Shown here: one piece after another, positions 1 to 31,130 of the stretch | Numbering within the stretch: position 1 is the stretch's first letter | Layout of the letters: every line of letters starts with the position of its first letter | From: a virus | Length of the DNA: 31,130 nucleotides | IMG/VR virus record: IMGVR_UViG_3300017757_000069 | Span: 1-31,130 of that record | Strand: one strand, 5' to 3' | Translations under genes and position numbers: made by a program | The notes under the pieces: generated by a model | Database searches by the model: none | What the model saw: only the letters and a program-made list of their open reading frames with translations | Told to the model about the DNA's origin: nothing

Positions 1-569
1 TAAGTATAACGATGCTGATCCATTAATTTGCTACTTACCCCTAAGCTTAAAACAAACTCAGTGCCCGATACAAGCGCCCCGTCTACGCCCCAGTGGCCAA
101 ATACAATTTTATTTTTATGTTTCATAAGTTGTTCTGATACTATATCATCAGTAGTCCAAGGAACCATTAAAGTTTCAACACCTTCTAATTCCATTTCACA
201 AGGTTGGTCTAATACTGTAATAGCATTTGAGTCCAACATATTGAATATTGAAGACTCGGTCATCAAACTGTAAACTTTAGCATCGGTATCATGATTACCA
301 ATCAATACAATAATTGGTATCTTCTTTTTAACAAGTGGGGCTAGTACCTCAACAAAAGCATTCCTTAAACTTTCAGCGGGGTTAATCTTGTCGAATACGT
401 CCCCTAGACAAATCCAATGAGTCGCTTTGTGTTTGATTGCGTAATCCACTGATTTTGTTAAGTGGTCTAAACAATCCTGTAGGCGGGAGTTCCTCCCAGA
501 GGGTAAGATTTTCCCATACTTGTCCGTTGTTCTTAGGTGTATATCCGTTGTTATCACTGCTTTTAACAT
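1..569 (-). CDS. Mre11/SbcD-like metallophosphoesterase nuclease (3' end beyond the window)
   Basis: Partial gene: 189 codons are visible and the frame is open through base 1. Seen: the calcineurin-like phosphoesterase metal motifs in order, TDIHL (D9, H11), GDVFD (D57), GNHD (N92, H93) and FGHWG (H159). Known: this set is typical of the SbcD/Mre11/T4 gp47 exonuclease family, which works with an SbcC/gp46 ATPase to process DNA ends. Such a partner would be expected just left of the window. The ATG at 569 follows an in-frame TAG and has AAGGA 11 bases upstream. It lies downstream of recombination genes (uvsX, SSB), which fits a role in recombination-dependent replication. Family assignment is confident; the exact substrate is inferred. 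Confidence 0.88.
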   Translation of the reverse strand, partial: MLKAVITTDIHLRTTDKYGKILPSGRNSRLQDCLDHLTKSVDYAIKHKATHWICLGDVFDKINPAESLRNAFVEVLAPLVKKKIPIIVLIGNHDTDAKVYSLMTESSIFNMLDSNAITVLDQPCEMELEGVETLMVPWTTDDIVSEQLMKHKNKIVFGHWGVDGALVSGTEFVLSLGVSSKLMDQHRYT

Positions 570-738
570 CTATATATAAGTCCTTTTCTATTTCGATTAA
601 TTCTTTATCTACTCCAACAGGGTGTATCAAGAGCGTTTGCCTTGTATCCCATATTTCCAGTAGATCTCCATCAAGTGTTTCAACTAATTCCTGGCCAAGT
701 AAGGGTACAGCTAAGAGTACTAATAAACTATACTTCAT
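382..738 (-). CDS. Possible small exported protein overlapping the nuclease gene
   Basis: An open frame of 118 codons whose ATG overlaps the stop of the upstream methyltransferase (CATGAAGTATAG), the usual coupling in this genome. The first ~60 residues look like a real protein: a hydrophobic N-terminus (MKYSLLVLLAVPLLGQ) resembling a signal sequence, then an acidic stretch. The last ~62 codons lie inside the nuclease gene in another frame, where the nuclease frame carries catalytic motifs. It is either a true gene with a 188-base overlap or a gene whose C-terminal half is only an open shadow. Without it, 158 bases (570-727) would be empty in an otherwise gap-free block. No family recognised. 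Confidence 0.42.
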   Translation of the reverse strand: MKYSLLVLLAVPLLGQELVETLDGDLLEIWDTRQTLLIHPVGVDKELIEIEKDLYIDVKSSDNNGYTPKNNGQVWENLTLWEELPPTGLFRPLNKISGLRNQTQSDSLDLSRGRIRQD

Positions 739-1285
739 GTTTTACCCACCATAGATTATGGCCATCAGTTTCAAAATCTTTAAATGAGTCACCCACTGCT
801 TGAGCAACAGGTAACTTTCTAAAATCATCTCCGCATATAATTCCATCTTCAACTGTTTGTTCTTTTACAAGCTTTATAGTTTCAAAAACAGATTGGTAAT
901 CATGAGAAGCATCTATGTGACTAAACCTAATTGGTTCTTTATTTGCCATTAACCAAGCAATACAATCTTGATTATGTAGCTTATAATTCCCTTTAGTCAA
1001 TAGTTTCATATTATCTTTAAATTCTTTTTCAATATTTCTTTGAGCTGCTAATAAGACTGTAATCTCTGTAGCGCTTTCATCAATGTTACCCAAAAAATGG
1101 TCTACTACTTGTAATTCACTAGGGTAAATATGATTTACTATAGAATGAGTACTATATCCTTGCCAGCAACCCAGCTCTATGTCCATCCCCGATAGGTTCG
1201 CAATTTCATTGTCGTCGTACAATGCTAGTATGTTTTCTACTTGATAATCAGGCATCCATCTTTCAGAAAAATTAGGTTGTTTCAT
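728..1285 (-). CDS. Class I SAM-dependent methyltransferase-like protein
   Basis: About 185 residues from the ATG at 1285; a longer frame reaches 1333 but would overlap the upstream gene by 62 bases. Seen: a motif-I-like stretch MDIELGCWQGYST, an acidic SHIDASHDYQSV segment and EDGIICGDDF. These match the layout of Methyltransf_24-type Rossmann methyltransferases, where xHIDxxHxYxxVxxD is common and which are often tied to sugar or glycan modification. It follows a glycosyltransferase gene with a 14-base overlap, so it may act on the same glycan or nucleotide product. The methyl acceptor is unknown. Family fairly confident; role inferred. Confidence 0.72.
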   Translation of the reverse strand: MKQPNFSERWMPDYQVENILALYDDNEIANLSGMDIELGCWQGYSTHSIVNHIYPSELQVVDHFLGNIDESATEITVLLAAQRNIEKEFKDNMKLLTKGNYKLHNQDCIAWLMANKEPIRFSHIDASHDYQSVFETIKLVKEQTVEDGIICGDDFRKLPVAQAVGDSFKDFETDGHNLWWVKHEV

Positions 1286-2258
1286 TTTCTTCTGGTTGAC
1301 GTTCAATGAAATGACGTTTATTATCAAATTCACTAATTATTAGTTTCTGTAAAGCGGGCCTATCAAACCAAGAGTAAACTGTATTACCATAGTGGCCTAA
1401 TAATAAATTCATATTTAAACAGGGTTCAAATCCACATTGCTTAGCCCTCCAACCAAAAGCATAATCTTCTGATCTATAAAACCTCATTTCTTTACCTTGA
1501 TAAATCTCATCAGTAATATTAGGGGTATAGTAAGCCATTGTAGGTTTACCAGGTATAATAGCTGGTAGTGTATAAGCAAGCTCAGGGTATTTTTTATCCA
1601 TAGCTTCGTATACAGAACGGTGAGTCAATAGAAAACCCGTAGCAAGTCTGTCAGTTTCAATATAATTATCGGGTCTAAGTTTATATTCAATTTCCCAGCG
1701 TTCTTCGTTGAGCGGATCGAATAAAGAACCGGATTCATTAAAGTTCTTATTGCCACCTCTCCAGAAGTAATAACCTCCAACAATCTTTTTCCCGTCTTGA
1801 ATACCACTTCTTAAGATCTCATCAATAGCATTCATAGTTAAAGCTAGTCTAAATACACCTTCATTTAAAAATAGATTAAAGGTTTCTTCATCCATCCAGT
1901 TCGCATAATAAGAAGCAAGGTTTTGACCCATACCGTAAGGGAATATAATATCACTATCAATTTGTAATTGCCATTCTGATTCACCCGATAGGAATGTAGC
2001 AGCTAACTTATCTCTAGCCCTGCATACTAAACTATCATTAGAAATAAAATTAAACTCAACTTTTAATCTATCCCCTAAGCTTGTAGTCTGTAGAGCTTGT
2101 TTCAAAGCAGCGTCTTGGTCTAAGCTTAATGTACCATCATAACTAGGTAAAGAGATATGAAGAGTAACATCATCTTTAACATCATCAGCACCCTTCCACC
2201 AAGGGTAATCCCCAATAGGTTTATCTGCTCTAGTTTTTAATAAATCTTTCTTTGCCAT
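1272..2258 (-). CDS. GT-A-fold glycosyltransferase-like protein (GT2-type)
   Basis: 328 residues from the ATG at 2258 (GAGAG 6 bases upstream); an alternative ATG lies at 2273. Seen: LHISLPSYDGTLSLD near the start, SNDSLVCRARDKLA, then LQIDSDIIFP, a D-x-D metal/nucleotide-sugar motif. Further on are a segment with TGFLLTHRSVYEAM and a late RSEDYAFGWRAKQCG with the acidic residues of the acceptor side. Known: this arrangement is common in phage proteins annotated as GT2-like or ANP1-like glycosyltransferases. It overlaps the methyltransferase downstream, suggesting a two-gene modification cassette. Target could be modified DNA bases or a virion/host glycan; the sequence does not decide. Confidence 0.72.
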   Translation of the reverse strand: MAKKDLLKTRADKPIGDYPWWKGADDVKDDVTLHISLPSYDGTLSLDQDAALKQALQTTSLGDRLKVEFNFISNDSLVCRARDKLAATFLSGESEWQLQIDSDIIFPYGMGQNLASYYANWMDEETFNLFLNEGVFRLALTMNAIDEILRSGIQDGKKIVGGYYFWRGGNKNFNESGSLFDPLNEERWEIEYKLRPDNYIETDRLATGFLLTHRSVYEAMDKKYPELAYTLPAIIPGKPTMAYYTPNITDEIYQGKEMRFYRSEDYAFGWRAKQCGFEPCLNMNLLLGHYGNTVYSWFDRPALQKLIISEFDNKRHFIERQPEENETT

Positions 2259-2484
2259 TGTTTCTCTCAACATCTAATACGTTTAAAATATTTGTTATGT
2301 GTCCTTTAATTAATCCTGCCAGCGTATTAGTATCTGGATTGCTTAATCCTTTAGAACCTGTTTCATAAGTAATTAAATCTATACAGCCATCAACTACCTT
2401 AACAATGCAAGCTTTTTGATAGCTGTTTAGATTATACCTTTCAAAGGTTTCAGCAATAAACTGTTCTTTGATATTACTCGTCAT
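2230..2484 (-). CDS. Small hypothetical protein between uvsX and the glycosyltransferase
   Basis: 84 residues from ATG 2484; a TTG at 2493 would add three. It overlaps the RecA-like gene by 11 bases and the glycosyltransferase by 29 bases, so it is translationally embedded in the operon. Mostly alpha-helical in appearance (FIAETFERYNLNSYQKACIV, then LAGLIKGHITNILNVLDV), soluble, one Cys in each half, no recognisable motif. Coding status is supported by the tight overlaps and normal composition; function unknown. Confidence 0.7.
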   Translation of the reverse strand: MTSNIKEQFIAETFERYNLNSYQKACIVKVVDGCIDLITYETGSKGLSNPDTNTLAGLIKGHITNILNVLDVERNNGKERFIKN

Positions 2485-3433
2485 TGCTTTCAAGATTCAT
2501 ATCAACCATTTCTTCATCATCAAATTTCTCTTCTTCTAAGGATTCAACTTTACCATCTCTCCATAATTTTAAATCGTATTCACAAAGAGGTGGAGCAAGC
2601 TTATTCTTAGGAGCTTTAACTCTAACTTGTTTGAATAGTGGTTGACCGTTTTCATCTTTCTTCTTTGATTTTTTCATATAACTCATACCAAGCCTAATGG
2701 ATGAAGCAAAGTTAATTGCATCCCCACCTGGTGTATATGTTCTTTCCCCGAACATAACCCCGATCTTGTCTTTAGCATGATTAATGAATATTAATGTACA
2801 TTTCTTATTATAAATCTTATGTACATCATTTCCTGTGGTAGGATCTTTAATAAAGCCCTTACCTTTAATAGGTGACTTGACTTTAAATCCACCCATTAAA
2901 TCATTGAAGAAGATAGTAAACATCTTTGCTCTTTCAAGCCTTTGGTTCATCTTCAATGAAACTGCTTCAGTTTGTTCACTCATCCCCCCTGGTTGTAATG
3001 CAGGCATAGAGTCAACAACAATTATGTCACAAGCATCGGATGCAATTAATAGTTTCAATTTATATAAAGCATCTTCACCCAAATTAAATTCAGGTAAAAT
3101 CAATTTATCATTATCGATACCACAAGCAGCACCATAGGTAGGTAGGTAAGCACCCTCTGCATCAAATAGAGCAGCTGTGCCCCCCGATTTTTGAGCTTGA
3201 CCCATAAACCAGTAAGCTAAAGTAGATTTACCAACCGAAGGCTTAGCATACATCTCAACAATTCTTCCTCGTGGAAGACCGCCGCAGCCAAGTACGTGTT
3301 TATTTAATCCTTCAATTTCAGTTGGAATGACGTCTAGTTTGCGTGTTTCTGAAGCCAGTATACCACTGCCGCCCAAGACATCAAGGGCAGCAGTAATATT
3401 ATCAACCGGCTTAGAAGTTGCCTTCTTTACCAT
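2474..3433 (-). CDS. uvsX: RecA/UvsX-type recombinase
   Basis: 319 residues. Seen: Walker A AKPSVGKST (63-71), Walker B CDIIVVDS (D141), the RecA-like LFDAEGAY segment after the P-loop, a loop rich in charged residues, and IFINHAKDKIG followed by TPGGDAINFASSIRLGM, which is RecA core order. An acidic tail (EEEKFDDEEMVDMN) is typical of RecA C-termini. Role: ATP-driven strand exchange on SSB-coated ssDNA during recombination-dependent replication. The start ATG overlaps the SSB stop (GAATGGTAA), with GAGGA 9 bases upstream. The 319 residues are shorter than E. coli RecA (about 350) and phage UvsX (about 390). High confidence for family; whether UvsX or RecA subfamily is not resolved. Confidence 0.93.
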   Translation of the reverse strand: MVKKATSKPVDNITAALDVLGGSGILASETRKLDVIPTEIEGLNKHVLGCGGLPRGRIVEMYAKPSVGKSTLAYWFMGQAQKSGGTAALFDAEGAYLPTYGAACGIDNDKLILPEFNLGEDALYKLKLLIASDACDIIVVDSMPALQPGGMSEQTEAVSLKMNQRLERAKMFTIFFNDLMGGFKVKSPIKGKGFIKDPTTGNDVHKIYNKKCTLIFINHAKDKIGVMFGERTYTPGGDAINFASSIRLGMSYMKKSKKKDENGQPLFKQVRVKAPKNKLAPPLCEYDLKLWRDGKVESLEEEKFDDEEMVDMNLESNDE

Positions 3434-4464
3434 TCAGGAAAGTCCTCATCATCATCAGATTTTGTTGGAGCTTCTTTAGCTGGTTCTTCAGCTTTAGTTT
3501 CCTCAACAACTTCTGCTTCAGCTTCTTCAACTTCAACCTTATCAGCAACAGGTTCAGCTTTGCTTGTTGGTATTTCTACCTTACGAGCCGCTGGTTTTTC
3601 TGTTGAACCAACAAGTTTAGGTTGATCACCTTCACCTGATAAGAAGTCAATTCCCATTTTACCGAGTTGTTCTTGGAACTTCTCAATAGACGGGAATCTA
3701 TAAGAGCCATCAGGGTTTGTTGCCCCTAAGTAGATCGGGAAATCAGCAAGTAATTGTTTGATTTCTTCCTGAGTATGAGGTTCACCCTCTTTTTCTAGAT
3801 CTAATTCACTGGCTTTTATAACTTCGTATTCTTCCGATTTGAAAAACTTTTCTAAATCTAGTTTTTCCCCTAAGTCAGCAGTTGAAGCTCCTAGATAACT
3901 TACTGGTACTTTACCAGAGAAGCTATTTTCGGGGTCAACTGTTACATCGTAACTTGTACCGAATCTGATGCCTTTTGATTTGTCAACAGATTTAGTAATG
4001 ATTGCATCCCACATGAAAATTAACCCATGTCTTAATTTAGATGAATCTTTTACGGAATGTGCCGCTTCCAGTTCAATTAGCTTTTTATATACCGTATAAG
4101 GGTATTCAACTATTTTAACTGCTGGGTAATCCGGATCATTTTTATCCATTACTAAATAAAGCCATTTAGTAGAAGGATTTAATGAAGATCCTGCATTTTG
4201 TTCCCCTCTTTGACTTCTAATCCTTTTTTCAAGGCTAGAAAGTGTATCAAGTGGAGTACCAGAGGTTGGTCTACGAAGAACTTTCATCTTCTGGACCATT
4301 TCTCCAGTCATTTCATCTTCAACTAATGTAGGGTAATATTGAAGACTGATTTTAACAGGGCCAAATAGTACTCTGTGTACATTGTCGCCCTCTTCAAGAC
4401 GGGTGCGGATTAATCCACCTCCATCGGTTTGTTGCTTTAGGTGTTTAGGTTGTCCTAGTTCCAT
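3427..4464 (-). CDS. Single-stranded DNA-binding protein, gp32-like
   Basis: 345 residues. Seen: a core with GDNVHRVLFGP, a WLYLVMDKNDPDYPAVKIVE segment and IKYxxY-like aromatic positions typical of T4-gp32-like OB-fold SSBs. A long low-complexity acidic linker rich in E/A/K follows, ending DDDEDFPEW. The acidic, Phe/Trp-containing tip is the partner-binding hallmark of SSBs, which recruit polymerase, recombinase and helicase loader. A strong AAAGGAG precedes the ATG. It is directly upstream of and coupled to the recombinase, the expected context. No clear zinc ribbon (CxxC/H set) of T4 gp32 was seen, a difference worth noting. Family call is by pattern. Confidence 0.82.
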   Translation of the reverse strand: MELGQPKHLKQQTDGGGLIRTRLEEGDNVHRVLFGPVKISLQYYPTLVEDEMTGEMVQKMKVLRRPTSGTPLDTLSSLEKRIRSQRGEQNAGSSLNPSTKWLYLVMDKNDPDYPAVKIVEYPYTVYKKLIELEAAHSVKDSSKLRHGLIFMWDAIITKSVDKSKGIRFGTSYDVTVDPENSFSGKVPVSYLGASTADLGEKLDLEKFFKSEEYEVIKASELDLEKEGEPHTQEEIKQLLADFPIYLGATNPDGSYRFPSIEKFQEQLGKMGIDFLSGEGDQPKLVGSTEKPAARKVEIPTSKAEPVADKVEVEEAEAEVVEETKAEEPAKEAPTKSDDDEDFPEW

Positions 4465-4494
4465 ATCGCGGTTTCTCCTTTGTTGTTTCGCGGT

Positions 4495-4680
4495 TTACTG
4501 TTCTTTTTTTGTCATTTCAAGAGCTTCGATTCTGCCTTGCTTACAAAGCTTAGCCATGCTAGAAAAATGTTTTCTAACTGTTCGAGCTGCTCTTTTTACG
4601 CCTTTTTCAACCTTATCCTGGTCAGCTTTAATTGCTTCCAAGGTGCGTTCAAGGTTATATACTGTGTCATTAAAAGCCAT
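4495..4680 (-). CDS. Histone-H1-like Hc1-family small DNA-binding protein, copy 1
   Basis: 61 residues. Seen: an N-terminal helix starting MAFNDTVYNL, then KVEKGVKRAARTVRKHF and a second basic helix. Known: this matches, from memory, the N-terminal helical half of chlamydial Hc1 (motif KGNKAAAxRVR near the same position), without its Lys-rich tail. Hc1-like proteins bind and condense DNA. An AAGGAGG overlaps the end of the upstream gene and the ATG sits in a TAATG junction. A second homologue lies at 8306-8587 next to DNA polymerase. A role in nucleoid or replication-fork DNA organisation is inferred. Confidence 0.72.
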   Translation of the reverse strand: MAFNDTVYNLERTLEAIKADQDKVEKGVKRAARTVRKHFSSMAKLCKQGRIEALEMTKKEQ

Positions 4681-4976
4681 TATAGGGCCTCCTTCTCTTT
4701 TTTATCGAGTTTAAATACTGGAAATCTTTCCCGTCCCAGTATCATGTTATCAACGTATTCATGTAAATTTTTAGCATCCCTACGGACATCGACATTATAT
4801 ACCATATTATATAAGTGCATATTCCATAATCTTTTTGTTTCGCGATACTTTTCCTGATAAAATTCTTCTAAATCAACGCCTTCTGGAACTTCATATTCCA
4901 TTGAAATAGCAGGCTTAATAATCTCATATTGTTTAACCCGTATATTCTCAGCGATTGTAATTGTAATCTTTTTCAT
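4680..4976 (-). CDS. Conserved-looking phage protein of unknown function
   Basis: 98 residues. A beta-rich start (KKITITIAENIRVKQYEI) is followed by EYEVPEGVDLEEFYQEKY and a helical, basic middle, ending VFKLDKKEKEAL. No catalytic motif, Cys pair or membrane segment. The ATG is in a TAATG junction with the small membrane protein upstream, and its own end carries the AAGGAGG used by the Hc1-like gene, so it is a normal member of the operon. Position between SSB and polymerase suggests a replication accessory; no family recognised. Confidence 0.75.
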   Translation of the reverse strand: MKKITITIAENIRVKQYEIIKPAISMEYEVPEGVDLEEFYQEKYRETKRLWNMHLYNMVYNVDVRRDAKNLHEYVDNMILGRERFPVFKLDKKEKEAL

Positions 4977-5074
4977 TACTTTTTCCCAAACCGTTTTTCT
5001 TTTTCTTTTTTAATGTCTGTCATCTCTATCATAAATACTATACCTATGAAGAGTATAAATAGTATTGTAAACAT
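4976..5074 (-). CDS. Tiny single-pass membrane protein (32 aa)
   Basis: Begins MFTILFILFIGIVFMIEM, a perfect transmembrane helix, and ends in a short charged tail (KKEKEKRFGKK) that would be cytoplasmic by the positive-inside rule. The ATG lies 2 bases after the stop of the upstream gene and its TAA overlaps the next ATG, leaving no gap. The precise fit between neighbours is the main evidence that it is translated. Similar tiny membrane proteins occur at 15979-16128 and 18123-18221. Possible roles are membrane anchoring of replication or host-takeover functions; unknown. Confidence 0.6.
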   Translation of the reverse strand: MFTILFILFIGIVFMIEMTDIKKEKEKRFGKK

Positions 5075-5076
5075 AA

Positions 5077-5331
5077 TCATAATTCGTATTTATATACTTC
5101 TGCTGATGCTGCAATAATCTCTTTCTTATTCTTAATCTTATCAGGGTGGTTTAACCATTTAACTGTAGCATTCATATCGCAAGCAACTAATTCCCCGATC
5201 GTTCCATTATATAAATTTGGAAATATAAAATGGTCTCCGGGCTTTAATGTAGATAGGTGGACTCTATTGCCAACCATCTTGGTTTCATTGTATCTTTTCA
5301 TAATGTATTTTATAAACCTATTGGCTCCCAT
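5077..5331 (-). CDS. Small hypothetical protein, beta-barrel-like
   Basis: 84 residues from ATG 5331, overlapping the upstream stop by 14 bases; internal ATGs at 5301 and 5274 are alternatives. Seen: HLSTLKPGDHFIFPNLYNGT followed by IGELVACDMNATVKWLNH, a short-strand pattern with Gly turns resembling small SH3-like or OB-like barrels. Its C-terminus (NKKEIIAASAEVYKYEL) is helical. No active site seen. Likely a replication-block accessory protein; function unknown. Confidence 0.7.
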   Translation of the reverse strand: MGANRFIKYIMKRYNETKMVGNRVHLSTLKPGDHFIFPNLYNGTIGELVACDMNATVKWLNHPDKIKNKKEIIAASAEVYKYEL

Positions 5332-5920
5332 AGTCTTTTACTCCGAAACTCATGCGTCGGTTTTCAAGCCTACGTTTTCCGAGTGATTGGAGGTGTCTAC
5401 CTCTTTCATTTAGTATGTCTCTTAAACCGTTGCATATTGTTTTCTGTTTTGTCATGTTGTCAAGTGTTGTCATGTATTGTGTCATTTGTTCATTAAATGT
5501 TGTATTTGTTAATAATTTACCGTGGATTTCTTCTTTTGTTATGGATCCCAACCAATTATTTGGAACTTTCTTGTCCAGCTTCATTGCCATGCGTTCATCA
5601 ATTAACATGTGGCGAGCTTGTGTAGATGCTTCAGCTTTCCAAGTATCAAACTCTCTTTGCTTAACTGCAATAGCTGTTTCAAGTTCAGCCGCTGCCGCTA
5701 AGAAAGTAAATCTATAGTATGAGCAATGATCAAGCGCTTTATCCAAATCTTCATCAGTTAGATCATCAAGGTTTTCCGTTTCAAATGATAATAATCCATC
5801 AACTGCTTTCTTAAATACTTTCCCGCCAATAGAGAATTGAATATGAAAGAAAGAAGGATCTATAAATTCATCCTTGTCTCTAACAAGCTTTTTCTTTTGG
5901 TCTTTCATTCCTATTTTCAT
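5318..5920 (-). CDS. Helical protein, possible recombination mediator (UvsY-like role)
   Basis: 200 residues, strongly alpha-helical. Seen: DDLTDEDLDKALDHCSYYRF, an Ala-rich AAAAELETAIAVKQREFDTW helix, then a basic C-terminal helix RDILNERGRHLQSLGKRRLE. Known: helix-rich proteins with a basic 'LR..LN.RGR.LQSL' end occur beside phage recombinase/SSB/polymerase genes and sometimes receive a UvsY-like label; T4 UvsY itself is 137 residues. The ATG overlaps the polymerase stop (TAATG), with GGGG upstream. Mediator function is inferred from context and shape only. Confidence 0.6.
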   Translation of the reverse strand: MKIGMKDQKKKLVRDKDEFIDPSFFHIQFSIGGKVFKKAVDGLLSFETENLDDLTDEDLDKALDHCSYYRFTFLAAAAELETAIAVKQREFDTWKAEASTQARHMLIDERMAMKLDKKVPNNWLGSITKEEIHGKLLTNTTFNEQMTQYMTTLDNMTKQKTICNGLRDILNERGRHLQSLGKRRLENRRMSFGVKDYGSQ

Positions 5921-8343
5921 TAATCATTACCCCAACGGTTGTTATAGATGTCAACATCAGCAACAAGTGGGAATTTGAAACCCTCTACTTGTTCCTCCAT
6001 CTTTAGTTTTATTTCATCAATCAAATGTACTTCACTTTCATGAATCTCAAATACAATAGCATCATGCACTGTAAATAAGAATCTTGATTTATAAGGTAAG
6101 AGAAATTTATGTACTCTTATCAGAGCTAATTGAGTTAAATCTGAGGCTGTACCTTGAATTAAAGCATTTAAGCCCTGTCTTTGAGCTTCAGCTTTTTTCT
6201 CATCAAGGGGGCTTTCTACTTGCGGTAATCTTCTTACCCTACCAAAGCAGCTTTTGATTTTACCAAATTTCAATATATTCCTGCGTGTGTTTGCAATGAA
6301 GCGATTGATTCCAAAGTAATTAGAAAAGAATTTCTCTCTAAACTTTTTAGCTTCAATAAGAGTAATTACTTCTTTCTCTGCTGCTACCCTTTCGTTAATA
6401 CTTGAATGTGCTTTTTGTGGTGTAGCACCATATAAGTAACCAAAGTTTACAAGCTTTGCTGTTTTACGTTCTTCTTTAGTTATTTCTTTTGGATCTTTCA
6501 TAAATATAAAAGAAGCTGTAGCAAGGTGAATATCTTGTTCATTGACATATTGTTCAGTCATTAATTTATCTTTTGAATAAAAAGCCATAACTCTTAATTC
6601 AGCTTGAGAATAATCAATCTCAACAAACTTGTAACCTTTTTCAGGTATAAACATACCTTTAATTCTTGGATCTCTTGGAATATTCTGTATATTAGGACCT
6701 TTAGAAGATACCCTACCCGTAACTGTACCGTGTAAAAGAAAAGACGGGTGTATCCTGTCGTTAGAATCAACTTTAGCAAGCATAGGTTTTAAGTATGTAG
6801 TATTCATTTTCTTCAAACCCCTAAATTCCAGTATCATAGGAATAATAGGAGCCTTTGAACCGAGCTTTTTAATTAACATTTTTAAAGCAAGTTCTGAAGT
6901 ACTTGGCTTTTTTGTAGCTGTTTCTAATAAAACGGGGTATTTCATCTTTTCAAACAATATTTCATTTAATTGTTTTGTAGAACCAATGTTAAACTCTTGA
7001 CCCGCTAGCTCAAAGATTTGCTTTTCAATTTCATCAATCTTTACTTCATTTTCAGCATAGATATTCTCTATATAAGGTACATCAATTTTTACCCCTAACA
7101 ATTCACCTGCCGTATATACCTTTGAAAGAGGCATGTAAAAGTTATAGAATAGTTTTTTGAGTTTACCTTTTAAATCGGGTACAAGTTTTTTAGCTAATCT
7201 ATAAGTGGTTTCACAATCCATAGCACAATAAGGGCCTAATACTTCAACAGGTACATTACCAAAACTCTCTTCATCAAAAGCTTTGATTGATAAAGCTTCC
7301 CTTAAGTATTGGTCATAATTCTTCATTTCAGGGAAATAAAAACCTGCCAATGTTTTTAAACCATGTGGACGGTTTTCATCAAGTATATAATGTAGTAACA
7401 TTGTATCAACAGCAAAGTTTCTAACTTTTATTTCCCATTGGTGTTCAATAAACTTTACATCAAACTTACCATTATGAGCCATTTTTTTAACCGAATTGGT
7501 CATGATTCTTCTTAGGGAATCAATTACGTCTTCTTGATGTTCACCCCAGTAGGGCTCTTTACTAACTGATTTATGCAAAGGTACATAGTACGCTTGACCA
7601 ACTCGATTACAGAATCCTATACCCATAATTACATTATCAAAAAATCTTAAGCCATCTGTTTCGATATCAAAAGAAAAAGCTTTTCTTGAATTCATGTCAT
7701 CTTCAAGGGCTTCCATTTCAGTTGGATCTTCAATAATTATATAATCCCCTTGTGGCTTTTTAATATCAACATTGCCTTCTATAAAACTTTTAAGCAAATT
7801 CAAATCTTGTTTAAACTCAACCTTAAAATTGGGAGAGCGTAAAATATAAGCAGGGTGGAAGATTGGTAATACTTTACCGTAAACCGTTTCACACATAACC
7901 CCTCTAACAGCTGTAATACCACCCTTTACTTTTAATCGGGTACAAGCAGTAGCCCCTAAAGCTACAATAAATCTTGGCTTAATATGTTGAACGATAGCAT
8001 CAAAGTTATCACCACAATGTCTTATTTCAGTTGACGTTGGTTTTCTATCAATAACTTTACCATAAGCATTCATACCCTCTGGTCTACAAGCAACTACATT
8101 TGCAATAGCAAAATTAGTAATTCCAATTTCTTGTAAAGTTTTTTGTAGAAGCTTTCCAGCCCGTCCTTGAAATGCTAAACCCGTTTCTTGTTCAGTTTTA
8201 CCAGGGGCTTCCCCGATAAATAAAACATCTGGTTGGTTTAGATTACCCCAGTAATTATGAGGATGATAGCTTTTTTCGTTGTATAGCTGACATTCACCAC
8301 AATTACTAAGTGGTAGGTTTATCTCTTTTGTAGTCTTTCTCAA
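5920..8343 (-). CDS. polA: Fused uracil-DNA glycosylase (family 4-like) and A-family DNA polymerase
   Basis: 807 residues. N-terminal ~185: CGEC (C15, C18), GEAPGKTEQETG (44-55) with FQGRAGKLL, VACRP (C86), RHC (C110) and FHPAYILR (162-169). This is the layout of 4Fe-4S family-4 uracil-DNA glycosylases with all four cluster cysteines. Then a DEDD 3'-5' exonuclease (FDIETDG at 225-231; HNGKFDVKF; YCAMDCETTYRL). The polymerase palm follows: motif A IDYSQAELR near 576, motif B RKTAKLVNFGYLYGA and motif C TVHD (759-761). No 5'-3' exonuclease domain. The start is TTG with AAAGGG 8 bases upstream, overlapping the Hc1-like gene by 38 bases. It is the phage replicase; the glycosylase module may survey template uracil. 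Confidence 0.95.
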   Translation of the reverse strand: MRKTTKEINLPLSNCGECQLYNEKSYHPHNYWGNLNQPDVLFIGEAPGKTEQETGLAFQGRAGKLLQKTLQEIGITNFAIANVVACRPEGMNAYGKVIDRKPTSTEIRHCGDNFDAIVQHIKPRFIVALGATACTRLKVKGGITAVRGVMCETVYGKVLPIFHPAYILRSPNFKVEFKQDLNLLKSFIEGNVDIKKPQGDYIIIEDPTEMEALEDDMNSRKAFSFDIETDGLRFFDNVIMGIGFCNRVGQAYYVPLHKSVSKEPYWGEHQEDVIDSLRRIMTNSVKKMAHNGKFDVKFIEHQWEIKVRNFAVDTMLLHYILDENRPHGLKTLAGFYFPEMKNYDQYLREALSIKAFDEESFGNVPVEVLGPYCAMDCETTYRLAKKLVPDLKGKLKKLFYNFYMPLSKVYTAGELLGVKIDVPYIENIYAENEVKIDEIEKQIFELAGQEFNIGSTKQLNEILFEKMKYPVLLETATKKPSTSELALKMLIKKLGSKAPIIPMILEFRGLKKMNTTYLKPMLAKVDSNDRIHPSFLLHGTVTGRVSSKGPNIQNIPRDPRIKGMFIPEKGYKFVEIDYSQAELRVMAFYSKDKLMTEQYVNEQDIHLATASFIFMKDPKEITKEERKTAKLVNFGYLYGATPQKAHSSINERVAAEKEVITLIEAKKFREKFFSNYFGINRFIANTRRNILKFGKIKSCFGRVRRLPQVESPLDEKKAEAQRQGLNALIQGTASDLTQLALIRVHKFLLPYKSRFLFTVHDAIVFEIHESEVHLIDEIKLKMEEQVEGFKFPLVADVDIYNNRWGND

Positions 8344-8587
8344 ATTCTGTCCCTTTAAATAAGTCTCTTTCTTTATATAACCTTTGTATATCCATTCGGA
8401 TAGATTGAGCTTTGTTCATTAAGAGTTTCAAATTCCTTCTTACTCTTACGCCAGCCCTTTTGCTACCCCTTTTATAAAATTTAAGCAAATCCTTTTGATT
8501 ACTTTGAAGATCTTGCTCTATATTGTCTAGCTCGGCTCTTGATTTTTCAATCAAGTCAAACATGTCTTTTAATTGATTATTCATCAT
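8306..8587 (-). CDS. Histone-H1-like Hc1-family protein, copy 2
   Basis: 93 residues. A helical start (MFDLIEKSRAELDNIEQDLQ) leads into KFYKRGSKRAGVRVRRNLKL, a close match to the Hc1 'K.GnK.Ag.RVRk' motif also present at 4495-4680. Then comes a basic helix and a charged tail (RDLFKGTEFEKDYKRDKPTT). ATG in a coupled junction with CGGAG upstream. It overlaps the polymerase gene, so the two proteins are probably made together. Inferred role: binding or bundling DNA near the replication fork. Confidence 0.7.
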   Translation of the reverse strand: MMNNQLKDMFDLIEKSRAELDNIEQDLQSNQKDLLKFYKRGSKRAGVRVRRNLKLLMNKAQSIRMDIQRLYKERDLFKGTEFEKDYKRDKPTT

Positions 8588-9383
8588 AATACTCCGAACT
8601 ATCTAATATAGAATAGCTAATACCTTCAGTAGCCTGTTGCCAAGTTACTCCAACTGATTTATTGTAAATCTCGGAATCGGGTTCGCTTTCCCTAGTTAAA
8701 GCTAGGGCTTTTAAAGATTTAGGAAAAAGTTTCTTTATTTTGGGATGTGGATGGTCGCTGTAAAATGCGGGTATTATTTCGTCCGGTGTCATTAGGTTTT
8801 TTTGTGGTTCGCGGTCTAATATAGTGTTTACTGCTGTTTTGTCTAGTATATAAGATTGAAGGTTATAAGAAAAATAGGGTCTAGTATATTTTTTTGTAAC
8901 CCATTCTTCTGAATCTTTAACTTCATCATAATTATCATAACCTGTATATTTTTTAGGTCTAAGAGGAATCCTGCCCAAATAAAAGATATTAGACTTATCA
9001 AGTTGGTTGAATTCCATAAACTCCATAATTTCTTTACGTAAATCATCTTCCCAATAGACATCATCTTCTAGTATTAAAGCATATTCATATTCCGATTTAG
9101 CAAAAGCTTCCCAACACATATAATGTCCAATACCACAAGCAATTTCCCCTGTTTTAATGGGGTTATGGTATATTCTATTTTTATTCTTAGCATCTACCCA
9201 TTTATCAAATACTTTGTAGCCTTGTGAATCTAAATAGTTTTTTGTTATATAATCTTTATGGATGGCGGGCATGAAGGTAGAATGAGGTAGTAAGCCCGCG
9301 TCATCCAACAAATCAGTTAATCGTTGCTTTCTAACTTTTTCTGAATGTAGACTAACTATGTATATATGTAATTTATTAATCAT
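8577..9383 (-). CDS. Glycosyltransferase family 25 protein
   Basis: 268 residues from ATG 9383, which overlaps the dCMP deaminase stop by 8 bases. Seen: IYIVSLHSEKVRKQRL at the start, GEIACGIGHYMCWE, then YALILEDDVYW with the acidic motif. Known: this order (IYVINL..R..R, GE.GC..SH...W, .LEDD) is the signature of GT25, LPS/galactosyl-type transferases. Phage copies are often suspected of altering virion or host-surface glycans, and in this window DNA glycosylation is also conceivable. It lies between dCMP deaminase and polymerase genes, an odd place for an envelope enzyme. Family confident; acceptor unknown. Confidence 0.82.
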   Translation of the reverse strand: MINKLHIYIVSLHSEKVRKQRLTDLLDDAGLLPHSTFMPAIHKDYITKNYLDSQGYKVFDKWVDAKNKNRIYHNPIKTGEIACGIGHYMCWEAFAKSEYEYALILEDDVYWEDDLRKEIMEFMEFNQLDKSNIFYLGRIPLRPKKYTGYDNYDEVKDSEEWVTKKYTRPYFSYNLQSYILDKTAVNTILDREPQKNLMTPDEIIPAFYSDHPHPKIKKLFPKSLKALALTRESEPDSEIYNKSVGVTWQQATEGISYSILDSSEYYDE

Positions 9384-9801
9384 CAGTACAATGTAAAGGT
9401 ACGCCAATCTCTTTTCTTAGTGCATAATATTCACCAATCATATTACCATACCTTTCCTTATAAAATATTAATGTAACACCTGCAGCTGTTAAAACTTTGT
9501 AACAGTGGATACAAGGTTCATGAGTTACATAAGCAGTAAGTTTATCATATCTTCTTTCCAAATTCAATACAGCTGCTACTTCAGCATGAATTGTTCTAAT
9601 ACAATGGTGGTCAACCACAATGCATCTATCATCCTCACAATGTGGCTGGCCAGGGTTACTACTGTTATAACCCGTAGCTTTAATTCGATTGTTCTTGTCG
9701 ACAATTACGCAACCAACTTTAGCACGGGGGCAAGTACCCCTGGCAGCAGCCAGTTCTGCTATTCCCATAAAATACTTTTCTCTTTTGAGTCTCTTAATCA
9801 T
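9376..9801 (-). CDS. Deoxycytidylate (dCMP) deaminase
   Basis: 141 residues. Seen: the zinc site HAE (H72, E74) and PCIHC (C97, C100), plus the family start FMGIAELAAARGTCPRAKVG and GYNSSNPGQPHCEDD, matching ComEB/T4-CD-type dCMP deaminases. Reaction: dCMP to dUMP with ammonia release, supplying dUMP and lowering dCMP. In this phage it competes with or balances the TS-family enzymes that look dCMP-specific. ATG 9801 is preceded by an in-frame GTG one codon earlier. The T4-type allosteric extras are not obvious at this length. Confidence 0.92.
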   Translation of the reverse strand: MIKRLKREKYFMGIAELAAARGTCPRAKVGCVIVDKNNRIKATGYNSSNPGQPHCEDDRCIVVDHHCIRTIHAEVAAVLNLERRYDKLTAYVTHEPCIHCYKVLTAAGVTLIFYKERYGNMIGEYYALRKEIGVPLHCTDD

Positions 9802-10129
9802 CACAAGTTTTACAAGCTGAAGCGTTCATTGCTTGAGTATCATCTTGCATACTACCCGCAAACCTTTTGTTTTCACTTGATTCATAGTCTATATCGGGAG
9901 AGGGTGTAGCAACTTTACCTGTTTCAACATCAACTCCTGCATCATCAACGGTTCGGGTATCTCTATCCAAAAATAATTCAGCACAACCATTTAAGGTTTT
10001 TAAAAGTTCCTCGCCCTCTTTCTTTTCTCGGGGGCTAATCATTGGATCACTTAATCCAACTTCAATCAATGTTTTTAATGTTGATACTTCTTTAATTGTA
10101 TCAAAGCGTAGAGCTATAACTTTTGCCAT
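9794..10129 (-). CDS. Hypothetical protein with disordered C-terminus
   Basis: 111 residues. The first ~65 look folded and helical (TIKEVSTLKTLIEVGLSDPM, EKKEGEELLKTLNGCAELFL). The rest is acidic, Ser/Thr-rich and low complexity, ending NASACKTCDD with a lone CxxC. ATG overlaps the primase end by 29 bases and its stop overlaps the deaminase start, so it is part of the coupled operon. No family recognised; a small replication accessory is possible. Confidence 0.7.
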   Translation of the reverse strand: MAKVIALRFDTIKEVSTLKTLIEVGLSDPMISPREKKEGEELLKTLNGCAELFLDRDTRTVDDAGVDVETGKVATPSPDIDYESSENKRFAGSMQDDTQAMNASACKTCDD

Positions 10130-11753
10130 TTCTTACCTTCAACTTCATTTTATTTATGTTTTTTACCATTTTCTCTACATCTTCCAGATATTTTACATCT
10201 TCAGTTTCTTTGTAGAGTTTCTTATTTTTAGTTACTTCTTTCTTCATAAAATCAAGATTCATCTTAATAATCAAATCTTTAGCGTATTGTTCTTTATCTT
10301 TAATTCTATCAAGTATTGTTAATCTAGTCGCAAATTGATCATTTCTTGCTAGATCTTGAGCTAATCCGTCTGGTTTATTATTGATTACTTCAAGTACGTT
10401 TGCTCCTAATCTTTTCTTTAAAAAGCCATTTATTGGAACATCTAAATCATCAACTGCATATAATAGCATTAGCTCATCTTCTAATTTTAATTGAGTATTA
10501 TCAATTTTTATATCTTCTGTAAAAGGGGCTTTCTTATATTGAGTAAGCCAATGTTCTAAATGCTTTTCATCATAGCCACTTAATTCACTTAATCTCCTTA
10601 AGTCTTGGCTTAGTTTTAACTTATTACGATGGCCGGATATTCTTTTTAATGTAGACTCTAAACCTTTTTGTTCATGGCAAAATTCAACAAAGCTATAGCC
10701 ATATTTATTATTTAACTTATCCCAATTAAATCGGTGTTTATATCTAGCTAGATCATCGGGGTCTTTACCCTCAACATGGATAATATGCGAATCAATATTC
10801 CTTTCAATTAAAAATTCCCCTACCCGTATAGTAGCGTCAATCCCCGCCTTATCACCATCACTCATAATGGTAGCCTTTTTAACATATTTCTTAAACATGT
10901 TTGCTTGGTCAGGTCCGAAATAACTACCCGAAACTGCAACAGCATTTTGGATACCACGTTGATGTAGTTGTAATACATCAAATTGCCCCTCAGTAATTAC
11001 AATCTCTCTTTGCCTTCTTATCTCTTGAACATTTTGAGCCCAACCATATAATAGCTTTGATTTTTTAAACCAGTCCGTATCTCTTGAATTTAGATATTTA
11101 GGAATTTTATCAGATACACCTAATGTACGACCTGTAAAACCAATAAGCTTTTTCTGGAAAAAGATAGGAAAGATAATTCTGTTTTTAAAGAAGTCCCTAT
11201 AATGACCAGCATCTGTTTTAATAATTAGATTAGCTTTCTCTAATAACTCATTGTCTAAATGCTGATTAGCAAGCCAAGTCCAATTATTTGGTGAATACCC
11301 TAACTGAAACAATTTTGCCGTCTCTTGCGTGATTCTACGGTCTCTTAAAGCCATTCTAGCATTCTCGCTAATTGAATCTTTTTGAAATAGAGTATTAGAA
11401 TAAAGACTTAAAGCAAATTCATTAATCTCAAATACATTACTAAACTCTTTAGCCCTTGCTTTTGGAGCCAAATGGGGTTTACCTATTTTTTCAGCTAATT
11501 GAGCTAAAGCTAATGGATAAGGAATGTCATCATATTTTGATATAAAACTAGCAGCATTACCTGTAGCCCCACACCCCGCACCAAAACATTTAAAAATACC
11601 TATCTTTGGTGATACCACCATTGAAGGGTCACTATCATGATGGAATGGGCATTTAGCTCTATAGTTTTCACCAATAGGTTGTAAGGGTAAATACTCTTTT
11701 ATAACCTCTTCTATTTGAATGTGGCTAAATAGTTCTGTACTTTCTCTGTGCAT
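10101..11753 (-). CDS. dnaG: DnaG-type DNA primase
   Basis: 550 residues from ATG 11753 (a TTG two codons earlier is possible). Seen: zinc-ribbon ligands CPFH (C35, H38) and CFGAGC (C56, C61), with the Dx(S/P)S-type HHDSDPSMVV. Then the DnaG core with the basic KYLNSRDT segment and the TOPRIM motifs TEGQFDVLQL (E255) and SDGDKAG (D299, D301). A helical C-terminal ~200 residues should bind DnaB. Role: RNA primers for lagging-strand synthesis. It pairs with the phage DnaB at 23043-24371. Length and motif order are normal for bacterial-type primase. Confidence 0.94.
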   Translation of the reverse strand: MHRESTELFSHIQIEEVIKEYLPLQPIGENYRAKCPFHHDSDPSMVVSPKIGIFKCFGAGCGATGNAASFISKYDDIPYPLALAQLAEKIGKPHLAPKARAKEFSNVFEINEFALSLYSNTLFQKDSISENARMALRDRRITQETAKLFQLGYSPNNWTWLANQHLDNELLEKANLIIKTDAGHYRDFFKNRIIFPIFFQKKLIGFTGRTLGVSDKIPKYLNSRDTDWFKKSKLLYGWAQNVQEIRRQREIVITEGQFDVLQLHQRGIQNAVAVSGSYFGPDQANMFKKYVKKATIMSDGDKAGIDATIRVGEFLIERNIDSHIIHVEGKDPDDLARYKHRFNWDKLNNKYGYSFVEFCHEQKGLESTLKRISGHRNKLKLSQDLRRLSELSGYDEKHLEHWLTQYKKAPFTEDIKIDNTQLKLEDELMLLYAVDDLDVPINGFLKKRLGANVLEVINNKPDGLAQDLARNDQFATRLTILDRIKDKEQYAKDLIIKMNLDFMKKEVTKNKKLYKETEDVKYLEDVEKMVKNINKMKLKVRNGKSYSSTL

Positions 11754-12717
11754 CTTCAATATTTCTTTTTAAGTAATGAGATATAGCCATAGTACAATGA
11801 GGCACAATAGACTTACCTACTTGATCTAATTGACCGGTTTCCCTACCATAAAACTTAAAGTGGTCAGGAAAACCCATAATTCTAGCATTCTCTCTTACGG
11901 TTAAAACTCTGCTTTCATAGGGGTGGACAAACCGTGAACAATGGGAAGCAACAGTACCAGCATGTTTTTCTGGATCTAGCCTCAAGTTATTTTGAGTTCC
12001 ATAGTATGACTCTCCTATCTTCAATTTAGCGAAACCTTGTATTCGCTTCAGGGAGTGATTTGGTCTTTTATGATTGGGTACTCCATCCCTAACTGTTAAT
12101 ACATCTTTTAATCTGTCCCCGCGATTATAACGATTGTGGAGGAGTATATAATCTGTTCTTAGTAATTCTTCAAAATCAAACTTGGGTTCAAATAATCTAC
12201 TGCCTATAATAAAAGCCCTTTTCCTACTCTGGGGTACACCAAACTCTTTTGCATTGAGTATAACTGTTTGGATCTTGTAATAAGGTAAGCTTAATACAGG
12301 GAGGCCAGCACCTTTAAACATTAATGAATTGTCTTCAAACCAAAAAGTTTTTAAGACATTGGGCACATTCTCTAGAATAAAGGTGCTTGGCTTTAATTCG
12401 TTTACTGCAATTAAAAATTTAACATAATCAAATTCCAAAGGGTCTAATTCATGTAATCTTCCTCTGTCTTTTCTTTTCATTCCAAGATTACTAAATTGCT
12501 TACAATCGGGGGAGCCCATTAATAAATTGATTGGTTTACCTTTCCACTCATTATACATATCTAAATAAGTATAACTAGAAGCATTAGGAAAATTATGTTT
12601 AAATGTTTCCTCATTATAAAAAGATCGGGGCTCAACGTTAAACCCAATATCATAGCCAGCCCATTTTGCCCCTAATAAAGAACCGCCAATACCGCCGAAT
12701 ACCCCTGAAGCAATCAT
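11725..12717 (-). CDS. DNA cytosine-C5 methyltransferase family protein with altered motif IV
   Basis: 330 residues from ATG 12717, whose ATGA overlaps the upstream TS-A stop; a GTG at 12726 is an alternative. Seen: motif I FGGIGGSLLGAKWAG, motif IV GSPDCKQFS (C72), motif VI LENVPN, motif VIII PQSRKRAFIIG and motif X GKSIVPHCTMAISHYL. The family normally has PPCQ at the catalytic cysteine; here it reads P-D-C-K. The target-recognition region is short. No restriction enzyme lies nearby, so it acts as an orphan enzyme, perhaps protecting phage DNA or starting a cytosine modification. Family confident; chemistry (plain methylation or another C5 transfer) open. Confidence 0.88.
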   Translation of the reverse strand: MIASGVFGGIGGSLLGAKWAGYDIGFNVEPRSFYNEETFKHNFPNASSYTYLDMYNEWKGKPINLLMGSPDCKQFSNLGMKRKDRGRLHELDPLEFDYVKFLIAVNELKPSTFILENVPNVLKTFWFEDNSLMFKGAGLPVLSLPYYKIQTVILNAKEFGVPQSRKRAFIIGSRLFEPKFDFEELLRTDYILLHNRYNRGDRLKDVLTVRDGVPNHKRPNHSLKRIQGFAKLKIGESYYGTQNNLRLDPEKHAGTVASHCSRFVHPYESRVLTVRENARIMGFPDHFKFYGRETGQLDQVGKSIVPHCTMAISHYLKRNIEDAQRKYRTI

Positions 12718-13499
12718 TTCTGCCACTTCTTAGGTGTATTGTGTTTCATTGCTTTTTCTTCAGGGCCGAGTAATCCATTTTTTAATGTAAATCTTTCAAA
12801 AGACCAAGCATGTAAAGAGCCAATCCACATATTGAGATTACCCATCTGTAGATCCATATCTAACTTGTCTTTAACCCATTGAGCTAATCTAATTGTCATA
12901 TAAATATCATTTTTAAAATGTCTACGTATATCACAACTACGAATATGGTAAGTACAATCAATCTTATCATTACGTATTAAGAAATGATAACCTAATGTAC
13001 AAGGTACCCTTTCACCAATATCAACTTGGTCTTCAGGATACCAGACCGACAAGTAAGCCTGGCGTGTTAAAGGGTCAGCTTTCATGCGGTCTATTAAATG
13101 ATTTAAATCTCCGTAGTTGTATCTAATACCTTTGAGATCTCGAGGGGGCCAATATCTTTCCATATAAGAATGGCTAAATTGTTTATCACCTTCACGAAAA
13201 CGTTCATTGTCTTTACCGTGGTCATAATAAGGCCAATTATAATATTGATTACCAGGGTTCAAAGGTTCACCCGATACACGTTCTTGAAAATGGTCTTCAG
13301 CCCAAGGCTGGTCGGCATTACATTGACTTTGTAATATAGTTTCATTAAATGGCATTTTCATTTGATAGTACCGTTGAGTAACCTCAATCATTGGGTGTTC
13401 AACTTCAACGGATTGCCACTTAAGTGGTTTAACCTCTTCACCATTTTTGTATAAATCTAATGCTGCTTTTTCTATAGCTTCATTTACTGTTAGTACCAT
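12714..13499 (-). CDS. Thymidylate-synthase-family enzyme A, dCMP-type (putative hydroxymethylase)
   Basis: 261 residues. Seen: catalytic RVPCTLGYHF (C167), RSCD (187-190) and D198, then GSLHAW (H230). Spacing from Cys to Arg (20) and Cys to D198 (31) equals E. coli thymidylate synthase C146-R166-N177. Known: the Asn at that position selects dUMP; Asp is found in T4 dCMP hydroxymethylase, and Asn-to-Asp change shifts TS toward dCMP. So a 5-substituted dCMP product is inferred. Tyr of the TS H-x-Y pair is Trp here. ATGA overlap couples it to the C5-methyltransferase. AAGGAAAG precedes the ATG. One of three TS paralogues in the window. Confidence 0.82.
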   Translation of the reverse strand: MVLTVNEAIEKAALDLYKNGEEVKPLKWQSVEVEHPMIEVTQRYYQMKMPFNETILQSQCNADQPWAEDHFQERVSGEPLNPGNQYYNWPYYDHGKDNERFREGDKQFSHSYMERYWPPRDLKGIRYNYGDLNHLIDRMKADPLTRQAYLSVWYPEDQVDIGERVPCTLGYHFLIRNDKIDCTYHIRSCDIRRHFKNDIYMTIRLAQWVKDKLDMDLQMGNLNMWIGSLHAWSFERFTLKNGLLGPEEKAMKHNTPKKWQK

Positions 13500-13534
13500 C
13501 TAATATTCGCTTTCCTTATAATAAGTTGATATTA

Positions 13535-13551
13535 TTAACAAAATATGTTAA
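13535..13551. promoter_or_regulatory. Inverted repeat, possible operator upstream of TS-A
   Basis: In the 78-base gap 13500-13577, a perfect 6+6 inverted repeat TTAACA-AAATA-TGTTAA lies 36 bases upstream of the TS-A start. It is one of the few real gaps in the leftward block, so it may mark a promoter/operator for the TS-A, methyltransferase and primase group. No strong -35/-10 pair could be fixed. Candidate binders are the RHH (18687-18953) or HTH (26968-27366) proteins; this is inference. Confidence 0.35.
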
Positions 13552-13577
13552 GTATGTTTTTCTTGTAACGGAGCCGC

Positions 13578-13970
13578 TTAACCGGAAAAAGCCTTTTTCT
13601 TACCACCATCATATATATAAGCATGACCTTCTTGGATCATTATCTGATTAAGGCTAAAGGGTCCGCCTTCGGCAGTACCTTCATAATTCTTAATAAATAC
13701 TTCACCCAACAGTCTACCGTATTTACCAAGTCCGTGGCTTTGAACTAAGAACTTACTCTCATTTGATTCCAATAATTCTTTATTACGGGCCTTTGCGTAT
13801 AAGCCCTTAGCTTTTTCAGCTTTATCCCTAGTTCTTGATTCCCAAGTATCAATGCCCATATACCTAATTCTCTTTTTTACCCATATATCAAACCCTACAT
13901 CAATTAAAGCATCAATGGTATCACCATCAACAACTCTAAGTAGTTTTGCTTCATAAAAATACTTATTCAT
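13578..13970 (-). CDS. Staphylococcal-nuclease-like thermonuclease
   Basis: 130 residues. Seen: VVDGDTIDALIDVGFDIW (D15, D17), KRIRYMGIDTWE (R34/R36, D41, E44) and KYGRLLGEVFI (R86), then HAYIYDGG, the SNase active-site order for Ca2+-dependent DNA/RNA hydrolysis. No signal peptide, so it acts inside the cell, perhaps in host DNA breakdown or nucleotide salvage feeding the dNTP enzymes around it. Strong AAAGGAG before the ATG, which overlaps the MazG-like stop by 8 bases. Family confident; physiological role inferred. Confidence 0.9.
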   Translation of the reverse strand: MNKYFYEAKLLRVVDGDTIDALIDVGFDIWVKKRIRYMGIDTWESRTRDKAEKAKGLYAKARNKELLESNESKFLVQSHGLGKYGRLLGEVFIKNYEGTAEGGPFSLNQIMIQEGHAYIYDGGKKKAFSG

Positions 13971-14322
13971 TTTCTTCTCCTTTTGCAGTTATATCATAAT
14001 TAACGTGATCATTTTCATCGCCTGGATCCTGTGGTGATACAAATCTCATTGCGTTTTGTTCATCGTTAGCAACCCCTAAAATAGCATAGCCTGCAATATC
14101 TCTCCAAGGGCTTTCACCGAAAGCACCTTTCTCATTAGCAATCCTAAATAATTTATCTATCACTCTTATAATGGTTAAAAAATCAGTATAGCTACGAGGG
14201 TCAACCCCGCTAGGGTAAAGTATTTCTAGTACTTTTCCTGCCTGACCAAAAGAGTCGCCATAAGCGGCATTCTTTTCTTTAACTAATTTACCTATTTCAT
14301 TTCCTATTTTTTGATAATCCAT
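13963..14322 (-). CDS. MazG-like/all-alpha NTP pyrophosphatase-like protein
   Basis: 119 residues from ATG 14322 (TAATG junction, AGGA upstream); an ATG at 14334 adds four residues. Seen: KLVKEKNAAYGDSF, RVIDKLFRIANEK and ESPWRDIAGYAILG. Known: KN.xYGDS plus R..DK..R and the ...WRDxAGYA.L helix is typical of small phage proteins annotated as MazG-like or DUF1599-like all-alpha pyrophosphatases with acidic Mg-binding helices. It may hydrolyse (d)NTPs to NMPs, which suits a phage that replaces a normal nucleotide by a modified one. Substrate unknown. Confidence 0.68.
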   Translation of the reverse strand: MDYQKIGNEIGKLVKEKNAAYGDSFGQAGKVLEILYPSGVDPRSYTDFLTIIRVIDKLFRIANEKGAFGESPWRDIAGYAILGVANDEQNAMRFVSPQDPGDENDHVNYDITAKGEENE

Positions 14323-15008
14323 TATTGATACCATCCTATATAGCTTATACGTTTATTGGTTACTTCTGGTGCTATGTGAGAAACAAAATGGGGAGCACCT
14401 GTATCATACCCCTCTACGTCCATAACTACATATTGATTAAACGTAGGCATTGTTACACTTAATATGTTATTCCAATTATTGATTTCTGTTCTAAAAAATA
14501 ATCCACCATCTTGAGGTCTCCAATCTTTGGTTAGGTGATATATAAAAGCAACCCGGCCTTGAATACCATCATGGTGAGGACCATTCCAATCACCCGATTC
14601 TAAACAATTAACAAAATTAACCCCTAATTTTAAATCTGTTTTACCCGTAGCTATTTCTAATTCTTTGATAAACTCATCAGATTGGAAATGAGTTACTAAT
14701 ATAGGGTGGAGGTAGTCAGTCCTACTATAATGATAACTAAAATTATGAAGATGAGTTTTTTGAGCATATAATTTCTTTTCTGCATAGTTTTTATCCTCTT
14801 TTTTTACAATAGCCAGTGGATATTCGGGGTTTTTATCAGGAGCTGGAAACTCATCGGGAAATAAATAGATATCCCAGTCATTATAGTCCATATAAAATTG
14901 ATGGAGCATATTTGCTTCTTTTGGGTCTAATAAATTTTTAATAATATCGTATCCCTGATGTTGAAACTTGGTTACTCTAGAGTTATGAGGAGTTATAAGA
15001 TTGTACAC
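14322..15008 (-). CDS. 2-oxoglutarate/Fe(II)-dependent oxygenase (P4H-like)
   Basis: 228 residues from GTG 15008, with GGGGAG just upstream. Seen: metal motif H145-x-D147 in GPHHDGIQG, a DGGLFF strand, distal H211 in HFVSHIAPEV and the 2OG-binding R220 in NKRISYIGW. This is the double-stranded beta-helix order of prolyl-4-hydroxylase-like oxygenases. Products could be hydroxylated protein, sugar or base. Neighbours are a glycosidase-like protein, MazG-like protein and TS-family enzymes, so oxidation of a modified nucleotide or DNA base is a reasonable hypothesis, not shown. The N-terminal ~120 residues match nothing I recognise. Confidence 0.82.
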   Translation of the reverse strand: MYNLITPHNSRVTKFQHQGYDIIKNLLDPKEANMLHQFYMDYNDWDIYLFPDEFPAPDKNPEYPLAIVKKEDKNYAEKKLYAQKTHLHNFSYHYSRTDYLHPILVTHFQSDEFIKELEIATGKTDLKLGVNFVNCLESGDWNGPHHDGIQGRVAFIYHLTKDWRPQDGGLFFRTEINNWNNILSVTMPTFNQYVVMDVEGYDTGAPHFVSHIAPEVTNKRISYIGWYQ

Positions 15009-15982
15009 TTACTCCCCTTAATTATATTGGTTAAATCTTTGTGCCACTGTATATCATTCCACATTCCTTTAAATTGAGGTCCGCAAAAATTACTAGTGCA
15101 TATTGCTTTCCATGCCCCTGTCCTGGCTGCCATATCAACTCCATGTGCACAAGCTTCTTTTACCCAACCCCAGTCTAAACCTTCATAATCTTTATAGTCA
15201 ATCGGTCCCCAGCCTTCACTAGTAATAATAGGTAGTTTAGTAGCAAAAGCTTTATCAGCTGCTTCAGCAATCATTCCATCCAAAGTACCAAGCCAATGGC
15301 TTTCTTCTTTTCTATAAAAATGTTCGGCCTTCTTTAGCTTTTCATATCCATCATTACCAAACTTATTAAAAGAATAATTGAGGTGTTCACTGTCATAAAA
15401 AGTAGAAAGAGCAGCAAACCAAATATTAAAACTAAGCATATCAACATTGCCTGCAGAGTAAGCCGTAAATTGTTGATTAACTGAATAGGTAACGGGTAAC
15501 CCGTGTGTATCAATACTTTCTAAGAGGATATTGATAGGAGTACTTGATTGGTCTTCAGTCCAAGGTGTCCAAATATTTAATGGATACTCATTTGATACAT
15601 CTACATATAGTATAGTATCGTGATAAGCTTTAACGTTATCTAGTACAGTTTGCCAAGCCTTTGCAGCCTGTTGAATTGTGCTAGGTCTAGATCCCCTCCA
15701 CCAAGTTGATAAACCTACCTTTATATCTCTGCCTGTACATTTAGCTAAGAAATCGTGGAGCTTAAAACTTTCCACTAATACGGGCTCGGGTGAACCCCAG
15801 TCATTAGCATCCCAAATAGGTTCAAGAGTTTCAGCTTTAGGGAATAGGCCAGGGTAAGCTTCAATCCTAAGAGCATCATAACCCCTTTCTTGAAGTTCAT
15901 CTAATGCTTTATCCCAATCATCGTATTCTGATCTTTCTAACCAAGAAAAATCCCACATTGCTATTGCATAAGTCTTGTTCAA
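14993..15982 (-). CDS. Cellulase-like clan GH-A glycoside hydrolase
   Basis: 329 residues from TTG 15982, chosen because AAGGAG lies 8 bases upstream and TTGA overlaps the previous stop; a GTG at 15991 is possible. Seen: TIM-barrel-like segments, acid/base YVDVSNEYPL (E132), and nucleophile-type ITSEGWGP (E256), both at beta-strand ends as in GH5-like enzymes. No signal peptide and no tail-fibre features, so it should act in the cytoplasm. A cytosolic glycosidase inside a replication/nucleotide operon is unusual. It might trim or transfer sugars on a nucleotide or DNA. Family by motif only. Confidence 0.7.
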   Translation of the reverse strand: MNKTYAIAMWDFSWLERSEYDDWDKALDELQERGYDALRIEAYPGLFPKAETLEPIWDANDWGSPEPVLVESFKLHDFLAKCTGRDIKVGLSTWWRGSRPSTIQQAAKAWQTVLDNVKAYHDTILYVDVSNEYPLNIWTPWTEDQSSTPINILLESIDTHGLPVTYSVNQQFTAYSAGNVDMLSFNIWFAALSTFYDSEHLNYSFNKFGNDGYEKLKKAEHFYRKEESHWLGTLDGMIAEAADKAFATKLPIITSEGWGPIDYKDYEGLDWGWVKEACAHGVDMAARTGAWKAICTSNFCGPQFKGMWNDIQWHKDLTNIIKGSKCTIL

Positions 15983-16128
15983 GATACCCACTCCTTAAAG
16001 TAAGCTATAATTTTATGTCTCCATATACCTAAGCCCGCAAGTATACCTGCACTTGATAGCATCAAGGTTTGAACCTTGGGTAAGTAGCAACAAAAAAAGT
16101 GATGAAAAAAATGTGTAAGCCATTCCAT
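15979..16128 (-). CDS. Small membrane protein (49 aa)
   Basis: Begins MEWLTHFFHHFFCCYLPKV and continues into LMLSSAGILAGLGIW, a likely transmembrane helix, ending in a basic HKIIAYFKEWVS. The stop overlaps the TTG of the glycosidase-like gene (TTGA) and the gene contains that gene's AAGGAG. The ATG starts 3 bases before the preceding gene's stop region ends, leaving no gap between neighbours. His/Phe/Cys-rich N-terminus could bind metal, but that is speculative. No family recognised. Confidence 0.55.
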   Translation of the reverse strand: MEWLTHFFHHFFCCYLPKVQTLMLSSAGILAGLGIWRHKIIAYFKEWVS

Positions 16129-16130
16129 AA

Positions 16131-16895
16131 TTAGTCTCCTATTAACATGTCTATATCAACCCCGTCCTCTTCCATGAGGGCATAGGTCCTTTTAAGTACC
16201 CTTTTAATCCATTGCATTTTAACCGTTTCATAGACTGCAGGGTCACCAAATTTATCTTTAAATCTAACTAGCATCTCCTTGAATGAGGGATTCCAACTAG
16301 TAATACCATACTTCCTCATCATCATTGCAGCGGTTGGGGCTTGGTGCATATTGATAAAAGATGAGGTTAAAAAGCAAGAAAACAAAGTACATCTTACTTT
16401 ATACGGAGTAAACCCCGCTAACATTTCATATAAGAATTCAAAATCCATATAAGTCTTTGGCCATATTTCTGTATTCCTAAATACAATCAAAGCTTCATAT
16501 TCAGTCATTGTAGACTTTTGTATATATAAACTATCTAAACATTTTAGTCTATCAGTACGATTAAAAGCTGGCTCCGAAAAAGAAATTAATCCTCTGGCTT
16601 GTCTTGGCTGAAGTTGTCTAATGCTAGAAACGAGGAGGTCATATTGTTTCTTCACTTTAGGTCCAAAGTAACTTTCTCGAAGCCGCTTTATTTTTATATC
16701 TTTATTATAACCCGAATATTTATAAAAGTCCTTCTCTAAAATGGTATCATCAAAATGGATACCTTCCGTAAATCCATACACCCGTCTGGAGTACATAGTT
16801 GGATAATAATAAGAATGTTGATTACCGGTAGCAGTATGTACTAAAAGGTTGAACCAGAGTTCAGACATATTCTTGCCTGTAACTTGGACAAACAT
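16131..16895 (-). CDS. Divergent thymidylate-synthase-family protein C
   Basis: 254 residues. Seen: QPRQARGLISFSE corresponds to the SRR-I-V-S strand of TS, RLKCLDSLYI carries the catalytic-type Cys (C119, with Lys instead of Pro before it), and FRNTEIWPKTYMD corresponds to RSxD plus the specificity position. E replaces the D of RSxD and D151 replaces the dUMP-selecting Asn. SSFINMHQ (H184) matches the H-x-Y region. Overall TS order is kept but key bases of the signature are shifted by one residue. It sits directly after dUTPase with its ATG abutting the dUTPase stop. Function could be an unusual C5 pyrimidine transferase; not canonical TS. Confidence 0.65.
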   Translation of the reverse strand: MFVQVTGKNMSELWFNLLVHTATGNQHSYYYPTMYSRRVYGFTEGIHFDDTILEKDFYKYSGYNKDIKIKRLRESYFGPKVKKQYDLLVSSIRQLQPRQARGLISFSEPAFNRTDRLKCLDSLYIQKSTMTEYEALIVFRNTEIWPKTYMDFEFLYEMLAGFTPYKVRCTLFSCFLTSSFINMHQAPTAAMMMRKYGITSWNPSFKEMLVRFKDKFGDPAVYETVKMQWIKRVLKRTYALMEEDGVDIDMLIGD

Positions 16896-17327
16896 CTATT
16901 TTTGTTTCAATCCACTACTGCCAAACCCACCATCACCTCGTTGACTCTTTTCAAGTTCATCAACTTCAGCAGCTTGACCTGTCCAAATTTTCATCAAAAT
17001 TAATTGAGCAATCTTTTCACCCGCAGGTATTACAACATCCTCGTCTGAATGGTTAAATAAGTGGACATGTATTTCCCCTCTATAACCTGAATCAATTACT
17101 TCAGCCCCTTTATCTAGTTTAAGCTTTGTAGCTCTACCGGATTTATTGCAAACCATTAAAGCGTAACCGATAGGAAATTCACAAGCCAATCCAAGTCCAG
17201 TCATAGCATCCCCTCGGGCTGGTATAACAACTTCATCAACTGTAAATACATCCATACCCGCATCGCCTTCATTAGCCCGCTGTGGTATTATTGCATGATC
17301 GTATAATTTCTTAAATTTTAATAACAT
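16896..17327 (-). CDS. dut: dUTP diphosphatase (trimeric dUTPase)
   Basis: 143 residues, normal length. All five motifs are present: DAGMDVF, NKSGRATK (usually P-R-S-G-L-A), VIDSGYRGEIHV, GEKIAQLIL and the C-terminal RGDGGFGSSG P-loop-like arm. Converts dUTP to dUMP plus pyrophosphate, keeping uracil out of DNA and feeding dUMP to pyrimidine enzymes. The neighbours upstream (dNMP kinase) and downstream (TS-C) make a nucleotide cassette. The stronger need for uracil exclusion also fits the glycosylase domain on the phage polymerase. Confidence 0.95.
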   Translation of the reverse strand: MLLKFKKLYDHAIIPQRANEGDAGMDVFTVDEVVIPARGDAMTGLGLACEFPIGYALMVCNKSGRATKLKLDKGAEVIDSGYRGEIHVHLFNHSDEDVVIPAGEKIAQLILMKIWTGQAAEVDELEKSQRGDGGFGSSGLKQK

Positions 17328-17560
17328 TAGTTAGGCCCACTTAAAAAGTTTTTCATTCCATTTACTACTCTATCTAGAAACCCGATCTCTTCCATCTTTC
17401 CGCGCCGTTGGGTACGCCCTTCAACCACGCCTGCTTTGAAACCTTGTTTCCAGCCCGTTTTCTTTCCAGCACGGTAAGCTTTATTATAAACAAGTTTGTA
17501 ACCTTGTTCACTTTTGACATCCTTTTTAAGGACCTGCTTTGACTTCGCTGTTCTTGCCAT
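17327..17560 (-). CDS. Small very basic protein, possible DNA binder
   Basis: 77 residues from ATG 17560, which has AAAGGAG 6 bases upstream; the longer frame to 17605 would overlap the kinase and lacks a site. Begins MARTAKSKQVLKKDVKSEQG, then AYRAGKKTGWKQGFKAG and RTQRRGKMEE, with a hydrophobic amphipathic C-terminus (IGFLDRVVNGMKNFLSG). High Lys/Arg content suggests nucleic-acid binding. No recognised family. Its stop abuts the dUTPase start. Confidence 0.7.
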   Translation of the reverse strand: MARTAKSKQVLKKDVKSEQGYKLVYNKAYRAGKKTGWKQGFKAGVVEGRTQRRGKMEEIGFLDRVVNGMKNFLSGPN

Positions 17561-17588
17561 TTTGTTCTCCTTTGGTATTATGTGTTTT

Positions 17589-18122
17589 TTAAATGGTACT
17601 GGCATATTTTTCTATAATTCCATTAACATTTGAATCACTTGAACGGATTCTTAAACTATTCAAAGTACAATGTTCAGTTTTATATTCCAAATAGCCTTTC
17701 ATGATTTTGGGTACCATTTCTTGTTTTAAGAAGTCTTCACCTCTAATTTCCATTCTCTTGAGTATATCAGCTTCCTCAGCAAATATTTCTAAATATAGAT
17801 GTGGTTCATGTTTAACCCTTGCTTCCAATTCTTTATAGAAAGGATCTTTATAAGGGTTATACCCGCGTAATATTGAACCATAGACTAATTCTGATTGATA
17901 AAACCTATCCATTATCAATGTACCGCCAACAGGCTGTATAGCTTGATAATAAGTTTTTAACATTGTCTTATAGCTTGCCTGTAATTTTGCAAGCTCATCT
18001 TCATTAGAATTAAGTGGTCTATTACCATGTTTTATGTAATAGCAGTTTGGTATTTTTTTGAGTAGCCTTTCAGCCATCCAACCTTTACCACCACAATCAA
18101 CTCCTTCGATTATAATAATCAT
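17589..18122 (-). CDS. Thymidylate-kinase-like deoxynucleoside monophosphate kinase
   Basis: 177 residues. Seen: P-loop EGVDCGGKGWMAERLL (K13), in which the usual GK(S/T) is GKG; LIMDRFYQSELVYG with the DRx catalytic motif; and a lid-like RMEIRGEDFLKQE. This is the TMK/dNMP-kinase layout, converting (d)NMP to (d)NDP. In this cluster it could phosphorylate a modified pyrimidine monophosphate made by the TS-family proteins, as T4 gp1 does for hydroxymethyl-dCMP. That substrate is inferred. GGAGGA precedes the ATG in the end of the small membrane gene. Confidence 0.8.
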   Translation of the reverse strand: MIIIIEGVDCGGKGWMAERLLKKIPNCYYIKHGNRPLNSNEDELAKLQASYKTMLKTYYQAIQPVGGTLIMDRFYQSELVYGSILRGYNPYKDPFYKELEARVKHEPHLYLEIFAEEADILKRMEIRGEDFLKQEMVPKIMKGYLEYKTEHCTLNSLRIRSSDSNVNGIIEKYASTI

Positions 18123-18221
18123 TTATCCTCCTGACACCAGCCATAAAGCTACAGCATGAAATATTATAATTGCTATAGCAATTAGAAACCCAAAGATCAA
18201 ATCTGTTCTATCTTCTTTCAT
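18123..18221 (-). CDS. Tiny single-pass membrane protein (32 aa)
   Basis: Reads MKEDRTDLIFGFLIAIAIII followed by a hydrophobic end and SGG. Its ATGA overlaps the previous stop and its final codons supply the GGAGGA for the kinase gene, leaving no space on either side. One transmembrane helix, short charged N-terminus. Coding is supported by the exact junctions; function unknown. It resembles in size and design the protein at 4976-5074. Confidence 0.58.
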   Translation of the reverse strand: MKEDRTDLIFGFLIAIAIIIFHAVALWLVSGG

Positions 18222-18676
18222 TTGATATACTTATAGACTCCATCTGCAGCCATTTCTAATTGTTCATTTCTGGTTAATTCCCTAATAACTCTTGAAACCC
18301 TTGTCTTACAAGTAGCCCCTCTTGCTGAATAACCTCTTTCACTATTAGTAATATCAATAAGATCTTTCTTAGTATGTTTATTTTCCATAATAAGATCTAT
18401 GATAAATTGTTTATTACTTCTTTTAAAGCCCGACTTAGTAACCTTATTGGTTTTCTTGCCTGATTCTACTGCAGCTTCTTGTTTACGGTTTTCAATCTCT
18501 TGTAAAGCTAATTGATATGCATCATAGACTTCATCAACCATTTCTTCTCTTGACAAGCCCGGATCTATATCAATATTCAATTCACTTTTGATAACATCAA
18601 CTATTTCAGTTGAGGTTAGATTTGGTGAATCAATGATATTATTTATATCATCTTTAGTTAGCATTTCCATTCCCAT
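18218..18676 (-). CDS. Probable DNA-binding protein with C-terminal winged-helix-like domain
   Basis: 152 residues from ATG 18676 with GGGAGG 6 bases upstream. N-terminal helices (DDINNIIDSPNLTSTEIVDVI), a charged linker (QEAAVESGKKTNKVTKSG), and a C-terminal ~65-residue unit: NKQFIIDLIMENKHTKKDL, TCKTRVSRVIRELTRN and GVYKYIK. That strand-ended helix set resembles a winged helix as used in modular restriction/transcription factors. It could regulate or tether other proteins to DNA. No named family recognised. Confidence 0.68.
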   Translation of the reverse strand: MGMEMLTKDDINNIIDSPNLTSTEIVDVIKSELNIDIDPGLSREEMVDEVYDAYQLALQEIENRKQEAAVESGKKTNKVTKSGFKRSNKQFIIDLIMENKHTKKDLIDITNSERGYSARGATCKTRVSRVIRELTRNEQLEMAADGVYKYIK

Positions 18677-18686
18677 GTTGACCTCC

Positions 18687-18953
18687 CTACATGTTTTTAA
18701 TGAATTTATCTACAAACTCTGTTGTAGTTGGTTTTTCTTTTTGAGCAAGTTTATATGCCTGCTCTTCAAAAAGTTTTTTATCTTCTCTTGAAAGTTTATT
18801 GATATGATCTGATACAGCCTGGATTACAAAATTTGAAAAGCTAGAATCTGGATATTTAGCTTTAGCATATTGTTCACATATCTTTATAAAATTTCTTTGA
18901 AACTTTGGTACATAAATCGAAAGTTGTTTATATAAATTATCTTTTTTTGCCAT
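18687..18953 (-). CDS. Ribbon-helix-helix-like DNA-binding protein
   Basis: 88 residues. QLSIYVPKFQRNFIKICEQY gives a beta strand and first helix, and SSFSNFVIQAVSDHINKL the second helix, the Arc/CopG-type layout; the rest is a charged helix. Likely a dimeric regulator binding an inverted repeat. The ATG lies inside the end of the small basic frame at 18937-19047. Regulated site unknown; the repeat at 13535-13551 is one candidate. Confidence 0.65.
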   Translation of the reverse strand: MAKKDNLYKQLSIYVPKFQRNFIKICEQYAKAKYPDSSFSNFVIQAVSDHINKLSREDKKLFEEQAYKLAQKEKPTTTEFVDKFIKNM

Positions 18954-19047
18954 TGTTGTTTTTACTCTTTTTTCGTTTTCTAGAACTTTTAGCTTTCTTT
19001 TTAGCGGCTAACTTATATCCGCCCCATTTAGTTTTGTTTCTTCCCAA
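18937..19047 (-). CDS. Possible small basic protein with TTG start
   Basis: 36 codons from TTG 19047, stopping inside the RHH gene. Reads MGRNKTKWGGYKLAAKKKAK followed by an Arg/Lys/Ser-rich tail. It fills the only gap between 18953 and 19028. The compositional bias is protein-like and nucleic-acid-binding in style, but there is no good ribosome binding site and part of it overlaps the end of the upstream gene. It could instead be a +1-frame extension of that gene. Low confidence. Confidence 0.35.
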   Translation of the reverse strand: MGRNKTKWGGYKLAAKKKAKSSRKRKKSKNNNGKKR

Positions 19048-19558
19048 TTTTGCCCATAGCCTTTCGCCTGTATTGATAACTGTAAGCCATATCTGGTATA
19101 GGTAAAACCCATAAGATTGGCTGACCTTTTGTTATCTCTGTTGCCTTTCCATTAGTATCTTTTTTAGAATATAAGTAGAGCTTATCAAATCTATTTGGTT
19201 CCGCATTGTCAATAACGTAATCTTCAATATGTGGATCTAGCCCCATAATTAAAAAGCATGTACGAGGAGGTAATTGAAGTTCCAGTCCTAAATCAATCGC
19301 ATATCCATTCTCGTATTCAAAAGATTCTTGTTCTTTAGGGGCTGGGCCTCCTGAGCCTGAAAAGGGTCTAGACTTACCATCTAGTATAATACTGTAGGGT
19401 AAAGAAATTTTAAATCCAAAGGATTGAGCTTTATCAAAAGTAAGACTTGAGTTTTGAGCATTTGCTGAAGGTATAACAAATTCTGCACCCCAGTCTTTCT
19501 GTTTATATTCAATATCTAATTCATAAGCGCCTGTCTGTATATTTCTTCTTACTGCCAT
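19028..19558 (-). CDS. Beta-rich hypothetical protein
   Basis: 176 residues, ATG with GGAGGA 6 bases upstream. Alternating strand-like segments (FGFKISLPYSIIL, GYAIDLGLELQLPPRTCFLI, KGQPILWVLPIPD) resemble all-beta folds. The 'LPPRTCFLIMG ... ITKGQPILWVLPI' order is loosely like dUTPase/dCTP-deaminase relatives, but the catalytic motifs are absent, so no enzymatic role is claimed. The middle has a Gly/Ser/Pro-rich loop. Last residues are basic (YRRKAMGKIGKKQN). Part of the coupled operon. Confidence 0.68.
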   Translation of the reverse strand: MAVRRNIQTGAYELDIEYKQKDWGAEFVIPSANAQNSSLTFDKAQSFGFKISLPYSIILDGKSRPFSGSGGPAPKEQESFEYENGYAIDLGLELQLPPRTCFLIMGLDPHIEDYVIDNAEPNRFDKLYLYSKKDTNGKATEITKGQPILWVLPIPDMAYSYQYRRKAMGKIGKKQN

Positions 19559-20046
19559 TCAAAATCCTCCTGTGTTAACTCATAAGCCCAATGTTGTAGG
19601 CTTTGTCGAATAACGGGGCTGATTGAGTAATCATCATATTGTCCCGCCTTTTTCTTTATTGAACTAATAAGTCTTCTTCTCCATCTACCATTAGGGCCTG
19701 CAAAGTTTAACCATCTTTGTATTTGACGGCTATCATCAATAGTTCTTCTACCAGCACAATAATGACAATACCATTGTACCCAACCATAAGGATCGATGTT
19801 TTCTTTAATCCAGCCTTTTTCCCTCCAGTTTTCCAAAGATGATCCCGCCCTTACTTTATACTTATTGACGTTTTTATCATCAACGGTTGAAGTTAATAAG
19901 TTACTATTAATATGGGTCCACCATTCATTTGGTAATTCTAAGTGTTCATCAACATAGCCGTCAATAGGACGCCAGTATGACCCGCCAAAACTACCATAGG
20001 AAAATATTTGTTGAGGAGTAAGGTTAGGTTTGAAATTAGAAGACAT
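19549..20046 (-). CDS. Conserved Trp/Arg-rich protein of unknown function
   Basis: 165 residues. Seen: NLTPQQIFSYGSFGGSYWRP, VRAGSSLENWREKGWI, DPYGWVQWYCHYCAGRR and SRQIQRWLNFAG. From memory, the FGVxASxxLxxWxxKGWI / DPxGWFQWYCRYYxGRR pattern recurs in uncharacterised proteins of bacteria, fungi and large viruses, so this is probably a genuine family. The dense W/R/Y conserved segments suggest nucleic-acid or nucleobase contact. Not a recognised enzyme. AAGGAA precedes the ATG. Confidence 0.7.
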   Translation of the reverse strand: MSSNFKPNLTPQQIFSYGSFGGSYWRPIDGYVDEHLELPNEWWTHINSNLLTSTVDDKNVNKYKVRAGSSLENWREKGWIKENIDPYGWVQWYCHYCAGRRTIDDSRQIQRWLNFAGPNGRWRRRLISSIKKKAGQYDDYSISPVIRQSLQHWAYELTQEDFEWQ

Positions 20047-21454
20047 CTATCATTTCCTTTATCTCAAATTCACTTTCTTTTCTATAAGTCTTTAGTCTTG
20101 CTTTAGAATGTCTTTGTAGCATTCCACCATCTGCATCCATAAAATCAATAATAACTGCTTCTGATTTACCCTCCGATTTACGTAAAGCCCTACCTACTCT
20201 TTGTACTGTTTGTTTATTAGACTTACCTCCGCCTGCCATAATAATTACATCCATTGACGGAATGTTAACTCCTTCATTAACAACTGTACTAATTAAAATC
20301 TTTATCTTCTTATTGCCAAAGTCTTCAAGTATTTGTTTTCTTTCTTCAGCCGGTGTTTGACCTGACATAAATACCGCATCTTCAATCAGATCATTTAATA
20401 AGCCTCCATGTTCAGCAACCCGAGTAACCGTAATCAATACTGACTTATTATCCTTTGCAAAGTTTTCAGCTAATTGAACTATCTTAGCATTGCGTCTTGC
20501 ATTCTTTAAAATATTCTCCTTATAAGCTACTTGCCAATCAGAATATCTTTGTGGTGGGGTTACCTTATACATTTGAATTGAAGGTCTAGTTAATAATCCT
20601 CGCTTGATTAATTCACTACTAGTAACGTGGTCAATTATCCGCCCCGTAGCCCCTTCAAGTAATTCCCTTTCTAATGAACCTGAGTCACCTGGAGTAGCAG
20701 TTAATCCAAATTTGTAATAGCAATCTAACATTGTAGCTATTTTAAAATAGGTATTTTGAATCTTATTCTTTCCTGCTACGTTAATGTGGTGAGCCTCATC
20801 AATACAAAGTACATCAATCTTTTTAAATAAATCTGATAGTTGTGGATCATTCCTTTTAATCTTTGACCATAAGGATTGAACAGTAGCAACAGTAAATAGT
20901 TTGGGGTCAAATACCCCCTCTCCAATCTCTCCTACATATTCCTCCCCTAGAAAACCCCTCATGTCATCAGCAGTTTGTAATAATAGATTAAGTGTGGGTA
21001 CAATAATTAATGAGGGTAAACCTAAGTCTCTTAGTATTGCAGCTGTTACAACCGTTTTACCCGCTCCTGTTGCATGATGTATTATCCCGCGTGAAGATTG
21101 TAAAGACTTGGTTACAGCCCTATCTTGATAGTCCCGTAAGGGTGGAATTGTAGTTGTGGACAACAAAGACATGAGTTGTGGTGTGTCCTTGGGCTTGGTC
21201 CTAATGTCTTTAAAAGATACTTTAATCCCCATATCTTTTAATTTACTTAGGAACTTACCGGTCCACCCTGACGGGAATTTATTATATTTGTAATATGGTA
21301 AAGCAGTAGTCATTTTAGTCCTACGAGGAGGGCGTTGACTAAAGTCTAATCCATAATACTCAAACTCTTTATTGCACCATTTATGGAGCATTTCAGCTTG
21401 TTCAGTTGATTCATTAGTAACTAGTGTATAACTGTTGCCTAAACTAAATTGCAT
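20036..21454 (-). CDS. uvsW: SF2 DNA helicase, UvsW-like
   Basis: 472 residues. Seen: Q-like YQDRAVTKSL, Walker A ATGAGKT (128-134), DEAH (219-222), LTATPG, motif V-type STVVNEGVNIPS and motif VI QRVGRALR. An N-terminal ~95-residue extension precedes the helicase core, as in T4 UvsW, which handles branched DNA, R-loops and replication-to-recombination switching. The ATG overlaps the sigma-factor stop (AAATATGCAATTTAG). UvsW-type role is inferred from the uvsX/gp32/Mre11 context. Confidence 0.88.
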   Translation of the reverse strand: MQFSLGNSYTLVTNESTEQAEMLHKWCNKEFEYYGLDFSQRPPRRTKMTTALPYYKYNKFPSGWTGKFLSKLKDMGIKVSFKDIRTKPKDTPQLMSLLSTTTIPPLRDYQDRAVTKSLQSSRGIIHHATGAGKTVVTAAILRDLGLPSLIIVPTLNLLLQTADDMRGFLGEEYVGEIGEGVFDPKLFTVATVQSLWSKIKRNDPQLSDLFKKIDVLCIDEAHHINVAGKNKIQNTYFKIATMLDCYYKFGLTATPGDSGSLERELLEGATGRIIDHVTSSELIKRGLLTRPSIQMYKVTPPQRYSDWQVAYKENILKNARRNAKIVQLAENFAKDNKSVLITVTRVAEHGGLLNDLIEDAVFMSGQTPAEERKQILEDFGNKKIKILISTVVNEGVNIPSMDVIIMAGGGKSNKQTVQRVGRALRKSEGKSEAVIIDFMDADGGMLQRHSKARLKTYRKESEFEIKEMIDVF

Positions 21455-22064
21455 ATTTATCCGTTGCTATAGTAACACAAGTGCGAATAGTATCAAAGTA
21501 AGTACTAATGCACGGTCTACTAATTCCAAACATTTTTGATATGGTACTACGAGTAGCTTTAGGAAAAGCCATTTTAAAATAAAAGACTTTTGCTAATTGC
21601 CTATTACGGCTTACCTTATCTTCAACATCCGCAAATATTTGCCAATATAATTCCTCCCTAAATTCAGGGGAATAATTTTCAGATTCCTTCATTTGGTTAT
21701 AAATCAGTTGTTCAACGGGGCTTGAATTTTCAGATTCTTGATATGCAGTATCAAGACTTATCTTATGCCCTAGTCTACTTTCCCTAACCATTTTTCTAAC
21801 CTCTTTTACAAGCATTTGGTGCATTCTCATTCTTATCCATGTCAATATTGTAGAACCATGATCGGGCTTATAAGAATTGATAGCTTGATAAAGCCCAATT
21901 CTAGTAACCTGTTCAAAATCTTCCTCATCCCTTGCACCGGATGGATCAAAGTATTTGTACGGATTTACCATCATAACTGTTGAAGCCCAGAGTTCCTCAA
22001 AGACGAAAGAAGAATTTGTTTTTTTAAATTCATCAACTAATGTAATAGCTTCTTCATTTGTCAT
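21444..22064 (-). CDS. Sigma-70-family RNA polymerase sigma factor (phage-encoded)
   Basis: 206 residues. Seen: a region-2-like block DEEDFEQVTRIGLYQAINSY followed by STILTWIRMRMHQMLVKEVR, then a linker with KISLDTAYQESE and a C-terminal HTH (ATRSTISKMFGISRPCISTY) like region 4. It lacks region 1 and most of region 3, a compact form like other phage middle/late sigma factors. It probably redirects host RNA polymerase to phage promoters. GGAGG lies 4-5 bases before the ATG. It is preceded by an 88-base gap that may hold its own promoter. Confidence 0.8.
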   Translation of the reverse strand: MTNEEAITLVDEFKKTNSSFVFEELWASTVMMVNPYKYFDPSGARDEEDFEQVTRIGLYQAINSYKPDHGSTILTWIRMRMHQMLVKEVRKMVRESRLGHKISLDTAYQESENSSPVEQLIYNQMKESENYSPEFREELYWQIFADVEDKVSRNRQLAKVFYFKMAFPKATRSTISKMFGISRPCISTYFDTIRTCVTIATDKYAI

Positions 22065-22104
22065 TTAACCTCCATTGTTGTAATTGTGTATAATATAGTA
22101 TTCA

Positions 22105-22134
22105 AATATACAAATAAAATTCACGTAAATACAA
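22105..22134 (-). promoter_or_regulatory. Candidate promoter in the gap before the sigma-factor gene
   Basis: The gap 22065-22152 is AT-rich. On the - strand TTGTAT (22134-22129) and TATATT (22110-22105) are 18 bases apart, a weak sigma-70-like pair about 40 bases before the sigma-factor start. A second AT-rich TATTAT follows at 22095-22090. AT-rich sequence gives such matches by chance, so confidence is low. Confidence 0.28.
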
Positions 22135-22152
22135 CAAATATTTTGATCTAGC

Positions 22153-23043
22153 TTACTTTAATAAGTTAAACTCTTGATTTTGAGTAGGCATATTCATAAT
22201 AAACTTCATCATTTCTTGGACTAATGGAGATTCTATATCATCCAAGTTAGGTAAAGCTTCATTATACATGGCGTATTGTTTTTCCATCGACCCATGAAGA
22301 TCCCGACCTTGAGAGGTTTTAGTAATTTCATATTGCATCTCGTTAACATTTTCCAATTCATTTACAAATTTTTCCAAATAATTACGTTCAGGTAATTCTC
22401 TTCTTTTAGGGTAATACATGTGAGTGGCAAAATGATTATAGCTTCCTACCTCAAGCCCCAATACACTCGCAATGTAGCGCTGTAGAAAAGTATGATGCCA
22501 AACATCATAAGGTAAAAGGTTGATTATATCATTAGTCCTCATATTTACATATAAATGTAATTTGTCATCCCGCCTAATAAAATGTAAAGTCAAAGTGCAA
22601 GGACGTCTATTATAATCTGGTACCTTTAGTAAGTAATGATCGTGCCACATATTGATAATGGCTTCCCGCGTTGTTTTTTCTTTCTTTAGCAATTTAATAG
22701 TAGCAGGTACCTGTTTTGCATAGCATTCACCATAAGCATAATGGAATTCTCCATTCTCTTTAGCAAGTTTTCTTTTCCATGCTGGCCTGTATTGATAAGC
22801 CAAACCTGGATTTTGATATTCATGTGCCATTCCAAATACTCCTGACATCCTATCAAATAATTCTTGAAAGCACCATTTCCAATTTTTCTTATAATATAAA
22901 AGGCTTTGAGTAGGATCAGTCAATATTAATTGAACGCCCATAAGGTCTCTAGTCTTTGCAACCAGTTCCCCTTTATCTCTTACCGTTTTGACTAAGTCTA
23001 AGTATATTCTATTAAAGTTGCTACTTTCTATAGTTGTAATCAT
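22153..23043 (-). CDS. Thymidylate-synthase-family enzyme B, dCMP-type
   Basis: 296 residues. Seen: N-terminal TS-like VAKTRDLMGVQLILTDP, YGECY in the substrate channel, catalytic RRPCTLTLHF (C149), RTND (169-172), D180 and HFATHMY (H208, Y210). Cys-to-D180 spacing is 31, identical to E. coli TS Cys146-Asn177. RSxD reads RTND. Asp at the base-selecting position predicts dCMP rather than dUMP binding. It is the least diverged of the three paralogues at H-x-Y. ATG overlaps the DnaB stop (TAATG). A hydroxymethylase or other C5-transfer activity is inferred. Confidence 0.82.
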   Translation of the reverse strand: MITTIESSNFNRIYLDLVKTVRDKGELVAKTRDLMGVQLILTDPTQSLLYYKKNWKWCFQELFDRMSGVFGMAHEYQNPGLAYQYRPAWKRKLAKENGEFHYAYGECYAKQVPATIKLLKKEKTTREAIINMWHDHYLLKVPDYNRRPCTLTLHFIRRDDKLHLYVNMRTNDIINLLPYDVWHHTFLQRYIASVLGLEVGSYNHFATHMYYPKRRELPERNYLEKFVNELENVNEMQYEITKTSQGRDLHGSMEKQYAMYNEALPNLDDIESPLVQEMMKFIMNMPTQNQEFNLLK

Positions 23044-24371
23044 TAAAAGTTCTCCAATCCACCTTCACTTGGTTCAATCTCAAGGGTACTTTCATTAAAT
23101 ATCATTGTAGCTGTACCAGTGGGTCCGTTTGATTGTTTTGCTACAATGATTTCCATTTCATCATTCATTGAATCTTGGAAATAATATTTTTCTCTATATA
23201 GAAGCATTACTAATCGGGCTGCTTCTTCATAGTTACCCGAATCTTTTAAATCTGAAATCTTTGGTCGTTTATCTGATCTACCTTCTACCTGCCTGTTAAT
23301 TTGTACTAGACAGCATATATGACAATCAAACTCTTCAGCCATTCGGGAAATTTCCCCTAGCTTTACTCCAACTGTTTGAGCTTTGTTAGCCGAAACATTT
23401 ACATCAATAAGTTTATCAAACAAGTCAAAGAAGACCACATCAACCTTACTACGTTGAGTAATTTGATAAAGTACACTCCTTACATCAGCAACTGATACTG
23501 ATCTACTAGGTACAATATGGTAGTTATATTCTTCATCAATTTTCTTGTTAGCTTTCTTTATGAGATCAAGTCTATAGTCTCCATCTTTCCAACCCCACGA
23601 TTGAATAATTTCTGACAATGGAATCTTAGTCATAATAGATTCAAGCCTATCTTGTTCTGTCGTAAAGCCTTGCTCAATCCCAAAGTTAACAACCCCTAGC
23701 CCTCGTTCAAGTAAGTTATACATCATATTAGTTTTAACAGATGATTTACCTAAACCTGGTCTTGCAGCCATAATACTAAGATCACCTGGACTTAAACCAT
23801 TAACAATTAATTCATCAAGGTTATCCCAACCAAAGTTAACAACCCGTCTATTCTTTCTTTTAATAAAGTCATCCCGTCTTACATCAGACATATCCCCCGA
23901 GCTAACAACTTGAATAGAACTAGAATAATAAGGGGTAGCTTGCCATAAAGCATCCATTGAATATTTTAAGAAAGAGTCTTGGTCCATTACATCATCGTAA
24001 CCCTTCTTTTGAATTTCATTGGCTACAACAATTAGATTCCTTTTAATTTTCTTGTCTTCAAGTATTGAAGCATAAGTTTCAAATTCAGTATCAGATATTG
24101 AACTTTCAGCTAATTCAGCCAATCTTAAACCACCTCCGATAGCTGAGAGTGTATTCGTGCTCTTAAGCTGCTCGGTAAGAGAAACTAGGCTAACATCCTT
24201 ACCTTTCGTAAATAGAGCCTCCATACCGGCAAATATCAAGCTATTATCCTTCTTGTAGAAGTGATCTGTAGAACAAGAGGACATACCTTTTGATAAACAG
24301 CTTCTACTAAGCATCATTAAACCTAATACAACATTTTCAGCTTCTATATTCTGTGGTAGCTTATCCGCCAC
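23043..24371 (-). CDS. dnaB: Replicative DNA helicase, DnaB-like
   Basis: 442 residues from GTG 24371, with AAGG 9 bases upstream. Seen: N-terminal helical domain beginning LPQNIEAENVVLGLM, linker, and RecA-like ATPase with Walker A ARPGLGKSS (203-211), Walker B VVFFDLFDK (D316) and IEQGFTTEQDRLES. Also SDLKDSGNYEEAARLVMLL and KQSNGPTGTATMIF, the DnaB C-terminal motifs. Hexameric 5'-3' helicase at the fork, partner of the phage primase. The canonical RPSMGKTA P-loop is RPGLGKSS. High confidence. Confidence 0.95.
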   Translation of the reverse strand: MADKLPQNIEAENVVLGLMMLSRSCLSKGMSSCSTDHFYKKDNSLIFAGMEALFTKGKDVSLVSLTEQLKSTNTLSAIGGGLRLAELAESSISDTEFETYASILEDKKIKRNLIVVANEIQKKGYDDVMDQDSFLKYSMDALWQATPYYSSSIQVVSSGDMSDVRRDDFIKRKNRRVVNFGWDNLDELIVNGLSPGDLSIMAARPGLGKSSVKTNMMYNLLERGLGVVNFGIEQGFTTEQDRLESIMTKIPLSEIIQSWGWKDGDYRLDLIKKANKKIDEEYNYHIVPSRSVSVADVRSVLYQITQRSKVDVVFFDLFDKLIDVNVSANKAQTVGVKLGEISRMAEEFDCHICCLVQINRQVEGRSDKRPKISDLKDSGNYEEAARLVMLLYREKYYFQDSMNDEMEIIVAKQSNGPTGTATMIFNESTLEIEPSEGGLENF

Positions 24372-24571
24372 TATAACTTACCTTGATATGATTTTCCATA
24401 TTTCCTTCTCATAGCGTTCCATTCTGCTTTTCGTCGTTCTTTTAATTGAAGTAACCTTTTCCATCCAGCACCCCCCACTTTAATCTTGCCCGCACTAACC
24501 ATCCATTCATAATGGTCAATAAGTGTCTTTAATGTGGTAGTTCCGGTAAGTGATCCTTCTGGTTCTTGCAT
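24371..24571 (-). CDS. Small hypothetical protein between loader and helicase
   Basis: 66 residues, ATG with AAGGAAAGC upstream. TTTLKTLIDHYEWMVSAGKI is helical, then basic GAGWKRLLQLKERRKAEWNA. Sits between the DnaC-like loader and DnaB and its stop overlaps the DnaB GTG, which favours a helicase-loading accessory. Highly basic C-terminal half could bind DNA. No family recognised. Confidence 0.7.
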   Translation of the reverse strand: MQEPEGSLTGTTTLKTLIDHYEWMVSAGKIKVGGAGWKRLLQLKERRKAEWNAMRRKYGKSYQGKL

Positions 24572-24583
24572 CCTTGCTTTCCT

Positions 24584-25071
24584 TTATATTTGTATAAATT
24601 GACAAGCATCTGCTACCCGAAAGAAGTTAGAGCTGCCAATATTTTGTTCTAGTAGTTCTGGTGTACCATTCACCGTAATAAACATTGGTAATTTATTGGA
24701 GTACCTTTTATATATGAGCGTATAGAGTCTTGTTCTTTGCGCTTCATTCCATTTGGTAAATCCTAATTCTTGAAATATTACTAAATCGGAGTTCATTAGA
24801 TCCTCGTTTATTTTCGCCTCTTCCCTTGAGCGGTCTCCAAAATCCATCGAACTAATTCCGATAAGATAGCTAGGCACGTCAATAATGCATACTCTATTTT
24901 TGAAACTGCCTTGGTCAAATATTTCTTTACAAGTTCTAGCCATTGTTCGGGTAATAACCTTTGGATTCCCCATAAAACAAAGGCCGCCGTCATTAGGAAA
25001 ACTTGATACATACTTATTAAGATGTTGTATAACACCACGGCTAATTTTGAGTTGTTCGAACGTTTGTTCAT
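24584..25071 (-). CDS. DnaC-like helicase loader with disrupted reading frame at the start and degenerate nucleotide site
   Basis: The annotated-type ATG at 24973 is too short. The same frame continues upstream to about 25069 with protein-like DnaC order: TFEQLKISRGVIQHLNKYV, GGLCFMGNPKVITRTMAR (P-loop position, but GK(S/T) is missing) and CIIDVPSYLIGI. After these come LVIFQELGFTKW (Walker-B position, FQELG instead of IDDLG), PMFITVN and FFRVADACQFI. No ATG/GTG/TTG exists in that frame upstream of 24973. A strong AAGGAG plus ATG at 25071 opens the frame one base off, so one missing G, or a -1 slip right after the ATG, would yield the full loader of about 162 residues. Role: loading DnaB, located next to it. 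Confidence 0.72.
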
Positions 25072-25109
25072 AGTCTCTCTCCTTAAATCCCCATATTTTT
25101 AAATAATTC

Positions 25110-25712
25110 TTATTTATAATGATGTCCTCCCATCCAAAGCACTAATGATTTTCTAACCCCTTTAGTAACAGGGGTAACTCTGTGAACAAAAAATGAAGGA
25201 AAGAAAACTGCAGTACCCGCCCCTTGTGGCATTTCTGTAATACCTCTACCTAAATTTGCCTGTAGTTTCCCACCTTCGTAGTCTGCGCCATGTTCACTTA
25301 ACTCAATAGTACAACTTAACTTACGTTGAGTAAGTAAACCGCTACCTCCAATATCCATGTGCCAGTCATAATGCCCAGCATCCTTTGGATAGATGGTGTA
25401 TTGAAATTCCTCTCTAAAGTTTGTTAAATCAAATTTATACATATTGTCGTTTGCTTCCATAGCCATTTCGCCTACCTTATTATATAGCCAAAAACTGTCT
25501 TCATTCTTCGGGAGCCATTTGATTGAACTTTTCCTAACCGTTTCTAACTCCTCACTACCGTCATCGTTTTCAGTAGTAGCTTGTATAAAATCAACCTGAT
25601 CGGCTAAACCGTGGATGCGCCTAATCTCTTCTTGATTAAAAGCCTTCTCAAAATAATAATAATTGGTGTAATCAACTTTATCATCATAAGGTATATCAAA
25701 ATCGTATTTCAT
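25110..25712 (-). CDS. PKHD-type 2-oxoglutarate/Fe(II) oxygenase
   Basis: 200 residues, normal for PKHD hydroxylases. Seen: metal motif H118-x-D120 in WHMDIGG, a YEGGKL strand, FPSFFVHRVTPV with distal H177, and R187 in KGVRKSLVLWM. This is the PiuC-like order common in marine phages. Substrates of this phage family are unknown. It is the second 2OG oxygenase of the window. GAGGAAATA precedes the ATG. Oxidising a modified base or a protein is possible; iron-dependent oxygen chemistry is the only safe statement. Confidence 0.85.
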   Translation of the reverse strand: MKYDFDIPYDDKVDYTNYYYFEKAFNQEEIRRIHGLADQVDFIQATTENDDGSEELETVRKSSIKWLPKNEDSFWLYNKVGEMAMEANDNMYKFDLTNFREEFQYTIYPKDAGHYDWHMDIGGSGLLTQRKLSCTIELSEHGADYEGGKLQANLGRGITEMPQGAGTAVFFPSFFVHRVTPVTKGVRKSLVLWMGGHHYK

Positions 25713-25719
25713 TATTTCC

Positions 25720-26430
25720 TCACTTTATAATATCAACTTTAACGTTTGACGTAGGGGTTGCTTTCTTACGATTCATTACAAACTGATGAATGTTTTGTTC
25801 AACCTGTTTTAATGAGTTGAGTTTATCATCCCAAAATTCCTGCGCTAGAAAATAATCAATAGCCGCAATCCAATCTTTTAAAGGTAATTTGTTTTCTCTA
25901 AGTAGTCTTCCCGCAATAGCCCATTGTTGTCGTCTCCAATCAGCTGTCCGTCCAATTCCATGTTTATCTACAAGCTTATCAGCCAAATGATTTACGAGAT
26001 CCATTTGACCTTTCTTCGCATGCAGCCCAGAAAGTTTTTCTAATACTCTTTTAAACTTAACAGTCACTTTAGTTTTCGCTAGACTATTAGGAGTAATATC
26101 TTTACTATTCTTATAACTATTTATTAAGTAATATATATAATGCTCGTCGCCCCCACTCACTGAGTCTAAATCTCGAACCGTTAAAAGGGCTGTTTCCTTC
26201 ATTAAAACGTCATTTAAACTGTCTAGTTGTAGTTCAAAGAACCCCAGTTCCAACAATTTGACTAAAGCTCTGCCCATCTCGAGATCAGAGAGCTTTAAAA
26301 TGTTCTTTTGTACGTGGTCAATCGGTATATCTTGACGAGCCGACATATATCTTCGGATTGTTAAATAGACTATTATTTCAGTTTTATTTAACTCCCTTGA
26401 TTTCCTAATTATATTTTCATGTACTTTCAT
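25720..26430 (-). CDS. Probable replication initiator/organiser with N-terminal winged helix
   Basis: 236 residues. The N-terminal RELNKTEIIVYLTIRRYMSA resembles the winged-helix start of phage replication proteins, followed by helical DMGRALVKLLELGFF-like repeats and a basic ADWRRQQWAIAGRLLREN region. ATGA overlaps the nucleotidyltransferase-like stop. Its place upstream of the loader and DnaB resembles initiator-loader-helicase modules. The function is inferred from position and fold, without a family match. Confidence 0.58.
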   Translation of the reverse strand: MKVHENIIRKSRELNKTEIIVYLTIRRYMSARQDIPIDHVQKNILKLSDLEMGRALVKLLELGFFELQLDSLNDVLMKETALLTVRDLDSVSGGDEHYIYYLINSYKNSKDITPNSLAKTKVTVKFKRVLEKLSGLHAKKGQMDLVNHLADKLVDKHGIGRTADWRRQQWAIAGRLLRENKLPLKDWIAAIDYFLAQEFWDDKLNSLKQVEQNIHQFVMNRKKATPTSNVKVDIIK

Positions 26431-26984
26431 AATATCCTAATCGGGGCATTGTATATATAGCCCTCATCTCTTTTTACAATATGTTTTCTAAAAGGGTAAT
26501 TTAATGGATAAGTAAACAATCCATCCACCTCTTTGTAATGGTTACAATCTAAGCGAGCCCCATTTTTTACGAAATAGTTCGAAAGACTGTAGCATTGAAT
26601 TGTTTCACCTTCAATCTCTCCTTTACTCCACTCATCAACTCGCCATAATTTTTCTTGATAATGAACATCAGCATAAATATGATATCGAAAGCCTAATTCT
26701 ACAATCCTTTCTAATATTATTTTAATAGCTAAAGCCCTATATTTACCTATAACTGCAAAATCAATATCACCCGTTATCCAATCCTCAAGTACTCCGCCAA
26801 TAACATATACCTCATAATCATAAGATACTTGGGCTATTAAAGGATCTCTTTGTATCCTTTCGCATAGGATTTGAACTAATGGATGTTTAAAGCCACCTAC
26901 TTGGTACCAATTACTTGCTTTATAGGTGTGGTATTCTATTTCCCCCGTCCATAGCTCGGTTTCATAGTCACTTAACTTTTGCAT
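26427..26984 (-). CDS. Nucleotidyltransferase-fold protein
   Basis: 185 residues from ATG 26984 (AAAGG upstream); a GTG at 27005 is an alternative. Seen: VYVIGGVLEDWITGDIDFAV, which matches the GG-x(8-10)-D-x-D core of minimal/poly(A)-polymerase-head nucleotidyltransferases, followed by a helix and HIYADVHYQ. It could add a nucleotide to a protein, RNA or antibiotic-like molecule, or be a toxin-antitoxin-like NTase. In this operon, modification of a protein or RNA is conceivable. Target unknown. Confidence 0.62.
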   Translation of the reverse strand: MQKLSDYETELWTGEIEYHTYKASNWYQVGGFKHPLVQILCERIQRDPLIAQVSYDYEVYVIGGVLEDWITGDIDFAVIGKYRALAIKIILERIVELGFRYHIYADVHYQEKLWRVDEWSKGEIEGETIQCYSLSNYFVKNGARLDCNHYKEVDGLFTYPLNYPFRKHIVKRDEGYIYNAPIRIL

Positions 26985-27366
26985 TTGGCCTTTGTAGTTT
27001 CCCACTTGCTAATAATTCATTTGCATCTTTTAAATCTATTCCTAATACTGTACGCCTTTTACTTCGGGTTTCAGCATTTGCTGATTCAATAGCATGTTTC
27101 AATTTAGCAGTCTTATTAGTTTGTAGTAAATCTTTACGGCGGGCGGTATCAACCTCTATAGACTTTTTTAATTCATCACCTGTCTTCCGTCTTTTTGCAT
27201 TCTTTGCCCTTTGTTTTTCTCTTTGATTTTCATCACACCAATACAATGCGGTTGAATAAGAAACTTCAAAGTCATCAGCAATAGCTTGATAGCTCATTCC
27301 CGTTTCACGGCAAAGTCTCATTTCATTAACAATGAATTGATCTACTTTATAGCGTTTATCTTTCAT
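26968..27366 (-). CDS. Helix-turn-helix DNA-binding regulator, first gene of the leftward operon
   Basis: 132 residues. Seen: GMSYQAIADDFEVSYSTALY, a good HTH (Ala in helix 1, Ser-Tyr-Ser-Thr recognition helix), then a Lys/Arg-rich helical stretch (QREKQRAKNAKRRKTGDELK) and a basic tail. No Shine-Dalgarno precedes the ATG; TATATT sits 8 bases and TATAAT 3 bases upstream, so leaderless transcription starting at or near the ATG is possible. Likely autoregulator of the divergent promoters. Confidence 0.7.
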   Translation of the reverse strand: MKDKRYKVDQFIVNEMRLCRETGMSYQAIADDFEVSYSTALYWCDENQREKQRAKNAKRRKTGDELKKSIEVDTARRKDLLQTNKTAKLKHAIESANAETRSKRRTVLGIDLKDANELLASGKLQRPNAKVK

Positions 27367-27367
27367 A

Positions 27368-27379
27368 ATATTATAATAT
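27368..27379. promoter_or_regulatory. Palindrome ATATTATAATAT, likely operator/-10 region at the divergent start
   Basis: A perfect 12-base palindrome directly upstream of the HTH gene, containing its TATAAT. It lies in the 102-base divergent region 27367-27468, where a regulator binding it would block leftward transcription. AT-rich palindromes are common by chance, so this is a candidate only. Confidence 0.4.
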
Positions 27380-27409
27380 AGCGTTTTATTAAAAAAAGTT
27401 TTGAGATCT

Positions 27410-27439
27410 TTTACAAATAGTTCAAGTGCTATCTATATT
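27410..27439 (+). promoter_or_regulatory. Candidate rightward promoter
   Basis: TTTACA (27410-27415) and TATATT (27434-27439), 18 bases apart, face the lipoprotein gene 30 bases further on. This is the best sigma-70-like pair in the divergent region. The downstream AAGGA at 27458-27462 is the ribosome binding site for ATG 27469. Confidence 0.5.
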
Positions 27440-27468
27440 TATTTAAATCAATTAAAAAGGATTTAAAC

Positions 27469-27837
27469 ATGAAATCTTATACAATATTATTATATAGTAC
27501 TTTTTTGCTTCTCTTTTCGGGGTGCACAACAGAAGAGATTTATATAACCTACGTTGAAGAGGAAGAAGTAAACGAGGTTACAGTCTCTGTAGTTTATATA
27601 AGGGTCGGTGATGGTCATGTCCAAGAAGCTTGGGGTAAAGTTAAGAACCACGGTCCCAAACCTATCAGATTTACTAGGGTATATTTAGGTAGTAATTATG
27701 CGGCCTCAACAGTTGTCTCATGCAGCCCTCCTACTTTGATGGTTGGAGAAATTGGAGAATGGCAAATGCAAAACGGGTTACCCGGCACTTCAATCCAACA
27801 AAAGGAGGCTTGGTTTGATATTTGGGACGGCAACTAG
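27469..27837 (+). CDS. Lipoprotein, first gene of the rightward operon
   Basis: 122 residues. Seen: MKSYTILLYSTFLLLFSGC, a signal peptide with lipobox F-S-G-C (Cys19), then TTEE (no Asp at +2, so outer-membrane sorting is expected in a diderm host). The mature part is beta-rich (VTVSVVYIRVGDG, KVKNHGPKPIRFTRVYLGS), resembling FxLyD/CARDB-like domains. Early phage lipoproteins often block superinfection by hiding receptors. That role is inferred from signal and position. AAGGA 7 bases upstream; candidate promoter at 27410. Confidence 0.75.
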   Translation: MKSYTILLYSTFLLLFSGCTTEEIYITYVEEEEVNEVTVSVVYIRVGDGHVQEAWGKVKNHGPKPIRFTRVYLGSNYAASTVVSCSPPTLMVGEIGEWQMQNGLPGTSIQQKEAWFDIWDGN

Positions 27838-27913
27838 ACAACGGTTCAATAAAGTTAATAAGTTTTTATATTTAATCAATTAATTATAAACAATACAAAC
27901 AAAAGGAGTTTAC

Positions 27914-28255
27914 ATGGTTATTGATAGTATTACAATAAAACAGTCGGGTGAGGTATTGCCTGATAATCTTGATGTTGTTTCAGAAAAGATTATTGTATTT
28001 GGAATGCAAAAAGTTGAAGGTATTACTTTTGATGGTACTTTTGTGTTACAAGAACAAACAACAATGGTTGACTCAGATGGTGAAATAATTACACCAGTCA
28101 AATGGCAAGAAATGGTTGATGGAGAAATTACTTACAAGAATAAAAGCTATAAAGTTTTAAATCAATCGGATCCCGAACTTGAATTGGTAGTTACTGAGAT
28201 ATTGCAAAAAACAGTATTAAACCAACAAGAAATGAAAAGCAGGGGAGTTAATTGA
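27914..28255 (+). CDS. Hypothetical protein
   Basis: 113 residues, AAAAGGAG 5 bases before the ATG. Strand-like N-terminus (MVIDSITIKQSGEVLP), then repeated short strands (EKIIVFGMQKVEG, DGTFVLQEQ), acidic overall and ending EMKSRGVN. No motif. Stop overlaps the next gene's TTG (AATTGAG). The 76-base gap 27838-27913 before it is AT-rich with no clear site beyond the ribosome binding site. Function unknown. Confidence 0.75.
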   Translation: MVIDSITIKQSGEVLPDNLDVVSEKIIVFGMQKVEGITFDGTFVLQEQTTMVDSDGEIITPVKWQEMVDGEITYKNKSYKVLNQSDPELELVVTEILQKTVLNQQEMKSRGVN

Positions 28256-28554
28256 GCGGATTTCAAAAAATGTTAGAACAATTAGAAAAATTACTTGAAG
28301 ATCCAGAGTTTGGATCGGAGAGTGATACTTTAGGGCCACTAAGACTAAAGATCTTAGCAGCAGGACTTCAAGCAGCTGACTTGATGTCTGAACACCCAGA
28401 TTTAGCATCAGCATGTATTCCAATGCTTATTTCACACATGGAAGTATATGCTGAACTGGTAATCATTGCACAAAACCAAAGCGTTAGTATACCTGACGAA
28501 GAGGCTAATTTGTCAATGATAATTAATAACACTACACAGTTGGGAGAAGCATGA
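28252..28554 (+). CDS. Small helical hypothetical protein, TTG start
   Basis: 100 residues. TTG at 28252 overlaps the previous TGA and follows GGGGAG at 4 bases; an ATG six codons later is the alternative. Helical: MLEQLEKLLEDPEFGS, LRLKILAAGLQAADLMSEHP and a hydrophobic helix LASACIPMLISHMEVYAELV. Could be an inhibitor or structural adaptor; no family recognised. Confidence 0.7.
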   Translation: MSGFQKMLEQLEKLLEDPEFGSESDTLGPLRLKILAAGLQAADLMSEHPDLASACIPMLISHMEVYAELVIIAQNQSVSIPDEEANLSMIINNTTQLGEA

Positions 28555-28742
28555 GTAAAGACAGGTGGTTAAACACGCAAGTTTTTGTAGATGAATTTGG
28601 TAGGGATTATAATCTATCCGATGTACCAATGACTTATATGAAAAGGGCACTAGCCTTTGAAAAACGAGGCTATACTAAAAATCAAATAGATGGGCTTTAT
28701 AAAGAAGCCGTCAAAAAACAACAGGAGTTCAATAATGGCTAA
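28551..28742 (+). CDS. Small hypothetical protein
   Basis: 63 residues. Begins MSKDRWLNTQVFVDEFGRDY, then a helical basic end (YKEAVKKQQEFNN). ATGA overlap with the upstream gene and an 8-base overlap with the next; AGGAG for the next gene lies in its last codons. Function unknown. Confidence 0.7.
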   Translation: MSKDRWLNTQVFVDEFGRDYNLSDVPMTYMKRALAFEKRGYTKNQIDGLYKEAVKKQQEFNNG

Positions 28743-29037
28743 TGAAAATCACAATCCACAAAAGCCGTCTGAAGAAGTAATAAATCAGATGGAAGCATTC
28801 AACGGTAATCCCGCAATGAAGGTAACTGAAAGAGTAAACCCAAAAGGGGAATTGCTTGAGAAAGAAGTTGAGATATACCCAAGGGCATCATCTCATGTAG
28901 AGTATACTGTAGATTCAAAAGGGGTTGTAAAACCAACGGTTAAAGTTTATCATGAAAAAGCGGATGAAGCTTTTATAGTTGCAACCAGTCTTATGAAAAA
29001 AGCAATGGCTGAAGCAGATAAACTCAGTAAGAAATAA
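28735..29037 (+). CDS. Small hypothetical protein
   Basis: 100 residues from ATG 28735, which has AGGAG 7 bases upstream; the longer frame from 28690 would overlap and has no site. Begins MANENHNPQKPSEEVINQME, charged, with ERVNPKGELLEKEVEIYPRA strands and a Lys-rich helix end. Looks like a small cytoplasmic accessory. Followed by the structured RNA candidate. No family recognised. Confidence 0.72.
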   Translation: MANENHNPQKPSEEVINQMEAFNGNPAMKVTERVNPKGELLEKEVEIYPRASSHVEYTVDSKGVVKPTVKVYHEKADEAFIVATSLMKKAMAEADKLSKK

Positions 29038-29061
29038 GGATATTTTCTCTTAAATTAAAAA

Positions 29062-29188
29062 GATTCCGATAATGGATTTAAAAGGGGATCTGCAGACTAA
29101 CTTGTAGATTCTAACGAAAGAGAATGGCAGATTAAATGAAAAAGTTAAACTTTGGTTGGCGCTTAAGTAAACTTCTTTTATCGGAATC
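29062..29188 (+). ncRNA. Candidate three-way-junction structured RNA upstream of 29214
   Basis: An exact 11-base inverted repeat, GATTCCGATAA (29062-29072) and TTATCGGAATC (29178-29188), encloses two further helices. Arm 2: ATTTA (29076-80) with TAAAT (29133-37) and ATCTGC (29088-93) with GCAGAT (29127-32), leaving an AAAGGGG bulge and an inner ATTCT/AGAAT hairpin (29108-12/29121-25). Arm 3: AAGTT (29142-46) with AACTT (29170-74) around ACTT/AAGT (29149-52/29165-68). This is a complete three-way junction. It lies in the 176-base gap between 29037 and 29214, whose rest has only the TAGGATAAATAG before the next ATG. It could be a stable RNA, 5' leader switch, processing site or DNA element. Confidence 0.55.
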
Positions 29189-29213
29189 AAAACTTTTAAC
29201 GTAGGATAAATAG

Positions 29214-29663
29214 ATGGCAATTTACATAGATTCAGGTGATAATAGAGATTACACGGCTAATACTATTAATAACCATTTTCTTAGAATACCTAATATTGTA
29301 TATACTAATACTGCTACTGGTAATCAAAAGAATTGGCCAGGCAAAATTGCGGGAATCAATGTTGCAACGGTTGGAATTGCTTCTTTTACTACTACTTTCT
29401 ATCATGCTACTGAAGCCCCTAAAATAAAAAAGGATAGTTCTTCAGGTGGCGGTTTTAACACGGGATCGGCAAGTAATGGGTCTTATGGTTTGACCTTAAG
29501 TGATACAGGCGAAAGTCATTTTGCTAAACATGCTACTGTACCAGGGCATTGGTTTCAAGCGGGTAATCTAGCTTTTGGTTCTAGTGGTAACACTGTTCAT
29601 TATAGAGTAGAACATTCAGTAGATAATTCACAACCCCAAAGTACTTTTTGGCTAGACGCATAA
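29214..29663 (+). CDS. Gly/Ser/Thr-rich beta protein, possibly virion-associated
   Basis: 149 residues. Rich in Gly/Ser/Asn/Thr, with SSSGGGFNTGSASNGSYGLT in the middle and strand-like IAGINVATVGIASFTTTFYH. Composition resembles phage decoration or fibre-like proteins but no domain is recognised. AGGA lies 8 bases before the ATG, and the structured RNA candidate immediately upstream may control it. The end overlaps the resolvase TTG by 16 bases. Confidence 0.65.
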   Translation: MAIYIDSGDNRDYTANTINNHFLRIPNIVYTNTATGNQKNWPGKIAGINVATVGIASFTTTFYHATEAPKIKKDSSSGGGFNTGSASNGSYGLTLSDTGESHFAKHATVPGHWFQAGNLAFGSSGNTVHYRVEHSVDNSQPQSTFWLDA

Positions 29664-30133
29664 CCTACGGAATAGATCCGGGAACAACACAATCGGCATT
29701 AGTAGGCATTGATGAGGACTACAAGGTGGTTTATATAAAGTACGCCGGGAACCTTGAAATTGAACAGGCTTTAGAATCATTTAATCCTAAAGATACACTA
29801 TCCATAGAATTTGTACAGTCTTATGGAATGGCTGTAGGGCAAACAACCTTTTTAACTGTTAGAGCAGTTGGCAGGTTTGAGAAAGCCTTTGGAGATGATG
29901 CTAATATTTATTTGTACACTAGGCCCACTATACTTAGCCACATTACGGGTGGTATAAGGGGCAAAAAGAAAACACAAGTTATTCAATCGCTCAAGCTAAG
30001 GTTTGGCGAATCAAAGAAAGGGCAACCCTTGGAGGGGATTAGTAATCACTTATGGGATGCACTTGCCGTAGCAGTCTATCACCAAGATGGTAAACCATTA
30101 GGGCATGTAGATTGGGCAGCGATTAATAGATGA
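29648..30133 (+). CDS. RuvC-like Holliday-junction resolvase
   Basis: 161 residues from TTG 29648; no ATG is available in the frame and no clear ribosome binding site, so coupling to the upstream gene is likely. Seen: GIDPGTTQSA (D10), LSIEFVQSYGM (E54), a basic KKKTQVIQSL segment and NHLWDALAVAVY (D137), the RuvC acidic triad/tetrad with RNase H fold. Resolves branched recombination DNA before packaging, complementing UvsX, UvsW and Mre11 in the leftward block. Confidence 0.85.
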   Translation: MARRITYGIDPGTTQSALVGIDEDYKVVYIKYAGNLEIEQALESFNPKDTLSIEFVQSYGMAVGQTTFLTVRAVGRFEKAFGDDANIYLYTRPTILSHITGGIRGKKKTQVIQSLKLRFGESKKGQPLEGISNHLWDALAVAVYHQDGKPLGHVDWAAINR

Positions 30134-30151
30134 ACACATACCGAGGAACAC

Positions 30152-30724
30152 ATGAAAAAATTCTGGTTGGACTTAGAAACAACTGGGTTAAATCCTTCAC
30201 GCCATTCAATTATTCAAATAGCGGGAATAATTGAAATAGATGGAGTTGAGAAGGAAACCTTTTGTTTTCAAGTACGTCCTTTAAAAGGAACTGCAGTTTC
30301 AAATAAAGCTTTAGAGGTTTGTAGAACTTCTGTTGCTCAATTAAAAACTTATCCTGATCCCACAACTGTTAAGCAAGATCTTATAGACATGTTTAATAAG
30401 TATATCGATCCTTATGATAAGAAAGATAAGTTTATATTCTTAGGATACAACGCCAAGTTTGACTATGACTTCTTTCGAGCTTGGTTTGATAAACAAAACT
30501 TTTCATACTTTGGGAGCTTCTTTTGGTTCCCGCCAGTTGATGTAATGAACCTGGTTGCATATAAAATCATGGAAGAAAGGCCTAACATGATTAATTTTAA
30601 ATTGTTCCAGGTTTGCAAGTACTTTGATATTGAAGTAAACGAGGATGAATTACACGATGCTTTATATGATATTGAATTAACTAAACAGCTATATGAAAGA
30701 GTTACCCAACAGAAGAATAATTGA
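30152..30724 (+). CDS. DnaQ-like (DEDDh) 3'-5' exonuclease
   Basis: 190 residues. Seen: WLDLETTGLNP (D7, E9), FLGYNAKFDYDFF (D104) and LHDALYDIELT (H168, D173), the DEDDh tetrad plus catalytic His. Removes 3' nucleotides from DNA or RNA. The phage polymerase already has a DEDD domain, so this separate one may work in repair or RNA turnover. The stop overlaps the next ATG by 32 bases. Confidence 0.9.
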   Translation: MKKFWLDLETTGLNPSRHSIIQIAGIIEIDGVEKETFCFQVRPLKGTAVSNKALEVCRTSVAQLKTYPDPTTVKQDLIDMFNKYIDPYDKKDKFIFLGYNAKFDYDFFRAWFDKQNFSYFGSFFWFPPVDVMNLVAYKIMEERPNMINFKLFQVCKYFDIEVNEDELHDALYDIELTKQLYERVTQQKNN

Positions 30725-31130
30725 TACTTTCCTTTTCTGTAACGAATTAGATTTACTTGACATTCGATTACAGGAACTCAATCCCTACGTTGACCTGTTT
30801 ATATTAGTAGAAGCTAATACTACCTTTTCTGGTCAATCAAAGCCTTACTATTATGAGCTAAACAAAGAACGTTATTCTGAGTTTGCTGATAAGATACTAC
30901 ATATAAAAATTGAAGATATGCCTAAGTATAAAGGGCCGGGAGATTTAGCAGGAGAGATCTATCAAAGGGTTGCAATAAGTGATACCGTTCATTATTTAAA
31001 TGAAGAGGGTCAATTAGACTTTGATGATTTAATATTTTTAAGTGATGTAGATGAGATACCTTTTATGAGTGATCTAATGATGGAACTTGAACATGGCGTA
31101 ATATGCCCTTCAGTTCTTCACATGGATTCA
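30693..31130 (+). CDS. GT17-family glycosyltransferase (C-terminus beyond the window)
   Basis: First 146 residues from ATG 30693. Seen: RRIIDTFLFCNELDLLDIRL, VDLFILVEANTTFSGQSKPY and LIFLSDVDEIP with the D-x-D motif. This order matches GT17 (N-acetylglucosaminyl/mannosyl-type) enzymes often seen in bacteria and phages. It overlaps the exonuclease by 32 bases. Third glycosyltransferase class in the window. The acceptor, host surface, virion or DNA, is unknown. Confidence 0.85.
   Translation, partial: MKELPNRRIIDTFLFCNELDLLDIRLQELNPYVDLFILVEANTTFSGQSKPYYYELNKERYSEFADKILHIKIEDMPKYKGPGDLAGEIYQRVAISDTVHYLNEEGQLDFDDLIFLSDVDEIPFMSDLMMELEHGVICPSVLHMDS

Follow-up and report, generated by a model that had tools for sequence, protein, structure and literature searches.

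Gene Pair of the Thymidylate Synthase Superfamily

Two phage genes of the thymidylate synthase (TS) superfamily, TS-A and TS-C, on balance probably form a conserved module that builds C5-modified dCMP before DNA synthesis, accompanied here by TS-B, a third, putative and more T4-like dCMP hydroxymethylase. The pairing of the genes, their order and conservation, the (predicted) TS fold and an invariant Tyr/Cys/Arg/Asp set are direct results of the present study. All three genes lie in the window, a 31,130-nt stretch of viral DNA (IMG/VR record IMGVR_UViG_3300017757_000069):

12714..13499, minus strand: TS-A, 261 aa, dCMP-type TS-superfamily protein with C167, T168, R187-S188-C189-D190 and D198, and His at the Glu58 column
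16131..16895, minus strand: TS-C, 254 aa, divergent TS-fold partner protein with Y76, C119, R140-N-T-E143, K147 and D151
22153..23043, minus strand: TS-B, 296 aa, T4-gp42-like dCMP-type enzyme with C149, T150 and D180

An earlier note on this DNA gave the bounds of the three open reading frames exactly but not their strand, which is minus; stop codons close the plus strand and rule out a reading there. All three genes were present in six of six records spanning them. Their pN/pS values, 0.12-0.22 in comparison with the nearest relative, show purifying selection, and TS-C has the lowest value among the genes tested (0.115).

Asp at the Asn177 Column

The earlier observation of three TS relatives with Asp at the column of E. 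coli TS Asn177 (D198 in TS-A, D180 in TS-B, D151 in TS-C) is real. D198 and D180 fall in this column in an alignment with E. coli ThyA, T4 gp42 and SPO1 gp29, in which T4 gp42 has Asp and both ThyA and the SPO1 dUMP hydroxymethylase have Asn; the assignment of D151 to it draws on a profile comparison, the fold and the invariance of this residue in the family. The Cys-to-Asp spacing is 31 in TS-A (C167-D198) and TS-B (C149-D180), as previously claimed, and 32 in TS-C (C119-D151). Every clade member of each gene has Asp177, as do 51/51 TS-A neighbors of TS-C-like genes, which, together with the purifying selection on the three genes, argues against chance. The substitution N177D switches TS toward dCMP, and Asp177 with position 147 is associated with cytosine-modified viral contigs (PMC8670742). 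This residue logic supports the proposed preference for cytosine over uracil.

TS-A and TS-B belong to the TS superfamily (PF00303, curated cut-off 24.3 bits) with scores of 34.5 bits (E=1.6e-8) and 42.1 bits (E=7.5e-11), respectively. TS-A also matches PHROG_160 (E=7e-27), and its sequences form their own clade (100/100). Both proteins carry the Asp177 and Thr147 pair of T4 dCMP hydroxymethylase, with Thr or Ser at 147 across the TS-As checked, and share Arg126, Arg166, Asp169 and His207 with it. Neither is a canonical dUMP TS, defined by Asn177 and His147, since TS-A has Asp177 and Thr/Ser147 and TS-B has Asp177 and Thr147; Huwbert gp68, judged in the same way, has both canonical residues. 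In line with the earlier note, neither the window nor a relative of 69 kb, both of them fragments, showed a canonical TS or a ThyX.

Asp177, one mark of T4 gp42-type dCMP hydroxymethylases, is present in all three proteins, but the second, the catalytic Glu58, is missing from TS-A, which was therefore placed outside this class as a related cytosine-directed protein only. The Glu58 column of TS-A holds His in 72 of 74 sequences (ungapped local alignment) and the Tyr209 column Phe or Trp, and these changes set TS-A apart from T4 gp42, MilA, SPO1 and TS. Asp177 alone therefore cannot give the chemistry of TS-A, and ordinary hydroxymethylation is not assured. TS-A further differs from T4 gp42 by Gln127 and by the second TS-fold protein alongside it, TS-C sharing minimal catalytic residues only; like gp42, it has no aligned TS-type C-terminal tail. 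Gln127 is shared with SPO1 gp29, likewise a TS-superfamily protein of phage DNA modification, which differs in having Asn at both 177 and 147 (uracil type). There was no Pamexvirus among the TS-A relatives listed, and Xp12-type dCMP methylation was rejected.

TS-B retains equivalents of E58, W80, Y94, R166, D169, H207 and Y209, with Glu58 in all clade TS-Bs, and is best read from its residues as a separate, T4-like dCMP hydroxymethylase that this marine clade has retained. Its top PDB sequence matches are the dCMP hydroxylase AfhB of phage HY126 (9iqu/9iqc, E=1.8e-10) and the CMP hydroxymethylase MilA of mildiomycin synthesis. The AfhB entries are titled dCMP hydroxylase or monooxygenase and were deposited with dCMP and FAD, and 5-hydroxy-dCMP synthases belong to the TS superfamily (PMC13390438), so that TS-B, and possibly TS-A, could be a flavin-dependent hydroxylase yielding 5-hydroxycytosine instead of 5-hydroxymethylcytosine. 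We consider this less likely: no arabinosyltransferase was recognized beside TS-B, and both TS-A and TS-B keep Asp169, a pterin-binding residue (PMC6400193), where AfhB has Asn (alignment motif RSQN). MilA also has Asp at the 177 column, but its ribose determinants Ala176/Lys133 are absent from TS-A (Ser/Arg) and TS-B (Thr/Arg). The ribose preference of MilA goes with Lys at 126 and Ala at 167 (PMC5175136), and the residues at 126/167 in TS-A (Arg/Ser) and TS-B (Arg/Thr) reject a MilA-type CMP specificity.

A Divergent Family with a Predicted TS Fold

Sequence searches with TS-C gave no match in Pfam, PHROGs, NCBIfam or PDB, and PF00303 did not match it at E<=1, so that it was classed as a divergent TS-fold protein outside PF00303. 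An AlphaFold2 model of TS-C with 43 relatives reached a pLDDT of 77.5 and a pTM of 0.79 (a poor model from 11 close sequences, pLDDT 52.5, was set aside). All 13 PDB matches of this model at E<=1e-3 were members of the TS superfamily (T4 dCMP hydroxymethylase, MilA or AfhB), the top matches being cytidylate enzymes, AfhB among them, and a BFVD search independently returned a TS-C-like protein of phage PMBT14. The earlier placement of all three proteins in the TS superfamily, against which an unrelated fold would have counted, is thus borne out, in the case of TS-C as a divergent TS fold by relatives and predicted structure.

The sole residues invariant over 60 TS-C family members are Y76, C119, R140 and D151, corresponding to TS Tyr94, Cys146, Arg166 and Asn/Asp177, where the equivalence of Y76 and Tyr94 is based on order and spacing and the TS-C structure is a predicted model. 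TS-C therefore appears to combine a TS fold with the catalytic core (Cys, Arg166, Tyr94), having lost His207/Tyr209, which contact the 3'-OH, and the partner-arginine residues. A profile of the window clade matched TS-C-like genes (E=9.3e-6), and the family profile matched TS weakly (P=8e-4) with the Cys, Arg and Asp columns aligned; none of 60 shuffles did as well in either comparison. Family profile, shuffles and fold together reject a chance likeness. No TS came up when PDB was searched with a HMMER profile of the family, indicating that sequence alone does not reveal the fold. On the model, TS-C appears to be a deeply divergent TS-fold protein, and its relatives show it to be a member of a separate, previously unnamed family.

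The loss of most substrate-binding residues and the pairing with TS-A would fit a subunit of TS-A that is catalytically dead and has a regulatory or structural role. Such a subunit would not need catalytic residues, however, and the invariance of four residues matching those of TS, Cys included, in 60 divergent TS-Cs makes this improbable.

PHROG_13667 and PHROG_34294, both of unknown function, comprise TS-C-like proteins, and TS-C-like proteins of Yersinia phage P744 and Caudoviricetes sp. ctfzr933 are labeled 'pyrimidine hmase synthase', hinting at a TS domain. The literature found on these proteins does not include pairing, residue analysis or function.

Pairing of TS-A with TS-C-Like Genes

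A TS-C-like gene accompanies TS-A in 51 of 53 viral contigs (IMG/VR loci), and INPHARED holds approximately 103 records with a TS-C-like gene against 113 with TS-A, including Gordonia, Serratia and Pseudomonas phages and Mycobacterium phage Muddy. The TS-C-like gene, annotated as a hypothetical protein in most records, is usually immediately upstream of TS-A, with a 4-nt overlap in 29/50 pairs, and the typical order is kinase, dUTPase/dCTPase, TS-C-like, TS-A, dCMP deaminase and PolA. The window and the relatives nearest to it depart from this pattern, with other genes standing between the two and no overlap, which counts against the proposed module. The following neighbors were recognized:

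9376..9804, minus strand: dCMP deaminase (PF00383, E=7.7e-23), conserved in the clade
11725..12726, minus strand: C5-cytosine DNA methyltransferase (PF00145, E=9.6e-36), directly after TS-A with a 13-nt overlap
13578..13970, minus strand: staphylococcal-nuclease-like protein (PF00565, E=4.2e-10), between TS-C and TS-A
13963..14334, minus strand: small protein (PHROG_1485, E=5.2e-8), MazG-like by eye, a weak reading; between TS-C and TS-A in the closest relatives (synteny)
16896..17327, minus strand: dUTPase (PF00692, E=1.5e-29), directly before TS-C
17589..18122, minus strand: dNMP-kinase-like protein, thymidylate-kinase family (PHROG_761, E=7.4e-18; PF02223, E=1.4e-4, below cut-off)

The side-by-side pairing is a new point; such operons have so far been assigned to thymine synthesis and not to cytosine modification. 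In Gordonia phage Azira, for example, dCMP deaminase, TS, dUTPase and thymidylate kinase are annotated as making thymine (PMC10353413). TS-A would then turn dUMP, supplied by the neighboring dCMP deaminase and dUTPase, into dTMP with TS-C as a helper. This is very unlikely, since each TS-A checked has Asp177 with Thr/Ser147 where ThyA has Asn177/His147, and no C-terminal tail of the TS type aligned. In three pair carriers, moreover, a dTMP synthase is encoded apart from the pair (ThyX in ctfzr933 and ctuI7215; in Huwbert gp68, a canonical TS), indicating that dTMP synthesis does not depend on TS-A and TS-C. Our literature search found no paper on the pair and no biochemistry or nucleoside analysis for any carrier.

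A TS-fold family missed by standard libraries is now tied to dCMP-type TS in more than 100 isolated phages, many of which can be grown on laboratory hosts (Gordonia and Mycobacterium smegmatis). Culturable carriers include Gordonia phages GTE2 and PotPie, Serratia phage Serbin and, on M. smegmatis mc2 155, Muddy. Modified cytosine in carrier DNA, if true, would matter for restriction and CRISPR resistance, genome engineering and phage therapy candidates such as Muddy.

Proposed Function of the Module

While the superfamily, Asp177 and cytosine-type residues of the earlier interpretation stand, its three independent, successive enzymes are not supported as stated, TS-C being of a separate family that is almost always found alongside proteins of the TS-A type. 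There is perhaps a minor chance that three separate enzymes do exist, with TS-C acting on the TS-A product or on another cytosine substrate (nucleoside, DNA-borne cytosine or sugar-modified nucleotide) to give successive modifications. TS-C keeps the full minimal catalytic set, and its loss of His207/Tyr209 and partner arginines would be expected if another substrate were bound; near-strict pairing and overlap with TS-A nevertheless favor joint action, with which a two-step pathway is still compatible.

Judging from gene context and residues, the best reading is that TS-A and TS-C act as a complex or in succession. The subunits of TS dimers lend Arg126 to the site of their partner, and the 4-nt gene overlaps together with the presence of Arg126 only in TS-A of the pair suggest physical association. 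We tentatively raise the possibility of a heteromeric TS-superfamily enzyme making an undescribed C5-cytosine modification in many phages, including the therapeutic phage Muddy. The near-canonical TS-A subunit would contribute the folate site and the arginine that binds phosphate, and the stripped-down TS-C subunit a second Cys/Tyr/Asp active site. To our knowledge, no heteromeric enzyme of this superfamily is known.

In the proposed module, TS-A and TS-C would take dCMP, the catalytic Cys (146) adding to C6 of cytosine, Asp177 reading its N3/N4 edge and Tyr94 helping to remove the C5 proton. Folate would be the one-carbon donor for TS-A and TS-B, as suggested by the retained Asp169, and hydroxymethyl the likeliest product. 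T4 dCMP hydroxymethylase acts on the mononucleotide in partnership with a phage dNMP kinase, and the dNMP-kinase-like protein is a candidate for phosphorylating the modified nucleotide. The neighboring dUTPase/dCTPase-type pyrophosphohydrolase may trim the normal pool, and the DNA polymerase would incorporate the modified nucleotide.

Two 2OG-oxygenases, the first missing from mapped relatives, match 2OG-FeII_Oxy_3/4 and not Tet_JBP, which rejects a TET/JBP route of C5-methylation followed by oxidation. The C5-cytosine DNA methyltransferase beside TS-A is kept in all clade members covering that region (synteny); as such an enzyme acts on cytosine that is unsubstituted at C5, its retention speaks against complete replacement of cytosine.

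Active-site residues of TS-A and TS-B

The phage fragment, 31,130 bases and an entire IMG/VR record, carries on its minus strand the three thymidylate synthase (TS) superfamily-type ORFs described in the earlier note:

12714-13499, minus strand: TS-A, matching PF00303 and PHROG_160 by profile search
16131-16895, minus strand: TS-C, with no family match or PDB chain by sequence searches and no INPHARED phage by tblastn
22153-23043, minus strand: TS-B, matching PF00303 and PHROG_160 by profile search

Alignment with E. coli ThyA, T4 gp42 and SPO1 gp29 gave the following residues (E. coli TS numbering):

TS-A: R126, Q127, C146, T147, R166, S167, C168, D169, D177, H207, W209
TS-B: E58, W80, Y94, R126, E127, C146, T147, R166, T167, N168, D169, D177, H207, Y209

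This alignment bears out the Asp previously placed at the Asn177 column of both proteins. Their T147/D177 pair is that of T4 gp42, in contrast to H147/N177 in ThyA and N147/N177 in SPO1 gp29. MetaGPA found positions 177 and 147 to be exactly those separating the TS proteins of cytosine-modified viral contigs from those of unmodified ones (PMC8670742), and in T4 the Asp at the 177 equivalent protonates cytosine N3 (PMC6400193). The ribose determinants of MilA (PMC5175136) are absent from TS-A and TS-B. TS-A departs from characterised relatives at the Glu58 column, which is His in 72 of 74 sequences, and C146, R126, Q127, R166, D169, D177 and H207 occur in 51/51 IMG/VR TS-A neighbours of TS-C-like genes (relatives of TS-C in other phages). 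TS-A forms a separate clade (support 100/100), the deeper placement of which is unsafe because of long branches.

Conservation among close relatives

TS-C is encoded at 73-97% identity in twelve IMG/VR contigs and one Pacearchaeota MAG contig. The latter (L031), a phage contig of the same clade carrying all three genes, is probably misbinned in its Candidatus Pacearchaeota MAG. TS-A, TS-B and TS-C occur together in all six mapped records spanning the region (G003, L006, L009, L011, G012 and L031), as do the dUTPase and dNMP kinase; the C5-methyltransferase and dCMP deaminase are kept wherever a mapped relative's record reaches that far. No further PF00303 protein was found by profile search in the 69-kb G012, nor any ThyX in the window and eight other records; the earlier note likewise saw no canonical dUMP TS in the window. 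Of the three proteins, TS-C shows the strongest conservation relative to G012 (77% identity, against 60% and 55%) and has the lowest pN/pS of seven genes compared (0.115; DnaB 0.133, PolA 0.156).

TS-C as a divergent TS-fold protein

Phages with TS-A relatives have an ORF between dUTPase and TS-A, annotated as hypothetical or, in two records, 'pyrimidine hmase synthase'. The proteobacterial-phage set shares with TS-C a Cys followed by R-x-T-E-x3-K-x3-D, and the actinophage set retains C, R and D. Profile comparison linked the TS-C clade to the TS-C-like set (E=9.3e-6) and the proteobacterial-phage to the actinophage subset (2.5e-7). The joined set also matched TS (8e-4), and in this match the columns of Cys, Arg and Asp lined up. 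Shuffled profiles always scored below the real ones in 40-60 trials per comparison. With a TS-C HMM, TS-C-like ORFs ranked first among all ORFs of their loci (E=1.5e-5).

The pTM of the AF2 model of TS-C rose from 0.40 to 0.79 with 43 sequences. Its only PDB fold matches at E<=1e-3 were T4 dCMP hydroxymethylase, MilA and AfhB. In BFVD the model matched TS/dCMP hydroxymethylases of phages as well as the TS-C-like protein of PMBT14. TM-scores to PDB entries were moderate (0.38-0.52, query-normalised), and we therefore make no claim on the detailed geometry of the predicted fold. Only Y76, C119, R140 and D151 are invariant across 60 family sequences; the Cys, Arg and Asp fall in the TS catalytic columns, and order and spacing fit Y76 as the putative Tyr94 equivalent. 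The earlier note's placing of TS-C in the TS family, invisible to plain sequence search, is supported, for a divergent member, by profiles and by the PDB matches of the predicted fold, with D151 in register.

Pairing of TS-A with TS-C-like genes

INPHARED yielded 103 TS-C-like records (18 by P744 query, 85 by PotPie query). TS-A records numbered 113, and the weakest among them (E>1e-17) resemble other TS proteins. By genus, the counts of the one against the other were:

Gordonia, 68/68
Serratia, 6/6
Pseudomonas, 5/5
Streptomyces, 4/4
Brevundimonas, 2/2

A TS-A match, nearly always immediately downstream, lay within 51 of 53 IMG/VR TS-C-like loci, a sample drawn by TS-C-like genes that leaves partnerless IMG/VR TS-A outside the count. 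Translational coupling is suggested by 4-nt overlaps in 29 of 50 gene pairs and distances of <=30 nt in 38 of 50. The pairing supports a joint function, compatible with either a complex or consecutive steps. Microbacterium phage Huwbert (L061 3900-5542) also has three TS genes, of which gp65 is TS-C-like, gp67 is the TS-A and gp68 is of the canonical dUMP type.

Operon and proposed role

The operon runs kinase, dUTPase/dCTPase type, TS-C-like, TS-A, dCMP deaminase, PolA. In T4, dCTP is removed, dCMP modified and the product phosphorylated. We infer that the operon order mirrors this logic. The GTE2 member of the dUTPase/dCTPase type is annotated as a dCTP pyrophosphatase (PF08761 by profile). 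The same operon has been published in Azira as thymine synthesis (PMC10353413), in which TS-A would make dTMP. The residues of TS-A speak against that reading; moreover, three carriers of the TS-A/TS-C-like pair encode a separate dTMP synthase (ThyX in ctfzr933 and ctuI7215, gp68 in Huwbert), and the pair is therefore dispensable for dTMP. In Lactobacillus phage ATCCB a beta-glucosyltransferase adjoins a TS-B relative, which fits a role in hydroxymethylcytosine formation. The C5-methyltransferase adjoining TS-A argues against complete cytosine replacement.

Other neighbouring genes

G012 encodes a cytidylyltransferase immediately upstream of TS-B (57587-58309, equal to L034 17590-18309; PF02348, E=4.5e-43), CMP-KDO-synthetase-like by eye, and, away from TS-B, a DAHP/KDO-8-P-synthase-like gene (L033 16230-17018; PF00793, E=1e-61); neither was seen in the window. 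Between TS-C and TS-A the window has a cellulase-like glycoside hydrolase (14993-15991; PF12876, E=4.1e-75) adjoining a 2OG-Fe(II) oxygenase and kept, among mapped relatives, in L011 only. A family 25 glycosyltransferase (8577-9407; PF01755, E=1.1e-16), not seen in mapped relatives, adjoins the dCMP deaminase; its target could be either cell-surface sugars or a modified base.

Follow-up and report, generated by a model that had tools for sequence, protein, structure and literature searches.

The early RNase III sites of phage T7 are structured gaps between the genes of a phage operon, a description that also applies to the RNA reported here. To our knowledge, T7-type sites have no conserved loop sequence common to unrelated phages. 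In phage HK022, the two stem-loops of put RNA bind RNA polymerase and suppress termination. HK022 putRNA is a structure in a phage operon that would work whichever gene comes after it (PMC9378689). It is about 70 nt long, with two stem-loops near early promoters, whereas the RNA at our locus has a different fold, a three-way junction, and often lies near the operon end. The phi29 pRNA (Phage_pRNA), which is said to be confined to phi29-like Bacillus phages (PMC11476376), is likewise phage-encoded, about 120 nt long and folded into a three-way junction whose ends form the closing helix, but the RNA here lies inside an operon and has neither a covariance-model match nor significant loop-loop pairing. 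GOLLD and ROOL are orphan structured RNAs of phages and prophages (PMC12286853); they are much longer, with many GOLLD RNAs above 800 nt, are often found near tRNA islands, and have Rfam models, none of which matches the RNA here. Marine phages carry the structured RNAs manA and wcaG (PMC2864571), known families that also have no match here, and the wcaG family is reported to regulate types of gene that recur, which is not the case for our RNA.

The locus lies in a rightward operon of the window, the 31,130-nt stretch of viral DNA analysed here (IMG/VR record IMGVR_UViG_3300017757_000069), and its features are collected in Table 1. Together with its counterparts in other phages, the RNA forms a previously undescribed family whose members are about 130-170 nt long. 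The initial annotation had placed it in a 176-base non-coding gap of an otherwise gapless genome. That gap is present between two genes on the same strand, and the description of the genome is roughly right, except that the window has further gaps of 71-158 bases. The best closing helix in the other gaps scored 18.5, compared with 26 for the gap holding the RNA. For the 99-aa and Gly-rich proteins encoded on either side, we found no relatives besides those in contigs L002 and L003. Elsewhere in the window, a DNA polymerase A is fused to an N-terminal uracil-DNA-glycosylase-family domain.

Table 1. Positions of the RNA, its neighbouring genes and other elements in the window and in related phage contigs.
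Feature	Source	Position	Strand	Remarks
Gap holding the RNA	Window	29038-29213	+	Bounded by stop of 99-aa gene (29035-29037) and start of Gly-rich gene (29214)
P1 5' arm, closing helix, GATTCCGATAA	Window	29062-29072	+	Pair probability 0.94-1.0; covaries in L002, L003, L016, L051
P1 3' arm, closing helix, TTATCGGAATC	Window	29178-29188	+	From pair probability; covaries in the same four relatives
UAAAAGG	Window	29079-29085	+	Common to 5' arms of L016 and L051; AAAGG in L002; by eye
5' arm hairpin GGGAUCUGCAG-ACUAAC-UUGUAGAUUCU	Window	29085-29112	+	Pair probability 0.70-0.98
P3, 3' arm (outer AAGUU/AACUU, inner ACUU.GG/CU.AAGU)	Window	29141-29174	+	Stem kept via both-side changes in L002, L003, L016, L051
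P3 outer strands AAGUU / AACUU	Window	29141-29145 / 29170-29174
P3 inner hairpin	Window	29149-29168
Most conserved segment TTGGYTGGCRCT	Window	29152-29163	+	P3 inner stem GG/CU around hexaloop YUGGCR
Upstream gene, 99 aa	Window	28738-29037	+	No PHROG match; 70% identity to L003 copy
Gly-rich protein gene	Window	29214-29663	+	Rapidly evolving (L002/L003 copies 33% identical); matches neither Pfam nor PHROG
RuvC-like Holliday-junction resolvase gene	Window	29648-30133	+	PHROG 1770; 86% identity in L002/L003
DNA polymerase A fusion gene	Window	5920-8343
RNA-bearing gap	L003	4379-4528
RNA-bearing gap	L002	4366-4518
Second three-way-junction element	L078 (G003)	3865-4007 (G003 23865-24007)
Second three-way-junction element	G004 (L051)	15680-15825 (L051 about 3434-3579)
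73-nt element, TGTGGTGCTTG/CAAGCACCACA	L003	2723-2795
73-nt element	L002	2910-2982
Stem-closed elements	G001	14831-14903, 19137-19202, 26013-26092, 28442-28533, 35100-35163		Reversed orientation
Stem-closed elements	G003	17282-17348, 18025-18128
Stem-closed elements	G004	9095-9202, 9557-9727, 10623-10711, 13995-14064
ThiF/E1-like and JAB-like protein genes	L016 (G003)	1435-4634
ThiF/E1-like and JAB-like protein genes	L051 (G004)	9-3422
YGHWYYF protein gene	L003	3644-3850
YGHWYYF protein gene	G004	20877-21065
YGHWYYF protein gene	G003	28832-29047
Near-identical proteins at both contig ends	G006	2-1790, 40517-42572

The perfect 11-base closing helix (P1) of the initial annotation is present and encloses a 127-base domain. 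Its score was matched by 2 of 300 dinucleotide shuffles of the gap, and the 127-mer has a folding z of -3.6, with none of 200 shuffles equally stable; these window-only statistics of stability and helix, taken alone, are suggestive only. As to the two inner arms also described, the 3' arm (P3) is conserved in relatives, whereas the other, likely ATCTGC/GCAGAT (29088-29093/29127-29132), has a pair probability of ~0.02, that is, ~2% of the ensemble. We judged this arm to be wrong because of that value and because the hairpin at 29085-29112 occupies its place. The letters of that hairpin are not kept in relatives, which have a longer branched arm instead. P3 is energetically weak in the window (pair probabilities 0.17-0.19 for the inner pairs and about 0 for the outer ones), and its segment TTGGYTGGCRCT is identical or Y/R-variant in L002, L003, L016, L051 and the L017 group.

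L002 and L003 are IMG/VR contigs that were reached via the RuvC-like gene and have the gene order of the window. In the gap between the same two genes they carry a closing helix of other sequence: P1 is TAAGCCTAACAGTAAA/TTTATTGTTAGGCTTA in L003 and AAGCCTGACAATA/TATTGTTGGGCTT in L002, and both pair despite letters that differ from those of the window. IMG/VR was then scanned for the P3 hairpin features (UUGG[YUGGCR]CUAA on an AAAG/CUUU stem) with the pattern AAAAN{3,16}TTGGYTGGCRCTN{1,6}AACTT and a looser form. While most matches fell in coding frames, as chance predicts, those in L016 and L051 did not, and these two contigs belong to a phage lineage other than that of the window, L002 and L003. 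Their P1 helices, of 14 bp in L016 (5' arm TTATATTCCCTTCA) and 19 bp in L051 (5' arm TTGATATATTCCCTTTTTA), close directly on the P3 hairpin, and in all five members the 3' partner of P1 starts 0-3 bases past the matched ACTT of P3. The other matches (L018, L019, L022, L029, L030 and L032-L060, the last range excluding L051 and the L017 group) were attributed to chance, being mostly in coding frames or without P1. A pattern scan of the genome collection gave six matches, none with a supported closing helix; an exact search of IMG/VR with the window's own P1 gave no match, and BLAST of the elements against annotated phages returned nothing relevant.

If membership requires a P1 of 11 bp or more that encloses P2 and P3, and the motif UUGGYUGGCRCU in P3, the family comprises five members from two lineages (the window, L002, L003, L016 and L051); these and the L017 group all come from metagenomic contigs. 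In the L017 group (L017, L023, L025-L027, L031, L038, L045 and L048), the P3 hairpin lies in an intergenic gap directly 3' of a gene homologous to the L051 resolvase, with a 9-bp closing helix (TTTAGCGGG/CCCGCTAAA) and P3 on its 5' side. This group may be a variant of the family or an independent use of P3.

The initial annotation had left the structure to be judged by covariation among relatives, and compensatory changes do exist there. In a helix-only alignment of P1 and P3 from the five members, which was extracted by hand and thus leans towards structure, 98% of cells were paired, 13 of the 20 pairs had changed on both sides, and the covariation score was 0.855 compared with 0.265 for shuffled alignments (reached by 0 of 500 shuffles); sliding the partner by one base lowered pairing to 55-62%. 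P1 is an exact or near-exact helix within each individual sequence. Unconstrained folding recovered P1, P2 and P3 in L002, L003 and L051, and P1 in L016 as well. A MAFFT alignment of the five whole elements misaligned P1, and the pair counts therefore come from the helix-only alignment. In a descriptor scan of 0.9 Mb allowing up to two motif mismatches, the five members scored 37-52 and the best block-shuffle score was 27.5; two matches in L056 (38 and 50.5, with two motif mismatches) were put down to GC-rich composition. The 5' arm between P1 and P3, here called P2, is variable, being long in L002 and L003. In L051 it forms a AUUAAUGU/ACAUUAAU helix enclosing smaller hairpins, one of which is closed by GGCU/AGUC and has the loop UAAAAGG; by eye, UAAAAGG also lies in a loop in L016, on a GCAGU/ACUGC stem.

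The changes also identify the strand. Three pairs of P1 differ from L003 to L002 (T-A to T-G, A-T to G-T, and G-T to A-T), and these changes retain pairing on the + strand only. The constant G.U of P3 and the wobbles of L051 likewise fit the + strand, which is the sense of the flanking genes. Since the wobbles are G.U only on that strand, the structure is a sense-strand RNA and not a DNA cruciform. Taken together, the results demonstrate that the folded RNA at 29062-29188 is real and belongs to the sense strand.

This RNA belongs to none of the families searched, in line with the initial annotation of a branched RNA outside known families. Rfam 15 at the gathering threshold gave no match in the window and about 99 kb of relatives, and a permissive threshold gave no match of interest. 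ARAGORN detected neither tRNAs nor tmRNAs in the window or in genomes G001, G003 and G004. A known terminator or a protein-coding remnant had been named as what would undo the proposal, and neither applies: on its + strand the gap lacks the GC-rich stem with short loop and U run that would make an intrinsic terminator, and the coding alternative is considered below. We take the sequence GYUGGCRC to be complementary to the conserved 16S segment GUGCCAGC; this lead was dropped, since chance alone should give about one match of this kind in the rRNAs.

Exact copies of the motif occurred once per genome in all seven genomes tested, with an extra one-mismatch site in G001. As the next gene after the RNA, the window, L002 and L003 have that of the Gly-rich protein, L051 has one for a 119-aa protein that matches no PHROG, and L016 has one for a 197-aa protein. 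Although the genomes G003 (L016) and G004 (L051) are syntenic, their RNAs lie about 4 kb apart: in G003 the RNA follows a ThiF-like gene and precedes gene 24243, and in G004 it is followed by the homologue of G003 gene 28358. Because the downstream genes are unrelated and the place has shifted between syntenic phages, the RNA is probably not a leader dedicated to one gene. It fills the stop-to-start space in the window, L002 and L003. In L051 the upstream gene's stop codon lies inside the P1 5' arm, and about 10 nt separate the end of the P1 3' arm from the following start; in the L017 group a stop codon lies inside the 9-bp closing helix. No promoter or terminator of its own was evident for the RNA. 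Given the tight fit between stop and start and the stop codon in P1, a gene with its own promoter is unlikely, so that release from the mRNA would be needed.

Several genes in these phages are of separate interest. G003 and G004 encode ThiF/E1-like (PF00899) and JAB-like (PF14464) proteins, the Pfam matches having been made with the G004 copies, and G003 also has a protein of 75 aa with a terminal GG, ubiquitin-like when judged by eye; the three could possibly be a phage ubiquitin-like conjugation set. A small YGHWYYF protein, whose L003 copy has no Pfam match, is common to otherwise unrelated groups carrying the RNA. Both ends of the G006 contig encode near-identical proteins, and the contig may be terminally redundant, circular, or contain a duplication.

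We propose, with a probability of about 0.4, that the RNA domain is cut from the operon mRNA and acts in trans through P3, in keeping with the processed small RNA among the roles suggested in the initial annotation. It would be transcribed along with the operon and set free by cuts around P1, which would keep the domain folded apart from the mRNA, and the partner of P3 would be a protein or another RNA. Against this reading, neither a conserved loop-loop contact nor a target was found. We favour this trans-acting RNA over a cis-acting mRNA element, an alternative that is quite possible, if improbable on balance. As a cis element, the intergenic structure would be a site of cleavage or binding for RNase III or some other factor and would set the stability or translation of the adjacent segments, with P3 as the binding site and the T7 early RNase III sites as the model. 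The RNA is always co-directional with its flanking genes, P1 is a long perfect helix (11-19 bp), and the element is tightly fitted between the stop and the next ribosome-binding site in the window, L002, L003, L051 and the L017 group; this fit and the stop codon within the L051 P1 suit a cis element equally well. Related phages also have further stem-closed elements before starts (G004 10623-10711 and 13995-14064; G001 26013-26092), which may point to one general cis function. On the other hand, P3 is conserved in sequence across unrelated phages and is absent from those other elements, there is a single copy per genome, the downstream genes are unrelated, and in L016 some 90 nt, which include another hairpin, separate the RNA from the gene that follows.

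A leader regulating a single downstream gene, riboswitch-like or through autoregulation by the Gly-rich protein, is unlikely. In the window, L002 and L003 the RNA does sit directly before the Gly-rich gene, for which the initial annotation had suggested such a regulator, and for L002 and L003 folding also predicts that the region of the ribosome-binding site pairs with that of the upstream stop. That extra pairing, however, is AU-rich and unchanged between L002 and L003, and thus has no covariation support, and the suggestion is weakened by relatives (L016, L051 and the L017 group) with the RNA before unrelated genes and by its shifted position in syntenic phages. More doubtful still is the idea that the branched RNA mimics branched DNA and controls Holliday-junction resolvases, such that a resolvase would bind the RNA junction and in this way hold back its own production or activity until DNA junctions of the phage have built up. 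The association was noticed post hoc: the RuvC-like gene lies one gene after the RNA in the window, L002 and L003, and a protein matching the RusA-like PHROG 244 is encoded just before the RNA in G004, as is its homologue in G006, but in G003 the resolvase is about 3.5 kb away.

The initial annotation had also considered a replication or packaging DNA element. An origin, cruciform, recombination site or transposon end would account for a movable inverted repeat present once per genome in a replication/recombination region. We consider this very improbable, since every wobble is G.U on the sense strand and the P1 letters differ between lineages, unlike transposon ends, and the ordinary large terminases of the relatives weaken the packaging role further. 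An integron attC site was rejected, as integron-like GCCTAAC/GTTAGGC is present in L003 only and is broken in L002. It is scarcely credible that the gap holds a short coding sequence instead: TTGGYTGGCRCT reads WLAL in one frame, in which both variable sites are synonymous, but no ATG, GTG or TTG start precedes W-L-A-L in the window or the L017 group, the indels between AAAG and TTGG are not multiples of three and are matched across the helix (L002 compared with L051), the L017 group has a 1-base indel, and P1 covaries; the peptide was rejected for its startless frame and for indels not in threes. A packaging RNA like phi29 pRNA, in which loop-loop pairing joins an RNA ring, is just as hard to credit, for although the size is similar, the junction is closed by the 5' and 3' ends, and CCAA x UUGG loop complementarity is possible in L002, L016 and L051 (as AACCAA x UUGGUU in L002 and L016), the complementarity over the five members is not significantly above that in shuffles (Fisher p = 0.14), Rfam gave no match, both G003 and G006 encode a large terminase of the ordinary kind (PHROG 38; the window's own lies outside the contig), and the window polymerase is of family A, not protein-primed.

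Many gaps in the related phages hold elements closed by helices of 9-20 bp, several of them directly before start codons, and none of those listed for G001, G003 and G004 is a tRNA. A 73-nt element lies between the divergent operons of L002 and L003 and is missing from the window. A second, independent and conserved three-way junction was found in G003 and G004, with a P1 of 20-22 bp and a P2 of ATCCAC/GTGGAT with TTACGAACAAT; its P3 differs in a compensatory way between the two genomes (TTGAACA/TGTTCAA versus ATTAAACA/TGTTTAAT), and it has no Rfam match.

The family described here, with its sequence-conserved hairpin, joins the few known structured phage RNAs, is common to otherwise unrelated phage groups, and is experimentally tractable. 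Since these phages also hold further stem-closed elements in early operons, including at least one independent three-way junction with a compensatory helix, the results suggest a layer of RNA in these phages that gene callers and Rfam have missed.
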